DNA of 64,000 nucleotides, from NCBI RefSeq assembly GCF_000931935.2, contig NZ_AZAC01000004.1, forward strand, positions 1 through 64,000, given 5' to 3'. Of the stretch, positions 1-64,000 are shown one piece after another; the stretch's first letter is position 1, and each line of letters begins with the position of its first letter. This DNA is from Dethiosulfatarculus sandiegensis (GTDB taxonomy: Bacteria; Desulfobacterota; Desulfarculia; Desulfarculales; Desulfarculaceae). The notes below the pieces were generated by a model. The model was not told the origin of the DNA and searched no databases. It saw only the letters and a program-made list of their open reading frames with translations. The translations under genes and the position numbers were made by a program.

Positions 1-1
1 A

Positions 2-64
2 AAGATTATTGACACTACCTATATAAAAATTAATTCTCAAGATTTACCAAATGCTATTTTTTAA
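2..64 (+). CDS. 3' end of an unidentified gene cut by the window edge
   Basis: An open frame enters from the left edge and stops with TAA at 62-64, giving only about 20 residues ending in NAIF. The stretch is AT-rich. The next frame starts at ATG 51, overlapping this stop in another frame, as in a tightly packed operon. Too short to name; the evidence is only that the frame is open and overlaps the next start. Confidence 0.25.
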   Translation, partial: KIIDTTYIKINSQDLPNAIF

Positions 65-441
65 AAAATTATTTTCTGAAACACAAGATAAAATACCATT
101 AAAGTGGATTCTGGAGCAGTGGACTCTATTTGTTGGAGAGTTTAGCGGTTTGATTAAGGTTGAGTTGGGCTGCGAAATTTAAACCGCTTTGTGGCCACCC
201 AAGAATTATGCCTGGTTGGGGGTGCGGTGGTCCAGCAGGGAATGGCGCCGACGGTTCAGATTCAGGGGAAATTCATCTCGGCCCAATTAGCAAAACAACG
301 AACGGTTGACACAGGCCGTGGATTATTGGCGCTTTGTGCTGAGTAGGTTTTAAAAAATGCTAAGGTGAAATTGGCTAATCCAAAATATCCAATAATTGAT
401 GAAGTTGCTTTGTTGGATATCTCAGAGCTTTTTAAATATTA
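51..441 (+). pseudogene. probable decayed gene, frameshift plus internal stop
   Basis: A frame starting at ATG 51 gives 43 protein-like residues (including the stretch KWILEQWTLFVGEFSG) and stops at 180-182. Coding-looking sequence then continues in another frame from about 182 (NRFVATQELCLVGGAVVQQG and onward), hits an in-frame TAG near 344, and goes on in the same frame to TAG at about 441, ending DISELFKY. One frameshift and one nonsense codon would explain the pattern. I do not recognise the family. The alternative is chance open frames in AT-rich DNA, so confidence is low. Confidence 0.3.
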
Positions 442-491
442 GATAAAAAATACCAAACCAATAATAAACTCCTTAAAATCGCAATTATCAA

Positions 492-523
492 AAGCAAGGC
501 CCTGTTCAATCAAGGCCTTGCTT
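492..523. terminator. bidirectional intrinsic terminator
   Basis: The 10-bp arms AAGCAAGGCC (492-501) and GGCCTTGCTT (514-523) form a stem. It is followed by a T-rich run on the plus strand (524-537) and by TTTTGAT on the minus strand. It sits just past the stop of the minus-strand gene at 535 and can end transcription from both sides. Confidence 0.75.
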
Positions 524-534
524 CTTTTATTTTT

Positions 535-1938
535 TTAGCGGATGCGCATAAAGGAAACCGGGTATCCGTTTACAATGGGCAGACCTTTTATGGTCAGGCT
601 GTTGTTTTGGAACATATAAGGGAAACGGCCTTCAAGATTTTGCGGGCCTTGGGTGTTTCTTATAACTTTAATTACAAGCCCTCCATTAGTGGCCTGATAA
701 CTGCCTGTTTCCTCGTAAAAGTCAACCATAACCCCATCCTGGCGCCATGTTTCCACTTTAGAGTAGTACTGACCTTGGGGGCCCATCATGGTGTAGATGG
801 CATAGGTCACAACCCCATGATTGATTCTTGCCATCCATTGTCCAACAACTCTGGCGTCCATACCCTGTTGAGGTTGGGGCATGGGCTGAGGGACGGGCAT
901 AGGTTGGGGGACAGGTTGAGGCTGGGGCATGGGCTGCGGGGCGCGCTGGGGCTGGGATTGTGGAGTGCGTTGGGGTGCTGGCTGGGGAGTTCTATTGGGT
1001 TGAGGTGTTTGACCTTGGGCTCTTTTTTGAAGCATCTCCGCATAGAACTTCATCATTTCATAACAAAGCACAACTTCACGCTTGCCCGGGTCCCACCAGC
1101 AATTGGCTGTACCGCAATCCTTTAGAACAATGGTGATGTCATAGGGCAGGGCGAATTCTTTGGTCAATACCTGGGCTAAGGTGTCGAACAAGCGGTTTTG
1201 AACAAACGCGGCTTGCATTTTTTGGCCAAAGGCGCTTCTGGCCTGATCATATCGAACTCTAACTTTGCCTGGCCCCGTGGCTCCGGCTTCTGTGGTGTGG
1301 GGTTCCACCAGTCTTTCCCAAGCCTTTATTTTTTCTTTATATTCCCTGCAACACATATGTTGCCTTCTTTTGGGAAGCTTGAAATGATCAGCCAGCTGCT
1401 GAAATTCATTGGGAGAGCTGCCATAAAGAAAACACAAGATGTTGCCAAAACGAACCATGTTATCCGGGTGTTCATCTCCCCAGGGAACCTGGCCCGCGTT
1501 TTTGGCCAACAAATAAAAGAAATCTGCAAATCCCAAAATGAGATAATGAGCCTGGCTAAGGCCTTCTTTGCGGGCTTCCAAGAGCAAAAGCGTGGAAAAT
1601 TCATCCACCACGTTTTCTTCTCTACCGGTAATGGGCAGTTGAAACGCATCAATGAGGCAATGCCCAAGCTCATGGAAAAACAGCCCCAAAATTCCGCCTA
1701 AATAATGCAGCTCTGCAAGTTGTTGCTGAGTCAAGGGCTGATTAACCGGCCTTTGGGCAGGGGGCCTGGTTGGTTGAGGCGTAGGCGTTCTTGTGGGTTG
1801 ATCATCCCAATTCCCTACATTTGCGTTTCTTCCTGAAGTGGTGAAGTTCAAAGTCGTACTGTCTGGTGGCTGTTGAGCAAAGGAAAACTGAGCTAAGCAG
1901 ATGAATACGAAAACTAAAAAACAAACAAATCGCTTCAT
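535..1938 (-). CDS. secreted DUF4344-type putative metallopeptidase with Pro/Gln linker
   Basis: A 467-residue protein starting with a clear signal peptide (KR, then a hydrophobic stretch, cleavage near AQFSFAQ), so exported. The domain at about 70-310 carries the zincin motif HELGH (residues 89-93), followed by an acidic stretch EENVVDEF that could supply the third ligand. This arrangement matches the DUF4344 family of putative metallopeptidases, whose substrate is unknown. Residues about 310-360 are a Pro/Gln-rich tract of repeated PQP and PMPQPQP units. The last 100 residues (from VVGQWMARI) form a separate beta-rich module resembling small secreted barrel domains. It stands alone between a terminator and a long non-coding stretch. 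Family call is good; peptidase activity is an inference from the motif. Confidence 0.75.
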   Translation of the reverse strand: MKRFVCFLVFVFICLAQFSFAQQPPDSTTLNFTTSGRNANVGNWDDQPTRTPTPQPTRPPAQRPVNQPLTQQQLAELHYLGGILGLFFHELGHCLIDAFQLPITGREENVVDEFSTLLLLEARKEGLSQAHYLILGFADFFYLLAKNAGQVPWGDEHPDNMVRFGNILCFLYGSSPNEFQQLADHFKLPKRRQHMCCREYKEKIKAWERLVEPHTTEAGATGPGKVRVRYDQARSAFGQKMQAAFVQNRLFDTLAQVLTKEFALPYDITIVLKDCGTANCWWDPGKREVVLCYEMMKFYAEMLQKRAQGQTPQPNRTPQPAPQRTPQSQPQRAPQPMPQPQPVPQPMPVPQPMPQPQQGMDARVVGQWMARINHGVVTYAIYTMMGPQGQYYSKVETWRQDGVMVDFYEETGSYQATNGGLVIKVIRNTQGPQNLEGRFPYMFQNNSLTIKGLPIVNGYPVSFMRIR

Positions 1939-2446
1939 GGCCTTTGGTTTCCTTGTTTTGAGATACTGGATTCACCTGAAAAATATGCGTGCGTCAATAT
2001 TAAAGGGTCTTCTTTGCCAGGTGTGGAATTTGATGAGTTCTTGCACCGCCTGGGCGGCTGTAAACCAATATCCGGGGCCGGAAGGTCGGTCGGCATCCAT
2101 GATAATCAACTCCAGCTAAAGGCTCAGACGGACCGGCATATCGCGACCTCCCAACTATAGCAATTTCACACCTGATGGCGAAGAGGATAAAACCGCTTTA
2201 CGCAATCGAACTTAATCAAACCGTCAGGCTTTCGAGTTAATGAGGGGCACTGTTTCCGGGCTCGGACCCAAGGTCAAAACAGATTCACTGGTTTTCTCAG
2301 AGGCGAAACGCCGTTCGGCTCTGCTTCCCATTATCAAGCTGAACAACTAGCCTGGCCATTGGACCTGAAATTAACTCACAATGTTGTGCATCACCCATGA
2401 AAAGCAAACTAAATAGCAGGGAAAGTGTGGGAAGAGGAAACGAAAA
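1939..2446. other. intergenic stretch with a possible gene remnant
   Basis: About 500 bases without a convincing gene. A 46-codon open frame at 2023-2160 (plus strand, GTG start, beginning VEFDEFLHRLGG) reads like protein and may be a decayed fragment. No Shine-Dalgarno site, terminal inverted repeats or recognisable transposase were seen. Confidence 0.3.
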
Positions 2447-2490
2447 AAATATCAAGCAGTTAGCCCTTTCAGACTAACTGCTTGATATTT
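2447..2490 (-). terminator. intrinsic terminator of the tRNA-Arg relic
   Basis: A perfect 17-bp stem: 2447-2463 pairs with 2474-2490 around a 10-base loop. Read on the minus strand it ends in a run of seven T (2443-2449 complement). It directly abuts the CCA-like end of the tRNA relic at 2491. Confidence 0.8.
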
Positions 2491-2567
2491 TGGACGCACC
2501 CGGCCCGCTCCCGACAGGCTGGCTGCGGATTCGTTGACCGGCGCTCTATCCAGCGGACAGAACGCCG
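2491..2567 (-). pseudogene. degenerate tRNA-Arg(ACG) copy
   Basis: Read on the minus strand this aligns over its whole length with the intact tRNA-Arg(ACG) at 11556-11632. The 17-base block GCTGGATAGAGCGCCGG is identical, the anticodon region keeps ACGAATCCG, and the segments GCCTGT, GGCCGGG and a terminal CCA are still visible. The first 13 bases no longer form an acceptor stem, and the T-loop TTCGAAT has become CGGGAGC. It cannot be a working tRNA. It has no own promoter because the MFS gene ends only 12 bases upstream. Either a decayed duplicate or the mark left by an integration or rearrangement. Confidence 0.75.
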
Positions 2568-2579
2568 GGATCATGGCTT

Positions 2580-3839
2580 TTATTCTCTGGCGATTCCAAT
2601 TGTTTCAACGCCCGCCTTGCAGATGCCGGGGCCTTTGGCTGGCTGAAGCACGCTATCAGGTTCCGTTGCTTTTCTTGACCTGCGTATGATCACCAGGAGC
2701 ACCGGCTGAAACAGGGCCATGACAATGGCCAGGATCCCCACCCACTCCATATGCAACAGTTGACCATTTGGGCCTGTGCTTAAAATGGCTGATGCGGCCA
2801 ATGCACCGATGCCGTTGCCAATATGCTGCATGGAAGTCAAAAGAGACATGAAGGCGGCGCGCTCATAAGGCCGGGGAAGTTTCGATGCCTCGGTTGTTGC
2901 CGATACATTCCTGAAGCAGGAAGTCCCCATGAACATGACAAAGATAAGCAGAACCGGGGAAAACGGGGTGTGAACAAAACCGTCATAAAGGAAGATAACG
3001 TAAAAAACAGTTCCTATGACATTGGTTGGAATGGGGCCGATGGCATCGGATGACCTGCCGCCGATCTGGATCAGGATCAGGCTGAAAACACCACCGACCA
3101 GGTAAAGGAAACCCAATGACTCCCGGGGATAGCCAAGATTAAGCTGAAGATAGGCTGACAGGCAGGGAATAACCGAATAGGTCGAGACCATTGCGGTCAA
3201 CATCATGACAAAGGCAAACACATATCGATAATCTTTCAAAAATTTTAGAAAGGAGATGGCCTGCTTTTTTTCACTCAGATGCGCTTTCATCGAGGGGGTA
3301 AAGAAATGGATAACCGCCAGCACGATGCAGCCGAGGATGAATATGCCGTAAAAAGGCGTTTTCCAGGACCCCCACTGGGCGAGTTCCAGGCCAAAGGGTA
3401 TGGCGGCGATGGAAGAGACGGAAAAGGCGCCCATGACAATGGCCATGGCTTTGCCGCGCCTTTGCGGCGGCACCATATCGGTCACCATGGAAAGGGATAT
3501 TGCCGCGGCCGGTCCGCCGAACATTCCGGCGAGCACCCTGGCGGCGACCAGGGAGAGCAGGTCTCCGGCAAAGGCGGCGCTGATCGTTCCCAGGGATAAG
3601 CCCGCCATGGCCACAAGGGCGACGTTTTTCCTGTCAAAGGCATCCAAGAATTTCGCGGCGCAGATTCCCGAGAAACCGACGGCCAGGGTATAGCATCCGC
3701 AGATAATGCCTATGTCGCCATTAGTTATCGGTAAACTTGCAGCCATGTCCGGCCCCAGCGGCATGACCATCATGAAGTCAATGATGTTGACGAACTGGAT
3801 CATCGCCGCAATCCAGACGATTCTGTTTTCCAATTTCAT
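2580..3839 (-). CDS. MFS transporter, probable drug efflux
   Basis: A 419-residue polytopic protein with the usual 12-helix major facilitator pattern. The N-terminal helix contains NIIDFMMVMPLGPDMA, and an RRGKAMA-type loop with the G-rich helix after it lies near residue 127, as in drug:proton antiporters. It would move a small molecule across the inner membrane using the proton gradient; the substrate cannot be read. Start ATG 3839 has AGGAAA about ten bases upstream. A 6-bp-arm palindrome identical in core to the one in front of the neighbouring MarR gene lies 22 bases upstream of the start, so the MarR protein most likely represses this exporter. The stop lies 12 bases from a tRNA relic. 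Confidence 0.85.
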   Translation of the reverse strand: MKLENRIVWIAAMIQFVNIIDFMMVMPLGPDMAASLPITNGDIGIICGCYTLAVGFSGICAAKFLDAFDRKNVALVAMAGLSLGTISAAFAGDLLSLVAARVLAGMFGGPAAAISLSMVTDMVPPQRRGKAMAIVMGAFSVSSIAAIPFGLELAQWGSWKTPFYGIFILGCIVLAVIHFFTPSMKAHLSEKKQAISFLKFLKDYRYVFAFVMMLTAMVSTYSVIPCLSAYLQLNLGYPRESLGFLYLVGGVFSLILIQIGGRSSDAIGPIPTNVIGTVFYVIFLYDGFVHTPFSPVLLIFVMFMGTSCFRNVSATTEASKLPRPYERAAFMSLLTSMQHIGNGIGALAASAILSTGPNGQLLHMEWVGILAIVMALFQPVLLVIIRRSRKATEPDSVLQPAKGPGICKAGVETIGIARE

Positions 3840-3860
3840 GATTAGTGTTTTTCCTGAAAA

Positions 3861-3880
3861 GGTATGGTGTCCATACGTTT
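3861..3880. promoter_or_regulatory. MarR-type operator in front of the MFS gene
   Basis: GTATGG-TGT-CCATAC (3862-3876) is an inverted repeat between the MarR stop and the MFS start. Core and spacer match the operator at 4360-4380. On the minus strand the same geometry is seen (a weak TTATTT box, 17 bases, then TACCTT), which suggests a weaker promoter of the same design. Confidence 0.7.
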
Positions 3881-3901
3881 AAAATAAAAAAAAGAACGGG
3901 T

Positions 3902-4339
3902 TTAAATATGGTCCTCTATCATCTCCCCGGCGCGATGGATAAATTCTTCAAGAAGCGCAAGCTGATCCGCATCCAGGGTTTTTAAATAATTTTCCATTTC
4001 AATATTCTGTTCCAGGTGATAGCGGTTGTGGGCCGCATATGCTGTTTTTCCCTTTTCCGTCAGCCGCACAAGCTGGCGGGTGTTATTAGCCTCATCTGTT
4101 TTTTTTCGCACCAGCCCCTTTGATTCAAGCCGCTTTACGATTTGGGAGACCGTTCCCTTGGTGACACCAATTAGCTTTGATATTTCAGATACGTAAAGTT
4201 CAGTATTGTCGCCAATGAATTGGATCACATGGATTTCGCTGCGATATATCTTCACGTCCGTATCAAAGGATTTGGACTGGCGGCTCATGTTGGAGATCTT
4301 TTCAAAGAGCGAAAGATAATTTTTCACGATTTTGTGCAT
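3902..4339 (-). CDS. MarR family transcriptional repressor
   Basis: A 145-residue winged-helix regulator: dimerisation helices at both ends and a central HTH (YVSEISKLIGVTKGTVSQIV) with a wing of the type GLVRKKTDEANNTRQLV. MarR proteins usually repress exporter genes and release DNA on binding small phenolic or other ligands. I place the start at ATG 4339 (MHKIVKNY), with GGAAG eight bases upstream. The longer frame from 4375 would begin inside the promoter and operator, so it is unlikely to be real. It lies upstream of the MFS gene on the same strand, and both have the same palindrome, which points to autoregulation plus control of the exporter. Confidence 0.85.
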   Translation of the reverse strand: MHKIVKNYLSLFEKISNMSRQSKSFDTDVKIYRSEIHVIQFIGDNTELYVSEISKLIGVTKGTVSQIVKRLESKGLVRKKTDEANNTRQLVRLTEKGKTAYAAHNRYHLEQNIEMENYLKTLDADQLALLEEFIHRAGEMIEDHI

Positions 4340-4359
4340 GTCGACTTCCTTTGTCTTTA

Positions 4360-4388
4360 AACGTATGGTGTCCATACGTTAATGTCAA
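4360..4388 (-). promoter_or_regulatory. marR promoter with embedded operator
   Basis: On the minus strand TTGACA (4388-4383) is followed by a 17-base spacer and TACGTT (4365-4360). The perfect palindrome with 9-bp arms AACGTATGG and CCATACGTT around TGT (4360-4380) fills the spacer and covers the -10 box, so a bound dimer would block RNA polymerase. The pattern supports autorepression. Confidence 0.75.
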
Positions 4389-5130
4389 GTGAAAACCCAA
4401 AACCCTGCCTTAAAATTAGTCGGCTTTTTTGCGGCATGGATCATCTCATCCGCCCAAGTGATGATCTTTCATGGTGAAATAAAATGTAAACCTCCCATGA
4501 TTAATAATAGTTGACGGGAGAAAGCATCCGGTCGTTGAACCTCACCAGAATCAGATTCAGCACCCGGCCCGGGCAAACGAACCCAACCAAAATAATCTCC
4601 GCAACAATCGGGACCTTCCCCATTAGCAATTTAAGCCTAAACAACAGCCACCAGTCGTTGACAAGCATTTCGCCGCGTACTTATAATGTCAACCGGTATA
4701 GAGGAACTGGGAATGAAAAACCCTGGGTGGCTCAGGGTTATGAAAGCAGAAGGGCTTTAATTGACGTAAGGTGTAATTTGTAAGACCTTGATTATTGGCT
4801 AAGCGCTGAAACTGTCCTGGTCGACTCTTTTAGCACGTCGCTGTGGCATGGTAACCGTCAGTCCCAAATTCTCCGCTCCAAGCTCTTTTACACACTTGGC
4901 ATCATACGGGGTGTTCCAAGGAAAGGGCAGTTATGCCTTTAAAAATTAGGACAATTTCATCCGGTGCTACTGTGGGGCGAACGCCCATGGTAAGTAGATA
5001 TGATCCCTGTCCCGACCGATGTTTTTGTTTAAGATTACGTCCCCGTGGCTGAGGCCGTGTATTCTTCCTGTCATGCGGACCCTGTGCGAACTGTGGGGAA
5101 TCACAACTTGGATAAATAAGGAATTGAAGA
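4389..5130. other. intergenic stretch without a supported gene
   Basis: About 740 bases. The short open frames have no Shine-Dalgarno site and poor amino-acid composition. I see no tRNA, repeat or convincing promoter. It may hold the promoter of the binding-protein gene that follows. Confidence 0.4.
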
Positions 5131-6246
5131 ATGCGAAATATAGCTCTTGTTTTTTCCATATTGTTACTTTTATCCGGGGTGGCCGCTCATTCCGCTTATG
5201 CTGCGGATAGCATCAAGATTGCGGCGATATTCGGAAAATCCGGAGAGGCATCCAAATCAACCATCCATCATTTTCAGGCCGTGCGTTATGCCGTTGATGA
5301 GCTAAATAGATTAGGAGGAGTTTTAGGAAAGAATATCGAAGTGATAGAACTCGATAACCATAGCTCTCCCATACAATCAAAACTGGCCGCGAAAAAGGCC
5401 GTAAGACTTGGGGTTACGGCGGTTATTGGATGTTCCTGGAGCGATCACTCCCTGGCCGTGGCCAAGGTTCTGCAAAAACAGGGCATACCCATGATCACTC
5501 CGGATTCCACAAATCCTGCTGTCACTAAGGTTGGTGATTACATTTTCCGGGTTGCCTTTGTAGACACTTTCCAGGGACGGGTTTTGGCGGAGTTCGCATC
5601 TCAAACGCTTCATGCCCAAAATGCTGTCATTATACAATGCATTGATTCTGCCTATAGCATGGGCTTGAGCCGGACTTTTCAGGAGAAGTTTAAAGGATAT
5701 GGTAAAAAAATCCTTGGCGTCTTCAACTATAAGCAAACCCAAAAAGATTTTTCTTCAATTATAAAAAAGTCCAAAAAATTGAACCCGGACCTGCTCTTGA
5801 TCCCAGGGTATGACGAGAGTGGTTTGATCGTGAAGCAGGCCCAGGAACTGGGCATTGATGCCGTCATGTTGGGCGGGGATGGATGGAGCTATCGTGAGTT
5901 TTTCGCTAAAGGCGGAATGGAATTAAAAAAGGGATATTATACCTGCCATTGGACAAAAGACGTCGATAGCCCCAAGTCCAAGAACTTCGTAAAGAATTAC
6001 CAAAGAACCTACGAAGTCAACGAGTCCGCCGCATTGACCTATGATGCGGTTATGATACTTGCGCAGGCTATTCAAAACGCAGGTTCACTGGACCGCAAAA
6101 AAATACGCAGTGCATTGGCTTCTTTAAGTGATTTTGTTGGCGTAACCGGCCAAATTTCTTTTAATGAAACAGGCAATCCAGACCGGCCGGCTATTGTAAT
6201 GGAAATAACCAGCGGTAAAAGCCAATTCTTGCAAATGGTAAAATAG
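5131..6246 (+). CDS. periplasmic branched-chain amino-acid-type ligand-binding protein
   Basis: A 371-residue type I periplasmic binding protein (LivJ/Peripla_BP_6 family). A signal peptide of about 24 residues ends at AHSAYA. The two-lobed fold begins IKIAAIFGKSGEASKS and includes VRYAVDELNRLGGVLG and VTAVIGCSWSDHSLAVAKV, typical of this family. AAGGA lies eight bases before ATG 5131. No permease or ATPase genes of an ABC importer are nearby. The gene faces a hybrid kinase and response regulator on the other strand, 29 bases away stop to stop, so it may work as a free-standing sensor or bind a ligand for a distant transporter. Ligand unknown. Confidence 0.85.
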   Translation: MRNIALVFSILLLLSGVAAHSAYAADSIKIAAIFGKSGEASKSTIHHFQAVRYAVDELNRLGGVLGKNIEVIELDNHSSPIQSKLAAKKAVRLGVTAVIGCSWSDHSLAVAKVLQKQGIPMITPDSTNPAVTKVGDYIFRVAFVDTFQGRVLAEFASQTLHAQNAVIIQCIDSAYSMGLSRTFQEKFKGYGKKILGVFNYKQTQKDFSSIIKKSKKLNPDLLLIPGYDESGLIVKQAQELGIDAVMLGGDGWSYREFFAKGGMELKKGYYTCHWTKDVDSPKSKNFVKNYQRTYEVNESAALTYDAVMILAQAIQNAGSLDRKKIRSALASLSDFVGVTGQISFNETGNPDRPAIVMEITSGKSQFLQMVK

Positions 6247-6275
6247 AAAGCTCCCGGTGGTATTGCAAACTATGC

Positions 6276-6971
6276 TTATTTTTTGGGCTTAACACTATTG
6301 CCGAGTACTTTTTCGGCAATAGTGGGGTAAAGTTTTTTTGCACAATCCGGGCAAATGCCATGGGAGAATTGAACTTCGGAGTGCTTACCGATGTAGTCTT
6401 CAACCTGGCTCCAGTACCCGTCATCGTCTCTGATTTTTTTGCAGTTGGCGCAGATGGGCAATAGCCCGGAAAGTTGCCTTACTTGAGTCAGGGCCTCCTG
6501 AAGTTGTTCTATGAGCCGCGCCTGTTTGGCTTCCGCCAGTTTGCGCTGTTCGATTTCGTGAACCAAGGCGGCGTTTTTTTGCTCCAGTTTGTTTTGAGCC
6601 GCCGCAAGCGCTAAATGAGTTCTAACCCTGGCTTTTACCGTAAGCGGGGAAAAAGGCTTGGCGATATAGTCCACGCTCCCCAAGCTGAAAGATTTGGCCT
6701 CGTCCATTGCCTCTGAAACCGCTGTTATAAAGATGACCGGTATGTTTTTTGTGCTTTCCCTTTCTTTGAGTTTGTGGCAGACCGTATATCCGTCCATATC
6801 AGGCATGACTATATCAAGCAGGATCAGGTCCGGCAGATTCTTTTCGGCAAGTTCCAGAGCGCGCTTCCCGTTGCGGGCGGCGGCAATCATATATTCATCT
6901 TTCAACAAGGCGACCAGGATATCGAGATTCTCGGCCACGTCATCGACAATAAGCAATTTTTTTTTGTCCAT
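6276..6971 (-). CDS. response regulator with C-terminal cysteine module
   Basis: A 231-residue cytoplasmic protein. The receiver domain (about 1-120) has the acidic pair DD at 10-11, the phosphoacceptor Asp near 53 (LLDIVMPDMDG) and the conserved Lys (AKPFSP). A coiled coil (about 125-165) follows. The end carries a compact module with two CxxC pairs (ICANCKKIRDDDGYW and GICPDCAKKLYP) around a conserved HSEVQFSHG stretch; the four cysteines could hold a metal. This output module is frequent behind receivers and PAS domains in Deltaproteobacteria and has no assigned function that I know. It lies 25 bases downstream of the hybrid kinase and is presumably co-transcribed with it. AGGGGG precedes ATG 6971. 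Confidence 0.85.
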   Translation of the reverse strand: MDKKKLLIVDDVAENLDILVALLKDEYMIAAARNGKRALELAEKNLPDLILLDIVMPDMDGYTVCHKLKERESTKNIPVIFITAVSEAMDEAKSFSLGSVDYIAKPFSPLTVKARVRTHLALAAAQNKLEQKNAALVHEIEQRKLAEAKQARLIEQLQEALTQVRQLSGLLPICANCKKIRDDDGYWSQVEDYIGKHSEVQFSHGICPDCAKKLYPTIAEKVLGNSVKPKK

Positions 6972-6996
6972 TTGGTTGTCCCCCTAAATATATACT

Positions 6997-9900
6997 TTAA
7001 TCCGCCGGCAGCGCGATATTCATTTCCTCGGCCATTTGAACAATGTACTTCATGGCTGTTTCGGTGTCATATTCTTCAAGCGCTGTTTCAATTTCATCCA
7101 GGCGCTGTGATGGCTTCATTACCTTTTTCAGCTGGGTTGCCTTCTCCTTTGCTGCGGAGATGTCTAAGTCCAACAGTTGGGCGATCTCTAATATAAGATT
7201 TCGAGCTTGTTCAGGATTCAGAGTCGGTTGATCCTGCTTGTCCTCAGAAGCGCCTGGTCTTTGCTCGAGTTCATCAACCGCTTTTCTGATGACGCCCAGC
7301 GAAGCATCGAGCTCAATCAACAGGGATTGAATTTCTTCGATCCCTCCTGAATGAATAAGATCCTCAACATTTACGGCTATTCGATAAACGTCATCAGCGG
7401 CCAGATTGCCGGCGGCTCCTTTCAGGCTGTGTGCTAAGCGCCCGGCAAGGTCAACATCACGATTTGTCAAAGCCTGTTCTATTTCACCGGCTATCGTTTT
7501 GTTGGATTTCAGAAACTTGATCAATATTCTTTTGTAGGTTTCCTCATTTCCGCCAACTTTTTCCAGGGCATCCGAGAGATTTATCCCGGCGATTGATTCC
7601 GGCAGACAGGGCTTGCTTTCCCGGGCGCTGGTTTGAGAAAAACTTGGTGCGGCGCTCGGCTGTTTTGGCTCCACCCATTTCAGAAGCGCGCCCAAGAGGA
7701 TTTTCGAAGCTATGGGTTTGGTCACATAATCACTCATGCCCGCCTCCAGGCACTTTTCACGAGTGCCCTGCATGGCGTGGGCTGTCATGGCGATAATGGG
7801 CGGCGCGTCTATGGATTTGTCTTGAAGTATACGGCGGGTCGCTTCATAGCCGTCCATATCCGGCATTTGGATGTCCATGAGCACCACGTCGAAAGTATCG
7901 TTCTTGGCAAGGGTTTTTAGCGCGGCTGTCCCATTATCTGCGGTCTTAACTTTAATGCCCCAGCTTTTCAGCCATTCACAGGCCACTTCTTGATTTATGG
8001 CATTGTCATCCACCAGCAGGACGCGCGCTCCGGCTAAGCGTTCGGGGGCCAGACCTTCGTCAGACCCGGACGGTTCAACCGTGGAATCCCTTTGGTCTGG
8101 ATGGCGATCAAACAATCCCATGATCGTGTCGAAAAGTAATGACGGATTAACCGGTTTGTGCAAAAAGGCGTCCAGCAAGGATTTCTCTGATTGTTGAAGG
8201 AGGTCCTGTCGCCCATAAGCTGACACCATGCAAATGATAGGCAGTTTCACCAGTTTCATTTCCGATTTGATTCGGCGGGCGGTTTCAATGCCGTTTAGCC
8301 CGGGCATTCGCCAGTCCATGAGAATGAGGTCAAAAGACTGATCATCCCCGGATATCATTTCCAGGGCCTTTTCACCGGAAGCGGCTGTGTGCGCCTCCAT
8401 CTGAAAAGATTGAATCCCCGCGGCCAGTATATCTCGCGAGGTTTGGTTGTCGTCTACAATCAAAACCCTGAGTCCACGCATATCGCCGGGAGTCAGGAAA
8501 CGGGCCTGCTTGTCCTCGTCCTGCTTGCCAAATATGGCGGTGAAAGTAAAGGTGCTGCCCTGGCCGAGGGTGCTTTTAACGGAGATATCTCCCCCCATGA
8601 GCCGCGTGAGTTGCATGCAAATGGCCAATCCAAGGCCGGTTCCCCCGTGGCGGCGTGTAATTGATGAATCCGCCTGGCTAAAGGACTCAAAGATGACGTC
8701 CAGGCGGTCCGGCGCTATACCGATTCCCGTATCGGTTACGGAAAACTCCAGTACCGTCAGCTCGGGTTTTGGGGGAGCGGTTTTAGCCAAGCGTACACTT
8801 AGCACCACCTCCCCACCTTGGGTGAATTTAATGGCGTTGCCCGTAAGATTGATCAGCACCTGCCCCAGGCGCACCGGGTCGCCGATCAGGTCAAGGGGGA
8901 TGTCATCACTGATGGAAACGGCCAGCTCGATTTCCTTTTCATGGGCGCTAAGAGAGTACATTTCCAAAATATTGGCCAAAACCTCTTGCAGCGAAAACTC
9001 GGTTTGCTCAAGCACCAGGCGCCCGGCTTCAATTTTGGAAAAGTCCAGTACATCGTTTACAACAGAGAGGAGGGTCTGGGAAGAAATGGTAATTTTTTTT
9101 AAATAATTAAGCTGCTTATCGGATAGGCTGGTTTTGGTCAAAAGCTCGGTCATGCCCATTACGGCATTGAGCGGGGTGCGGATTTCATGACTCATGTTGG
9201 CTAAAAATTCGCTCTTGGCCTGGGTCGCGGCTTCGGCGGCCTCACGTTCAACCTCTGCGTGAAGTCGTTCCTGTTCTGCTTTTTCACGCTCTTTTCTGGC
9301 GGTTATATCTACGATCGAGCCTTCGAAGTATTGCAATTGATTTTGGTTATCATAAACGCCGCGCTGGGAAATCGAACCCCAGAAAACGCTGCCGTCTTTG
9401 CGCCTGAATTCGGTTTCCATCTCGGCCATTCGGTCTTGTTTTTTATCGGCCTGGTCCACTTGAGAATGTTCTTTAGAATTTGCGTAACACTGCCTGGAAA
9501 AGTCAGAGATGGAATCCGTAAGCTCCTTGGGGGAATCGTAGCCAAACATGGTGGCCATGGCAAAGTTCGCCCGGATAAAACGGCCCTCGTGGGTCATTTG
9601 GAAAATGCCTTCATGCGCATTCTCGAAAATGCCGCGGTATTTTTCTTCCGCATTTATCAAATCGGCATAAACAACCCGAAGATAGGAGGTCATCTGCTTG
9701 AACGATTGCGCCAAGGAACCTATTTCATCACCGGAACCTTGTAGCTGTTCCAGTTCCCTGGATAGGCTTTCAAAGGAGTAGACAATTTCCCTGACCGCCC
9801 TATCTTCCGCCTCATCGGCGCTTTTGTTTACATCCATGACATTGGACATTGCGTTCTTAAGGATGCGAACCGGCGTGAGCACAAGACGGGAGAGCATCCA

Positions 9901-10488
9901 ATTCAAAAGCAAAGACATAAGCAAAAACATGGTGACCAGTAAGGCTGCGAAAATGGAAACAATGGTCCATGTTTCCCGGTTCAAAGACGCCAGTGAGTAG
10001 TTTATGCGGCAAAAGCCCACATCTTCGCCATAGGCCCTGAGGATGGAGGTATAGGTTAAAACCAATTGATCATCCGGAACATGGGTCTCGAAGGTCGCGT
10101 TTTTAGTCAGGCCCTTCAGCTTGTCTTTTGGCAACGCCTGAGGCAGGGTGCTTTGTGTGCCGGCAAAAGGCTTGCCCGTTAAATCGAACGCTGTTGCAGA
10201 TAAGATTTCTTCACGTTTGGCCATCTCATCAAGCGTTGCTTTCACCGCAAGCTCGTGCTCGGCAAAAAGTTCGTTACTGAGTTGTTGGTTGTGTTGGGCC
10301 AGAATGTCCTGTAGAGTCACCTTCACCTTATCGACCGCGTCTTCTCGCCTGTGAGTTTCGTAAACAGTTAAAAAAAAGCTAAAAATACCTGCAAGCACCA
10401 GGCAGGTAATTATAATGGCGAAATTTATCTTGGACCGGAGTCTATTCGGGATTGTACGTTTCCAGGATGGTTGAGACGATTTTTGCAT
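6997..10488 (-). CDS. hybrid sensor histidine kinase, PAS-HisKA-HATPase-REC-REC-HPt
   Basis: A 1163-residue inner-membrane kinase. Membrane helices at about 21-43 and 176-200 enclose a periplasmic sensor region. A HAMP-like segment (200-275) and a PAS domain (about 280-400, ending in a PAC-type motif) follow. HisKA has the phosphoacceptor His434 ([11 protein letters not shown]); the ATPase domain has N, G1 and G2 boxes ([21 protein letters not shown]). Two receivers follow with Asp725 and Asp872, then an HPt domain with His1020 ([10 protein letters not shown]). All relay residues are present, so a full internal His-Asp-His phosphorelay is possible. The short regulator downstream is the likely final partner. 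The input ligand is unknown; the periplasmic binding protein next door is one candidate, which is inference. Confidence 0.9.
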
Positions 10489-11499
10489 TTTTCAACAGAC
10501 ACTTTCCCTCAAAATTGCCGGTTTAAGCAGCTTTTTCCCAAGACGTAAAGCCCAAGTTTGAGCGCTTTTCAATATGCGTCGTTTATTTCTTGGTAATTTT
10601 CATGGCAGTGGTTACTTTGCCCGGATGCCCGAATACCTGTTGATGGTTTTTGTTGGGCATGGTTTCAGGGTGTTGCTCTCCAGTTGCCGGGGTAGATAAC
10701 AGCCTGAACTATGCCCAAAGTGGAATAAAGCCGGAGTCCCGGCTAACCGGGCCGCATCAGACCAGGAATTTCAAGCAATGTCGAGGCAATCTATGGACCT
10801 GGAGCTTAAATCGGGTCTGGACAGCTCAAATCTGATGGGCATGTAGCGCCTGGCATGCTTGTCCTGGTTCTGTGGGCCGTCAAACCATACGTAACTATCC
10901 TTGTGGTGTACATTCCGAGGATGAAGTGTCATGGAATATGGATCTGGCAGATCAACCCAGGACCATCATCTTTGTCTCGGATTTGTTGGTTTTTAAAGTT
11001 TGGTTACGCCTGTTGGTTGGGCGAAACCAGCATGATCAATCCGTGGCATCAGGCAATTGCCAATCTCGGCTGTATTAGAACATTTTTTACTTTATGGCTT
11101 TTCCTATGAGGAGCTGCAAGATTAAAGGTCGCTTTCCTGCAATGTGAAAGATGGAAATCCGAAGAAAATAAAAATTTGTAAGCATATCTTCAAGTCTGAG
11201 TAATGTGTGTACCAACCTCTTGGCTACTTAATATAACATCAGCCAAAGATAATCTTACAAGTTAAAACTTATCTTAAGATGTAAAGCCATGTGCTCATGA
11301 AACTATCCGCGACTGGGTAAAACGCCCGGCCTTTGGGTTTTTGCTACATTGCGAGAAAGCGTGGAGGTACTTCACCAGGCAACTTGGGGGGAGCAGATAA
11401 AAGCGGAATCAATCCGGCACATTTGATAACACGTGTTGTCGAATTGTTGTCAATTTTGCCCGGTTTCACCCAGAAATGGGGGGATATGCACCAAATAAA
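10489..11499. other. long intergenic stretch without a supported gene
   Basis: About 1 kb. One 68-codon frame at 10872-11078 (plus strand) has a protein-like middle (WNMDLADQPRTIIFVSDLLV) but no Shine-Dalgarno site and no family that I recognise; it may be a remnant. The part near 11150-11290 is AT-rich. No repeat, IS end or RNA gene was found before the tRNA terminator. Confidence 0.4.
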
Positions 11500-11529
11500 A
11501 AGGCCTCACCGTTTTTCCGGTGAGGCCTT
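11500..11529 (-). terminator. tRNA-Arg terminator
   Basis: Stem AAGGCCTCACCG (11500-11511) with CGGTGAGGCCTT (11518-11529), followed on the minus strand by TTTTTATTT. It lies 26 bases past the CCA end of the tRNA. Confidence 0.85.
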
Positions 11530-11555
11530 AACCTGTTTATGACAGGTGTATTTTT

Positions 11556-11632
11556 TGGTGCGCCCGGCCTGATTCGAACAGGCGGCCTACGGATTCGTAG
11601 TCCGGCGCTCTATCCAGCTGAGCTACGGGCGC
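11556..11632 (-). tRNA. tRNA-Arg (anticodon ACG)
   Basis: Seventy-seven bases with encoded CCA. The acceptor stem GCGCCCG pairs with CGGGCGC. The D-arm GCTC...GAGC, anticodon loop CTACGAA (anticodon ACG), T-arm GCCTG-TTCGAAT-CAGGC and discriminator A are all regular. The outermost pair of the anticodon stem is a C-T mismatch (CCGGA against TCCGT). ACG is normally edited to ICG by TadA to read CGU, CGC and CGA. Confidence 0.95.
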
Positions 11633-11662
11633 ATATATGCTTTTTCAGCGAAACGACAGTGG

Positions 11663-11690
11663 ATTATAACAGAATGGTGTCTTTTGGCAA
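11663..11690 (-). promoter_or_regulatory. tRNA-Arg promoter
   Basis: Minus strand: TTGCCA (11690-11685), a 16-base spacer, and a perfect TATAAT (11668-11663), about 30 bases ahead of the mature 5' end. Confidence 0.75.
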
Positions 11691-11760
11691 CAGGCAAAGC
11701 CGCCATTGGGTTAAACTTTTCTGTTATTTACCCATAATCGTATTATTTCAGCGCCTTGGG

Positions 11761-13188
11761 CTATGCCTGATTGCAGAGTTCCAGGGCGCGGTCCAGCCTT
11801 TTCAAGGTGGAGTCCTGGCCCAGGATGTCCATTACCTCAAAGATGCCCGGGCTGAAGGTGCGGCCGGTTAAGGCAACCCTGGTGGGTTGAGCCACCTTGC
11901 CGAGTTTTAACTCCATCTCTTCTGCCAGTTCATGGAAGGCGTGTTCCATGGCCTCCATGTTGTTGGCCCCGTGGGTGACGACCAGTTCGCGCACCTTTTC
12001 CAGGATAGGCGCGTTCTGGGCCTTCATGAATTTTTTGGCGGCCTTGGCATCCATCTCCGGCATATCCACCAGATAGGGCGAGGCAGCGTCGGCCAGCTCC
12101 ACCAGGGTTTTGGCCCTGGGTTTGAGATGGGGCAGGGCCATGGCCAGAATACGGTTTTTAGCCTCGTCCATCTCTATGCCCAGGTCAGCCAAAAACGGCT
12201 GCACCAGCTCGATCAGGTAAGCGTCGTCTGAATTCTGGATGTAATGGGCATTGATATGGATCAGCTTATCCATGTCAAACACGGCCGCGCTTTTGCCCAC
12301 ATGCTCCAGTCCGAAATATTTGATCAGCTCTTCAACGCTGAAGATTTCCTGATCGCCGTGGGACCAGCCCAGCCTGGCCAGCATATTGACCATGGCCTCG
12401 GGCAAAAAGCCCTGGGTTTTGTATTCCATCACGCTGGTGGCGCCATGGCGTTTGGAGAGCCTGGTCTTGTCCGGGCCCAGGATCATCGGCACATGGCCGA
12501 ACTGGGGCAGCGGCGCGCCCAGGGCCTCGAATAAAAGGATCTGGCGCGGGGTGTTGGCCACATGGTCATCACCCCTGATAACGTGGCTCACCTTCATGTC
12601 AATATCATCGACCACCACAGCCAGATGATAGGTGGGGGTGCCGTCGCTGCGCAGGATCACCAGGTCGTCCAGCTCCTTGTTGTCCCAGGAGATCACGCCC
12701 TTGACCAAGTCTTTGAATACGGTCTGGCCGGATTTGGGGCTTTTGAAGCGCACCACCGCTCCAGGCGCGGGGCCCAGGTTTTTTTCCCGGCAGGTGCTGT
12801 CGTACATGGGCTTTTTGCCCTCTTTTTTGGCCTGTTCCCTTTTGGCGTCCACCTCTTCGGGCGTACAGTGACACCAATAGGCCTTGCCTTCGGCCAGAAG
12901 CTGGTCAATGGCCTGGCGGTAGCGGTCAAAGCGCTTGGTCTGGTAATAGGGGCCGTCGTCATAAGACATGCCCAGCCAGTCCATGGCCTGGATTATGGAT
13001 TGGGTATATTCCTCTTTGGAACGCTTGCGGTCTGTGTCTTCCAGGCGGAAAACCAGCTCGCCGCCCAAGTTCCTGGCAAAAAGCCAGTTAAAAAGCGCGG
13101 TTCTGGCCCCGCCCAGGTGCAGGGCTCCGGTGGGCGAGGGGGGGAAGCGGGTGCGCACCCTGGGGGTGTTGTCCTGGTTTTGGCTCAT
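11761..13188 (-). CDS. gltX: glutamyl-tRNA synthetase
   Basis: A 475-residue class I aminoacyl-tRNA synthetase that charges tRNA-Glu (and, in organisms using the amidotransferase route, tRNA-Gln). The HIGH-type motif is at residues 15-25 (PPSPTGALHLGGARTALFN), the KMSKS-type motif is KTRLSKRHG near 245, and the C-terminal anticodon-binding region ends LDRALELCNQA. Length is normal for the family. The start at ATG 13188 follows GGGAG at a good distance. A terminator of the che operon lies 50 bases upstream, so gltX must have its own promoter in that gap or rely on read-through. Downstream is the tRNA-Arg promoter. Confidence 0.95.
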   Translation of the reverse strand: MSQNQDNTPRVRTRFPPSPTGALHLGGARTALFNWLFARNLGGELVFRLEDTDRKRSKEEYTQSIIQAMDWLGMSYDDGPYYQTKRFDRYRQAIDQLLAEGKAYWCHCTPEEVDAKREQAKKEGKKPMYDSTCREKNLGPAPGAVVRFKSPKSGQTVFKDLVKGVISWDNKELDDLVILRSDGTPTYHLAVVVDDIDMKVSHVIRGDDHVANTPRQILLFEALGAPLPQFGHVPMILGPDKTRLSKRHGATSVMEYKTQGFLPEAMVNMLARLGWSHGDQEIFSVEELIKYFGLEHVGKSAAVFDMDKLIHINAHYIQNSDDAYLIELVQPFLADLGIEMDEAKNRILAMALPHLKPRAKTLVELADAASPYLVDMPEMDAKAAKKFMKAQNAPILEKVRELVVTHGANNMEAMEHAFHELAEEMELKLGKVAQPTRVALTGRTFSPGIFEVMDILGQDSTLKRLDRALELCNQA

Positions 13189-13237
13189 CTAAGGCTCCCA
13201 TGTTCCGTTCCCGGCAAGGCAGGTGGAACAATGAAAA

Positions 13238-13268
13238 ACGCCCCTTTTGTTAAGCTCACAAGAGGCGT
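13238..13268 (-). terminator. terminator at the end of the che operon
   Basis: On the minus strand ACGCCTCTTGT pairs with ACAAAAGGGGCGT around a short loop and runs into TTTTT (13237-13233). It lies between the HsdR_N-like gene and gltX. Confidence 0.75.
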
Positions 13269-13354
13269 ATGAGTTTTATGGTTTTTAAGGAGCAATCAGC
13301 TCTTTATTTTCCTTTTGAAAAGGCAAGATATCCCAAACCGGCCTGCAAGGCAAG

Positions 13355-13870
13355 TCAGACCCGGCAAGCAGGTGGGCATTGTAAAAAGGCATAGGCCGCG
13401 TAAATACGGGCCGCGTTTATGCGTTTTCGCTCAGATGGTTGATATGGCTCGGTATCCGCCACCATGCGTGCAAGCTCTCCCGCTGTGGGTATGGCTTTGA
13501 GCCCCTCTTCCAGCACCTTGCCGGTGACCACCTCCAAAAGCTCTGCGTCTTCGCCGTTGCAGACCAGGGCAAAGGGCGGGGCAGGGTCTGTTATCAGGCA
13601 GGCCGTGGCTATGGTTTCCCGCTCCCTGGTAACCAAAGATCCTCTGGCGCAGCGCAAAATCAGGCCCGGCCGGTCTTTACAGTTGATAAGTATGTCTGCC
13701 CTGAAGTTTATGGTGTGGTCTTCCAGGGTCATTTCCCGGTAGGCGTCCACCTCCACCTGGTCTTTTGTGTATCCCTTTTCCAGCAAAATGGCCTCCACCT
13801 TTTGCCGGACATATTCATCGTCATTATAGGGGATGGATTTACCGGTGATCAGGTCGGTATAGGTTTCCAT
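13355..13870 (-). CDS. small HsdR N-terminal-like (restriction nuclease fold) protein
   Basis: A 171-residue protein resembling the stand-alone HSDR_N_2 family (type I restriction enzyme R N-terminal domain). The fold is suggested by EYVRQKVEAILLEKGY, then FRADILINCKDRPGLILRC and a later VVTGKVLEEG. In active nucleases of this fold a D...ExK triad is expected. Here D (RADILIN) is present, but the ExK position reads LILRCARG, so activity is doubtful. Start at ATG 13870 with AAAGGTG nine bases upstream; the longer frame to 13900 has no such site. It is the last gene before the che terminator, 71 bases after cheB. No methylase or specificity subunit is near, so this is not a restriction system. 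Confidence 0.65.
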   Translation of the reverse strand: METYTDLITGKSIPYNDDEYVRQKVEAILLEKGYTKDQVEVDAYREMTLEDHTINFRADILINCKDRPGLILRCARGSLVTRERETIATACLITDPAPPFALVCNGEDAELLEVVTGKVLEEGLKAIPTAGELARMVADTEPYQPSERKRINAARIYAAYAFLQCPPACRV

Positions 13871-13941
13871 GGTCAGGCACCTTTGGCGAAAGGTCGTCAT
13901 TGGCCGTGAACCTGTTTTTTGCGGGCTAGGCGGGGCAGGAC

Positions 13942-15009
<1,068 letters not shown>

Positions 15010-15084
15010 TCACCCTGGGCAAAATCAGATTTTTCTATATATCGTCTTTTATGCTCAAGAAGGGGTTGAAAAGTTTTGCAATTT

Positions 15085-15558
15085 TTATTTTCGGTGCAAC
15101 CGCCAGCCGCAGATAAACGGGTATTCCTCCAAGTCATAGAAAAGGTGCTCTTGGGCCTGGGCAAAAGCCGGCCCCAGGTCTTCGGCCGGGACGTGGGAGG
15201 AGTCAGGCAGCCCCATTTGCCACTCGCCCTTGGGGTCTATGGCTGTCAGCACGCTGCCCACAACAATATTCAACATCTCGCCATAGGCGTCCATCATGTC
15301 CGAGTCTTCCACCTCCTCGGGCTCGCAGGAAAGGATGTTGGCCGAAAGTATTCTGGCCAGCTCAGCCGGGCCCCAGGCCCATATTTTTATGGTAATGGAA
15401 TCGCGGTTGGCGCTTAAGTTGCTCTGAAACCAGGATCCCTTGAAATCATCGCCGCGCTCATCCAACAGATCCGGCATCTCCTCAGGCACCATGAAATACA
15501 TGGTGCTGAAGGCTTCAGAAATCGAGTCCTTCAGGACTTTCCTCCATTGCACTTCCAT
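15085..15558 (-). CDS. cheX: CheX-like chemotaxis phosphatase domain protein
   Basis: About 157 residues, fitting the CheX/CheC family that dephosphorylates CheY-P. The active-site pattern D-x3-E-x2-N is present in DAYGEMLN, followed about 20 residues later by a Pro (GLPDSS). The protein begins VQWRKVLKDSISEAFSTMYF, as in CheX. Start at ATG 15558, seven bases after GGGAG; the frame extending to 15573 would begin at the GTG inside that site. The gene overlaps the end of the upstream receiver gene by 44 bases, so the two are translationally linked, which fits a phosphatase acting on that receiver. Family assignment is good; the direction of its effect is inferred. Confidence 0.75.
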   Translation of the reverse strand: MEVQWRKVLKDSISEAFSTMYFMVPEEMPDLLDERGDDFKGSWFQSNLSANRDSITIKIWAWGPAELARILSANILSCEPEEVEDSDMMDAYGEMLNIVVGSVLTAIDPKGEWQMGLPDSSHVPAEDLGPAFAQAQEHLFYDLEEYPFICGWRLHRK

Positions 15559-15934
15559 CAGGTTCTCCCACAAACAGGCTCAGAATTTTTCGTAGACCCT
15601 CGGGCTGGAAAGGCTTGACCACATATCCCCTGGCCCCCAGGGCCAGGGCTTCGCGCAGCCTTTCCTTGCGGCCCTCGGTTGTAACCAATATGAAGCAGCG
15701 CGGGGTCAGACCTTCTGCCTGTAATGCATTTAAAAGTTCCAGTCCGTTCATGTTGGGCATATGAAGGTCGCTTAAAACCACGTCCACTTCATTATTGCGC
15801 AGGATTTCCAGCGCCTCCAATCCGTCGGCACCCTCATAGCAGGTCTGCACCGGAAAACCGGCCGCTTTCAAGGTTTTCTTGATCACGGCCCGCATGGCCT
15901 TGGAGTCATCCACCACCAATACCCTTAAAGACAT
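15515..15934 (-). CDS. CheY-like single-domain response regulator
   Basis: A 139-residue receiver domain without output domain. DD is at the first strand (VLVVDDSKAMRAVI), the phosphoacceptor Asp in VVLSDLHMPNMNG, a Thr in LVTTEGRK and the Lys in VVKPFQPEG. It would take phosphate from CheA and act on the flagellar switch or on another target. Start at ATG 15934 with AAGGGG eight bases upstream; a GTG three codons earlier overlaps the site. A tail of about 15 residues (SLFVGEPDGSAMEESPEGLDF) extends past the receiver and is encoded in the overlap with cheX. Confidence 0.9.
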   Translation of the reverse strand: MSLRVLVVDDSKAMRAVIKKTLKAAGFPVQTCYEGADGLEALEILRNNEVDVVLSDLHMPNMNGLELLNALQAEGLTPRCFILVTTEGRKERLREALALGARGYVVKPFQPEGLRKILSLFVGEPDGSAMEESPEGLDF

Positions 15935-15955
15935 CACTTTCACCCCTTGAGCCGG

Positions 15956-16807
15956 CTAGTTAGCCATGCTCAACAATTCTTCTGCTTTTTCTCCGATATC
16001 CTTCACCGCCAAGAGGTGATCATCAAGATCACGCGCCTTTAAACCCAGCTCGTCCATCAGTGCCTGAGGCATCCGGACCGCGAGCCCCTGTGCTCCGCCG
16101 CCAATGCCCATGCTAAGGACCACAAGATTGGCCAAGTTTACCAGGGCCACCAGTTTGCGGTCTTTATTGGTCTGGCTGAAATCATGGTGATAGGCAATGG
16201 CCCGAATTATAGGCTCGGGAAAGTTCCAGCTGCGCACCACCTTGGCCCCCAACAGGGCGTGGTCCACTCCCAGCACCTTTCTTTCCGCTTCCGGAAAGCT
16301 CATGCCTTCTTCCTTAACCAGCCTTAAGATTTCTTTAAACTCTTCCTCCACAAACTCGCTTAAAATGAGTTTCCCCACATCATGTAAAAGCCCGGCGGTA
16401 AACAGGGTGGAAAGGTCTTTGTATCCGTACTGTTTGCCCATTTCCTGGGCCAGGAGCGCCACAGCCACACTGTGCCGCCAAAGTTCTCCACCTTTGAGTC
16501 GGTAGCCTGTCTGGTCATTTTTATAATAGGAGACCACCTCGCTGGTTAAGATGATGTCAACCACCTTGTTGACTCCCAGATAGGTCATGGCCTGCTGTAA
16601 GGAAGAGACCTTTCTGGTTAATCCGTAATAAGGCGAGTTGCACACCTTAAGCACGTGGGCGGTAATGCCCGGGTCCACCCGGACCACCTCCACCAACTCC
16701 TCAAATGAAAATTCCGGATCATTTACCAGGCTCAGAACTTGCTGCAACACAGCGGGTACACCCGGTAGATGATCCACCTGTTTCAGTATTCGTTTGATCA
16801 GGCTCAC
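15956..16807 (-). CDS. HDOD domain protein of the che operon
   Basis: A 283-residue cytoplasmic protein made of one HDOD domain, a metal-dependent phosphohydrolase-related fold usually lacking full catalytic metal sites. Features: LPGVPAVLQQVLSLVNDP at the start of the domain, ITAHVLKVCNSPYYGL, and the HD-like stretch TAGLLHDVGKLIL with a later GAKVVRSWNFPEPI. Start is GTG 16807, nine bases after GGAGGT. It overlaps the cheD stop as GTGA, so the two are coupled. HDOD proteins are common in che and c-di-GMP signalling operons of Deltaproteobacteria; the molecular role here is unknown. Confidence 0.85.
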   Translation of the reverse strand: MSLIKRILKQVDHLPGVPAVLQQVLSLVNDPEFSFEELVEVVRVDPGITAHVLKVCNSPYYGLTRKVSSLQQAMTYLGVNKVVDIILTSEVVSYYKNDQTGYRLKGGELWRHSVAVALLAQEMGKQYGYKDLSTLFTAGLLHDVGKLILSEFVEEEFKEILRLVKEEGMSFPEAERKVLGVDHALLGAKVVRSWNFPEPIIRAIAYHHDFSQTNKDRKLVALVNLANLVVLSMGIGGGAQGLAVRMPQALMDELGLKARDLDDHLLAVKDIGEKAEELLSMAN

Positions 16808-17289
16808 AATGCCTTGACCTCCATGCCGTTTGTCTTGACCCACACCTGGCCCGTGGCTACGTCAATCCCCACAGTGCGGTTGACATTGCCTCCAATATCC
16901 TCTGCATCCACCAGTACGTTGTTGCGCCAGAAAATTTTGCGCACCGCTGTGTAGTTGCGCTTGCCGATATTGAAATGGCCAGTTGCGTCCATGACTTGGC
17001 TGCCCCCCACCAAGACAACCCGCATGCGACCTTTTTTTGCCCCCAGGGCATAGGCCGATCGAAAAAGGATGGGGAGGCCCGTATCTGCGAAGACCGCCGG
17101 TTGTTTGGTGGCCCTTTCCAGGTTAAGGTTTGAATCCGGCAGCATGATATGCAACAGCCCTCCAACCTTTACCCTTGGGTCATACAAAACCACCCCGATG
17201 CATGAGCCCAGGGAGAATGTAACTATCTCCTTGCTGGTATCATCGGAGACAGCCACGTCTCCCACGCCTACGGTGATTCTTGGTTTCAA
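16804..17289 (-). CDS. cheD: chemoreceptor glutamine deamidase CheD
   Basis: A 161-residue CheD. The catalytic Cys is in TFSLGSCIGVVLYD and the His in GGLLHIMLPDS, both in the family arrangement. CheD deamidates receptor glutamines and in many bacteria binds CheC or CheX-like phosphatases; a CheX-like gene lies two genes downstream. The start is TTG 17289, six bases after GAGGT; no better codon is available. The cheR stop lies in the same short gap. Confidence 0.9.
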   Translation of the reverse strand: MKPRITVGVGDVAVSDDTSKEIVTFSLGSCIGVVLYDPRVKVGGLLHIMLPDSNLNLERATKQPAVFADTGLPILFRSAYALGAKKGRMRVVLVGGSQVMDATGHFNIGKRNYTAVRKIFWRNNVLVDAEDIGGNVNRTVGIDVATGQVWVKTNGMEVKAL

Positions 17290-17291
17290 GC

Positions 17292-18173
17292 TCAGACCTC
17301 TCTACGATACACGGCAGGTCGCACGAACTTAAGTTTGTGCTCAATTCCAGTAAGGCTTTCCGAGTGCCCCACAAACAAATAGCCGCCGGGGACCAGGCAT
17401 TCGCCGAATTTGCCCACCAGCTTTTCTCTTGTGGGCTTATCAAAGTATATCATTACATTTCGGCAAAATATCACATGAAATGGTTTTTCAAAGGTAAATG
17501 GCTCCATAAGATTGATGCGTTTGAACTCAACCAGGGACCTGACCTGGGGCCGGACCCTGCCGTGACCTTCCCAGCGATTGACCCCCCTTTGAAAGTAAGT
17601 GCGCAATATCGGCCTGGGGATCGGCACCAGTCTCTCCAGGGCGTAGACCCCGTTTTTGCCGTGGGAGAGCACTTTGGTGCTTATGTCCGAGGCCAGAATC
17701 TCGGCCCCCCTGTCTCTCCAGAGTGATTGGTTTTCCAAAAGTACAATACCCAAGGTATAAGGCTCTTCACCGGTGGAGCAGGCCGCAGACCAGATTCGCA
17801 GGGGTTCGTTTGGCCCGCAGAGCTTTTTCAAGTTGGGCAGGATGTCCCCGGCTAGGAAGTCAAAGTGTTGGTTTTCGCGGAAAAAGTCTGTTTTATTCGT
17901 GGTAATGCAATCTAAAAATGAAATCAGTTCAGAGCCGTCTGCATCTTGCTGCAGATAATTCATATATGCTCTTACATCTGAAATCCCGGTGGCCCTGAGC
18001 CTTTTCACCAGTCTGGCTTTTAAGAGTTCTTTCTTGCTGGTGCCCAGGTTTATGCCGCAAAGGGAATAGACCAGACTGGCCAGTTTGGTGTACTGGGCGT
18101 CTGAGATTGCAATTCCCCCGGAGGCTTGGCCGGGTTGGATTTGATCTTTGCGTCTTGTCTTTTTGGCCAACAT
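17292..18173 (-). CDS. cheR: chemotaxis protein methyltransferase
   Basis: About 293 residues. The N-terminal all-alpha domain (YTKLASLVYSLCGINLG) is followed by the SAM-binding domain with IWSAACSTGEEPYTLGI and the later FHVIFCRNVMIYF, typical of CheR. It methylates receptor glutamates and opposes CheB. ATG 18173 is chosen as start; TTG 18182 is possible, and neither has a strong ribosome site. A 304-base gap with hairpins separates it from cheA upstream. Confidence 0.93.
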   Translation of the reverse strand: MLAKKTRRKDQIQPGQASGGIAISDAQYTKLASLVYSLCGINLGTSKKELLKARLVKRLRATGISDVRAYMNYLQQDADGSELISFLDCITTNKTDFFRENQHFDFLAGDILPNLKKLCGPNEPLRIWSAACSTGEEPYTLGIVLLENQSLWRDRGAEILASDISTKVLSHGKNGVYALERLVPIPRPILRTYFQRGVNRWEGHGRVRPQVRSLVEFKRINLMEPFTFEKPFHVIFCRNVMIYFDKPTREKLVGKFGECLVPGGYLFVGHSESLTGIEHKLKFVRPAVYRREV

Positions 18174-18477
18174 GCGAATCAATCAAAACAAAATGGTATT
18201 TTATTGTAACTAATCCCCCCTAAGATATCTGATATCTAGAAGAGCCCTCGCAGGTTTCAGGGGACTATCCATATAAACTTATAATAAATTTTGCCAGAGT
18301 CAGCCCTAAAAAGCATGTAATAAAACAAAAGAATTCAAGCAAGAAGAGATGCGCCGCAAAAGGCGTGGCTGTCTGAGGGTGCACCTCTCCTGAAAGGTGG
18401 AGAGGTTTTCCCTTGTCCGTTTTGATGAACCGTATGATTGCGCGAAAGAGAATGGACCTCTTCGCGGTAATATTGGT
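18174..18477 (-). other. gap between cheA and cheR with hairpins
   Basis: Contains an inverted repeat with arms ACCTCTCC and GGAGAGGT near 18381-18406. It is followed by TTTT only on the plus strand, so it is not a clear terminator for cheA. No promoter of obvious quality was seen ahead of cheR. Read-through from cheA, possibly with RNA processing at the hairpin, is the simplest view. Confidence 0.35.
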
Positions 18478-20742
18478 CTATTTGTCCTGGTGCTTGAAGA
18501 TGCCTTCAACATCTAAGATCAGCCCCACTCGGCCGTCGCCCATAATGGCGCCTCCGGCCAGAACCTTTACCTTTTTAAGGCTGTGCCCCAGGGATTTGAT
18601 CACCACCTCCTGCCTGCCCACCAGTCGGTCCACCAAAAGGCAACGCTGTTGGCCATGGTGCTCTATAACCACCACCAGGGCTTCCCAGGGTTCTCTCTTC
18701 TCAGGGTCCACCTGCACCACTTCGTAAAGGCGGATCAGGGGGATAAGGCTGCCCCTGATCATGATCATCTCACCTCTCCCCTGTACAGTGGAGTATTCCT
18801 CTTTTTTGGGGCGTAGAGACTCGGCCACCGATATGGTCGGCAGGATATAGCGTTCCTGCCCCACCTCAACCACCATGCCGTCAATAATGGCCAGGGTGAG
18901 GGGAAGGGCGATGGTAAAGGTGGTCCCCTCACCGGGTTCGCTTACGATATTCACCTTGCCCCTGAGCTCGTCAATGGTTTTTTGCACCACATCCATGCCC
19001 ACGCCTCGGCCTGAGATCTCGGTAACCACCTGGGCGGTGGAGAATCCGGGCTGGAAGATGAGTTTGAAAACCTCCTCGTCGTTTAATCCGTCGGCCTCGG
19101 TGATGATTCCGTTCTCCAGGGCCTTGGCCAGGATTTTTTCCCTATCCAGACCCCTGCCGTCGTCTTTGATCTCAACACAGACGTTGCCGCCCTGGTGATA
19201 GGCGGAAAGGATAACCGTGCCGGTTTCGGGCTTGCCGGCCTTGAGCCGCTCGTCCGGGGTCTCAATGCCGTGGTCAACCGAGTTTCGCACCATGTGCATC
19301 AAGGGGTCGTAGAATTTTTCCACCATGTTGCGGTCTATCTCGGTGGATTCGCCCTGAAGTTTGAGCTCTATTTTTTTCTGGGCCTTCTGCGAGGTGTCTC
19401 TCACCACGCGCACCATTTTCTGGAAAGTCTGCTTGATCGGAACCATGCGCATGGACATGGTGCTTTTCTGCAGTTCGGAGGTGATGCGGCCCAGCTGGGA
19501 GAGATCCCGGGAGAGTTTGCGGTCTTTCAGCTTTTGGATATTGGGATTGGCCTGGACCATGCTTTGGGAGATGACCAGCTCTCCCACCATATCGAGAAGG
19601 TTGTCAAGCTTGGCAGTGTCGATCTTGACTGACTGGGCCGTGGGTTTGAGCGTGGTGGCCTGGGTTTTTTGAGTGCTTATGGCCCTGGCCACTTGCGACG
19701 GTTGGACAGCTCCCTGTTTGACCAAAAGTTCGCCCAAGGGGCGGTGCGGCGGATTTTTCTGGGTTTCAAGGGCTTGGTCCACCGCGTTTTTTTCCACTAT
19801 CCCGGTTTCCACCAGTATCTCGCCCAGGGGCTTGCCCGGTGCCTCCTGTGTGGCTTCCCCGCCTGACAGCAGGTCTTCCACTCTTTTAAGCAGAGAAGAT
19901 ATGTCGAACAAGGTGCGCGGCCTTTTGGCCAGTGCTGCATCCTGGGCCTCGGTGATCATCTGACGCAGCATGTCCACCCCGGCCAGGATAAGGTCTATGG
20001 CCGCACTTTCGATAATGAGAGCACCGCTCCTGGCCTGGTCCAGGACGTTTTCCAGGGCGTGGGCCAGTTTGTTGATGTCCCCCAAATTTAGAAAGCCGCT
20101 GACACCTTTGATGGTGTGAAAGGGGCGGAAAACAGCGTTCAAGGTTTCCTGGTCCTCGGGAGTGTCTTCCAGAACCAGGGCGTTGATCTCTATGGATTCC
20201 AGGTGTTCCAGAGCCTCGGTGACAAATCCTTCCAAGAGCTCCAGATCCTCGGCCGCATATACTTCATCAGCCACTCCCGCAGCCGCGGGCGGGCCTTCCG
20301 GCGCTTCGGGCTCCGGAGTCGGCGCAGGCGGTTCCTCGGCCTGTTCTGCGGGCTTTTCCGGCGCGGCTTCATCTGAAACCTGTGCCTGATCCTGGGGCTC
20401 TGCCTCTTTGGTCATGCCTTTTTCCGCTAAAAAGGCATGGACGTCTTCCTTGCCTGCGTCGTTTCTGAGAAAAGCCTGCCCCAGGCTGACTCCGGCCGTG
20501 ATAGTGGAAACACCTTTATCCTGATCAGGGACTTCTCCCAGAATCATGCCTTCCATTAATTCCTTTAGTGATGAAGCCAGATCAGTAAGGCAGGGCTCTG
20601 TAGCTCCGTCGGCCACTACGGCCAGCTGCTCGAGGCTGGAGAGTATTTCTCCGTAGGACATCAGGTCACCCGGTTCAAGCACCACGACCTGGGAGGCTAG
20701 TTGGTCAAGGATGGAATCGATTACTGCTTTCTGGTCGCTCAT
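18478..20742 (-). CDS. cheA: chemotaxis histidine kinase CheA with unusual linker
   Basis: A 754-residue CheA. Residues 1-110 form an extra helical region, then an acidic Pro/Ala/Glu-rich linker (115-160). The HPt domain (about 165-270) has the phosphoacceptor His209 (RPFHTIKGVSGF). Where the P2 CheY-binding domain normally sits there are two short repeats (PLGEILVETGIVEKNAVDQA and PLGELLVKQGAVQPSQVARA, residues about 305-355), like the N-terminal repeats of MshE/GspE ATPases. Dimerisation domain, ATPase (HMVRNSVDHG, DDGRGLD, GRGVGMDVV) and CheW-like end (to 754) are complete. No cheW or receptor gene is in the window. It heads the che operon. Confidence 0.95.
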   Translation of the reverse strand: MSDQKAVIDSILDQLASQVVVLEPGDLMSYGEILSSLEQLAVVADGATEPCLTDLASSLKELMEGMILGEVPDQDKGVSTITAGVSLGQAFLRNDAGKEDVHAFLAEKGMTKEAEPQDQAQVSDEAAPEKPAEQAEEPPAPTPEPEAPEGPPAAAGVADEVYAAEDLELLEGFVTEALEHLESIEINALVLEDTPEDQETLNAVFRPFHTIKGVSGFLNLGDINKLAHALENVLDQARSGALIIESAAIDLILAGVDMLRQMITEAQDAALAKRPRTLFDISSLLKRVEDLLSGGEATQEAPGKPLGEILVETGIVEKNAVDQALETQKNPPHRPLGELLVKQGAVQPSQVARAISTQKTQATTLKPTAQSVKIDTAKLDNLLDMVGELVISQSMVQANPNIQKLKDRKLSRDLSQLGRITSELQKSTMSMRMVPIKQTFQKMVRVVRDTSQKAQKKIELKLQGESTEIDRNMVEKFYDPLMHMVRNSVDHGIETPDERLKAGKPETGTVILSAYHQGGNVCVEIKDDGRGLDREKILAKALENGIITEADGLNDEEVFKLIFQPGFSTAQVVTEISGRGVGMDVVQKTIDELRGKVNIVSEPGEGTTFTIALPLTLAIIDGMVVEVGQERYILPTISVAESLRPKKEEYSTVQGRGEMIMIRGSLIPLIRLYEVVQVDPEKREPWEALVVVIEHHGQQRCLLVDRLVGRQEVVIKSLGHSLKKVKVLAGGAIMGDGRVGLILDVEGIFKHQDK

Positions 20743-21104
20743 GGCATCTATTCCTCTCAGCCCCTTGCTGTCTTGAAATATCTTTTCGGGTTTTTGGGTG
20801 CGTTTTTTGCAAGTAAAAACACACTACTGCCAAAAGGTGTTATTTATCTTCTAAATTAACACGTACCTGATATCAGGTCATATCTTTTTAATTAACGGGA
20901 CCTTGATCGCAGGAGCATTTTAAATAATACCTTTGATTGGTGCGGAAAACCAATCCCTCCGGGATAAATCCCCGGCAGGCAAGCGGAATAATGGAGTCGA
21001 ACGGATGCGGTAAAATGAGCGGCAAAAAGGCTTTAGTCGACTAAAAGGCCGTCTCAAGCGGGGGAGCCGGTCCTTAAACTGTGATCAATAGTTTTATATG
21101 CGCA
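20743..21104 (-). other. upstream region of cheA
   Basis: About 360 bases between the HU terminator and cheA. It holds a perfect 14-bp palindrome TTTAGTCGACTAAA at 21032-21045, a hairpin with arms GATTGGT/ACCAATC near 20937-20957 and another with arms CCGGG/CCCGG just beside it. The che promoter should be here, but I could not assign boxes with confidence. Confidence 0.4.
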
Positions 21105-21136
21105 CCGGGGAAAGGCTTTTCGTGAGCCTTCCCCGG
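21105..21136 (-). terminator. probable terminator of the HU gene
   Basis: Arms CCGGGGAAGGCT (21136-21125) and AGCCTTTCCCCGG (21117-21105), read on the minus strand, with one bulged base. There is no long T run, so strength is uncertain. It lies ten bases past the HU stop. Confidence 0.55.
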
Positions 21137-21145
21137 CTCCGGGCC

Positions 21146-21433
21146 TCAGTTGAGCATGTCTTTTACAACAGAGCTCATCTTGAAGGCCATACGCTTCTGG
21201 GCCTTGATGTCGATGGGTTCGCCGGTCGCAGGGTTCACGCCTTTGCGAGCCTTGGATTCTCTCATCACAAAAGTGCCCAGGCCGGCGACACGAAAAGGAC
21301 GGTCGGCCTTGACTTCCTCGCGGCACATTTCAATGAAGGCCTCCAACGCGGCTTTGGCTGCTGCCTTGGAAATGCTGGCATCATTGGCGATTCGATCAAT
21401 CATTTCAGCTTTGGTCATTGGTTTGTCCGCCAT
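21146..21433 (-). CDS. hup: HU/IHF family DNA-binding protein
   Basis: A 95-residue histone-like protein with the family features: helical N-terminus (MTKAEMIDRIANDASISKA), the beta-arm motif with GLGTFVMRESKARKGVNPATGEP and a C-terminal helix KMSSVVKDML. It binds and bends DNA as a dimer and shapes the nucleoid. It reads more like HU than IHF by its arm, though the two are hard to separate by eye. Start ATG 21433 follows AAGGAG at five bases. A strong promoter at 21611-21640 leaves a structured leader of about 170 bases. Confidence 0.92.
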   Translation of the reverse strand: MADKPMTKAEMIDRIANDASISKAAAKAALEAFIEMCREEVKADRPFRVAGLGTFVMRESKARKGVNPATGEPIDIKAQKRMAFKMSSVVKDMLN

Positions 21434-21604
21434 GTTTACTCCTTAGAAGGATTTCACCTGACTAAATGGTCTGTAAGCCCATGAGGCCGCTATTGGCAGG
21501 GCCCCCTCTCTGTAAACGACTTCCCCTAGAAAAGGCGGGGGTCGATAACTACCCCGTACAGCAAGTGGCCGGCACAGAGCCGGCCACAACTGCGAGGAGC
21601 TACG
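21434..21604 (-). promoter_or_regulatory. structured 5' leader of the HU gene
   Basis: The transcript from the promoter at 21611-21640 would carry about 170 untranslated bases. It has a perfect 9-bp stem GTGGCCGGC/GCCGGCCAC with a 5-base loop (21565-21587), extended outward by CAG/CTG and a GCTCC/GGGGT helix across small internal loops. A second G/C-rich part with CCCCC and GGGGG tracts lies nearer to the start codon. This could be an autoregulatory leader or a small RNA; I do not recognise a riboswitch class. Confidence 0.5.
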
Positions 21605-21610
21605 ATTGGA

Positions 21611-21640
21611 AGCATAACACCAGCTTCTGGAAAGCGTCAA
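21611..21640 (-). promoter_or_regulatory. promoter of the HU gene
   Basis: Minus strand: TTGACG (21640-21635), an 18-base spacer, and TATGCT (21616-21611). Confidence 0.7.
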
Positions 21641-21926
21641 CCTGACTTTTCCTTTTTTTTCAGGGTGATCCAAAAGAAAAGTGCTTTTTCTTCTCTTTTT
21701 TACCCAAACTTGGAGTGAAGCCTTTCCCCACCTGACGCCACACATAAATTGGGAAATTATGCGTATTTTGAGAGGCCTTTGAACGGATTTTTGAGGAAAA
21801 GTTATTTTTTTAAACAGGTTACGAGAAAAATGAAATAAAAAATTTTAATTATTATAAAGTACGGGTGAATACTAGTAATGTTTCGCGATTTCAAGGGGAT
21901 GCTGCCGAATTTTCCTTGTTTTCTTC

Positions 21927-21956
21927 TTGACATGCACAACATTTGCCCCCTATAGT
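21927..21956 (+). promoter_or_regulatory. promoter of the dcw cluster
   Basis: A perfect -35 TTGACA (21927-21932), 18 bases, then TATAGT (21951-21956). It lies just ahead of the MraZ boxes and mraZ. Confidence 0.8.
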
Positions 21957-21964
21957 AGGGAGCA

Positions 21965-21988
21965 GTGGTAGATTGTGGTGAATTGTGG
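21965..21988 (+). promoter_or_regulatory. MraZ operator, three GTGG boxes
   Basis: GTGG occurs at 21965, 21975 and 21985, exactly 10 bp apart, directly downstream of the -10 box. Repeats of this kind at one-turn spacing ahead of mraZ are the known binding site of MraZ, which represses its own dcw operon. The position over the transcription start fits repression. Confidence 0.8.
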
Positions 21989-22018
21989 GGTAGAATATTT
22001 AGGAGATGGTCAACAAAA

Positions 22019-22459
22019 TTGTTCGGAGGTTGGTCCATACATAACCTTGACTCCAAGGGGCGCCTGGCCATTCCGGCCAAGTTCCGGAGTATCCTGAATC
22101 AACAAGGCAGTCAGGGGATTTATGTCACCACCTCCACCAAGTGCCTGGTCTGCTACCCGGATCAGGAATGGAGCGTGCTGACCGATAAGGTCAGCAAATT
22201 GCCGTTGCTTGATAAAAAAGCACAAGCCTTTCGTAGATATTTTATCAGCGGAGCCACGCCTTGCATATTGGATAAGCAGGGAAGGATTCTGATTCCGCCG
22301 GTTTTGCGCGACATGGCCGGCCTTGACGGCCAGGTTCTCTTAGCCGGGATGCAAAAGACGTTTGAGATTTGGGATAAGGACCTCTTCTACGAAGAGCGGC
22401 GTAAGATAGCCGAGGAATTTGACGACCTGAGCACCGCCATGGCGGAGTTGGGAATCTAG
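22019..22459 (+). CDS. mraZ: transcriptional regulator MraZ
   Basis: A 146-residue AbrB/SpoVT-fold protein with two copies of the domain: HNLDSKGRLAIPAKFR near the start and CILDKQGRILIPPVLR in the second half. It binds the GTGG repeats upstream and controls the dcw genes. I choose TTG 22019 (giving the usual FxG-x-HNLD beginning) with AGGAGA twelve bases upstream. The longer frame from 21965 would begin inside the operator. Its stop lies ten bases from rsmH, the usual order. Confidence 0.92.
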   Translation: MFGGWSIHNLDSKGRLAIPAKFRSILNQQGSQGIYVTTSTKCLVCYPDQEWSVLTDKVSKLPLLDKKAQAFRRYFISGATPCILDKQGRILIPPVLRDMAGLDGQVLLAGMQKTFEIWDKDLFYEERRKIAEEFDDLSTAMAELGI

Positions 22460-22469
22460 GGTGTGGGAG

Positions 22470-23411
22470 ATGCATCGGCCAGTGATGCTGGCTGAGGTGT
22501 TGGAGGCTTTCAGACCTCTTTCGGACGGTTTGATTGTTGACTGCACCCTGGGCGCGGCTGGTCATTCAAGAGAAATATTGGAGGCAGGCACAGAGAACCT
22601 CAGGCTTCTGGGCTTGGACCGGGATAAAAGCGCCCTTTTGTTGGCGCAAAAGACCCTGGCTCCCTTTAAGGATAGGGTCCAACTGGTCAACACCACCTTC
22701 GATCATATAGATGAGCATGTTTTCTCCGTCGATCCCAAGGGGGCGGCGGGAATCCTGATGGATCTGGGTGTGAGTTCCATGCAGTTCGACCAGGCCCAAA
22801 GGGGATTTTCCTTTCGATTTGACGGTCCTTTGGACATGCGGATGGGATCGGTTGGACAAACCTGCGCCGAGTGGCTGGCCGAGGTCGAGGAAGCTGAGCT
22901 GGCCCGGGTGATCAAGACCCTGGGTGAAGAGCCCCTTGCCAGGCGCATTGCCAAGGCGGTGGTTAAAAAAAGGCAGATTACGGCTTTCACCACCACCGGC
23001 CAATTGGCCGAGACAGTGGAAGAGGCCTATCCGGCTGCAGCCAGACGGAAAAGCAAGCTGAACCCCGCAACCAAGACCTTTATGGCTCTGCGCCTTTTGA
23101 TAAACGATGAGCTGGGTCAGCTGGAACGTTTTTTGGAAAAAGCGCCCTCATGCCTAAGGCCCAAAGGCAGGCTGGTTGTCATCAGTTATCACTCGCTGGA
23201 GGATCGGCGGGTGAAAAAGGCCATGCAGAGATGGGCGAATCCCTGCACCTGCCCCACTGATCTTCCTGTCTGTGTATGCGGTAAAAAGCCGTTGGTTGTC
23301 TTGCCCCGGAAAAAATCCATGAGCCCGGGAGACCGTGAGGTAGAGGAGAATCCCAGGGCAAGATCAGCCCGTATGAGAATAGCCATACGCACCGAGGTAC
23401 CGGCGATATGA
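22470..23411 (+). CDS. rsmH: 16S rRNA (cytosine1402-N4)-methyltransferase
   Basis: About 313 residues. It begins MHRPVMLAEVLEAF, as in the family. The SAM site includes IVDCTLGAAGHS and later LMDLGVSSMQFDQAQRGFSF. The end carries VVISYHSLEDRRVK and a cysteine-containing insertion (NPCTCPTDLPVCVCG). It methylates C1402 of 16S rRNA. ATG 22470 has AGGG eight bases before it; GTG 22461 is an alternative. The stop overlaps ftsL by four bases. Confidence 0.95.
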   Translation: MHRPVMLAEVLEAFRPLSDGLIVDCTLGAAGHSREILEAGTENLRLLGLDRDKSALLLAQKTLAPFKDRVQLVNTTFDHIDEHVFSVDPKGAAGILMDLGVSSMQFDQAQRGFSFRFDGPLDMRMGSVGQTCAEWLAEVEEAELARVIKTLGEEPLARRIAKAVVKKRQITAFTTTGQLAETVEEAYPAAARRKSKLNPATKTFMALRLLINDELGQLERFLEKAPSCLRPKGRLVVISYHSLEDRRVKKAMQRWANPCTCPTDLPVCVCGKKPLVVLPRKKSMSPGDREVEENPRARSARMRIAIRTEVPAI

Positions 23412-23728
23412 GCATCAGCGCCAGGGTGGCCAACAAGCGAAAGGTCAAGGAGAAAAAGAACCAGCCAGGGGTTCGTTTGTTCTCCGTGATCCTTTTGGTG
23501 GTGGTGGCCACCTGTGCCGCCATGTTCTATGCCGCCATCAGGGAAGAGACCCGGCGCATGCGTTATCAGGCCAGCCGGGCCCTGGAAGCCCAAAAAGACC
23601 TCAGGGAGTCCACCAGGCGTCTGAGGGTGGAGCTGAACCACTTGAAATCCCCGGCGCGTCTGGAAAAGGAAGCAGTGCGCCTGGGGTTGGTCCGGGTTCA
23701 ACCCGAGCAGATCAGAGAGTTGCCATGA
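23408..23728 (+). CDS. ftsL: FtsL-like cell division protein
   Basis: A 106-residue single-pass membrane protein: basic N-terminus, one helix at about 21-43 (LFSVILLVVVATCAAMFYAA), then a periplasmic coiled coil (EETRRMRYQASRALEAQKDL) ending RLGLVRVQPEQIREL. Size, topology and place between rsmH and ftsI identify it as FtsL, which with FtsB and FtsQ activates FtsWI. Sequence conservation in this family is low, so the call rests mainly on position. ATGA-type overlaps exist on both sides. Confidence 0.85.
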   Translation: MSISARVANKRKVKEKKNQPGVRLFSVILLVVVATCAAMFYAAIREETRRMRYQASRALEAQKDLRESTRRLRVELNHLKSPARLEKEAVRLGLVRVQPEQIRELP

Positions 23729-25707
23729 TCCACCGGGGAGATTTGAAAAACAGGCGCTGGATCCGCATCCGCTTGCAGGCGGTTGGGGTGTTTTTCGTGC
23801 TTGTTTGCCTGGTGTTGTGGGGCCGCGCCGCCTATCTGCAGCTTTTTGAGCACGATCACCTTACCAGCCTGGCCGGTCGCGAACTTATGAAGCGTATAAA
23901 GATGCACCCCAGAAGGGGGATCATCTTTGATCGCAATCAGGACGAACTTGCGGTAAGTGTTGATACGGATTCGGTTTTTGCCTGTCCGGTAAGGATAAAG
24001 ACCCCCAAGGCCACAGGCCGCGCCCTGGCAGGGGCGCTTCAATTGTCCAAGGCAAGGGTGGTGAAGGCCCTTTCCGGGGAAAAGCGTTTTGTCTGGATAG
24101 CCCGCCGCATAAGCCCCCAAAAAGCGGCCAAGGTGAAGAGTCTGAATCTAAAGGGTGTGGGGATATTAAAAGAGCCCAAGAGGATTTATCCCTTCACTTC
24201 CCTGGCCAGCCATGTGCTGGGTTTTGCCGGAGATGAGGCCAAGGGGCTGGAGGGTCTGGAAAAAAGTTACGACAAGGTTCTGCGCGGTCAGGGCCATACA
24301 ATAATCAGTCAAAGGGACGCCTTGGGCCGCACCATACACCTGACCCAAGAGGCCTTTACCATGCTGCCCGAGGGCGATCACCTGGTTCTCACCCTGGATA
24401 AGGGATTGCAGTATCAGGTGGAAAAAATTTTGGCTGAAACAATTGAGCAAAGAAAAGCCAAATCAGGCCAGGCCATAGTTGTGGTGCCCCAGACCGGGGA
24501 AATTCTGGCCATGGCCTCGTGGCCCACTTTTAATCCCAATGTCTTTGGCCGCTACTCCCGCTCCCAATACCGCAACCGGCTGGTGGAGGATGTCTTTGAA
24601 CCCGGTTCCACATTCAAGCTCTTTGTGGCTGCCGGGGCGCTGCAAAGCGGCAAGGTTTTGGATGGCCAGCTTATTGATTGTGAAGAGGGCAAATGGAAGG
24701 TGGGCGGAAAGGTCATCCATGACACCCACCCCCATGGAGAGTTGGACCTGGCAGGCATTGTGAAGGTCTCCTCCAATATTGGAATAGCCAAGGTGGGATT
24801 TATCGTGGGAGCCGAGGCCCTGTCCGAGTCCATAAAGTCCTTTGGATTTGCCCAAAGGACAGGAGTTGATCTGCCCGGCGAGAGTTCGGGTATTTTGCGC
24901 TCTTACAAGTCTTGGAGACCCGTGGATCTGGCCAATATCTGCTTTGGTCAGGGCGTGGCCATAACCACGATCCAGCTTGCTCAGGCAGTGGCCGCCATTG
25001 CCAACGGCGGGGTCTTGATGAAACCCTATGTGGTCAAGGCCGAACTGGATCACGACATGCGCATCAAAAGGGAGGTTAACCCCCAGGTGGTGCGTAGAGT
25101 CTTGAGCGAAGGGGTGGCCAGGCGGCTGACAAAAATTATGATGGCCGTCACCGAAGAAGGCGGCACCGCCCAAAGGGTGAGGGTGGAGCCTTTTGATGTG
25201 GCGGGCAAGACGGGCACCGCCCAAAAGGTCAAGCCCGGCGGAGGTTACTCACACAGAGATTATATAGCCAGTTTTGTGGGTTTTTTGCCGGCCCTGGATC
25301 CCCAGGTGGTGGTTTGTGTGGTTATTGATACGCCTAAAAAAGGGTACTACGGTTCAACCGTCGCCGGTCCGGCTTTTGTGAAAATCGCCAGGGCGGCCCT
25401 GAATTCCCTGGGCGTAACCTGGCCCGGCCCTGGTAAGGCCACCGGGAAAAATTCCGGCGTGTTGACCAAGGCCAATCAGTTTACAGAGCCTGTATCCAAA
25501 GAAGAGCTGGAAAAATCTTTGGGTGTTGGAGTTACTCCGGATTTTAGAGGACATACTCTGCGTTCAGTGCTTGCCCTGGCCGCTGAAAACGGAATCAAGG
25601 TCAAGGTCGGCGGTTGGGGCAGAGTGGTTTCCCAATACCCCCAGGTGGGCGATCCGGTTGCCACGGAACTGGAACTAACCCTGAAGCCGGTGGGGGAAGG
25701 TGCTTAA
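23725..25707 (+). CDS. ftsI: division-specific penicillin-binding protein FtsI with PASTA domain
   Basis: A 660-residue class B PBP, the septal peptidoglycan transpeptidase. One N-terminal membrane helix (about 13-33), a pedestal domain, then the transpeptidase with the three motifs: STFK (EPGSTFKLF, nucleophile Ser), SSN (KVSSNIG) and KTGTAQK. A PASTA domain closes the protein (from TPDFRGHTLRSVLALA to the end). PASTA is common in PBPs of Firmicutes and also occurs in Deltaproteobacteria; it is absent from E. coli FtsI. The stop overlaps the murE start as TAATG. Confidence 0.95.
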   Translation: MIHRGDLKNRRWIRIRLQAVGVFFVLVCLVLWGRAAYLQLFEHDHLTSLAGRELMKRIKMHPRRGIIFDRNQDELAVSVDTDSVFACPVRIKTPKATGRALAGALQLSKARVVKALSGEKRFVWIARRISPQKAAKVKSLNLKGVGILKEPKRIYPFTSLASHVLGFAGDEAKGLEGLEKSYDKVLRGQGHTIISQRDALGRTIHLTQEAFTMLPEGDHLVLTLDKGLQYQVEKILAETIEQRKAKSGQAIVVVPQTGEILAMASWPTFNPNVFGRYSRSQYRNRLVEDVFEPGSTFKLFVAAGALQSGKVLDGQLIDCEEGKWKVGGKVIHDTHPHGELDLAGIVKVSSNIGIAKVGFIVGAEALSESIKSFGFAQRTGVDLPGESSGILRSYKSWRPVDLANICFGQGVAITTIQLAQAVAAIANGGVLMKPYVVKAELDHDMRIKREVNPQVVRRVLSEGVARRLTKIMMAVTEEGGTAQRVRVEPFDVAGKTGTAQKVKPGGGYSHRDYIASFVGFLPALDPQVVVCVVIDTPKKGYYGSTVAGPAFVKIARAALNSLGVTWPGPGKATGKNSGVLTKANQFTEPVSKEELEKSLGVGVTPDFRGHTLRSVLALAAENGIKVKVGGWGRVVSQYPQVGDPVATELELTLKPVGEGA

Positions 25708-27254
25708 TGAAATTCAGTGAACTTATAAAAGAATTAGACCCCGTCCAAATCATCGGCGCCGCACCGGACCTTGAGGTCAAGGGCTTGGCCTATGATTCCA
25801 GAAAGGTGGGTCCCGGTTATATATTTGTGGCTTTAAAAGGGCTTGCCGCAGACGGTCACGCATTTTTGGCTCAGGCGGCCAAGGCCGGAAGCCCGGTTGT
25901 GGTGGTGGAGACCGAAGATCCCTCCCTGGCGGATCTTTGCCAGGTGGTGGTTCCGGACACCCGTGCGGCCCTTTCCAGGCTGGCCCATGTTTTTTACCAG
26001 AGGCCCAGCCGTGATATGCGCACCGTGGGAATTACCGGAACCAACGGCAAGACAACCGTCAGCTACCTGGTTGAAAGCGTGTTGGCCCAGCAGGGGCCAG
26101 TGGGAGTGATCGGAACCGTGGACTTGAGGTGGCCTGGGCACAGAGAGCCTGCCGCCATGACCACGCCCGAATCCCTGGATATCCACGCCGCCCTGGCCCA
26201 GATGCGGGCGGACCGGGCGGACCAGGCGGTGCTTGAGGTCTCAAGTCATGCCCTGGCCCAGAAAAGGGCTGACAATGTTGCCTTGGACGCCGCGGTATTC
26301 ACCAACTTAAGCCGTGACCACCTGGATTATCACAAGGATATGGAAGATTACTTCCAGTCCAAAAAACGACTTTTCACCGAGCTTTTACCCAAGTGGAAAA
26401 AAACCGGTAAAAAGGGCCTGGCCGTAGTCTTTAATGATGACGCCAGGGGGGCGGGCCTGGCTGCCGAGACCCGCGCCCTGGGGGTGGAAACCCTGACCTA
26501 CGGGCTTGATTCAGAGGCTGATATCAGACCGGTTGACCTGGAACTGACCATAGAGGGAATAAAACTCACGGTTAAAAGCCCCATGGGGGTTTTTATGGTC
26601 AATTCTCCCCTGGTGGGGCGTTTTAATGCCGCCAACCTGCTCGCCGGGGCCGCTGTGGGATTGGGGCTGGGAATGGAACCCGCCTTGGTGGCTCAGGGTC
26701 TTTGCAGTTTAAAAGGAGTGCCGGGCCGCCTGGAAAAGGTGGGCGTCTCCAGCCAAGGGCCTTTGGTGTTTGTGGACTATTGCCATACAGACGATGCCCT
26801 GCGCCAGGCCTTGAGTGTGCTGAGGCCCCTTTGCCCCGGCAGGCTGATCTGCGTATTTGGCGCTGGCGGAGACAGGGACCACGGCAAGCGTCCCCTTATG
26901 GGGCTGGCCGTGGCCCGGGGCGCTGATCTGGCCGTACTCACCAGCGATAACCCCCGCACCGAAGACCCCCTCTCCATCATGGAAATGATAGAGCCCGGGT
27001 TGGTTGAGGGAGGGGCGCTTAAGACCCTGGATCCGGCGAACGCCCAATCAGGGGCCTATGTAACCGAACCCGACCGGGCCAAGGCCATAGCCTTGGCCGT
27101 GAAATCGGCCGGTCCCGGAGATGTGATTCTCATAGGCGGCAAGGGCCACGAGGACTACCAGATAATAGGTCGTGAAAAGAGGCATTTTGATGACCGTCAG
27201 GAGGCTGCCAGAGCCTTGGGCCTGGTTTGGCCAAAGGAGGCGGCAAATGCCTGA
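25707..27254 (+). CDS. murE: UDP-MurNAc-tripeptide synthetase (meso-diaminopimelate adding)
   Basis: A 515-residue Mur ligase. The ATP site is TGTNGKTTVSYLVES, a carbamylated-lysine region follows, and the motif DNPRTEDP near the end marks enzymes that add meso-diaminopimelate rather than lysine. It adds the third residue of the stem peptide in the cytoplasm. ATG 25707 is the correct start: it overlaps the ftsI stop and gives the usual KFSELIKEL beginning. The frame upstream of it runs inside ftsI. Its last bases overlap murF by eight. Confidence 0.95.
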   Translation: MKFSELIKELDPVQIIGAAPDLEVKGLAYDSRKVGPGYIFVALKGLAADGHAFLAQAAKAGSPVVVVETEDPSLADLCQVVVPDTRAALSRLAHVFYQRPSRDMRTVGITGTNGKTTVSYLVESVLAQQGPVGVIGTVDLRWPGHREPAAMTTPESLDIHAALAQMRADRADQAVLEVSSHALAQKRADNVALDAAVFTNLSRDHLDYHKDMEDYFQSKKRLFTELLPKWKKTGKKGLAVVFNDDARGAGLAAETRALGVETLTYGLDSEADIRPVDLELTIEGIKLTVKSPMGVFMVNSPLVGRFNAANLLAGAAVGLGLGMEPALVAQGLCSLKGVPGRLEKVGVSSQGPLVFVDYCHTDDALRQALSVLRPLCPGRLICVFGAGGDRDHGKRPLMGLAVARGADLAVLTSDNPRTEDPLSIMEMIEPGLVEGGALKTLDPANAQSGAYVTEPDRAKAIALAVKSAGPGDVILIGGKGHEDYQIIGREKRHFDDRQEAARALGLVWPKEAANA

Positions 27255-28641
27255 ACTCAATTTTGATTTCGTTAAAAACGCCCTTAGGGCCGAGGTGCGG
27301 GGAAAGTTATCGGAAAAAGCCTTTTCCAAGGTCTCCACAGATACCCGCGATCTGCCCCAGGGCTCTTTGTTTGTTGCGCTTAAGGGCGAGAACTTCGATG
27401 CCCATGATTTTGTGGCCGATGCCTTGAAAAAAGGTGCGGCCGCCTGCGTGGTGCGAAAAGGTTTTGAGCTGCCGGATAATCCGGATGCATGCCTTTTCCA
27501 GGTTCCGGACACCCTGTTTGCCCTGGGTGAGCTGGCCACGGCCTGGAGGAGTCGGTTTTCCCTGCCGGTTGCCGCGGTCACCGGATCAAACGGTAAAACC
27601 ACCAGTAAGGAAATGTTGGCCTCTATCCTCTCTTCCAGGTCGGAGGTGCTGAAGAATAAAGGAAATTTTAATAATTTAATTGGCTTGCCCCTGACTCTCC
27701 TGGGCCTTTCGCCTCTCCACAAAATTTGCGTGGTGGAGATGGGCATGAATGCGCCGGGCGAAATAAAAAGGCTTACTCAAATAGCCGTGCCGGACGTGGG
27801 GGTAATCACCAACGTGGGCGCGGCCCATCTGGGTCCCATGGGCTCACTTGAGGCAGTGGCCAAGGCCAAGGCCGAGCTCTTCGAAGGGCTGGGTGACCAT
27901 GCCAGGGCAGTGGTGAATATAGATGATCCCCTGCTTGCGCCGTGGGCTGAAAAAATGGCTGATCGGGCCATTACCTTTGGCATGAGTGAAAAAGCTCAGG
28001 TAAGTTGCCGGGATATTTCGGCTTTAGGTACCAGGCAGGCCTTTAACCTGGTATTGCCGGAAGGAGTTTTGGAAAGGGTGCGCCTGGCCGCACCGGGTAG
28101 CCACAACGTGAAAAACGCGCTTGCCGCCGCAGCCACTGCCTGGGCCATGGGATTCTCCGCCGAGGAGATAAAAAAGGGTCTGGAGGGGTTTGCCCCGGTA
28201 AGAGGCAGGCTGCATTACCAAAAGTCCATGTGGGGCTATGCCGTGGTGGATGACACCTATAACGCCAATCCCTCTTCCCTGCAGGGTGGGTTGGAAGCGC
28301 TGGGACCCATAGCCTCGGGCAGGCCCAAGGGCTTGATTCTGGGCGATATGCTGGAGTTGGGGCCGGATGCCCCTCGTCTGCATGAAAAGGCCGGCCGCAT
28401 GGCCGTGGAGGCGGGTTGCAATTTGGTCATGGCCCTGGGCGGGTTTGCCCCCCAGGTGGCGAAAGGCGCTCAAGAGGCTGGTCTTTCGCCAGATATGGCC
28501 CTGGCTTTTGATGATTTTATGGAACTGGTCGAGGCTTCGTTCGAGGTGCTCACCGGTGAAGAGGTCGTTTTGATAAAAGGTTCCCGGGCAATGCGCATGG
28601 AGCGCGTGGTCAAGGCCCTGGTGAGCGGAGAGATCTCCTAA
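27247..28641 (+). CDS. murF: UDP-MurNAc-tripeptide D-alanyl-D-alanine ligase
   Basis: A 464-residue Mur ligase: N-terminal domain with VSTDTRDLPQGSLFVALKG, ATP motif TGSNGKTTSKEM, and the C-terminal domain with VVDDTYNANPSS. It adds D-Ala-D-Ala to complete the pentapeptide. Start ATG 27247 follows AAAGGAGG; the longer upstream frame lies inside murE. The stop overlaps mraY by one base. No ddl gene for its substrate is in the window. Confidence 0.95.
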   Translation: MPELNFDFVKNALRAEVRGKLSEKAFSKVSTDTRDLPQGSLFVALKGENFDAHDFVADALKKGAAACVVRKGFELPDNPDACLFQVPDTLFALGELATAWRSRFSLPVAAVTGSNGKTTSKEMLASILSSRSEVLKNKGNFNNLIGLPLTLLGLSPLHKICVVEMGMNAPGEIKRLTQIAVPDVGVITNVGAAHLGPMGSLEAVAKAKAELFEGLGDHARAVVNIDDPLLAPWAEKMADRAITFGMSEKAQVSCRDISALGTRQAFNLVLPEGVLERVRLAAPGSHNVKNALAAAATAWAMGFSAEEIKKGLEGFAPVRGRLHYQKSMWGYAVVDDTYNANPSSLQGGLEALGPIASGRPKGLILGDMLELGPDAPRLHEKAGRMAVEAGCNLVMALGGFAPQVAKGAQEAGLSPDMALAFDDFMELVEASFEVLTGEEVVLIKGSRAMRMERVVKALVSGEIS

Positions 28642-29723
28642 TGCTGTTTGAGTTGCTATACCCGTTGCGGGATATCTTCGCCGGGTTCAACGTTATACGT
28701 TACATAACTTTCCGCACCATCTGGGCTGCGCTCACCGCCCTGACCCTCTCCCTTTTGTTGGGCCCCTGGTTGATAAGGATGCTCAGGAAAATGCAGATGG
28801 GCCAGTACATAAGAGAGCTGGGCCCGAAAAGCCATCAGGCCAAGGCGGGCACCCCCACCATGGGCGGGCTTTTGATCATCTTCAGTGTGCTGGTCTCAAG
28901 CCTTTTATGGGGCAGGCTGGACAACTTTTTCTTTTGGCTGATCCTGGGCGCTACTTTGGCCTTTGGAGCCATTGGTTTTATTGACGATTTTATGAAAAAG
29001 GTCTCCCGCAAAAATGAGGGCGGCCTTTCATCCAAAGCCAAGTTCTTGCTTTTGAGTATGGTCTCACTGGCCATTGCCTTGGCTCTTTACTACCACCCGG
29101 GTTACAACACCCAGCTCTCGGTGCCTTTTTTCAAGCTGGTGGTCCCGGACCTGGGTTGGGGATACGTGGTCTTGGCCGTTTTTATCCTGGTTGGGGCCAG
29201 TAATGCGGTGAACCTGACCGACGGGCTCGACGGCCTGGCCGCAGGACCGGTCCTGGTGGCGGCAAGCACTTATCTGGTGCTTTCCTATCTGGCCGGAAAC
29301 TACAAGGCCGCCACTTATTTGCAGATCTTTTTTGTGCCCGGCGTGGGTGAAGTAACGGTTTTCCTTGGCGCGGTGGTCGGCGCTGTAATGGGTTTTCTCT
29401 GGTACAACGCCCATCCGGCCGAGGTTTTTATGGGAGACACCGGCTCCTTGGCCCTGGGCGGCATGCTCGGCACCGCTGCCCTGGTTACCAAACATGAAAT
29501 CCTGCTGGCCGTGGTCGGCGGCATTTTTGTGGTTGAGGCCCTGAGCGTGATTATCCAGGTGGGTTTTTTCAAGGTAAGCCATGGCAAAAGGTTTTTCCGC
29601 ATGGCGCCCTTGCACCATCATTTTGAATTAAAGGGCTGGCCCGAGTCCAAGGTGATTGTGCGTTTCTGGATTGTAGCGGTGGTGTTGGCCCTGGCGGCCA
29701 TATCCACCTTAAAGCTGAGGTAA
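28641..29723 (+). CDS. mraY: phospho-MurNAc-pentapeptide transferase
   Basis: A 360-residue ten-helix inner-membrane enzyme. Motifs: KSHQAKAGTPTMGGLLI, the aspartate pair in GFIDDFMKK, NAVNLTDGLDGLA and the late loop MAPLHHHFELKGW. It moves phospho-MurNAc-pentapeptide onto undecaprenyl phosphate to form lipid I. Length and motifs are regular. Begins on the last base of murF; murD follows after five bases. Confidence 0.97.
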   Translation: MLFELLYPLRDIFAGFNVIRYITFRTIWAALTALTLSLLLGPWLIRMLRKMQMGQYIRELGPKSHQAKAGTPTMGGLLIIFSVLVSSLLWGRLDNFFFWLILGATLAFGAIGFIDDFMKKVSRKNEGGLSSKAKFLLLSMVSLAIALALYYHPGYNTQLSVPFFKLVVPDLGWGYVVLAVFILVGASNAVNLTDGLDGLAAGPVLVAASTYLVLSYLAGNYKAATYLQIFFVPGVGEVTVFLGAVVGAVMGFLWYNAHPAEVFMGDTGSLALGGMLGTAALVTKHEILLAVVGGIFVVEALSVIIQVGFFKVSHGKRFFRMAPLHHHFELKGWPESKVIVRFWIVAVVLALAAISTLKLR

Positions 29724-29728
29724 GAGAA

Positions 29729-31078
29729 GTGGAGCTTAAGGAGAAGCGCGTATTGGTGGCGGGAGCCGGGGTGAGCGGCGTGGCCGCGGCCAGGCTCTGC
29801 CTGGGCCGGGGGGCCCGGGTTACGGTCACTGATCAGGGCGCGGGATCGGAAAAGGCCGGAGAGCTTAAGTCCTCCGGTGCAGAGCTGCACTTTGGCGGTT
29901 TCAGGGAAGATGATTTTACTTCCTGTGATTTACTGGTGCTTTCTCCGGGCATAGATCCCCGTTTGGATGAGGTCTGCGCGGCAAAGGCCAAGGGGATGCC
30001 TGTGTTGGGTGAAATGGAGCTTGGCTTCAGATTCCTTGAATCCCCTTGCGTCATGGTCACCGGCACCAACGGTAAAAGCACGGTAACCACCCTTATAGGC
30101 CTTTTGCTTGAGGCTGAAGGATTTGAGGTCTTTACCGGCGGCAATCTGGGCGAACCCCTTTGCAGCCTTATAAACTCGGGCCGCCGGGTTGACTGGGCGG
30201 TTCTGGAGGTCAGCTCCTTTCAGGCCGACACCGCCCCAACCATGGTTCCCAAGGTTGGGGTGCTGTTGAATATAAGCGAGGACCACCTGAACAGGTACCG
30301 GGATTTCACCGCTTATGCGGACAGCAAATTCAGCTTTTTTCTGCGCCAGGGCCCGGAGGATGTGGCCATCTTCAAGGCCGATGATAAGGAGATTTCAAAA
30401 AGGGTCCCCATGGCCAATGCCCAGATTCAATATTTCAGCGAGTCCGCTCTTTTAAGGCCGGGAGGCTGGCTGGAAGGGGATGACCTGGTCATATCGGCCA
30501 GGGATCAGGAACAGATGCGCGTCGACGCAAGCCAAACACCCTTGCAGGGAACCTTCAACCGGTTGAATCTGCTGGCGGCCTGTATGGCGGCCAAGGCCTG
30601 CAAGGTCGGGCCGAACGCCATGAATCGGGTGGTCAGGGAGTTTAAGGGCCTGCCCCACAGGGTTGAACTGGTGGGCGCCATTAATCAGGTGGATTATGTC
30701 AACGACAGCAAGGCCACCAATGTGGGGGCCGTACAGGCTGCCCTGGGGTCTTTAGATCGGGATTTGATTCTTCTTTTGGGAGGTAGGGATAAAAAAGGCG
30801 TCTTTGCTGACCTTGCCCCCTTTATGGGCCCCCGCCTCAAGGGGCTGATCTGTTTTGGCGAGGCCGGGCCCACAATTTGCGAACAGTTGCAGCCTTATAT
30901 AAAGGGTCATCTGGTCGAAGACCTGGCCACGGCTTTTGAGCTTTCCAGAAGAATTGCCCGGCCCGGGGATATGGTGCTTTTTTCGCCCGGGTGCGCCAGT
31001 TTTGACGCTTACAAAAGTTATGGTCAAAGGGGGGATCATTTCAGATCCCTGGTTTTGGAGGCGCTTAGTGGGAACTGA
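29729..31078 (+). CDS. murD: UDP-MurNAc-L-alanine:D-glutamate ligase
   Basis: A 449-residue Mur ligase: N-terminal Rossmann-like part (RVLVAGAGVSGVAAARL), ATP motif MVTGTNGKSTVTTLIG, and a C-terminal domain ending FSPGCASFDAYKSYGQRGDHF, typical of MurD. It adds D-glutamate as the second residue of the stem peptide. Start is GTG 29729, with a GAGG-containing stretch upstream at the mraY end. It overlaps ftsW by 11 bases. Confidence 0.95.
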   Translation: MELKEKRVLVAGAGVSGVAAARLCLGRGARVTVTDQGAGSEKAGELKSSGAELHFGGFREDDFTSCDLLVLSPGIDPRLDEVCAAKAKGMPVLGEMELGFRFLESPCVMVTGTNGKSTVTTLIGLLLEAEGFEVFTGGNLGEPLCSLINSGRRVDWAVLEVSSFQADTAPTMVPKVGVLLNISEDHLNRYRDFTAYADSKFSFFLRQGPEDVAIFKADDKEISKRVPMANAQIQYFSESALLRPGGWLEGDDLVISARDQEQMRVDASQTPLQGTFNRLNLLAACMAAKACKVGPNAMNRVVREFKGLPHRVELVGAINQVDYVNDSKATNVGAVQAALGSLDRDLILLLGGRDKKGVFADLAPFMGPRLKGLICFGEAGPTICEQLQPYIKGHLVEDLATAFELSRRIARPGDMVLFSPGCASFDAYKSYGQRGDHFRSLVLEALSGN

Positions 31079-32210
31079 GGCGGTGCGGTCCAACAAAAAA
31101 GACTACGCCTTCAGCCTCCGTGAGGTGGACCCCTGGATTATGGTGGCGGTGGTGGTTTTGACCGCCATTGGTCTGGTGATGGTCTTCAGCGCCTCAAGTT
31201 CACTGGCGGATAAACGCTATGCCGACTCCGCCTATTTTTTGAAACGGCAGGCCATGCACCTGGGCGTGGGGGTTTTGGTAATGCTGGCCCTGGCCCGGCT
31301 GGATTACGGCCGCTTGCATAAAATGACCTATCCGATATTGGTAGGTACGGTTGTGGCTCTTTTGCTTGTCTTTATCCCTGTGGTGGGGCACAAGGCGGGC
31401 GGAGCCTATCGCTGGGTGAACCTTTTATTCATCAGGTTGCAGCCGGGAGAACTGGCCAAACTGGCTTTGGTTTTTTACCTGGCTTATTCCCTTTCCAGCC
31501 ATCAGGACCAGGTGAAGAGCTTCAGCCGCGGTTTTTTCCCGAATATCGCCGTGGCCTGCGTGTTGACTTTCCTGGTGGTTCTGGAACCGGATCTGGGCAC
31601 CGCAGTGACCCTGATGGCCCTGGCCTCCATAGTGCTTTTTGTGGCCGGAACCAGGTTTACCTATCTTGGGGCAATGGGACTTTTGGCCTTGCCCGTATTG
31701 GGGCTGCTTTTGTTCAAGGTGAACTGGCGTTTGGAGCGCATGTTGACCTTTTTAAACCCCTGGGCCGACCCCAAGGGAACGGGGTGGCAGATTATTCACA
31801 GCTTTTTGGCCCTGGGCTCCGGCGGATTCACTGGAGCCGGGCTCAGCGCTTCCAAGCAGAAGTTGTTTTATCTGCCCGAGCCGCATACGGATTTCATATT
31901 CAGCGTGCTCGGTGAGGAACTGGGATTCTGGGGTGTTTCCCTGGTGCTGGGCCTTTTCATGGTGGTTATCTGGCGCGGCATCAAGACCGCCCTGGAAGCC
32001 AGGGATCTTTTCGGCACTTACCTGGCCCTGGGCTGCACCCTGGTGATTGGATTGCAGGCCTTTGTCAATGTGGCGGTTGTGATGGGGCTTTTGCCCACCA
32101 AGGGATTGACCCTGCCTTTTATAAGCTATGGAGGTTCATCCCTTTTGGTTAACCTGGCCTGCGTGGGGCTTTTGCTTTCAGTGGCGTCCCATAAGGGAAA
32201 ACGTGCATGA
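31068..32210 (+). CDS. ftsW: septal peptidoglycan glycosyltransferase FtsW
   Basis: A 380-residue SEDS-family protein with about ten membrane helices. Recognisable stretches: LVMVFSASSSLADKRY, the large loop with GAYRWVNLLFIRLQPGELAK, and GLTLPFISYGGSSLL near the end. It polymerises septal glycan chains together with FtsI. I choose GTG 31068, six bases after GGAGG; the upstream extension lies in murD and is not membrane-protein-like. It overlaps murG by four bases. Confidence 0.95.
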   Translation: MGTEAVRSNKKDYAFSLREVDPWIMVAVVVLTAIGLVMVFSASSSLADKRYADSAYFLKRQAMHLGVGVLVMLALARLDYGRLHKMTYPILVGTVVALLLVFIPVVGHKAGGAYRWVNLLFIRLQPGELAKLALVFYLAYSLSSHQDQVKSFSRGFFPNIAVACVLTFLVVLEPDLGTAVTLMALASIVLFVAGTRFTYLGAMGLLALPVLGLLLFKVNWRLERMLTFLNPWADPKGTGWQIIHSFLALGSGGFTGAGLSASKQKLFYLPEPHTDFIFSVLGEELGFWGVSLVLGLFMVVIWRGIKTALEARDLFGTYLALGCTLVIGLQAFVNVAVVMGLLPTKGLTLPFISYGGSSLLVNLACVGLLLSVASHKGKRA

Positions 32211-33310
32211 ATAAAACCGTACTCATAGCCGGTGGCGGTACAGGCGGCCATCTTTTCCCGGGCATTGCCGTGGCGCAGGCTCTGAAGAAAAAGGACCCCG
32301 GCCTGCGTCTGGTCTTTGTTGGTGCAGGAAAAGAGCTGGAAAAGTCCATCCTGGCTGACCAGGGCTATGAAATGGAGAGCATAAAGGCCAAAGCCTTCAG
32401 AGGGCAGGGCATTTTGGGCAGGGTTCTATCCCTGGCCGGTCTGCCGGGAACCCTGCTCGAGGCCAAGCGGCTTTTGAATCGATATCAGCCGGATATGGTT
32501 CTGGCGGTGGGAGGCTATGCGGCCTTTGCCCTGGGATGCGCCTCACGCATCTGGGGCGTGCCTTTGGCAGTGCAGGAGCAAAACGCCCTGCCCGGGCTTA
32601 CCAACCGTATGTTGGGCAAGCTGGCCCGTATGGTCTTTATCTCTTTTAAAGAGGCGAAAGACCATTTTCCCAGTGGAAAGTGCCGCCTGTTGGGCAATCC
32701 GGTGAGGCTGGACCTTTTGGCAGAGGGTGAAAAGGCCTCGGCCCAAAGGCCAAACCGGGAAGAGTGTTTCAATGTCTTGATTCTCGGCGGGTCCCAGGGC
32801 GCTCAGAGCATTAATCAGGCCATGGTCCAGAGCCTGGACGAGCTTGAGCCTTATAAGGAAACGCTTAATTTCGTGCATCAGACAGGCCGGTCTCAGGAAC
32901 AGGCCGTGGCCCAGGTTTATGAGGATAAGGGATTTAAGGCGCAGGTCGCCGGATTCTTCCAAAATATGGGCGAGCTATACGGCCGGGCCCATCTGGTGAT
33001 CTGCAGGGCCGGAGCCGGCACTCTTACAGAGCTGATCTGTTTGGGCAGGGCCTCCATATGCGTGCCCTATCCCCATGCGGCCGGGGATCACCAGACCAAA
33101 AACGCGCAAAGCCTGGTCAAGGCAGGCGCCGCCCGTATAATCGCGGACAGCGAATTGAGCGGCTCCCAGGTGGCCGGGACAATAAAGGAAATGATCGACA
33201 ACCCGCAGGGCTTGGATGCCATGGCGGCACGTGCCCTTGAATTGGCCAGGCCCGAAGCAGCCATGAATATAGCCGCGGATTGCCTTGAACTAATGAAGGG
33301 AAGGCCCTGA
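32207..33310 (+). CDS. murG: UDP-GlcNAc:lipid I N-acetylglucosamine transferase
   Basis: A 367-residue GT28 glycosyltransferase. N-terminal glycine-rich motif GGGTGGHLFPGIAVA, second G loop LILGGSQGAQSIN, and the donor site HLVICRAGAGTLTELICLGR with PYPHAAGDHQTKNA. It adds GlcNAc to lipid I at the inner face of the membrane to give lipid II. Start ATG 32207 overlaps ftsW; the stop overlaps murC by one base. Confidence 0.97.
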   Translation: MNKTVLIAGGGTGGHLFPGIAVAQALKKKDPGLRLVFVGAGKELEKSILADQGYEMESIKAKAFRGQGILGRVLSLAGLPGTLLEAKRLLNRYQPDMVLAVGGYAAFALGCASRIWGVPLAVQEQNALPGLTNRMLGKLARMVFISFKEAKDHFPSGKCRLLGNPVRLDLLAEGEKASAQRPNREECFNVLILGGSQGAQSINQAMVQSLDELEPYKETLNFVHQTGRSQEQAVAQVYEDKGFKAQVAGFFQNMGELYGRAHLVICRAGAGTLTELICLGRASICVPYPHAAGDHQTKNAQSLVKAGAARIIADSELSGSQVAGTIKEMIDNPQGLDAMAARALELARPEAAMNIAADCLELMKGRP

Positions 33311-34698
33311 TGTATAAAGCGGGCCAGCATATACATTTTGTTGGAATAGGCGGCATCGGCATGAGTGGTATTGCCGAGCTTTTGATTAACCTGGGTCATA
33401 AGGTCAGCGGCAGCGACTTGCGGGAAAGCGATATCACAAGGCGTCTGGCCGATATGGGGGCGGAGATAAAAAGCGGGCATCATCCGGATTATGTGAGGGA
33501 TGCCGACGCGGTGGTGGTTAGCTCCGCAGTTTCCGATGACAACCCCGAGGTGGTGGCCGCCATGGGTGAACGCATCCCGGTTATCCCCAGGGCTGAAATG
33601 CTGGCCGAGCTGATGCGCCTTAAATACGGGGTGGCTGTGGCCGGAGCCCACGGCAAGACCTCCTGCACCTCCATGATATCGGTGCTTTTGGCTGCCGGAG
33701 ACTTTGATCCCACGGTTGTGGTCGGCGGCAAACTGGAGGCCCTGGGGTCCAACGCCCGCCTTGGCAGCGGAGACTTTCTGGTGGCCGAGGCCGATGAGTC
33801 GGACGGCTCCTTTAACCGGCTCACCCCCGTGGTGGTGGTTGTCACCAACATGGACAGGGAGCACATGGACCATTACGGCTCCGACGAGGCCTTGGATGAG
33901 GCCTTTGTGCAGTTCATGAACAAGGTGCCTTTTTACGGGGCGGCCATCCTTTGCCTGGACGACAGCCGCCTGGCCGGGTTGATACCCAAGGTGCGCAAGA
34001 GGGTGATTACCTACGGCATGGCCTCTCAGGCCGATTATCAGGCCAGGGATATCTCGTTTGAGGGAGTCAATTCCAGCTTCACCCTTTATGTGAGGGGCGA
34101 AAAAACAGGACGGGTTACGATCCCGGTGCCGGGCAGGCACAATGTGTTGAACTGCCTGGGCGCTTTGGCTGCCTGCCATGAGCTGGGCATGGATATGGAG
34201 ACGGCCATGAAATCCTGCCTGGATTTCGGCGGGGTGAAAAGAAGGTTCGAGATTAAGGGCAAGGCAAGGAACGGGGCTTTGATCATGGATGATTATGCTC
34301 ACCATCCCACTGAGATCAAGGCCACTTTGGAGGCTGCCAGAAACAGCTGGCCAGACCGCAGGCTGGTTATCTGCTTCCAGCCTCACCGTTATTCCAGGAC
34401 CAGGCTTTTATTTGATGACTTTGCCACCTCATTTTACGGGGCGGACCTGCTTTTGGTCATGGATATCTACGCGGCCAGTGAGAAAAAAGACCCCACGGTT
34501 TCGGCCGAGGCCCTGGCCGACGCCATCAGGGATCACGGCCATCGTAATGTTGAGTATGTGGGTAAAAAGGCCCAGGCCAAAGAGCGCCTGGAAAAGCTCC
34601 TGGAGCCCGGGGACGTGGTTTTCACCATGGGCGCGGGTGATGTCTATCATCTGGGAGAAGAGCTGGCATCAGGCCGGGGAGATGATATTGAAGCCTGA
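33310..34698 (+). CDS. murC: UDP-N-acetylmuramate:L-alanine ligase
   Basis: A 462-residue Mur ligase: N-terminal IHFVGIGGIGMSGIAELL, ATP motif VAGAHGKTSCTSMI, DDYAHHPTEIKATL and FQPHRYSRT, all diagnostic of MurC. It attaches L-Ala to UDP-MurNAc. The order murG-murC-murB is canonical. The 3' end overlaps murB by 17 bases. Confidence 0.97.
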   Translation: MYKAGQHIHFVGIGGIGMSGIAELLINLGHKVSGSDLRESDITRRLADMGAEIKSGHHPDYVRDADAVVVSSAVSDDNPEVVAAMGERIPVIPRAEMLAELMRLKYGVAVAGAHGKTSCTSMISVLLAAGDFDPTVVVGGKLEALGSNARLGSGDFLVAEADESDGSFNRLTPVVVVVTNMDREHMDHYGSDEALDEAFVQFMNKVPFYGAAILCLDDSRLAGLIPKVRKRVITYGMASQADYQARDISFEGVNSSFTLYVRGEKTGRVTIPVPGRHNVLNCLGALAACHELGMDMETAMKSCLDFGGVKRRFEIKGKARNGALIMDDYAHHPTEIKATLEAARNSWPDRRLVICFQPHRYSRTRLLFDDFATSFYGADLLLVMDIYAASEKKDPTVSAEALADAIRDHGHRNVEYVGKKAQAKERLEKLLEPGDVVFTMGAGDVYHLGEELASGRGDDIEA

Positions 34699-35593
34699 TT
34701 TCCAAAGGGAACTGGTGAAACTTTTGGGCAAAAGAGCCCGGTTTGACCTTGATCTGGACCGCCTCACCACTTGGGGCGTCGGCGGTCCGGTGCGGTTTCA
34801 TTGCCGGGTGCACACCCCCTTGGAAGCGGCCCAGGTGATATCCCTGGCCAAGCAGGCAAAGGTTCCCTGGATGGTTTTGGGCCGCGGGTCGAACCTCCTG
34901 GTTTCGGATCAGGGGTATCCCGGTGTGATGCTTCGTCTGGCAGGCCCCTTGGCCAAACTTGAGCTTGAGGACGGAACCATAAAGGCGGGTGCGGGGGCCT
35001 CCTTGCCCGCTTTGGTGAAGCTTGCCGCGGTGAATGGATTGAGCGGCCTGGAGTGGGCTGTGGGAATTCCCGCCACTGTGGGCGGGGCCGTAGCCGGTAA
35101 TGCCGGGGCCAATGGCTTTGAGATGAGCGATATCACCGACCAGATAAGCCTGTTGCTTGAGAACGGTGAGATAAAGGCCTTTAAGGGCCAAGAGATAAAA
35201 AGCGGCTACCGGCATCTGGATTTGCCTGCGCAAAGCCTGGTGCTGGAGGCCCTGCTGGAGTTTAAACCGGATGATCCGGCTATGATTCACAGGCGCATGA
35301 AAAGACTTTTGGAGAGGCGTTTGGGCGCGCAGCCCCTGATTAAGCGCACCGCCGGTTCGGTCTTTAAAAATCCTCCCGGCGATTATGCGGGCAGGTTGAT
35401 CGAACAGGCTGGTTGCAAGGGACTCAGTGTGGGAGATGCCATGGTGAGCGTGCGCCATGCCAACTTTATCGAGAACCGGGGCAAGGCCACGGCCAGCCAG
35501 ATAATAGAACTGATGCAGGTGGTCTCCGACCGGGTTAAATCTCAAGCAGGCGTCAGACTCCAGCCTGAAGTGGAGGTGGTGGGGCGTGTTTAA
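34682..35593 (+). CDS. murB: UDP-N-acetylenolpyruvoylglucosamine reductase
   Basis: About 303 residues, FAD- and NADPH-dependent, makes UDP-MurNAc. Features: TTWGVGGPVRF, VLGRGSNLLVSDQGYPG, the flavin-binding stretch GLEWAVGIPATVGGAVAGNA, SGYRHLDL with the type-II-like active site arrangement, and GSVFKNPPGDYAGRLIE. Start: ATG 34682 directly follows GGGGAG, so the TTG at 34688, six bases from that site, may be the true start. The long frame going up to 34289 is only an open frame within murC. It overlaps ftsQ by eight bases. Confidence 0.93.
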   Translation: MILKPDFQRELVKLLGKRARFDLDLDRLTTWGVGGPVRFHCRVHTPLEAAQVISLAKQAKVPWMVLGRGSNLLVSDQGYPGVMLRLAGPLAKLELEDGTIKAGAGASLPALVKLAAVNGLSGLEWAVGIPATVGGAVAGNAGANGFEMSDITDQISLLLENGEIKAFKGQEIKSGYRHLDLPAQSLVLEALLEFKPDDPAMIHRRMKRLLERRLGAQPLIKRTAGSVFKNPPGDYAGRLIEQAGCKGLSVGDAMVSVRHANFIENRGKATASQIIELMQVVSDRVKSQAGVRLQPEVEVVGRV

Positions 35594-36485
35594 ACTCTCC
35601 GCCAAAAAAGGCTCTTTGACCAAGGGGCGGGTGGAAAAGGCGAGAAGTGTCTCTCCCAGGCTCAACCGCCAGAAGGTCAAGCGCCGTCCTTCTCAGAAGC
35701 CCAAGGGGATGAGCCCGGCGGGCAAGGCCTTTTGGAAGGGCCTTTTCAGGGTTTTTGCCATGGCTGTGATCACCCTGTTGGTTTCGGGCGGGCTTTTGGC
35801 CGCCTATGCATCCCTGGCCACCCATCCGGGGTTTCAGGTCAAAAGGGCCGAGATAAAGGGAGTGAAGAGGCTTCCCGAACTGGAAATCTTACGCACCGCG
35901 GGCATAGGCAGCAGGACAAACATCCTGTCTTTACCTGTGGGCGCTATTGAAAAGAAATTAACCGAGATGTCCTGGGTCCGGGAGGCAAGCGTGAACAGGG
36001 TCCTGCCGGATCAGGTGCGCATAACCATAAAGGAGTATGAACCCAAACAACTGGCTTTGGTTGAGGGTGGTTTTTACTATCTCGACGCCGCCATGCGGGC
36101 CTTTGCACCCATGGGGGTGGCGCCGTCTTTGGATCTTCCCCTTTTGACCGGATTGACCAAGGCTGATCTGGTGGATCCTGATGATGACGTCAGGGCTCTT
36201 TTAGATGCATCTTTGGAGTTGTTGAATTGCCTTCCGGCCAAAGAAAAAAAGGCAGGGGGAAGCTTAAGTGAAATTCATCTGGATCGGGTCTGGGGCTTGA
36301 GTCTGGTTTTTTCCGATCTCTTCCCGACTGTGCGAATTGGCAGGGGAGATTTCAAAACCAGGTTGGCGAGGCTTGAAAAGGTCAAGTCCGATCTTCTGAG
36401 GCGGCAGGAGTTGAAGCGGGTTTTGCTCATTGATCTGAGCGATGAAAGGCGGGTTTTTGTTCGCCTTAGAGGAGATTCCCTATGA
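35586..36485 (+). CDS. ftsQ: cell division protein FtsQ
   Basis: A 299-residue bitopic protein. A basic cytoplasmic tail of about 50 residues, one membrane helix (about 55-78, VFAMAVITLLVSGGLLAAYA), a POTRA domain (FQVKRAEIKGVKRLPELEIL to VRITIKEYEPKQLALVEG) and the FtsQ beta domain with RVFVRLRGDSL at its end. It links FtsL/FtsB to the divisome. Start GTG 35586 follows a G-rich site. The usual ddl gene before ftsQ is missing. It overlaps ftsA by four bases. Confidence 0.9.
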   Translation: MFKLSAKKGSLTKGRVEKARSVSPRLNRQKVKRRPSQKPKGMSPAGKAFWKGLFRVFAMAVITLLVSGGLLAAYASLATHPGFQVKRAEIKGVKRLPELEILRTAGIGSRTNILSLPVGAIEKKLTEMSWVREASVNRVLPDQVRITIKEYEPKQLALVEGGFYYLDAAMRAFAPMGVAPSLDLPLLTGLTKADLVDPDDDVRALLDASLELLNCLPAKEKKAGGSLSEIHLDRVWGLSLVFSDLFPTVRIGRGDFKTRLARLEKVKSDLLRRQELKRVLLIDLSDERRVFVRLRGDSL

Positions 36486-37708
36486 GTGTCGAAGGCCAGG
36501 TCATTGTTGGTTTGGATATCGGCACCACCAAAATCTGTGCCGTTGTCGGTGAACTCACCGACGAAGGTATACAGATAATCGGTATGGGCAGCCATCCATC
36601 CGAAGGGCTGCGCAAGGGAGTGGTGGTGAATATCGAAACCACGGTGAACAGCATAAAAAGGGCCGTGGAAGAAGCGGAGATGATGGCCGGCTGTGAAATA
36701 ACCGGGGTTCTCACCGGAATAGCCGGCGGCCATATAAAAGGAATTAATTCTCACGGCGTAATAGCCGTGAAAGGCAAAGAAGTGACCCGCAGGGAAGTTG
36801 AGCGGGTGATAGACGCCGCCAGGGCGGTCGCCATACCTACGGACCGGGAGGTGCTGCACATCCTGCCCCAGGAGTTTATTCTGGACGGTCAGGAAGGCAT
36901 CCAGGACCCGGTGGGCATGAGCGGAGTGAGACTGGAGGCCAAGGTGCATATTGTCACCGGGGCCGTGGCCAGCGCTCACAATCTGATCAAATGCTGTAAT
37001 CAGGCCGGACTGGATGTGGATGACCTGGTTTTACAGTCCCTGGCCAGCGGCGAGGCGGTTTTGACAGACGAGGAGCGTAACCTGGGTGTGGTGCTCCTGG
37101 ACTTTGGCGGAGGCACCACAGACCTGGCCATTTTTCAGGGAGAGGCCATCAAGCACACAGGCGTGCTTGCCTTGGGCGGCAACAACCTGACCACGGATTT
37201 GGCCATGGGTCTGCGCACTCCGCTTAAAGAAGCGGAGAAACTCAAGAAACACTATGGCTCGGCCCTGGTCTCCCTGGTTGCCAAAGACGATGTGGTTCAG
37301 GTGGAGAGCATAGGAGGACAGCGTCCCCGCAGGATCAAGCGCGCCATTGTGAGTGAGATCCTGGAGCCCAGGGTGGAAGAGATACTGACTTTGTTGCAGA
37401 TGGAGGTGGAAAGAAGCGGGGTGACCCAGCAGGCCTCGGGCAGCATTGTCCTTACCGGCGGCTCCTCTTTATTGGAGGGGCTGGTGGAGATGGCTGAACA
37501 GGTATTTAATTTTCCCGCCCGATTGGGGTACCCGACCGGTGTGGGAGGTCTGAAGGAAGTCGTGAATAATCCAATGTACGCGACCGCGGTTGGGCTGGTG
37601 CTTTACGGCGCCCGCAATACGGCGGAGAAGAAATTCCGGATCAGAGACGTGAATATCTTCAACCGTATAACCACCCGCATGCGTACATGGTTTAAGGATA
37701 TTATTTAA
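36482..37708 (+). CDS. ftsA: cell division actin homologue FtsA
   Basis: A 408-residue actin-fold ATPase. Phosphate 1 loop VGLDIGTTKICAVVGE, phosphate 2 loop VVLLDFGGGTTDLAIFQ, adenosine motif IVLTGGSSLLEGL, and the C-terminal amphipathic membrane helix (FNRITTRMRTWFKDII). The 1C domain in place of actin subdomain 1B is implied by the VTGAVASAHNLIKCC region. It tethers FtsZ to the membrane. Twenty-three bases separate it from ftsZ. Confidence 0.96.
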   Translation: MSVEGQVIVGLDIGTTKICAVVGELTDEGIQIIGMGSHPSEGLRKGVVVNIETTVNSIKRAVEEAEMMAGCEITGVLTGIAGGHIKGINSHGVIAVKGKEVTRREVERVIDAARAVAIPTDREVLHILPQEFILDGQEGIQDPVGMSGVRLEAKVHIVTGAVASAHNLIKCCNQAGLDVDDLVLQSLASGEAVLTDEERNLGVVLLDFGGGTTDLAIFQGEAIKHTGVLALGGNNLTTDLAMGLRTPLKEAEKLKKHYGSALVSLVAKDDVVQVESIGGQRPRRIKRAIVSEILEPRVEEILTLLQMEVERSGVTQQASGSIVLTGGSSLLEGLVEMAEQVFNFPARLGYPTGVGGLKEVVNNPMYATAVGLVLYGARNTAEKKFRIRDVNIFNRITTRMRTWFKDII

Positions 37709-37731
37709 ACGCCTTTCGAAGGAGGGTCGAA

Positions 37732-38925
37732 ATGGCTATGGAAATTGAGATGATGGATAACTTGAGCGCTGGAGCTAAACTCCGAGTCGTCGGAATCGGT
37801 GGGGGCGGCAACAACGCCCTGAACAACATGATCGAGTCCGGTCTGCAAGGTGTTGAGTTTATTGCGGCCAACACGGATATCCAGGCGCTGGAGAACAGCA
37901 GGGCCAGGGTGCAACTCCAGTTGGGACGCAACCTGACCCGCGGTCTCGGCGCAGGCGCCAACCCCGATGTGGGGCGTCAGGCGGCCTTGGAGGACCGGGA
38001 CAAGATCAAGGAGCTGTTGAGCAACAGTGACATGGTTTTTGTCACAGCCGGCCTGGGCGGAGGCACCGGCACCGGCGGGGCCCCGGTGGTGGCGGAGGTT
38101 GCCAAGGAGATTGGCGCGCTCACAGTGGCGGTGGTGACCAAACCCTTTGATTTCGAGGGTAAGCGCCGCAAGGAGATGGCTCTTAGGGGTGTAGAGGAGC
38201 TGAAAAAGGTGGTGGACACCTTGATCGTGATCCCCAACACCCGCTTGATGAGCCTGGCTCCTAAAAACGCCCGTTTTCTGGATATGCTCAAGACCGCGGA
38301 CGAAGTGCTTTTGTATGCGGTGAAGGGCATCAGCGATCTGATCATGGCGCCCGGCCAGATCAACCTGGACTTTGCCGATGTGCGGGCCGTGATGAGTGAA
38401 ATGGGCGTGGCTCTTATGGGCACGGGTCAGGCCACCGGCGAGGACAGGGCCATGAAGGCTGCCGAGGCTGCCATCAGTAATCCTCTGTTGGATGATGTGA
38501 AGATCGATGGAGCCAGAGGGGTACTGGTGAACATAACCGCCACCCAGGATATGTCCATAGCCGAGGTGGCAGAGGCGAGCACCTTTATCCAGGAGGCCGC
38601 CCACGAAGATGCCAATATCTTCTGGGGCACGGTTATCGATGATTCCATGGGCGACGATATCCGCATCACGGTTATTGCCACCGGCATTGGCTCGGAGGAA
38701 GAGGCTGCCGTCCACCCGGGCAGTATGCGCAGTGTGGTGAACGGAGCCAATGTGGACCCAAGTGTGGTGGATCATATTGAGATTGCCCGCTATGCCAGGA
38801 ATATGGGGGGAAATGTGGACCAGCGCGGACCGTCCACTCCCGGTTCTCCCAAGGCTGCGGCCTATCCCCTGGGTGATGGCGATGATTATGACGTTCCCAC
38901 CTTTTTGAGGAGGCAGGCGGACTAG
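37732..38925 (+). CDS. ftsZ: cell division tubulin homologue FtsZ
   Basis: A 397-residue GTPase that forms the division ring. The nucleotide site includes IGGGGNNALNNMI, the signature GLGGGTGTGGAP (about residues 104-115), and the T7 synergy loop NLDFADVRAVM. The C-terminal peptide DVPTFLRRQAD binds FtsA. Ribosome site GGAGG lies seven bases before ATG 37732. Structured RNA and a terminator follow within 240 bases, so this is the end of the dcw transcription unit. Confidence 0.97.
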   Translation: MAMEIEMMDNLSAGAKLRVVGIGGGGNNALNNMIESGLQGVEFIAANTDIQALENSRARVQLQLGRNLTRGLGAGANPDVGRQAALEDRDKIKELLSNSDMVFVTAGLGGGTGTGGAPVVAEVAKEIGALTVAVVTKPFDFEGKRRKEMALRGVEELKKVVDTLIVIPNTRLMSLAPKNARFLDMLKTADEVLLYAVKGISDLIMAPGQINLDFADVRAVMSEMGVALMGTGQATGEDRAMKAAEAAISNPLLDDVKIDGARGVLVNITATQDMSIAEVAEASTFIQEAAHEDANIFWGTVIDDSMGDDIRITVIATGIGSEEEAAVHPGSMRSVVNGANVDPSVVDHIEIARYARNMGGNVDQRGPSTPGSPKAAAYPLGDGDDYDVPTFLRRQAD

Positions 38926-39031
38926 CAGCATATAAGGGGCATGAAATAACTACTGATAGAGGCAGGAAAATTTTGACCTCTGTCTTGCATCCACCGGAGA
39001 ATTATTCGTTTTCGGGTTAACGGGTGTAGTG

Positions 39032-39115
39032 TGACGCTAAAAAAGGGAGCCGGATTCTCTGATAGCCGGTTGTGCCTTTTACCCGGCGTCATAAAAAGGC
39101 AGGTGATCGCACCTG
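39032..39115 (+). other. nested hairpins downstream of ftsZ
   Basis: Three concentric pairs: TGACGC (39032-39037) with GCGTCA (39086-39091), AAAAGG (39041-39046) with CCTTTT (39075-39080), and CCGG (39050-39053) with CCGG (39066-39069). A separate perfect hairpin CAGGTG-ATCG-CACCTG follows at 39100-39115. With the terminator at 39129-39166 this could be the 3' part of the ftsZ message or a separate small RNA. I do not recognise an RNA family. Confidence 0.5.
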
Positions 39116-39128
39116 TCCTAACATGTGA

Positions 39129-39166
39129 GGCCGTCGGGACCACCCTCCATTAAGGTTCCGGCGGCC
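39129..39166. terminator. terminator after ftsZ
   Basis: Arms GGCCGTCGGGACC (39129-39141) and GGTTCCGGCGGCC (39154-39166) pair along 13 positions with two G-T pairs, followed by ATTCTTTATT on the plus strand. It can also face the convergent gene ending at 39227. Confidence 0.75.
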
Positions 39167-39226
39167 ATTCTTTATTAGTTGATTCAATAAGTTGCGAAAA
39201 CTGTCAAAAAAATGGCACGAACAGGG

Positions 39227-40084
39227 TCAGCGTCCTCTAAAGGATTGGACCGGTTTCTTCGGGGGAGGGGCGAAGATACCCAAGGCAACAGGCAGGGCGG
39301 CGCTGGGCCAGGGAAGTCCCATACTGCCGGAGGGGCTTCCGTATTGAGTAAGGGTGTAATCTCCCACCTTAAGGTCAAGTTGGGCTTCAGGCCCGCCATC
39401 CATGCACATTACTTCCCGAATATCCAATCCGGATTTGGCCAGATAGTCGGCAAATTCCCAAAGGGTGTGTTCACCTTTGGTGATTATCACCAAGATGTTG
39501 CCCGAAGAATCTTCGGCCAGGGCGGTTCGGTTGGCCACATGGGCCGTACGCCGGACCCTGATATTGCCGAAGCGGTCCAGAAGCATGATGGACTGGGCAG
39601 CCTGCCGATAGGGCAGATGTTCGATATCCAAGGCTGTGTACTGCATATCCAGCACCCTTGCCTTGGGGAGGGAAGGATCGTCGGGTTCCGCTACAAACAG
39701 GCCTGCCGGTCTGGAAGCCAGGCGGCTTAGCCTCCGGCCGTCTTTGATCAAAAGGCCCAGGTAGTTTTTTTCCGGTGTAAACAATCCGGCGTTGACCACT
39801 GCCAGAGCACCGGTCTTCTTCCGCCAGTCCCCGGCATCGTAGCCCCTTTCACCATTGGGGGCGGCCAGAACCCTGAAGCCCAGGACCTGGGGATTGATCT
39901 TCAGGAGTATGACATCTTCGCTGCCTGTCCTGGCTGTATCCGATGCCTGGATCACACTAAGGCTAAGGCCCGGGCGCAAGATTTGCCAGGATAGGTCGGG
40001 CTTGGCCAGGGCTGAGCCGGGTGAAAAGGCCAGCCATGCCGCAATGGGTAAGATGAGGAAATTCTTTTTTAGTTTTGATCCCAT
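39227..40084 (-). CDS. exported phosphodiester glycosidase-like (NAGPA) protein
   Basis: A 285-residue protein with an N-terminal signal peptide (KKNFLILPIAAWLAF...ALA), so periplasmic or surface-exposed. The rest matches the NAGPA domain (phosphodiester glycosidase family): RPGLSLSVIQ, VILLKINPQVLGFRV, ALAVVNAGLFTPEKNYLGLL, and the late signature REVMCMDGGPEAQLDL with GSPSGS. In the animal enzyme this fold uncovers mannose 6-phosphate; bacterial members are thought to act on phosphodiester-linked sugars or wall polymers. Single gene, convergent with the dcw cluster. Confidence 0.8.
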   Translation of the reverse strand: MGSKLKKNFLILPIAAWLAFSPGSALAKPDLSWQILRPGLSLSVIQASDTARTGSEDVILLKINPQVLGFRVLAAPNGERGYDAGDWRKKTGALAVVNAGLFTPEKNYLGLLIKDGRRLSRLASRPAGLFVAEPDDPSLPKARVLDMQYTALDIEHLPYRQAAQSIMLLDRFGNIRVRRTAHVANRTALAEDSSGNILVIITKGEHTLWEFADYLAKSGLDIREVMCMDGGPEAQLDLKVGDYTLTQYGSPSGSMGLPWPSAALPVALGIFAPPPKKPVQSFRGR

Positions 40085-40165
40085 AACGGGATTCTATCCC
40101 TCAAAAGACGGGTCTTGCAAGTGGCTAGGGTAATACGTTTGATAAGGAGCTGATTTTAAAATGAA

Positions 40166-40205
40166 AGCCGCCTCAAATCCGGTGAGGGCCGGAATTGAGG
40201 CGGCT
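40166..40205 (-). terminator. terminator of the small gene at 40251
   Basis: Arms AGCCGCCTCAA (40166-40176) and TTGAGGCGGCT (40195-40205) with an inner TCCGG/CCGGA stem. On the minus strand it runs into TTTCATTTT. Confidence 0.8.
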
Positions 40206-40250
40206 CTAATGTCATTTGTGCGAAAGGCCTTTGGCCTTAAGTCAGGTGTC

Positions 40251-40553
40251 TCAGGCCATGGCCTGTCTTAAGCCCAGGTCACCCATCTCAGCGCTATCAT
40301 GGATAGGCATGGAGACGACCTCCAGGAACAGCGTCTTGGCCTCCTTGAAGCTGCGGGCAAAGAGAAAATCAAACAAGATCTGTTCTTTTCCGGAGCCTTT
40401 CGGGCTCAGCGCCTCGTGCACCTTGTTCTCAACCGCATCCAGGAGTTCGGGAGACCATGTTTCTCCGGACTCCACCACTTCGGGAGTTATGGTGATCAGG
40501 GCTTCGAGTATCACCTTGGTCAAGCCGCCGATATTTGCATCATTCAAGTTCAT
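40251..40553 (-). CDS. hypothetical 100-residue acidic helical protein
   Basis: Not recognised. The sequence is acidic and mostly helical, with LTKVILEALITITPEVVESG in the first part and LFDFLFARSFKEAKTLFLEV in the second, no membrane helix and no cysteines. GGAG lies seven bases before ATG 40553, and a good terminator follows the stop, so it is a real single-gene unit. An open 630-base region lies upstream. Confidence 0.7.
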   Translation of the reverse strand: MNLNDANIGGLTKVILEALITITPEVVESGETWSPELLDAVENKVHEALSPKGSGKEQILFDFLFARSFKEAKTLFLEVVSMPIHDSAEMGDLGLRQAMA

Positions 40554-41153
40554 TTTTTGCTCCAGCCTGAATTCGGTTTCTATTTATGCAAATTGCGGGC
40601 CATATGATGGAAAGAAAAAAAGATGAATGAAAACCGGAGGATAAAAAAGTAACCCAAAAGGATGATGGAAAAAAATTCCGTCAAAAATATGGCAGAAGAA
40701 CAACTTGTGCCGCCTTTGGCCAAAAAGCGGCGGCTATTTGCCGGGGAAGTTATTACAAAAAGACGGTTCGTAAATTGGTAATCTCCAGTCGGAAGGCGGT
40801 CTTACTAAGGCCGTCAGGAAGATCCGGCCAATCCGCCAATTGAGTGCGAGTTGAATGCGGGCAGGGTTGAGTCTGAAAAATTTAACGGGAGGGCACTCTC
40901 AAATATTCTTCCAGAAGCCAAGCCGGTTTGATTGATAGTGAAGCGGCTTGCACAGTGGTGCGCATTCGGTTTCACAGTCAAAAGAAAAAACTTTGCTTCA
41001 GAGATAAAATTTGAGGATGTGGTTTACTTAAGCCTGGTTTAACCCAAGTGATGTGGAAGACGACAAGGGAACCTGAACTTGCCTGTTAAAGACGCACCTA
41101 TCCACCCATGGTGCCACCCATTTTAAAATTCTGCGGATTGAATCCTTTGCCCT
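40554..41153. other. intergenic stretch without a supported gene
   Basis: About 600 bases, AT-rich near 40600-40760 and 40980-41030. No open frame with a ribosome site. No tRNA or repeat seen. The promoter of the 100-residue gene should lie at the left end. Confidence 0.4.
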
Positions 41154-41172
41154 AAAGGGGGAAGCCCCCTTT
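41154..41172 (-). terminator. terminator of the DUF2080-GNAT unit
   Basis: AAAGGGGG (41154-41161) pairs with CCCCCTTT (41165-41172) around a 3-base loop, eleven bases past the GNAT stop. The T tail is short. Confidence 0.6.
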
Positions 41173-41183
41173 TAAGGCATTTT

Positions 41184-41618
41184 TTACAAACCGAGCTGCA
41201 GATTGATAAAGGCGCTTCGGTCGAATCCCAGGTTTTTGAAAAAGGCCAGCATGTCGCCTGAGTCCCAGGGCACGGCAGTGAATACCTCCTGGACCTTTTT
41301 CCCCTTGAAATCCCGGAACAGTTCCTCTGCCAGGTGGGCGCCGGTGCCCCTGCCCATGTGATTTGGTTTCACACCGACCATTCCCAACCAGCCGCTGAGT
41401 TCGTTGCCAAACTCACCGACCTTGATCTCTCCGAGGATGAATCCCACTACCTGGCCTTCTTCATCTGCGACAAAGGCCGGCCTCAGCGGGTTATCAACGT
41501 GGTCACCGAGCATCTCGCGCCATTGGTCCGTTACGCTGCGCCTAGTGATTTCCTCTTGAATGGCGATCACGTCAGTCTGATCCTCTGAATTCATGCGGCG
41601 AAAATTCACTTGGTTCAT
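41184..41618 (-). CDS. GNAT family N-acetyltransferase
   Basis: A 144-residue acetyl-CoA-dependent acetyltransferase, RimI-like in size. The acetyl-CoA loop reads GVKPNHMGRGTGAHLAEEL (Q/RxxGxG/A type), preceded by AFVADEEGQVVGFILGEI and followed by AFFKNLGFDRSAF. Its substrate may be a protein N-terminus or a small amine; the sequence does not tell. It begins 12 bases after the DUF2080-like gene and is clearly co-transcribed with it. Confidence 0.85.
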   Translation of the reverse strand: MNQVNFRRMNSEDQTDVIAIQEEITRRSVTDQWREMLGDHVDNPLRPAFVADEEGQVVGFILGEIKVGEFGNELSGWLGMVGVKPNHMGRGTGAHLAEELFRDFKGKKVQEVFTAVPWDSGDMLAFFKNLGFDRSAFINLQLGL

Positions 41619-41630
41619 CCTTGGGCTTAG

Positions 41631-41840
41631 TTAGTCAATGCGGATTATCTTTACGTTTTTACCTACCCATTCAGGCGGAAGATAGACCCGTCCGGAGTTG
41701 CCGCTTTGGCGGACCTCCTTTTCGATCATTTCTTCGCCGTAAACTTCGAACTTGGCCTTGGGAGCGGCGTTGTTCTCAGCTTTTTTATCGTTCCCCTGTT
41801 TTTTTGCGCCGGTGATCGCGGCTTGTTGGTTTTTGACCAT
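41631..41840 (-). CDS. DUF2080-like (transposon-associated) small protein
   Basis: A 69-residue protein. Residues 1-30 are a charged, disordered leader; the rest (VYGEEMIEKEVRQSGNSGRV then YLPPEWVGKNVKIIRID) has the beta-rich pattern of AbrB/SpoVT-like domains and resembles DUF2080, a family annotated as transposon-encoded. No transposase or terminal repeats are present here, so it is more likely a small DNA-binding antitoxin-like or regulatory protein. A promoter with a palindrome over the transcription start lies upstream, which fits autoregulation by such a domain. The GNAT gene follows in the same unit. Confidence 0.65.
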   Translation of the reverse strand: MVKNQQAAITGAKKQGNDKKAENNAAPKAKFEVYGEEMIEKEVRQSGNSGRVYLPPEWVGKNVKIIRID

Positions 41841-41953
41841 TTATAGCCTTTTCCTGCATGATTTAGGGGTTGTCTGTTTAAGCCGAGAGCAAGAGCGCTA
41901 GCTTTTTTAAGTCAAACCTGCCGGCTGGGTGAAACTGCGTCCAGCTTGTAATT

Positions 41954-42001
41954 ACATTACAGCTATAATGTGACGATAAAAAAGCCCAAACAGCTTGTCA
42001 A
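41954..42001 (-). promoter_or_regulatory. promoter and operator of the DUF2080-GNAT unit
   Basis: Minus strand: TTGACA (42001-41996), 17 bases, TATCGT (41978-41973). The inverted repeat ACATTA-CAGCTA-TAATGT (41954-41971) lies immediately downstream, over the expected transcription start. Confidence 0.7.
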
Positions 42002-42013
42002 TATAAAAATTAG

Positions 42014-42766
42014 TTATCCGGTCCAAAAACGGTCCGGATCAAAAAAACGTATTATTTCCAGTTTTTCCCCTGTCGGAGCAGGTGTGACTTCCAATTCCGG
42101 GCGCACCTGGTATTGAAAACCCGTCTCCGCCTTGAGGTATTCGGCGTCAACGCCTGGATGGATAGAGGCCAGTTGGGCCCGGCCCCGGGGAAAACGAAAG
42201 ACCGCCAGGGTGGTTATGAGTACATTGGGCCCGCCACGCTCAAGGCCTTGTTCCGCCCGCCAGGAAGGTGTGTCGCCCCAGCCCGGAGAAGTTATGAAAT
42301 CCACCCTTGGCACCAGACGCCTTTTTTCATGGGGCATGATAATGGCCAGTTTCCGGGCCAGGCAGGCAATATCCGCGCCGCCGCCCGAGCCGGGCAGGCG
42401 AACAGGCCCGGCTTCACCCCGCACCAGGTGAGTGTTGACATTCCCGTAAATATCCACCTGAGCTCCGCCGATAAATCCCAGGTTTACCTTGCCTCTGCTT
42501 AAAATGGTCATTACCTCGCTCAAGGGGCACAGCCTCAGGGCCTCTGTCTGGTTCGGCGGGTCTGCCATGGTTACTATGGGGCCTTTGGCCGGAGTGTCCC
42601 TTATAACGCCGTTTTCAAATATTCCTATGGCATGGGGAGCATGGGTTGCCTTGGCCAGGCAAAAGGCAAGAAGCGGCAGGCGCATGCCGACAAAGACCAC
42701 CTCGTGGTCTTTGATTTCCCTTGCGGCGGCTGTCACCATAAGGTCCCCTGCTGAATAATCGCCTGC
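42014..42766 (-). CDS. CoA-transferase beta subunit (GctB-type)
   Basis: About 250 residues, class I CoA-transferase subunit B. VVFVGMRLPLLAFCLAKATH is followed by IGIFENGVIRD; the ENG motif carries the Glu that forms the acyl-CoA thioester in this class, and it is intact. A glycine-rich part RLPGSGGGADIACLARK follows. Glutaconate CoA-transferase-like pairs move CoA between dicarboxylic or ring-cleavage acids. IpdB-type relatives in steroid breakdown lack this Glu, so a transferase is more likely here. I choose ATG 42766 just past the alpha-subunit stop; ATG 42784 is an alternative overlapping it. Confidence 0.8.
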   Translation of the reverse strand, partial: AGDYSAGDLMVTAAAREIKDHEVVFVGMRLPLLAFCLAKATHAPHAIGIFENGVIRDTPAKGPIVTMADPPNQTEALRLCPLSEVMTILSRGKVNLGFIGGAQVDIYGNVNTHLVRGEAGPVRLPGSGGGADIACLARKLAIIMPHEKRRLVPRVDFITSPGWGDTPSWRAEQGLERGGPNVLITTLAVFRFPRGRAQLASIHPGVDAEYLKAETGFQYQVRPELEVTPAPTGEKLEIIRFFDPDRFWTG

Positions 42767-42773
42767 CATCGCC

Positions 42774-43700
42774 TCACCAATCATATTCCAGGGAAGTGGA
42801 TAAACGGGAATTCTGAACCGTAAGTGCGGCAAGACGTCCCATGCCCAGCTTCTCCAGGTAGGCTTTATGGTCTTTCAGATTGTAAATCCACTCGTCAAGC
42901 CAACTCTCGGCCCCTTGCCTGGTCTTAGTGGCCTTTGCATAGTCAAGGTAGAGGAGGTTATCCAGGCCGTAATAGCCCTGGACCGGAGCCGGATGGGCCC
43001 CCCAGGCTATGGGGCAGACCGCATCCACGCAAAATCCCGCCAAAAAGGTGCGGTCCGGGTCTTTGCGCACCTCTTTGGTCGAGACGAGTTCTTCACAGGT
43101 GATAAGGACTTTTTCGGCTGCCAAAGCGGCTTCTTTGCTTATGCCGCTGGCCCCCCATAACCTGCAGTTGCCGTATGAGTCGGCCTTTTGTACATGCAGG
43201 ATAGTCAGATCCGGATTTAAGGCCTTTATGGCTAATAGCTTTTTCCCGCTGTGCGGGCAGATTAAGTCCTTGAAATGGGGATTTCCCTTTACGATGTCAC
43301 TGCCTGCCGGAGAGATGCCCACGGCCATGGGAAGCCCCCTGGATCCCGCCTCCAAGGCCAGGCTGATGCTGAAATTGCTGTGGTTGACCACCTTGAGTTG
43401 CGGTTGTTTTTTTTTCTCGACCGCCCGGCGGAATGAGTAACCTATGCCTGTGGATACATTCCCCACCCAGGCGGCGATGACTTGCCTGGCCAGCCCGGCT
43501 GCGATGATCTGGTCAAAACAGATGTTGGATATCGGGCCTATCAGGGTGAGGTCCCTTTTCTTTTGCCGGATTATCTCGTGGGCCGCCGCATAGGGGATAA
43601 GCCCTTCCAGGGCGCATCCCAGGGCCAGGCTCATGCCAGGTTGCACCAGGGTTGATATTGCGGAAGCCAGATCACTGACCTTGTCCGGGGCATCGGCCAT
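42774..43700 (-). CDS. CoA-transferase alpha subunit (GctA-type)
   Basis: A 308-residue partner of the beta subunit. Motifs: PGMSLALGCALEGLIPYAAA, LTLIGPISNICFDQIIAAG, WVGNVSTGIGYSFRRAVE, ILHVQKADSYGNCRLWG and FCVDAVCPIAWGAHPAPVQG, all typical of GctA/IpdA-type subunits. The two genes form a unit of their own, with seven bases between the alpha stop and the chosen beta start. No dehydratase or dehydrogenase gene lies beside them, so the acid substrate is open. Confidence 0.85.
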   Translation of the reverse strand: MADAPDKVSDLASAISTLVQPGMSLALGCALEGLIPYAAAHEIIRQKKRDLTLIGPISNICFDQIIAAGLARQVIAAWVGNVSTGIGYSFRRAVEKKKQPQLKVVNHSNFSISLALEAGSRGLPMAVGISPAGSDIVKGNPHFKDLICPHSGKKLLAIKALNPDLTILHVQKADSYGNCRLWGASGISKEAALAAEKVLITCEELVSTKEVRKDPDRTFLAGFCVDAVCPIAWGAHPAPVQGYYGLDNLLYLDYAKATKTRQGAESWLDEWIYNLKDHKAYLEKLGMGRLAALTVQNSRLSTSLEYDW

Positions 43701-44185
43701 GCAAAACCGCCTTGCCTTAAATGAAAAATAATAAGTACTTTAAATTCATAGCAGATTGAAGGGGCAAACAGCAAGGCGCCGGCCCTGCCAAAAGGCTCCT
43801 GAACAGGTGGACTTAGGCTGTCTGAATAGTTATCGTAATCACAAGGCTAAGGTGGCTTTTTGAAAATCGAATAAATTCAGCTTTTTGAATGTCAAAAAAA
43901 ACACAAATGGGCCGAGGTGCTCGTGAAGGGCAATGCGGGAAAATTTCTTTTAAAAAACCAAAAAACACCCAAATGGATGCTGATTGCTTTTGGCCTGCTC
44001 TTTTATTGTCCGCTTTGCCGGGGTTTTTAACCGGAGGTTATTTGGGATGATCTGCCGGGATTTGTTGATGCAAAAGGTTTTTAAAGTGGAGTTGCTCAAG
44101 CAAGTGCTTCCATTTTTTCCCGGGCTCCTAGGGGAGGGGCCGCCAAAAGGAGATGAAGTTTAAATGGTTGTCTGCTTTGGGAGCG
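43701..44185. other. intergenic stretch between the CoA-transferase and kinase genes
   Basis: About 480 bases. AT-rich near 43720-43760 and 43850-44010. A hairpin of arms TTGCT/AGCAA with flanking TGGA/TCCA followed by TTTTTT (about 44087-44120, plus strand) looks terminator-like but has no gene before it on that strand. No gene supported. Confidence 0.4.
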
Positions 44186-46942
44186 TTATTTTCGTTCTTT
44201 TTCAAGACTCTCCCGGGGATGCAGAATGTTTTTGATGGCTGTGGCCAATTCCAATTGACTGAAGGGTTTGTTGAGCCAGTTTACCTTTCCCTTGGGTAAG
44301 GGGGTGTCCTGCATCACGTCCCTGCCATAACCGGTGCAAAGGATAACCGGTAAGTCTTTTTTCAGGCTGAGCATTTGCTCGGCCAGCTCAAGCCCGCCCA
44401 TTATGGGCATGGTGAAGTCTAAAATCGCCAAGGCGAATTTTTCCGGATTATTACCGAAAGACTTAAGAGCCTTGAGCGCGTGGTTGAAAACAGTCACCTG
44501 ATAGCCCAGTTCCTCCAGGTTGCCCGAGATAGCGGCTGCCACCTGGGGCTCATTATCAACCAACAGGATATGTTCTTTGCCCATGGCCAGGGGCAAAGCC
44601 TGGCTGGTTGTTTCTTCCCGCAGGGGATCTGCGGATGCGGAAGGCAAGAACACCGTAAATTCAGCGCCCTTTCCGGGTTTACTCTTTACGGTGATGGATC
44701 CGCCATGGCTGGTCACAATGCCGTGAACCACGCTGAGTCCCAGTCCGGTTCCCTGTCCCCTGGGCTTGGTGGTGAAGAAGGGCTCAAAAACCCTTTCCAG
44801 CACCTCCGGTTTCATACCTTGACCGTTGTCTTTGACCTTTAGCTCCACATAAGAGCCTTTAGCCAGATTGGGAAAAGTGTGCAGATCCTTGGAGGCAAGC
44901 TCCCGCTTGCCCAATGTGATCTCCAAAACACCAGGACCGGGCTCCATTGACTGAGCCGCATTGGTGCACAGGTTCAAAAGAATCTGCTGAATTTGAGTGG
45001 GATCTGCCACCACCAGGGCCTGTTTTTCAACAATTTTGAGTTTGATCTCTATGTTCACCGGAACCGGGGAACGGATGAATTTCAGGAAGCTTTTCAAAAG
45101 GGTTTCCAGGTTCATCAGCCTGCGGTCACCTTCGCGCACCCTGCCAAAGGTCAGCATCTGCTTGATCAGGTCCCGGGCCCTTTCACAGGCGGCTAAAACT
45201 TCCTCAAGGTCTTCCTGGGGATTGTGATTTTGTTTGAGCTCGTTTATCGCCACCTGGGTAAAACCCATGATGATAGTAAGTAGGTTATTGAAATCATGGG
45301 CAATGCCGCTTGCCAGAGTGCCGATGCTCTCCATCCTCTGGGCATGCTCCAGGCTTTTGGCCAGACGTTGTTCTTCTGAGATATCCTGGCAGAAAAGCAC
45401 CAGCGCCGGCCTTCCTTCCAATTCGGTTTGAGCTGACACCACCCTGGAAAGCACCGGTTTGTTGTCCTTTCTGAGCAGGCGGCAGTGCAAAATCGGCAGG
45501 GTTTTCAAGGAGCCCGATTTGGCTCGGAAAAATCCTTCCAGTTTTTTCCGATCTTCAGGATCGGTGAAATCCTTAAGGCTCACCTGCTCCAAGAGGTCGC
45601 TTTCTTCCAGACCCAGCATTTTCGCCAGGGCCTTATTGGCATAGACCAGGGAATTTTCCCTGCCTCTCCTTTTCTGCAGAACCCCTATGCCCACTTCCAT
45701 GGCATCGGCCGCGTCCAGGATCACCTTCTGGAATTCAGTTAATCCCACTTCTTCGGTGATATCCCGCAGAATGGAGAGCAGATAGCGGTTATCCTCTGTG
45801 GAGAGAGCCCTGGTGGAGATAAGCACGTGTTTGGTGCTGCCCACCTGGTTTTTAAAGGAAATGTACAGGTTGTCCGAACGTCCCTCGTGGCTGATGTTCT
45901 TTATAAGATCTTGTCTTTTTTCATTACTCGGCCATATGCCCAATTCAACTGTGGTGCGCCCCAGCGCCTGGGCCGGTTTAAGCCTGGTCAGGCGGTAAAA
46001 ATGGTCATTGGCTTCTATGAGCCTGCCTGATTTCAGGGAGGTGATTACCAGGGCGTCCGGTTGGGCCTTAAAAGCGGCCAGGAAACGCTCCTGGCTTTCC
46101 CGCAGGGCAGTCTCCGCCTTGTGCCGCCAGGTAATGTCCCTGGCAATGGACAGGCAGGTCAGGTTTCCCTGCAAGGAAAAGGCATGGCTTTTTATCTCAA
46201 CCCGCAGTTTCCCGCCGTTTTTTGCCGTTATCTCCACCTGTCCCTGACGAAAAGGCCCTTCTTCACCGGGCCAGGTGGTGACCATCCCTATTTGGTTTAT
46301 GATTTTCTCTGCCGGCATGGCCAGGAGTTCTTCTTTGTTGTAGCCCAGCATGCGGCAGGCTACTTCGTTCACCTCGGTGAAACGTCCCGGATTTCCATCA
46401 CTTTTTATGGCCTGCACAAAAATGGCGTCGTTGGTTTTGTCAAAAAGTTGACGCCAGCGCTCTTCGCTTTTTTCCAGGGATTTTTCGGTCATTTTGCGCA
46501 GGGTTATATCAGCCATGGTCCCCACCATGCGCAAAGGGCGGCCATGGAAATCGCGGGTTACAACCCTGCCCCGGTCAAGCATCCAAAGCCAGCCCCCGTT
46601 TTTGGTGCGGTGGCGTATCTCTGTTTCATAGGAGGGGGTGAGGCCTTCCATGTGGTTCAGGGCCGCCCGCCAGGCGTTGGGTGCGTCGGTGGGATGCATC
46701 ATCTGTCCCCATTCGGCAGGGGACATTACAGAGGGCCTGTCCTGGTAACCCAGCATGGTCATATAACGGGCGCTTAAATAGACCTGGTTTTTGGCAAGGT
46801 CCCAGTCCCAGACCCCCTGATTGGCGGCCTTAAGGGCCAGATAGGCCCTCTCCATTTTGCTTTCCGGGGTGATTTCCTGTTGCCGAGGTGACTTCCCCGG
46901 TCCCTTGGGCGCGGGGTTGTTATGATTTGAACTGCCAGGCAT
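44186..46942 (-). CDS. soluble hybrid histidine kinase, four PAS domains
   Basis: A 918-residue cytoplasmic kinase with no membrane helix. Four PAS domains follow in tandem (about 30-150, 155-275, 280-400, 405-525). The HisKA region has His549 in ASGIAHDFNNLL; the ATPase has NLCTNAAQSM, DNGQGMKPE, TTKPRGQGTGLGL. The C-terminal receiver has the phosphoacceptor Asp842 (AILDFTMPIMGG). The GIAHDFNN type of H box is common in kinases of NtrC-type systems, and an NtrC-like regulator lies 87 bases upstream on the same strand, so the two probably form a pair. Input signal unknown; one or more PAS domains may bind a cofactor. Confidence 0.9.
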   Translation of the reverse strand: MPGSSNHNNPAPKGPGKSPRQQEITPESKMERAYLALKAANQGVWDWDLAKNQVYLSARYMTMLGYQDRPSVMSPAEWGQMMHPTDAPNAWRAALNHMEGLTPSYETEIRHRTKNGGWLWMLDRGRVVTRDFHGRPLRMVGTMADITLRKMTEKSLEKSEERWRQLFDKTNDAIFVQAIKSDGNPGRFTEVNEVACRMLGYNKEELLAMPAEKIINQIGMVTTWPGEEGPFRQGQVEITAKNGGKLRVEIKSHAFSLQGNLTCLSIARDITWRHKAETALRESQERFLAAFKAQPDALVITSLKSGRLIEANDHFYRLTRLKPAQALGRTTVELGIWPSNEKRQDLIKNISHEGRSDNLYISFKNQVGSTKHVLISTRALSTEDNRYLLSILRDITEEVGLTEFQKVILDAADAMEVGIGVLQKRRGRENSLVYANKALAKMLGLEESDLLEQVSLKDFTDPEDRKKLEGFFRAKSGSLKTLPILHCRLLRKDNKPVLSRVVSAQTELEGRPALVLFCQDISEEQRLAKSLEHAQRMESIGTLASGIAHDFNNLLTIIMGFTQVAINELKQNHNPQEDLEEVLAACERARDLIKQMLTFGRVREGDRRLMNLETLLKSFLKFIRSPVPVNIEIKLKIVEKQALVVADPTQIQQILLNLCTNAAQSMEPGPGVLEITLGKRELASKDLHTFPNLAKGSYVELKVKDNGQGMKPEVLERVFEPFFTTKPRGQGTGLGLSVVHGIVTSHGGSITVKSKPGKGAEFTVFLPSASADPLREETTSQALPLAMGKEHILLVDNEPQVAAAISGNLEELGYQVTVFNHALKALKSFGNNPEKFALAILDFTMPIMGGLELAEQMLSLKKDLPVILCTGYGRDVMQDTPLPKGKVNWLNKPFSQLELATAIKNILHPRESLEKERK

Positions 46943-47029
46943 TGGTTTTTCCTGCCGGTTTATATTCCGGCACGCAAAGCTTCAGGTTTAGCGGGGGGAA
47001 TACAGCTTGTGTTCCCGGTTCCCTAAGGC

Positions 47030-48463
47030 CTAGTTGCTTTTCAAAGAAAGGCCGTGGCGTTTAAGTTTATTATAAAACTGGGATCTGGCCACACCTGAGA
47101 TGCGCAGGCATTGATTGAGGTCGCTGCCGGTCTTTTCCAGAAGTTCATTTAAATAAAACAGTTCACCCTGGTCCATCACTGCCTGGCGAAACTGTTTTAG
47201 ATCCGGGAACTGGTCCAGATCCACGTTTTTGAGGGAAGGTGGGGTGAAGGCTCCCACTGGGGCTTGGGCGGCGTCTTTTTTTCGGCTGAAGGCCTGCCTG
47301 GCAAGCTGGGCCCTTACAGCCACCGGCAGGTGCATGGAAAAGAGAAGGGGTTCGTTCTGGGCCCTGGCCATGGTCCATTCCAGGGTGTTTACCAGCTCCC
47401 TTATGTTGCCTGGCCAGTCGTAGGCCTCCATGGCCTCGAAAAAGTCGGCTGAGTAACCCTTGGTGGGCAGCCCGTACTGGTCGCAGAGCCTCTGGCCGTG
47501 GTGAAGGGTGATGGGTTTGATGTCCTGACGCCTTTTGCGCAAGGGTTTTATTGTAATGCTGAGCGCTTTTAAGCGGTAAAGTAGGTCCGGCCTGAACAGG
47601 TCCTGATCGCACATGGCGTCCAGGTCCCGGTTTGTTGCCGCCACCAGGCGGAAGTTGCTTTGCACCTCACTGTCTCCGCCCAAGGGCCTGAAGCGCCTTT
47701 CCTCCAAAACCCTGAGCAGGTTTTTTTGCAGGCTGGGGGGCAGTTCTCCGATTTCATCCAAAAACAGGGTGCCTGTGTGGGCCTGCTTCACCAGGCCCGG
47801 CCTTTGCCGGTCCGCTCCGGTGAAGGCTCCTTTTTCATGACCAAACAAGATGCCCTCAGAAAGGGTCTCCGGCAGGGAGGCGCAGTCCACCACTACAAAG
47901 GGATTGTCTTTGCGGCGGCTGTTTTTGTGGATAGCCTGGGCGGTGAGTTCCTTGCCTGTGCCTGTCTCGCCGGTGATCAGGACGCTGCCGTCCGTATTGG
48001 CGGCCAGGGCCACCTGATCCAGGAGCTCCCTGGTGGCCGGGCTGTTGCCTATTATGCCGCCCCTGTGCAACACCACCGGCTGCTTGGCCTGGCTTTTTTG
48101 TTTGCGGTATTCAAGGGCCCTGCTTAAGGCCAGTTTGAGGCGCTCCAGGTTGGGGGGCTTTTCAATGTAATCCCAAACCCCGTTTTTTACGGCCAGTTCC
48201 GCACCGTCCGGATCACCGAAACCGGTCATAATGATGACCTCAGGCGATCCCAAGCTGTTCAGAAAAGCCGGTATCTCCATGATGCCGTTGCCGTCCGGTA
48301 GCTGGACATCAAGATAAATCACTTCAAAGGGAATTTGCGCAGCCAACTCCTTGGCCTGGGTAAGGTCGCCCGCTTCATCTACATTGTGCCCCAGTTTTTC
48401 AAATTCCCGCTTCAAGAGGCGGCAGATCATAGGTTCATCGTCAACTACCAATACCCGGCCCAT
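47030..48463 (-). CDS. sigma-54-dependent response regulator, NtrC type
   Basis: A 477-residue regulator: receiver with Asp52 (VIYLDVQLPDGNG), AAA+ domain with Walker A GETGTGKE (165-172), the sigma-54 contact loop GAFTGA (212-217) and Walker B LFLDEIGELP, and a C-terminal Fis-type HTH (LNQCLRISGVARSQFYNKLK). It activates promoters read by RNA polymerase with sigma-54. It is upstream of the PAS kinase on the same strand. No clear -24/-12 promoter was found in the nearby gaps, so its targets are probably elsewhere. Confidence 0.93.
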   Translation of the reverse strand: MGRVLVVDDEPMICRLLKREFEKLGHNVDEAGDLTQAKELAAQIPFEVIYLDVQLPDGNGIMEIPAFLNSLGSPEVIIMTGFGDPDGAELAVKNGVWDYIEKPPNLERLKLALSRALEYRKQKSQAKQPVVLHRGGIIGNSPATRELLDQVALAANTDGSVLITGETGTGKELTAQAIHKNSRRKDNPFVVVDCASLPETLSEGILFGHEKGAFTGADRQRPGLVKQAHTGTLFLDEIGELPPSLQKNLLRVLEERRFRPLGGDSEVQSNFRLVAATNRDLDAMCDQDLFRPDLLYRLKALSITIKPLRKRRQDIKPITLHHGQRLCDQYGLPTKGYSADFFEAMEAYDWPGNIRELVNTLEWTMARAQNEPLLFSMHLPVAVRAQLARQAFSRKKDAAQAPVGAFTPPSLKNVDLDQFPDLKQFRQAVMDQGELFYLNELLEKTGSDLNQCLRISGVARSQFYNKLKRHGLSLKSN

Positions 48464-48581
48464 TTTTTAAGCCTGCTCCCGCTCTGACATAATGGTTTTA
48501 ATTTTCTTTCGTTCGCTCCCTGGTCGGCAGGCTTGAGGATAGCCGGGTATCGGTCTTGGAATCAAGAACATTCTGGCCTTG

Positions 48582-50234
48582 TTAAACCCCTGCCTTGGTG
48601 AAAGCTTCCTTGACCATGGCTCGAGCTTCTTCCTGAATCCGTTTTAGATGGCTTTTGCCCTTAAAACTTTCGGTATAAATTTTATAGATTTCTTCAGTGC
48701 CGGAAGGCCGTGCCGCAAACCAGCCGTTTTCTGTAGTTACCTTGAGGCCTCCCAGGGGAGCCTGGTTGCCCGGGGCGCTGGTGATTTTGGCGGTTATTTT
48801 TTCTCCGGCCAGGGTTTCGGCGCTGACTGCTTCGGGCGTAAGCGATTTGAGGATTTTTTTCTGTTCGGCATTGGCAGGAGCCTGGATTCTTTCGTAGATC
48901 GGGTCTCCGAATTTTTCGGTAAGTTCAAGGTACAGATCACCCGGATCTTTGCCCTGGACCGCGGTTATTTCGCAGGCCAGGAGATCCATGATGATGCCGT
49001 CCTTGTCAGTGGTCCAGACGCGGCCGTTTTTTCGTAGAAAACTGGCGCCTGCGCTTTCCTCTCCGGCAAAGCCGAAGTCACCGGTCAAAAGCCCGTCTAC
49101 AAACCATTTGAATCCCACCGGCACCTCAACCAGCTTGCGGCCCAGGGAGGCGGACACCCGATCCAGCATGGAGCTGGAGACCAGGGTTTTGCCCAGGGCG
49201 CAGGCCTCGGGCCATTGGGGACGGTTCTGGAAAAGGTGCCATACGCTGGCGGCCAAGTAGTGATTTGGGTTTAAAAGGCCGTGGCTTTTGGTGACAATGC
49301 CGTGGCGGTCATAGTCCGGGTCATTGGCAAAGGCTATGTCAAAGCTGTCTTTCAAGCCGATCAGCCCGGCCATGGCATAGGGCGAGGAACAGTCCATGCG
49401 GATCTTACCGTCTTTGTCCACGGACATAAAGAAAAAGGTGGGGTCCACCACCGGATTGACCACAGTGAGGTCAAGTCCGTAGAGTTCCGCCATGGGTTCC
49501 CAATAGGCCCAGCCGGATCCGCCCAGGGGATCGACCCCTATTTTCAGCCCCGCCCGTTTTATGGCCTCCATATCCACCACCTGGGCCAGGTCTTTGATAT
49601 AGGGGAGGATATAGTCGCACTCATGGGTGGTCTCTGCCTTGAGGGCAAGCTCGTAGTTGATCCGCTTAACCCCTGTCAGTCCCTGGCCTATGAGCCGGTT
49701 GGCCCTGTTTTCTATTACTTTGGTCAGCTGGCCCCCGGCCGGGCCGCCGTGGGGGGGGTTGTATTTGAAGCCGCCGTCATCCGGAGGGTTGTGAGAGGGG
49801 GTGATCACCACACCGTCTGCGGGATGGTCCTCATGGTTTTGGTTGTAAGTCAAAATAGCGTGGGAGATCACCGGGGTGGGGGTGTGCCCCAGGCCTTTTT
49901 GGATCATCACTTCCACTTTATTTGCGCTGAAGACCTCCAGGGCGCTGGCCAGGGCGGGCTCGGACAATGCGTGGGTGTCCATGCCGAGAAAAAGGGGGCC
50001 ATCCACCTTATTGTGGGCCCTGACTTCGCAGATGGCCTGGGATATGGCCAGGATGTGGTCCTGGTTAAAACTGTTTTTTTCTGAAGAACCCCGGTGACCG
50101 GAGGTGCCGAAGGAGACCCTTTGGGAAGGGTCTTCAGGGTCTGGTCTATGGGTGTAATAAGCGCTTACCAACCTGGGTGTGTTTATCAGTATATCCCTGG
50201 GCGCGGGTTTTCCCGCCAGTTCATGCGCGGCCAT
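48582..50234 (-). CDS. pgm: phosphoglucomutase, alpha-D-glucose specific
   Basis: A 550-residue member of the phosphohexomutase family, close in length and start ([15 protein letters not shown]) to E. coli Pgm. The phosphoserine motif is [14 protein letters not shown], the metal site is [11 protein letters not shown], the sugar-binding GEESAGASF and the phosphate-binding [12 protein letters not shown]. It interconverts glucose 1-phosphate and glucose 6-phosphate, feeding glycogen and surface sugar synthesis. AGGA lies eight bases before ATG 50234. Confidence 0.95.
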
Positions 50235-50499
50235 GTGGCATTCCTTTCCTGCTTGAAAAATACGGGCCGGGCTTCAGGCTGCGTCCGGCCTCGGCAGGTG
50301 TTTTACTTAAATCAGAATTTATGAAGTAAAGCATAACAGAGTCCGCTTTGCCGCCCAAGCAAAGAAAGGCCTGGAGAAGTTACTCAAAGCAGGTGCGGAC
50401 TGAATTTAAGGTGAAATGATTAAGGCCTTAAAATGGGTCGGTTTGGAAGTCCTGATGGCTGGTGATGTCCAAGCGGCAGCGGCTCTGTAACATACGGAG

Positions 50500-51591
50500 T
50501 CAATATTGAGGCAATTTCACAACACCGGTTCTTACTATTTTTTTGTTTTGCATTATCGCCGGCTTGGCAATCTCCAGCTTTTCGCCGTTTATCGCCTGAA
50601 ATATGCCCCAAAGCCAGGGCACCTTGCCCGGTATGGTCCCCGTGATCAACACGTTGTTTTCCGCAGAAGCGGTGGCAGAGAGTAAAAACAGGTATTTGCC
50701 GTTTTTAACGGGCAGGGCCAGGAAATGCTCCCTGTCACGTTCACGAGCAACACGCAATTGAGGGGGGAGCCCCAGGTCTTTCCCACGGTTCTCATAGTTA
50801 AGCATGGTAAAGATGTCGGCTTTATGCTTCTTTAGAAACTCTTTTTGCTGCCTGGGGTCTGCCGAGGTCAACATCTGGTTGTATTCCATGTAAATGCTGT
50901 CCCAGATTTTATCTTCCTCTGACCAGTCATTTACCTTGGGCGCACTGTTATGGTTTTTGGGCTGGTCAACAATCGGTTCAGTTTCTTTTTCCGGTGCCCC
51001 TGACAGATTGTTGGGCTCTGTTCTCACTGTTTTTGAGGATTCTGATAAGCTGACCGAGGAGTCGCGCCCCACATAAAATTTTTCATAGTCCGGGGGGGGA
51101 GAGCTCTCGTCCACGAAGCTATCGGTTTCCGATGGATTCCTAGGCTCGGCAGAATAAGGGCCCAGGGGCGTATGGTGTTTATACTTATCTTGAATCAGGG
51201 GGCTGCTGCTCCCATCGTGTTGGCCATGGCTAGGCTCCCCCGTGTCCACCGATGTCCTGTAATTCAACTTTTTTTGAAGGATTTCAATAATTCTCACTAA
51301 ATATTCTATGCTTTCTTCGTGTCTCTTCCCTTCGTTTTTAAAATGGCGTCGTCCTTCGCCAAAGTAGTTATGCGAATCATTTCTTAGCGTTTCCAGTAAT
51401 AAAAACGTGTTGGATTTTTTACTGCTTTCACCTCCATCATCTATGCTCTCTCCGTTTTCATCCCGCAGGTTAAGTTTTAGGCTTAAGACTGTTTTTAGTT
51501 TTTTCAGGAAAACCACGGCAAAATAAATTAGTATCGATAATGCGATCCCACTTATCGTTCCAAAGACAAAAGAAGTGCTGTCTATATCCAT
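50500..51591 (-). CDS. single-pass membrane protein, last gene of the actin/tubulin-like cluster
   Basis: A 363-residue protein that I do not recognise. One membrane helix at about 9-31, followed by KKLKTVL, so the N-terminus should be outside and the rest in the cytoplasm. A helical part (about 55-112, with HEESIEYLVRIIEILQKKL) may form a coiled coil; residues 115-215 are a disordered Ser/Pro-rich linker; the C-terminal 140 residues (from EEDKIWDSIYMEYNQ) form a globular domain ending in a beta-rich half. It starts 63 bases after the actin-like gene. A fitting role is a membrane anchor for the cytoplasmic ATPase or GTPase; this is inference. Confidence 0.7.
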   Translation of the reverse strand: MDIDSTSFVFGTISGIALSILIYFAVVFLKKLKTVLSLKLNLRDENGESIDDGGESSKKSNTFLLLETLRNDSHNYFGEGRRHFKNEGKRHEESIEYLVRIIEILQKKLNYRTSVDTGEPSHGQHDGSSSPLIQDKYKHHTPLGPYSAEPRNPSETDSFVDESSPPPDYEKFYVGRDSSVSLSESSKTVRTEPNNLSGAPEKETEPIVDQPKNHNSAPKVNDWSEEDKIWDSIYMEYNQMLTSADPRQQKEFLKKHKADIFTMLNYENRGKDLGLPPQLRVARERDREHFLALPVKNGKYLFLLSATASAENNVLITGTIPGKVPWLWGIFQAINGEKLEIAKPAIMQNKKIVRTGVVKLPQY

Positions 51592-51654
51592 GCTTATCCG
51601 CCCGACAAGGGGGTCCTTTTTTTGTCGTTCCTTGTAATTTTGCCGTCTTGTTGT

Positions 51655-54600
51655 TTAATCCCTGCTGTTCACAATAAGCAGCTTAAGCAGCTTTTTAAGG
51701 GCAATGATGAATACTGGTTCTCCCTCTGTGGCTGAATATTGACGAATCTGCCTTTCCGATATCACCATGCTTTTTGAATTATCCTCTGCGGATTGTTTTT
51801 TCTTTTGCCAGGACTGGAATTCACTCAGCTCGTCATTAACGTAAGCCGGCAGTTTTCTCTTCAGCTCAGGATAGGCCTTGACGTTTTGACCAAAGCATTC
51901 CTCATACATGGCGATAAAGCCGCTTAATTGGGGGAGTTCCGGGTGAACCCTTAAGTTATCGTCAAAATACTCGGCTTTCAGGATTTCCATATGCCCCAGT
52001 TCATTGTCTGCGGCTATGGCGTCCTCCCCGCACAAAACCTCATAACGGGGATTGGAATAATCCAGGGAAGCCGCATTTTTACGGGAGAGCAGTCCGCAGG
52101 CGACTTCGTGTTTCTGCTCACGGCTGAAGATGAACCTGACCTCTCCGTTCAAGCCGGAGGCCTTTTGGAAAAAATTACGGGCCTGGTCCAGGAATTTTGG
52201 TTCATTTGACTGTGGCTTTTTAATGAGGCTATAGAGCTTGCTGCCCCTGCCGCCCAGGCAGATATCCATACTCTTGGTCAGCGGGTTAAACAGGCCAACC
52301 TTGCTCAGGTGGCGCACCATCAAACCCAGGTAGAAGAGTGTCCCCGCCAAGGCCAGCTTACCGATATCCACCACGTTTTTGTACTTATTAGCCCGGTATT
52401 TATAGAGGTTTTCTTCAAACAGAGGGCTGAAAAGCGGGTTATTCACCAGGCCTTCCAGGCTGTTGATCAATTTGGGTTCATTAGGGCCGTACTCCCTTAG
52501 CTGATCATAGGGTTCATCCAGGCCCAATGTGTTGAGCAGATCCAGACGGTGTGCCAACACTGCGATCAGGGTGTCCCTGCCGCCTAAGCGCAGGGAACTT
52601 TCCCAGAGCATCTTTTGGTGTTGCCATATGGTCAGGTCGCTGGTCCCGCCGCCAATGTCAATGGTGATTACATTACCGGAAAAATGGGCCTCCTTATGCT
52701 TGGCAAAATAAAGCGCCGAGGCCACACTCTCCGGCAGGCTTTCATATCTTTTTTCGATGGGGTCGCCATTCCCCAGCACCTTTTCCAGGGCAACCTCGAA
52801 ACTATGCATATAATCTTGAGATCTGCCCTTCATGGCCAGGGGATAGGCAAAGGCCCAGGTCACCAGCTTGGGGTCTGCGCCCTGGTCCACAACCTCGGTG
52901 AGAGACTGCAAGGCCACCTGGGAGATGAATCTTTCCATGGCCCTTATTTTTTCTTCGCTCTCATCCCATTTCAGGTTGAACAGGGGTTGGATCGATTTGT
53001 CGTTTCCCTGGATCAAATCCAGGGTTGTGCTGAGGTCTTCACCAAAATGAACCAGGCTGGTGAGAACCGGTGGGTGGGTGGATGGCGGATTCTGCTGCCG
53101 GTTGGCCAGGATGCTGAGGAAGGGGACTTTTTGATCCTGGGGAGGAATGAAATATTTGGTGAGAATATTTTCCCAGTCCACCCTGGAGTTTTCCCCGAAA
53201 AGGCCGGAGACCCGGTTGCTGAAACTCATGGCCTGGGGCTCCCTGTCCGGAGGCCTGAAGTAAACCGCGGTGTTGCTGGTGCCGAAATCTATGGCGATCT
53301 CCCAGCCGGTGTCGCCTCCTCCGGCAGGGGGGAGTTCGGGCAATAGCAATACTCCTGCCTGGGGATCGTCTGAATATTTTCGCGCCACCCTTTTATCCGA
53401 GCATAGAATCGCTTCCCAGGGGTGGGCCCCCCAAACCACCGTCTGAGTCATCCCTTCGGTTTGATTACTCCAAAAGGCCATGTCCTCGTTCAGCTGGCCG
53501 GATTGATAAGACATTGCTCCCAGATCAAAGACCCGGTTCAGCCTGTCTTGTTCCGTGTTGGATGATTCCAAAATCCCGGACATAACCTGGGGATTTAAGG
53601 GGTGGTCCAAGAGAAGTTGAGATCTTGGGTTTCCGTTGTAATAGTAAAAAAAATGCTTTAACCCGGAATTATGCAGATTGGGCCAGATCGCGTTTATGCC
53701 AGAGGGACGTTCTTTTTCAATGTGTTCCATCTCCACTATTTCATCGTCTCTGTATATCTTACTCAGATCCACGATTTCGTGTTGGTTGCTTCTGGGCGAA
53801 TGAACCTTAATGGCGAGTTTCACCTCCACCCGCTTTTTGTCCTCGGCATGGCTCAGAGAAAAATTTTCGCGCAGGGCCTTGGGGCCAAGCAGGAATAAAA
53901 CCCAAGGCTTCAAAGGATAAAGCCAGCTTGTCATGGTTCTTCCGTGCCCCTTAAGGCGGCTGCCCCTTAAGTGATAGACCCTTTTAGTGAAAAAGTCTTT
54001 TGGCTCTTTAAGGGCCACACCCTTTTCCCAGAGCCTTTGCATCAGGGCCTTTCTCTCCTCGTTTGAGTATTGGTAATACTCGTGCAGCGAGATTCTGCCC
54101 CAGACCATTATCTGGTTTTCTAATTTGCCAATGGCTGCAGCGAGGTCTTTGTCTACCAGCACAAGGGATATGTTGTTGTCTTTGCTGCCGTTTAAGGAGC
54201 GGGGGCGTAAAAACAGGTCGGAATCCGCCTGTTCCAAGGGGCTTGGGACCGTTTTCAAGGCCTTGAAAAGAACGCCGTCCGGCATTTCTAAAAGGGCTGA
54301 TGATTCATCTTTGAGGTCTATTTCGTATGCTCCCCCCAACCGGGCGGCAATATCGGCCATAAAGGATTCAATATGCTGGATAAGGGGCAGGGCCAGATAA
54401 TCCGTGAGCCTGTCCTGTTGCCTGGTGAGGGTGTTGTTTAGGTTCTTCAGGTAAAAAAACAAAGCCTTCAGATCAAGGTCCGTCAATCCGGGCACCTTCA
54501 GGGGATCGTGTATTTTACCGCCTTTTATCCAGGGTATTTTGGGGTCGTTTATATTGATCGCACCTCTGGCCGGGCAGATCAGGGTGCTCGGTACGATCAT

Positions 54601-55134
54601 GCCGATGGCCTTTTGACCGTAGAGTATGAACCCCAGGCTGTCCCAGGGGCTTTTTTCTTGCCTTAGCGCTTCTCTTCCGTTTGAACCGCTTACCAGCACC
54701 TCCACAGGCGGCAGTTCCCTTAAGACGGAAGGCAGGTTTTTGTAGGGCCCTTTGGTGAGTATTACCGCATTGGGTTTTTTTTCCATTTCGCCCAGGGAAA
54801 CCGGCCTGACCGAGATATCCAGGCCGCAGAATTTGGAGAGCCCCAGAACCGAGATCAGGCCCCGCCATTCCTCCAGGCATCTGGCCTTAAGGGGATGGTC
54901 CTCGGTGCTTAGCCCGGCTGCGAACAACTCAGGCTGGGCCCATGCGTCCGGGATGGAGAACATGGTGGCGTCTTGGGGGGCGAACTGGTTGACGTTGAGG
55001 GCTTCTGACAGGATTTTAAGGAACTTGGGCCCTGTTCCTTCAGAAGACCAATGGCCTTGTTTTTGGGAAGGTGAGATTTGGTGATCTTCTTTTAAAGGGG
55101 GTAGAGCTAATCTGTTATGTCTTTTCTCGGCCAT
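51655..55134 (-). CDS. giant protein with C-terminal actin/Hsp70-type ATPase
   Basis: A 1159-residue soluble protein. The ATPase is about 610-1010. Phosphate 1 is IAIDFGTSNTAVYF (613-626), a connect-1-like helix is PESVASALYFAKH (801-813), phosphate 2 is VITIDIGGGTSDLTIW (822-837), and the adenosine motif is DICLGGRGSKLYSL (957-970). All three nucleotide loops are intact. The 600 residues before it match nothing that I know and contain no membrane helix; a tail of about 150 residues follows. This is far longer than DnaK, MreB, FtsA or ParM. It may be distantly related to SrfB-like proteins, which also have an Hsp70-like fold, but I could not confirm it. It starts 58 bases after the tubulin-like gene. 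Confidence 0.8.
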   Translation of the reverse strand: MAEKRHNRLALPPLKEDHQISPSQKQGHWSSEGTGPKFLKILSEALNVNQFAPQDATMFSIPDAWAQPELFAAGLSTEDHPLKARCLEEWRGLISVLGLSKFCGLDISVRPVSLGEMEKKPNAVILTKGPYKNLPSVLRELPPVEVLVSGSNGREALRQEKSPWDSLGFILYGQKAIGMIVPSTLICPARGAININDPKIPWIKGGKIHDPLKVPGLTDLDLKALFFYLKNLNNTLTRQQDRLTDYLALPLIQHIESFMADIAARLGGAYEIDLKDESSALLEMPDGVLFKALKTVPSPLEQADSDLFLRPRSLNGSKDNNISLVLVDKDLAAAIGKLENQIMVWGRISLHEYYQYSNEERKALMQRLWEKGVALKEPKDFFTKRVYHLRGSRLKGHGRTMTSWLYPLKPWVLFLLGPKALRENFSLSHAEDKKRVEVKLAIKVHSPRSNQHEIVDLSKIYRDDEIVEMEHIEKERPSGINAIWPNLHNSGLKHFFYYYNGNPRSQLLLDHPLNPQVMSGILESSNTEQDRLNRVFDLGAMSYQSGQLNEDMAFWSNQTEGMTQTVVWGAHPWEAILCSDKRVARKYSDDPQAGVLLLPELPPAGGGDTGWEIAIDFGTSNTAVYFRPPDREPQAMSFSNRVSGLFGENSRVDWENILTKYFIPPQDQKVPFLSILANRQQNPPSTHPPVLTSLVHFGEDLSTTLDLIQGNDKSIQPLFNLKWDESEEKIRAMERFISQVALQSLTEVVDQGADPKLVTWAFAYPLAMKGRSQDYMHSFEVALEKVLGNGDPIEKRYESLPESVASALYFAKHKEAHFSGNVITIDIGGGTSDLTIWQHQKMLWESSLRLGGRDTLIAVLAHRLDLLNTLGLDEPYDQLREYGPNEPKLINSLEGLVNNPLFSPLFEENLYKYRANKYKNVVDIGKLALAGTLFYLGLMVRHLSKVGLFNPLTKSMDICLGGRGSKLYSLIKKPQSNEPKFLDQARNFFQKASGLNGEVRFIFSREQKHEVACGLLSRKNAASLDYSNPRYEVLCGEDAIAADNELGHMEILKAEYFDDNLRVHPELPQLSGFIAMYEECFGQNVKAYPELKRKLPAYVNDELSEFQSWQKKKQSAEDNSKSMVISERQIRQYSATEGEPVFIIALKKLLKLLIVNSRD

Positions 55135-55192
55135 TTATCAAACTCCCCTTGGACGGTTTTTCTCGAGAACTCAAGGCATGAAGAAACTCTTC

Positions 55193-56785
55193 TCAGGCAG
55201 CTTGGTTAAACCGGTTTTTCTGGTCGTCGTAGATCCGGCAGTGGTGATAGAGGTGACCAACAAACCATCCCAGACCATCCAGCTCCATTTTGGAGGCCAT
55301 GGATTTTCCCTGTTGCCTGGTGCACATCTTTTCATAGACATCTTCTAAGCTCAGGCCTTTCCCCATCTTCACCAGGTCGGAGAATTCCTCCCGCTGAAAG
55401 CCTCTGTAATCCATCAGTTGCACCTGCCCGGGCTGGAGAGCCCTGGGGCGTTGGGCAAAGGCCTTGACCTGGAACAGATCCGCTCTTTGCTGACTCTCCG
55501 GAAGCGGTAGATAGGAAAGGGAGGCGCCCCACTGAAGGACCATCTTGCTGTATTTTTCCAGGCTCTGTAGGGTGTCCGAGGTTGTGGCATCTGTGGGGCT
55601 CACCTGCTTTTTGGCTAAAAGTCTGCGCCACCAGGGTTGATTTTCATAGTTGGAGGCATTTTCAGGTTTCATGAATGGGAAATAAGAGGCCAGATAGGCA
55701 AAACAGAATCGGACCAGACTGCCGACTCCTTCACGCACGGTCAAGCCGGAGGGGTTTCCGTAATCCAGGGCGGGCAGGTCGTACCAGCTGATTTTTTCTT
55801 CCGGTCTTTTGGCGATGAGATTGCCGGGCAAGGGGTTTGCAAAGAACCGGGTGGCCGCCAGGGCCGCATAGAGCTCCGGCAAAAGCGAGGGGTTGACCTG
55901 GGCCTGGTTGCCTTCGGCAAAGTACCCCAAATTGATCAAGGGGTTCCAGCCAAGAAAAGAAAGGCTGTCAAAAAGCGGCGATTCTTCGTAATGCTCGGAG
56001 AGTAAGAGCCGGTGATAGTATTTAAGGGCCCCCTGGGTCTGTTCAATAAAGGCCCCGTCACTGGCCGCCAACATATCTTCTTCACGTTTGGAGCCGAACT
56101 GAAAATAGGGAAGCATCATGCAGCCGCCTATTTTAAGGGATTCCTTGCGCCCCAGCCCACTCATGGCCTTGTGCAGCCGCCGGGCTATAACCGGCATGCC
56201 CGCCGCGCCGGTTCCGCCGAATATGGAGCCAAGAAGATATATCCTGGCCTGATTGCCCTTTTGGATGGAGTCCTTGACCTTTTGCATGATCATTTTGTCA
56301 AAAGGGGTTCCCGCCATGGTGCTGGCCAGAAAGGCGGCCGCTCCTATGTAGGGCCTGCCCCTGAATCCCACCTTGAGGTCGGCAATACGGTCGTTGGGAC
56401 TGAAAAGGCATTGATAAAGATATTTGACTTCAGGCGACATTGCTTCTGAGCGAAACAGGGCGTCTAAGTTTCTGACTGAACTCACCGGGCACCAGACCGA
56501 TATTTCGCCTGGATCGCCTTGTTTGTCATAGGGATAGGTAAGATCCGTTTTTAAAAACGGTGATCCCTTCAGGCTGTTGTGACCGGAACGCAGATCCTGG
56601 TACAGCTTGGTGTAAAGGCCTAAGGTGTCCTTGCAGCGGGCCAGGTTGCCGTTGGATTCATCCTGATCCACCAGGCCTATGCGCACCGAAGACGGCAAAA
56701 GATTGGCAGCGGCAAGGTGGATAAAGGATTCCACGCATTTGGCCCCAGTGCCTCCTATGCCTATGAGATAGCAATCCACTTCCAT
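55193..56785 (-). CDS. tubulin/FtsZ-like GTPase (Tubulin_2-type)
   Basis: A 530-residue protein. It begins with a glycine-rich nucleotide loop YLIGIGGTGAKCVESF (T1) followed by VRIGLVDQDESNGN, and at about residues 186-196 has GSIFGGTGAAG, matching the tubulin signature GGGTGTG. This fits the bacterial tubulin-like family PF13809, distinct from FtsZ (no FtsZ T7 loop or C-terminal FtsA-binding peptide). The second half has few known motifs. Start ATG 56785 has AGGAGG seven bases upstream; a longer frame to 56815 overlaps the preceding gene and lacks a site. Whether it forms filaments is unknown. Confidence 0.8.
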   Translation of the reverse strand: MEVDCYLIGIGGTGAKCVESFIHLAAANLLPSSVRIGLVDQDESNGNLARCKDTLGLYTKLYQDLRSGHNSLKGSPFLKTDLTYPYDKQGDPGEISVWCPVSSVRNLDALFRSEAMSPEVKYLYQCLFSPNDRIADLKVGFRGRPYIGAAAFLASTMAGTPFDKMIMQKVKDSIQKGNQARIYLLGSIFGGTGAAGMPVIARRLHKAMSGLGRKESLKIGGCMMLPYFQFGSKREEDMLAASDGAFIEQTQGALKYYHRLLLSEHYEESPLFDSLSFLGWNPLINLGYFAEGNQAQVNPSLLPELYAALAATRFFANPLPGNLIAKRPEEKISWYDLPALDYGNPSGLTVREGVGSLVRFCFAYLASYFPFMKPENASNYENQPWWRRLLAKKQVSPTDATTSDTLQSLEKYSKMVLQWGASLSYLPLPESQQRADLFQVKAFAQRPRALQPGQVQLMDYRGFQREEFSDLVKMGKGLSLEDVYEKMCTRQQGKSMASKMELDGLGWFVGHLYHHCRIYDDQKNRFNQAA

Positions 56786-56796
56786 GGGCGAACCTC

Positions 56797-57312
56797 CTAT
56801 TTTTGCAAAGGCCATCTGAACAGGGGCCTGTAACTCACCGGGGCGAAAAATTGGGTGCTTAAGTAATAGGGCAGGCTGAGAAAAAAGATGGCCAGCAATA
56901 TGGCCGTGATTTTTCCCTGCAAGCTGAAATAATCGTCCAAGCCGATAAGAATGCTGAAGACACCCACGGGCAGACAGAGAAGAATGAAGAATAATGTTTT
57001 GAAAAAATTGGTGTTTTTGCGGGCCGTATCAGGCCCGTTGGGGGTCTTTTTGAACATAAGCCAAAGAATGAGAATAGAACAGGCGGCCACCAGGGCAGTG
57101 CTTGCGAACAGGTTGTCACCCAGGTTTTGGGCCACTATGCCCACAGCCGAACCAACACTGAGATTCGATTCGTTGACTGCCGTGTAGTTCAGGAAGAAAT
57201 TTTCAAAAACCCGGCCGCCGAACCAACTCACAAGCACCTTGAAAATTCCGCTGAAAACTGCACTCAAAACCAGACTCAAAAGCGCCTTGACGGTTATTTT
57301 TTCGGGAATCAT
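56797..57312 (-). CDS. four-helix inner-membrane protein of the cluster
   Basis: A 171-residue polytopic protein with helices at about 9-31, 66-87, 104-126 and 133-155. I recognise no family. The loop between helices 1 and 2 (about 32-65) is likely periplasmic, and the loop with KKTPNGPDTARKN is positively charged and so cytoplasmic. GGAGG lies five to seven bases before ATG 57312. It lies 17 bases after the VWA gene and 11 bases before the tubulin-like gene, so it may connect the two compartments. Confidence 0.7.
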   Translation of the reverse strand: MIPEKITVKALLSLVLSAVFSGIFKVLVSWFGGRVFENFFLNYTAVNESNLSVGSAVGIVAQNLGDNLFASTALVAACSILILWLMFKKTPNGPDTARKNTNFFKTLFFILLCLPVGVFSILIGLDDYFSLQGKITAILLAIFFLSLPYYLSTQFFAPVSYRPLFRWPLQK

Positions 57313-57329
57313 AAATATCCTCCCCGGCT

Positions 57330-58835
57330 TTATTCAATGCCGAACGCAAGGCCCAACAGGGCGAAATTCCGATTTCCTAGTTTGTGATTCATTAGAGTTG
57401 TCATTGTGCGATGAAGGCTTCCCAAGTGGGGGGTGCGCTGGAATTCCGCTCCAGGGTCAATGGGAAGGTTGAGGTCCTGGTTCCAGGCACGCATCCATTG
57501 GCTGTTTCTTGCGTTTAGTCTTTGGATGCCAAGGGTTATTTCCCCATAGAAGATTTTTCTGGTGGTTTGTTTTTTGGGGCCGGGGCCTTTCAACAAGACC
57601 TTCCAATCTCCCTCAGCCGTCCGGACCAACCTGGACTTTATTGGAAAAGAATCCCCCGCCATGCCTAGATAACGCCACTTTTCTTTGCAGTCTCCGCTAA
57701 GTTCCGGGTGATAGCGCCACCACTGCTCCCTTGTTTTACGCATGTGGGATACTTCAATGCAGTCGGGAAGCATCTCGTTTCCCAGCTTTATCTCAATTTG
57801 GTTGCCCTTTTGACCGGGAATCAGGTTGAATTGCTGATCTTCGCTTAGGATATGGGTTCTTTCCCGGCATTTAACCAGTTCGGCGGTATGGGTTGCACCG
57901 ACTGTGGTGAGGCAGTCTTTTTGTTTGAGATCGTCCATGGTAATGGTTTTGCTTATGGGATTGGGTAAGAAGACAGCGGTTTTAATTTTGGTTTCAAAAT
58001 CTTCAGCCAGCAGAAAACGACCGTCTTCCTTGAGTTTGCTCAGCAGGTTAACGACAGCCTTATTCTCGCCGATCACCAGTATGTAAAAGGGCAGGCTCGA
58101 ATTTAGGGAAAAGGTGGGTATGCCGGGCAGGTCGTCGATCCTTCCTTCAAACCGGCTCACCACTCCCATGATGCCGATTGTTTTGGGCGGTGTGTTTTCC
58201 GAACCGGTCATGATACTGCGCACCAGGTCCACAGTGGGGATCACTTCGGCCACACAGGTTTCGTGACTTAAAAAAAGATCCGTCACCACCACCGAAAGAA
58301 CTTCCGGCGGCGACTCTTTTATTTCTTCCAAAACCAGGTCCAGGCGGCTCACCGCGTTAAAGGGCAGGCGGGCGTTTCCATCTGATTCGGGTTCTCTTCT
58401 TCTGTACCAATCATGACGGCGTCCGTTTTTCACCAATCCCACCATGGGGTACAGTTCGCGGGATACGTTTATTTCCCTCAAGCAGGAGCCAAAGGCCTTG
58501 AACTGCACCTGGGCGTCTGCCAGGTATCTGTTTTTGGCTAGCATTTCCACGAATTCGCAATAAAGGTAGCCTTGACGCTCCTGGTTTTTTGGCACAAATC
58601 CCCGCATACTGCCTGATCCGTCAAAATAGATCATCAGCTTTTGGGGCTGCTTTGGGGAAACTGAAGGATTGGTTGTTATTCGGCGTGACACCTTGCGTAG
58701 TTCTGGTAATTCGGCCTCGGGCGGCAGGCAATGGGGCGGGTCTGCCTGACAAGCGCTTATGAGGCCGAGCCCAGCCAAAATAAGGGCAACGAAAAACCAG
58801 GCAGGCTTGGTGCAGTTTTCTTTAATGTCCGGCAA
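57330..58835 (-). CDS. VWA-domain lipoprotein, first gene of the cluster
   Basis: About 501 residues from TTG 58835, which follows GGGAGAC at six bases. The N-terminus is then a lipoprotein signal: a hydrophobic stretch FFVALILAGLGLISAC with the lipobox Cys29. A VWA-like domain follows: MIDAS start YFDGSGSM (D72-x-S74-x-S76), and VVVTDLFLSHET with the TD pair that closes the metal site. The rest has no recognised domain. The frame stays open to 59021, but that part contains a terminator hairpin and is not the start. The protein should be anchored on the periplasmic side and bind a partner through a divalent metal. Confidence 0.75.
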   Translation of the reverse strand: MPDIKENCTKPAWFFVALILAGLGLISACQADPPHCLPPEAELPELRKVSRRITTNPSVSPKQPQKLMIYFDGSGSMRGFVPKNQERQGYLYCEFVEMLAKNRYLADAQVQFKAFGSCLREINVSRELYPMVGLVKNGRRHDWYRRREPESDGNARLPFNAVSRLDLVLEEIKESPPEVLSVVVTDLFLSHETCVAEVIPTVDLVRSIMTGSENTPPKTIGIMGVVSRFEGRIDDLPGIPTFSLNSSLPFYILVIGENKAVVNLLSKLKEDGRFLLAEDFETKIKTAVFLPNPISKTITMDDLKQKDCLTTVGATHTAELVKCRERTHILSEDQQFNLIPGQKGNQIEIKLGNEMLPDCIEVSHMRKTREQWWRYHPELSGDCKEKWRYLGMAGDSFPIKSRLVRTAEGDWKVLLKGPGPKKQTTRKIFYGEITLGIQRLNARNSQWMRAWNQDLNLPIDPGAEFQRTPHLGSLHRTMTTLMNHKLGNRNFALLGLAFGIE

Positions 58836-58938
58836 ATTAAGTCTCCCAAAAGCTCTGACAAAAATATGATTTTTTGTGTAATTATTTGAAAATAAAAAAT
58901 TTTTCCTTTGAGTTCTGTGGGGTGCTGAAAATAAAAAA

Positions 58939-58975
58939 GCCCCCCACGGGCAGCCGAAGCTGCTCCTTGGAGGGC
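58939..58975 (-). terminator. UUCG-loop terminator in front of the VWA gene
   Basis: Minus strand: the arm 58975-58959 pairs with 58954-58939 around TTCG, then TTTTTT (58938-58933). A very stable intrinsic terminator about 100 bases ahead of the TTG start, either ending a short RNA or acting as an attenuator for the cluster. Confidence 0.85.
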
Positions 58976-59017
58976 AATCATGACCCAGCCCAACCTTAGG
59001 AAAGGCGGTGTTTATTG

Positions 59018-59053
59018 TCAAGCTAAATTAAATAGCTGGTTCAAGCTAAATTA
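59018..59053. repeat. two 13-bp direct repeats upstream of the VWA gene
   Basis: TCAAGCTAAATTA at 59018-59030 and again at 59041-59053, 23 bp apart. The right-hand member overlaps nothing else; the left-hand one overlaps a possible -35 box TTGACA (59021-59016, minus strand) with a weak TAAGGT 17 bases on. Likely regulator sites of the cluster. Confidence 0.5.
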
Positions 59054-59247
59054 TTCAACGTGCGGCTCTGGGTTTGGGTCTTGTTTAACGATAAGAAAAT
59101 GCCGCGAAAGCCTTCTGTTTGCAAGTCATGGAAAGGCCTTGGATAATTTTTCTGTGATTCTTTTGGATTAATACTTAAGTGCTAAAAGAGCTAATAAATT
59201 TGGGCCGGACACTTACTTATCCATGAAAGACGATTTGAGAAATGGTG

Positions 59248-59278
59248 TGCCCCTGCCTTTAGGCAAAAGACAGGGGCA
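59248..59278. terminator. hairpin after the first MATE gene
   Basis: TGCCCCTG (59248-59255) pairs with CAGGGGCA (59271-59278). It lies eight bases past the MATE stop. Neither side has a good T run, so it is a weak terminator at best. Confidence 0.45.
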
Positions 59279-59285
59279 TTATAAA

Positions 59286-60653
59286 TTAAATGACCTTCAT
59301 GCTTTTCCACTTGCCTGTTCGGTAGCGGAAATAAAAGGTTATCCCCAAAAAGGCCATGTAAACCGTGGCCAAGGTCCAGATCGTATATAGTCCGGCCTGA
59401 AAAAAATGAATAGCCGTATAGACTGGTGCAATCATGGCGCAGGTGGAGGCCGCCACCAGGGTCCACATGACAAAACGGGTGTCTCCCGCGCCTTTTATGG
59501 CTCCGCAAAACACCGTGCTCAAACCCTGGCAAAGGATGTAGACCGCGATAAACCTTAGAATCACAATACCCATATCCATGATTGGGCTGTACTCGGAAGG
59601 GCTGAGCCCCTTGGGCCTGAATAAGGCCAATAAAGGTTCCGGAGCCAGGACAAACAACAGCGCCAGACAGATCTGATAGGCAAACACCAGATGCAGGGTG
59701 CTGGTTACCGATCTTTCGCCCTCCGCCACCTGCGCCCTGCCGATGGATTGGCCCACCAGGGTGGTCACAGCCAAATGCAGGCCGACCATGGGCAAAAAGG
59801 CCAGGCTTTCAATGGAAAAGGCAATATTGGTTGCCGTCAGCTCCAGCTTGCCGAGTTGCCCTGTCATGAAGACAAAGAAAGTGGCCGCCGTGATCTCCAG
59901 GAAAAATTGCACCCCGCCCGGAAGTCCGTATTTCATGAGCCTTTTAAAAACAGGCAGATAAAAACCCCGGCTGCGCCATACTCCATATAGCTGGTTGTTT
60001 TTTTTGGTAAAGACCAGGCCTGTAAAAAAAAGGGTGTTTAAGCCCCAGCAGGCGACCGTGGCCAGGCCTGCCCCTTGAATTCCCATCTCCGGCAAACCGA
60101 ACAATCCGTTTATCAGGACATAGTCCAGAGGAATGTTGAATAAGGTGCCCACAATATTGGTGACCATCACCGGCCTGGTTTGGCCCCTGCCGGTGTAAAA
60201 GGAAGACATCGCAACAGTAAGCAGGGCCAAAGGTGAACCCAGGCAAAGAACCCGAAAATAGGTTATCTCAAGCCTGGCAACCTCCGGCGAGTGACCGGCC
60301 CCGTTGAAAAAGGCCTCGGCCGGGAACCAGAAACAGGCCAGCACCGCGCCCCCAACCAAGGCGAAAATGATTCCCTGCCACAGGGATACCCCGACCATTT
60401 CATCTTTACCCGCGCCTGTATACTGAGCCACAAATACGTTTACGTAGTTGATAACTCCCCAGAAAAAAGTCATCAAAAGAAAATTGGCAATACCCGCGGG
60501 CAGGGCTGCGGCTATGGCGTCCAGGGAGTAGGTGCTCAAAAACACCCGGTCTGTAAACTGCATGACCGTGGTGGAGGCCATACTGGCCACCAGAGGCAGC
60601 CCGATGTTAAGCACATCTCGGTAACCGCCCGGTCCGTTCCATCTTTGTATCAT
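59286..60653 (-). CDS. MATE family efflux transporter (copy 1)
   Basis: About 455 residues, 12 membrane helices, MATE/NorM type. It begins IQRWNGPGGYRDVLNIGLPL, as does its neighbour, and has ASMASTTVMQFTDRVFL in helix 1-2 and QSIGRAQVAEGERSV in the second half. It exports organic cations or drugs in exchange for Na+ or H+. I choose ATG 60653 because it aligns with the start of copy 2 and has GGA upstream; ATG 60665 sits at the foot of a strong hairpin. The two copies are clearly paralogous and adjacent. Confidence 0.88.
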   Translation of the reverse strand: MIQRWNGPGGYRDVLNIGLPLVASMASTTVMQFTDRVFLSTYSLDAIAAALPAGIANFLLMTFFWGVINYVNVFVAQYTGAGKDEMVGVSLWQGIIFALVGGAVLACFWFPAEAFFNGAGHSPEVARLEITYFRVLCLGSPLALLTVAMSSFYTGRGQTRPVMVTNIVGTLFNIPLDYVLINGLFGLPEMGIQGAGLATVACWGLNTLFFTGLVFTKKNNQLYGVWRSRGFYLPVFKRLMKYGLPGGVQFFLEITAATFFVFMTGQLGKLELTATNIAFSIESLAFLPMVGLHLAVTTLVGQSIGRAQVAEGERSVTSTLHLVFAYQICLALLFVLAPEPLLALFRPKGLSPSEYSPIMDMGIVILRFIAVYILCQGLSTVFCGAIKGAGDTRFVMWTLVAASTCAMIAPVYTAIHFFQAGLYTIWTLATVYMAFLGITFYFRYRTGKWKSMKVI

Positions 60654-60666
60654 TGTTCTATCCATA

Positions 60667-60712
60667 GCAGGGTCTGAATCAAAGAGCTTTGGCGCTCTTT
60701 ACCAGACCCTGC
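60667..60712 (-). promoter_or_regulatory. long hairpin at the start of MATE copy 1
   Basis: Arms GCAGGGTCTG (60667-60676) and CAGACCCTGC (60703-60712), with a second stem AAAGAGC/GCTCTTT inside. It ends 13 bases before the chosen start codon. There is no T run, so it may control translation or be an RNA processing site rather than a terminator. Confidence 0.55.
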
Positions 60713-60873
60713 CCTATATTTGGTTAAAGACACAAAAGTGCCTTATATCTTTTTGAAAAGTAAAAATGCGGAAGCCTGGGTTACCTTTCCCCTAAGCAGG
60801 GGGCGAAAAAGGCGTTCTAAAAGAGAGTCTCCGGGATTTTAAAAAGGTTACGATCTCCCGGAAAAACAAAACC

Positions 60874-62247
60874 TCATCTTCCGATCACATTCATGCCCTG
60901 CCATTTGCCGGATTTGTAGCGCAGCCAAAAGGCAATGCCCAGGCTAGAGATAAAGGCTGTGGCAACGCACCACACCTCGAAAAGTCCGCCCCCAAACACC
61001 TCCACGGCCAGATAGGCCGGAATGACCATGATGACGATTGAGCAAAAGAGCATGGTCTTCATGACAAAGGGGGTGTCGCCCGCGCCTTTCAATGCGCCGG
61101 AGAAGGTGAGGGCCAAGGCGTCGAAAAAGGTGTAAAGCGAGACAAACCTCAATAACACCACCCCTGTCTCCACCATGGCCTCGAATTCCACTGTTCCCAT
61201 GCCTTGGGGCCTGAAGAGCCTTAAGAGCCACTCCGGGACAAAAAGAAAGACCATCACCACCAGGGCCATGTAGGTAAAGGTGAGGTGCAGGCTGTTGGTC
61301 ACCGCCCTGGCTCCGATCGCCGGTTCACCCCTGCCTATGGCCTGGCCCACAATGGTGCTTATGCCCACATGAAAACCCAGCATGGGCGTAAAGGCCAGGG
61401 AGTTGATGGTAAGGGCTATGTTGGTGGCGGCCAGCTCCAGCTTGCCGAGCCTGCCGGTCATGAACACGAAAAAGGTTATGGCGAAAATCTCCATGAAGAA
61501 CTGGACTCCGCCGGGAAGCCCGAATTTCATGAGCCTGCCAAAAAGTTCGCCGTCAAATCTCCTGGCCCGCCAAACCGCAAACAATTGGTTGTTTTTTTTG
61601 GTAAAGACCAGCCAGATAAAACAAAGGGCCGTGATGCCCCAGGCCATGGTGGTGGCCAGGGCCGCACCTGCTATGCCAAGCTCAGGAAAGATCAACTTGC
61701 CGTTTATCAGGGCGTAGTCCAGGGGGATGTTCATGCAGGCGGCAAAAAGATTGACCAGCATAACCGGTCTGGTGTATCCCCTGCCCGAGAAAAAACAGGA
61801 CAGGGAAACCGATATCAGGGCCGGGCCTGCGCCGAAACAGAGGATGCGGAAATAGATCGCCTCCAGTTTCCTGACTTCCGGTCCATGGCCTCCCCAGATG
61901 AAAAGTTCTTCTGAGAAAAAAGAAACCCCCAGGAGAAACAAGGCTCCCAGCATGGCGCAGTAAAGGCCCTGCCAGATCGAGGCCCCGACCTTTTCCGGCT
62001 CACCGGCTCCGCTGTACTGGGCCACAAACACGTTGGTGTAGTTGATTACTCCCATGAAAAAACAAATAATCACAAAATGTAAGATCCCCGCGGGCAAGGC
62101 TGCTGCAATGGCCTCAAGGGAGTAGTGCCCCAAGAAGATGCGGTCTGTGAACTCCATTATGGTGGTGGAGGCCATACTGGCCACCAGGGGCAGGCTTATC
62201 TGTAATATGCGGCGGTATCCGCCGGGTTGATTCCAGTGTTTCCACAT
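60874..62247 (-). CDS. MATE family efflux transporter (copy 2)
   Basis: A 457-residue MATE transporter, paralogue of the downstream copy. It begins KHWNQPGGYRRILQISLPLV, and both share SMASTT-x-M-x-FTDR-x-FL, PAGI and the KFGLPGGVQFF(M/L)EI stretch. Substrate and coupling ion cannot be told from sequence. GGTGA lies five bases before ATG 62247. A gap of 220 bases with a hairpin separates it from copy 1, so the two may be expressed unequally. Confidence 0.9.
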   Translation of the reverse strand: MWKHWNQPGGYRRILQISLPLVASMASTTIMEFTDRIFLGHYSLEAIAAALPAGILHFVIICFFMGVINYTNVFVAQYSGAGEPEKVGASIWQGLYCAMLGALFLLGVSFFSEELFIWGGHGPEVRKLEAIYFRILCFGAGPALISVSLSCFFSGRGYTRPVMLVNLFAACMNIPLDYALINGKLIFPELGIAGAALATTMAWGITALCFIWLVFTKKNNQLFAVWRARRFDGELFGRLMKFGLPGGVQFFMEIFAITFFVFMTGRLGKLELAATNIALTINSLAFTPMLGFHVGISTIVGQAIGRGEPAIGARAVTNSLHLTFTYMALVVMVFLFVPEWLLRLFRPQGMGTVEFEAMVETGVVLLRFVSLYTFFDALALTFSGALKGAGDTPFVMKTMLFCSIVIMVIPAYLAVEVFGGGLFEVWCVATAFISSLGIAFWLRYKSGKWQGMNVIGR

Positions 62248-62449
62248 TTAAGTCACCATGCCGGGGATGCAAGGAAGCCGGGTCGAGCAGGAAAAGGCCT
62301 CTGCCCAAGCGGCGGTGTTTAGCAAACAGACAGGTAAGATCAAATTTAAGGGAAATAATTTAGTTATTAAAACTTGATTAGGTAACTACTTATTTCGGCG
62401 CTGGACCTACCTGGCCTGAGAGATCACTCATTCAAACCCAAGCGCCTTT

Positions 62450-62486
62450 ACCCGGATTGTGGGTTGCCTTGAAGCTGAATCCGGGT
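62450..62486. other. hairpin downstream of the aminotransferase gene
   Basis: ACCCGGATT (62450-62458) pairs with AATCCGGGT (62478-62486), 9 bp and perfect. No T run follows on the minus strand. It may still end the transcript of the gene that stops at 62524. Confidence 0.4.
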
Positions 62487-62523
62487 GGTCAGGTGCTCGT
62501 AATGGCTTTTGGTTTTCCTTTTG

Positions 62524-63720
62524 TCAGAGCAGGTAGGCCTTCAGCACTTTATCCATGGCCATGACCACGTCATCCGCATCCGCATCTGACATCAAGGGAA
62601 AGAGCGGCAAGGTGAGGATTTCTTTGGCCGCTTGTTCCGCCCTGGGCGCGGTGCCTTCTTTAGTGCCGAAGTTCTGCCTGTAAAAGGGGTGCATATGCAC
62701 TGGTGTGTAATGGACGTTAACCCCAATGCCCTCTGCCCGCAGGGCCTTGTATATTTGGTCCCTGTCTGCGCTGAGGCGGGTCAGGTCCAGTTTGACCACA
62801 TAGATGTGCTGCGAGTTTTCGCGGTCCGGTGCATTCACCAGGGTAACCAGGCCGGGCATATCGGCAAAGGCCTGGTTGTAACGTTTGGCCAGTTCTTTTC
62901 TGCGTTCAACCCAAGCCGGAAGTTTGGCCAGTTGGCTCAGTCCCAGGATGCATTGAAAATCGTTCAGCCGATAATTATAGCCCAGAGAGGTCATCTCATA
63001 GTGCCAGGTGCCCTTGGCCGCCCTTTGCTTGAGGTCCAGATCAATTCCGTGATTGCGGAAAGAACGCATGCGTTTGGCCGCTTCCGGATCTTCGGCGAGC
63101 ACGGCCCCGCCTTCACCTGTGGTGATGTGTTTGGCTGGGTGAAAGCTCATGGCGGTTAAGTCCGCCAGGGTGCCGACCTTGCGGCCCTTGTACGATCCGC
63201 CCAGGGAATGGGCCGCGTCTCCTATCAGAACGGATCCGTATTGCTCGCAGATGGCCTTCAGGGCATCGTAATCGCAAGGCTGGCCTGTGTAGTCCACCGC
63301 CACCACCGCTTTGGTCTTGTGAGAGATGCGCTCGGCCACACTGTCCGGGTCAATCAAAAGGGAGTCACTTGACACGTCGCAAAATACAGGGGTGGCTCCT
63401 TGGTAAACCGCGCAGTTGGCGCTGGCCACAAAGGTCATGGTCGTGACCAGAACCTCGTCGCCCGGGCCAACCTGGGCTCCGGCCATGGCCGTGTGCAGGG
63501 CGGCTGTGCCGCTGGAGACACTTACAGCCTCCGATGCCCCGGTGAGGTCTGTGAGTCCTTCTTCAAAAGCCGCCACATTGGGGCCAGTGGTGAGCCAGTC
63601 TGAACGCAGCACTTGAAGCATGGCCTGGAGATCCTTTTCATCCAGGCACTGACGGGCATAGGGCAGGGTTTGGGTGCGTACTGGTGTCCCGCCTTCCAAG
63701 GCCAGTTTGGTGCTCTGCAT
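62524..63720 (-). CDS. pseC: PseC-like sugar aminotransferase (DegT/DnrJ family)
   Basis: A 398-residue PLP enzyme. The Schiff-base Lys is in SFHPAKHITTGEGGAVL, the phosphate-binding SSGTAALHTAM and the Asp in LIGDAAHSLGGSYKG are in place. VDYTGQPCDYDAL and SLGYNYRLNDFQCILGLSQL match the PseC group, which makes UDP-4-amino-4,6-dideoxy-beta-L-AltNAc on the way to pseudaminic acid; other nucleotide-sugar aminotransferases are close relatives. Start ATG 63720 follows GGAGGAAAG; the longer frame to 63762 has no site. No other pse gene is present up to the window edge, so function as PseC is likely but not certain. Confidence 0.75.
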   Translation of the reverse strand: MQSTKLALEGGTPVRTQTLPYARQCLDEKDLQAMLQVLRSDWLTTGPNVAAFEEGLTDLTGASEAVSVSSGTAALHTAMAGAQVGPGDEVLVTTMTFVASANCAVYQGATPVFCDVSSDSLLIDPDSVAERISHKTKAVVAVDYTGQPCDYDALKAICEQYGSVLIGDAAHSLGGSYKGRKVGTLADLTAMSFHPAKHITTGEGGAVLAEDPEAAKRMRSFRNHGIDLDLKQRAAKGTWHYEMTSLGYNYRLNDFQCILGLSQLAKLPAWVERRKELAKRYNQAFADMPGLVTLVNAPDRENSQHIYVVKLDLTRLSADRDQIYKALRAEGIGVNVHYTPVHMHPFYRQNFGTKEGTAPRAEQAAKEILTLPLFPLMSDADADDVVMAMDKVLKAYLL

Positions 63721-64000
63721 TTCTTTCCTCCGGATCATCTGGTGCTGCGAGGGAAAATTCATCCCCTGAGATACGAATTTGTCATTTTACTCCCAGTAAA
63801 GGAAAGGAGCCAGCATTATAGAAAAGCTTTTGTGGTTTTTTAGAGACTATTTTAAAAGCCGGGTCGAGTCTGGAAACAGGGCTTGGCATGGCTTGGTTCT
63901 TTGAAATTAAAGATCGCATGCCGGTAGAAAGAATTGTCGGCTTTTATAAAGCTTTTTATCTGAAAAAACAGCGGGCTTTTGGGTAATAAACCCGGAATGA
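63721..64000. other. upstream region of the aminotransferase gene, window end
   Basis: About 280 bases with no gene supported. A TATAAT box lies at 63820-63815 (minus strand), without a good -35. Short AT-rich runs near 63840-63970. Confidence 0.35.

Follow-up and report, generated by a model that had tools for sequence, protein, structure and literature searches.

A cross-phylum gene cluster joining a short tubulin-like protein and a giant actin-like protein to a candidate VWA lipoprotein

Introduction

To our knowledge, it is rare for an actin-type and a tubulin-type protein to be encoded as partners of their own; in bacteria the known example is FtsA with FtsZ. Other described systems hold some of the components that concern us here. 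The main text of Makarova & Koonin 2010 (PMC2875224) presents FtsZl1 (Tubulin_2, PF13809) as a tubulin-superfamily GTPase, sporadic in bacteria, that is encoded in operons which often contain VWA genes and sometimes OmpA genes. The systems built around GAP1-N2 GTPases include tubulin or HSP70 together with vWA proteins, as separate themes (Kaur et al. 2020, PMC7159879). Zorya, which consists of ZorA/ZorB plus ZorC/D or ZorE, depends on the flow of ions, on binding to peptidoglycan and on the tail of ZorA (PMC11890865).

The locus described here lies in a window of 64,000 nucleotides, by which we mean the whole stretch of DNA analysed (Dethiosulfatarculus sandiegensis, contig NZ_AZAC01000004.1, positions 1 to 64,000). 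A preliminary description made from the letters alone had proposed that five adjacent genes of this window encode a trans-envelope machine, in which cytoplasmic actin-like and tubulin-like proteins act through two membrane proteins on a periplasmic VWA protein.

Results

The cluster occupies positions 50500-58835, all on the minus strand, and is transcribed from the VWA gene through the four-helix, tubulin-like and actin-like genes to that of the single-pass protein. Gene 1 (57330..58835, 501 aa, TTG start) encodes a VWA-type lipoprotein with a signal peptide, a LISA/C lipobox, an intact DGSGSM MIDAS and the sequence VVTDL, and gene 2 (56797..57312, 171 aa) an inner-membrane protein with four hydrophobic segments. 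Gene 3 (55193..56785, about 530 aa) encodes the short tubulin-like putative GTPase, gene 4 (51655..55134, 1159 aa) the giant putative ATPase of the actin/MreB/Hsp70 superfamily, whose nucleotide domain lies at about residues 610-1020, and gene 5 (50500..51591, 363 aa) a coiled-coil protein with a single transmembrane segment at residues 9-27 and a conserved C-terminal cytosolic domain of about 120 aa. The five open reading frames, the gaps of 11-63 bases, and the motifs and membrane segments named in the preliminary description were all found in place. The intergenic gaps from gene 1 to gene 5 are 17, 11, 58 and 63 bases. The second of these follows from the choice of start codon: the tubulin-like reading frame opens at an ATG at 56815, overlapping gene 2, and its relatives begin at Met11 (56785), which is likely to be the true start.

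None of the five window proteins passed a Pfam or NCBIfam cut-off and PADLOC gave no meaningful match to any of them, so annotation pipelines would miss the set. A PHROGs search of the window proteins yielded nothing useful, and promoter and terminator scans gave matches at chance level only. The surroundings hold MATE-like transporters, phosphoglucomutase and signalling genes; two adjoining MATE-type transporter genes, recognised by eye, share the cluster's strand and lie upstream of it (59286-62247, minus). About 11.6 kb from the cluster, a plus-strand run of genes (25614-38931) that looks like a dcw cluster ends in matches to an ftsA-type gene (37079-37522) and a canonical ftsZ (37780-38256). 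The five-gene cluster resembles the FtsZ-FtsA divisome pair in that proteins of the tubulin and actin superfamilies would work together at the membrane, but it is not orthologous to that pair. Since the host has its own FtsZ and FtsA, encoded in the window, as well as two MreB proteins, the five-gene set is additional to division and shape.

The window tubulin-like protein carries GGTGAKC and the tubulin signature GSIFGGTGAAG, and the family alignment shows little or no variation in the T1 (GGxG) and T4 (SxFGGTGAxG) loops. It does match PF13809, the model by which the preliminary description had wished to check it, but at 22.2 bits, below the 27-bit cut-off; among 65 family members, 59 match Tubulin_2 (PF13809) and 26 match Tubulin. 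An AlphaFold (AF2) model built from an alignment of the 65 relatives (pLDDT 87.4, pTM 0.92) gave a tubulin/FtsZ-type nucleotide domain, and Foldseek returned 20 matches at E<=0.001, overwhelmingly tubulins, with FtsZ among them and most at probability 1.00. By its motifs and its modelled fold, the protein is a member of the tubulin/FtsZ superfamily. The model aligns to known tubulins over the nucleotide-binding half only, with TM-scores of 0.2-0.4, and because the match is confined to that half, polymerisation may have been lost.

All three actin/Hsp70 nucleotide loops are found in the 1159-aa protein: phosphate-1, DFGTSNT (616-622); phosphate-2, DIGGGTSD (826-833); and adenosine, GGRGS. In the family alignment Asp616, Gly618, Glu802, Asp826, Gly828, Asp833 and Gly962 are invariant, and Glu802, within TES.A, stands at the position of the catalytic Glu of Hsp70 and MreB. 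An AlphaFold model from a 44-sequence alignment (pLDDT 81, pTM 0.73) contains an MreB/Hsp70/actin-type nucleotide domain, for which the top Foldseek matches were MreB, DnaK/BiP (Hsp70), Arp2/3 and actin. MreB_Mbl is matched by 24 of the 44 family members and FtsA by 21, and the family profile found MreB in the PDB at 1e-6. Loops and predicted structure together indicate that this protein is a member of the MreB/Hsp70/actin superfamily; its N-terminal 600 residues or so are without recognised relatives. An hhalign match between the actin-like and tubulin-like profiles was rejected as evidence of homology, being a chance match of glycine loops. One family member also matches SrfB (PF07520) weakly (E 0.004). 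SrfB, the large protein of the srfABC operon, is similar in size to the actin-like protein, and we know of no link between srfABC and tubulin or VWA proteins.

No Pfam VWA model matched the window lipoprotein, and a Pfam search of 54 members of its family gave a single weak match, to VWA_CoxE. The VWA identity claimed in the preliminary description therefore rests on the MIDAS motif, the Asp of VTDL and the position in the operon. That Asp is invariant across the 54 aligned members, of which 48 have a MIDAS of the form [DE]x[ST]xS and 21 the strict DxSxS. By the positive-inside rule, gene 2 is predicted to have both termini in the cytoplasm (N-in/C-in), and many of its relatives share a (S/T)P...P.GA motif in the C-terminal tail. 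Positive-inside counts predict an N-out/C-in orientation for gene 5, whose coiled coil and end domain would lie in the cytoplasm.

A single-sequence scan of genome contigs found no relatives and an alignment query was required; with the tubulin-like alignment, a scan of GTDB gave at least 562. From these relatives 80 loci were fetched, in about nine groups: Alphaproteobacteria including SAR11, Cyanobacteria, Poribacteria, Nitrospirota, Aminicenantes, Acidobacteriota, Negativicutes, Clostridia and Bacteroidota. The genes stay together across phyla; with this, and with the tubulin-type and actin-type domains of the predicted structures, neither outcome that the preliminary description had named as refuting came about. 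The actin-like gene follows the tubulin-like gene in 75/80 loci, with a median gap of 17 bases, and an ORF with several transmembrane segments lies directly upstream of the tubulin-like gene in 76 loci. A VWA gene lies close to the tubulin-like gene in 67/80 (47 co-directional, 20 divergent) and is absent from the fetched DNA of nine others, while two Bacteroidota loci (L076, L077) have VWA and tubulin-like genes without an adjoining actin-like gene. Relatives of gene 5 were detected by profile in many of the 80 loci; in SAR11, where the profile missed it, hhalign aligned the product of the downstream gene with its C-terminal domain (probability 96.5, E 1e-9). A relative from the window genome's own family, at 29% identity, keeps the same five-gene order. 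Because the arrangement recurs at 20-45% identity across many phyla with key loop residues invariant or nearly so, it is more than chance.

Some loci depart from the simple arrangement. Gene 5 is multiplied in cyanobacterial loci and some of them have a second actin-like gene; in L027, L034, L037 and L056 it encodes 730-994 aa and lies further downstream, among several copies of the gene 5 family. In a Rhodospirillales bin (L011:1-15113) the series VWA, membrane protein, tubulin-like and actin-like occurs twice in tandem, one actin-like ORF reaching 1352 aa. SAR11 genomes are usually streamlined, and in those examined (Pelagibacteraceae, flanks of L008-L016) the operon has a trypsin-like protease gene and one for a DUF805/GYF-type membrane protein in its vicinity. 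We make no claim of archaeal occurrence, because the one contig titled Euryarchaeota (L069) is similar to the cyanobacterial loci L067/L068 and has probably been mis-binned.

The tubulin-like and actin-like genes share their inheritance. Among 194 cyanobacterial genomes the tubulin-like gene occurs in 18 and the actin-like gene in 19, with both in 18 and the actin-like gene alone in one (p=1.8e-24, counting genomes as if unrelated), and the distance matrices of their trees correlate at r=0.95, against 0.86 for tubulin-like and VWA proteins. The system is sporadic and behaves as an accessory module: it is present in 2/20 genomes of the window's family and 2/395 of its phylum, in 5/198 genomes of the phylum to which a Bacteroidota genome belongs, and in 2/147 of one SAR11 family. 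When plasmid proteins were searched, the actin-like protein turned up on plasmids of cyanobacteria and on one Prevotella replicon, and the loci inspected there have the same genes in the same order as the window, with the VWA gene sometimes divergent. One of the plasmid relatives is named 'tubulin-like doman-containing protein' and the others are hypothetical or unknown.

In 17/80 loci a ZorA-like gene comes right after gene 5, and in 13/80 a ZorB-like gene then follows. The ZorA-like protein has three transmembrane segments and a long coiled-coil tail and scores as ZorA (MotA/ExbB). The ZorB-like protein is of the MotB/OmpA type, with a motif of the FWxxxxDxM type and the transmembrane Asp kept in 15/15 sequences (the 13 loci and two IMG/VR contigs). 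These linked genes score against the PADLOC ZorA/ZorB models, with the ZorA matches lying partly in coiled coil. No such gene stands beside the window cluster. Inspection by eye of the genes that follow the motor, and of the neighbours of the other loci examined, recognised neither ZorC/D/E nor a nuclease. The two IMG/VR contigs (L088, L089) carry the operon with the ZorA/B-like pair, L088 also with a DUF4357 protein; since the neighbours tested on them give little viral signal, no phage claim is made for the operon.

Discussion

Our preferred reading, to which we give a probability of roughly 0.58, is that the five genes encode one membrane-tethered GTPase/ATPase machine coupled to the VWA lipoprotein across the envelope. 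The short tubulin-like GTPase and the giant actin/Hsp70-like ATPase would make up an NTP-driven complex in the cytoplasm, most likely filamentous or acting as a large switch, tethered to the inner membrane by the C-terminal tail of the four-helix protein and by the cytosolic coiled coil and end domain of gene 5. The state of this complex would be coupled through the four-helix protein to the lipoprotein outside the inner membrane, which may bind an envelope ligand by its metal site. Elsewhere among the phyla this core would be wired to a ZorA/ZorB-like, ion-driven, peptidoglycan-anchored motor, and this wiring suggests that the module serves a device that senses or moves the envelope, either as its output in the cytoplasm or as its partner in producing force. 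To the operon, its shared inheritance, the folds, the predicted topology and the linked motor genes, the reading adds presumed direct contacts, putative filaments, a supposed direction of signalling and a suggested purpose. The trans-envelope arrangement of the preliminary description fits the predicted topology of cytosolic NTPases, two inner-membrane proteins and a lipoprotein outside, and it gains strength from the ZorAB-like motor to which the core is linked in other phyla; the action on the VWA protein is something we infer. Against our reading stand the lack of motor genes beside the window cluster, the confinement of the tubulin match to the nucleotide-binding half, the variation of the MIDAS across the VWA family, the two Bacteroidota loci without an adjoining actin-like gene and the nine loci without a VWA gene in the fetched DNA.

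The system could in principle be a divergent FtsZl1 operon for membrane remodelling, as proposed in 2010, which we think very unlikely. The two have in common a tubulin-superfamily GTPase, a VWA gene, an OmpA-domain protein in some genomes and a sporadic distribution (PMC2875224). The link drawn in the preliminary description to PF13809 systems is partial, since the tubulin-like protein forms a distinct short family. FtsZl1 proteins are mostly about 1000-1150 aa long (mostly 900-1170 aa for the classical ones of the same genome set) and score 200-380 bits against PF13809, whereas the window family is about 500 aa long and scores 19-39 bits (27-39 in some cyanobacterial relatives), and it does not have the form of about 1000 aa with a coiled coil and a helical C-terminal region. 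Some cyanobacteria hold both families. Window-type loci have the giant actin-like ATPase, the four-helix protein and the single-pass adaptor as constant parts and no kinase or P-loop GTPase seen in the core, and an actin-like or Hsp70-like partner is absent from the 2010 main text. We also considered the cyanobacterial FtsZl1 neighbours named in that review (Arthrospira, Thermosynechococcus) as examples of this system and rejected them; the named genes are not obvious in L044/L020, as would be expected of two families that are separate. Also unlikely to us, although less so, is a conflict system of the chaperone-like, threshold-regulated kind that Kaur et al. 2020 describe, with the actin-like protein as an Hsp70-type chaperone and the VWA protein binding peptides. 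Hsp70s are among the top Foldseek matches of the actin-like model, and systems centred on a GTPase that include vWA proteins along with tubulin or HSP70 are on record (PMC7159879). In that account, however, the tubulin theme and the HSP70 theme do not overlap and both are built on GAP1-N2 GTPases, whereas here the tubulin and actin/Hsp70 superfamilies share one operon whose core shows no GAP1-N2 GTPase, GrpE or DnaJ. Neither Pfam nor NCBIfam recognised a P-loop GTPase among the five window genes, nor was one recognised among shared neighbour clusters, and the closest sequence matches of the actin-like protein are MreB and FtsA, not Hsp70.

Anti-phage defence of a Zorya-like kind is possible but doubtful. 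The VWA lipoprotein, with the motor where there is one, would sense injection or envelope damage, and the tubulin/actin pair would assemble as the effector. The patchy presence in the window's family and phylum, in cyanobacteria and in SAR11, the copies on plasmids and on the two IMG/VR contigs, and the PADLOC scores of the linked genes are in keeping with such a role, and about a fifth of the loci add a long-tailed MotA-like protein with three transmembrane segments, most of these also a MotB/OmpA-like protein with the conserved Asp. Against it, no defence island is visible around the window cluster, the five proteins themselves drew no meaningful PADLOC match, the ZorA similarity falls partly in coiled coil, and reading by eye recognised no Zorya effector or nuclease beside the examined loci, tubulin, actin and VWA proteins standing in the effector's place. 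Tubulin and actin folds serve DNA segregation, and some copies of the operon are on plasmids, yet a TubZ-like or ParM-like role in segregating plasmids or chromosomes is hardly credible here: most of the copies found lie outside named plasmids, the set always includes membrane proteins and a lipoprotein, and no DNA-binding adaptor was seen in the core. Set against the open-licence PMC papers, the five-gene system is not FtsZl1/VWA, GAP1-N2 or Zorya, because a defining feature of each is either lacking or unproven in it; by analogy, all of them may be useful guides to how it works.

On the open-licence PMC literature, it seems to us an evenly balanced proposition that this is an undescribed machine shared across phyla, in which actin- and tubulin-superfamily NTPases would form the cytoplasmic half of an envelope device with a purpose other than cell division; in some lineages a Zorya-type ion motor would drive the device or be what it reports on. 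The operon spans SAR11, cyanobacteria, Bacteroidota and Clostridia, is mostly annotated as hypothetical, and would offer a tractable system in which two cytoskeletal folds may cooperate at a membrane. Through the ZorAB-like motor of its relatives, ion-driven motors and cytoskeletal NTPases may be connected with each other and with the sensing of the envelope or defence against phages.
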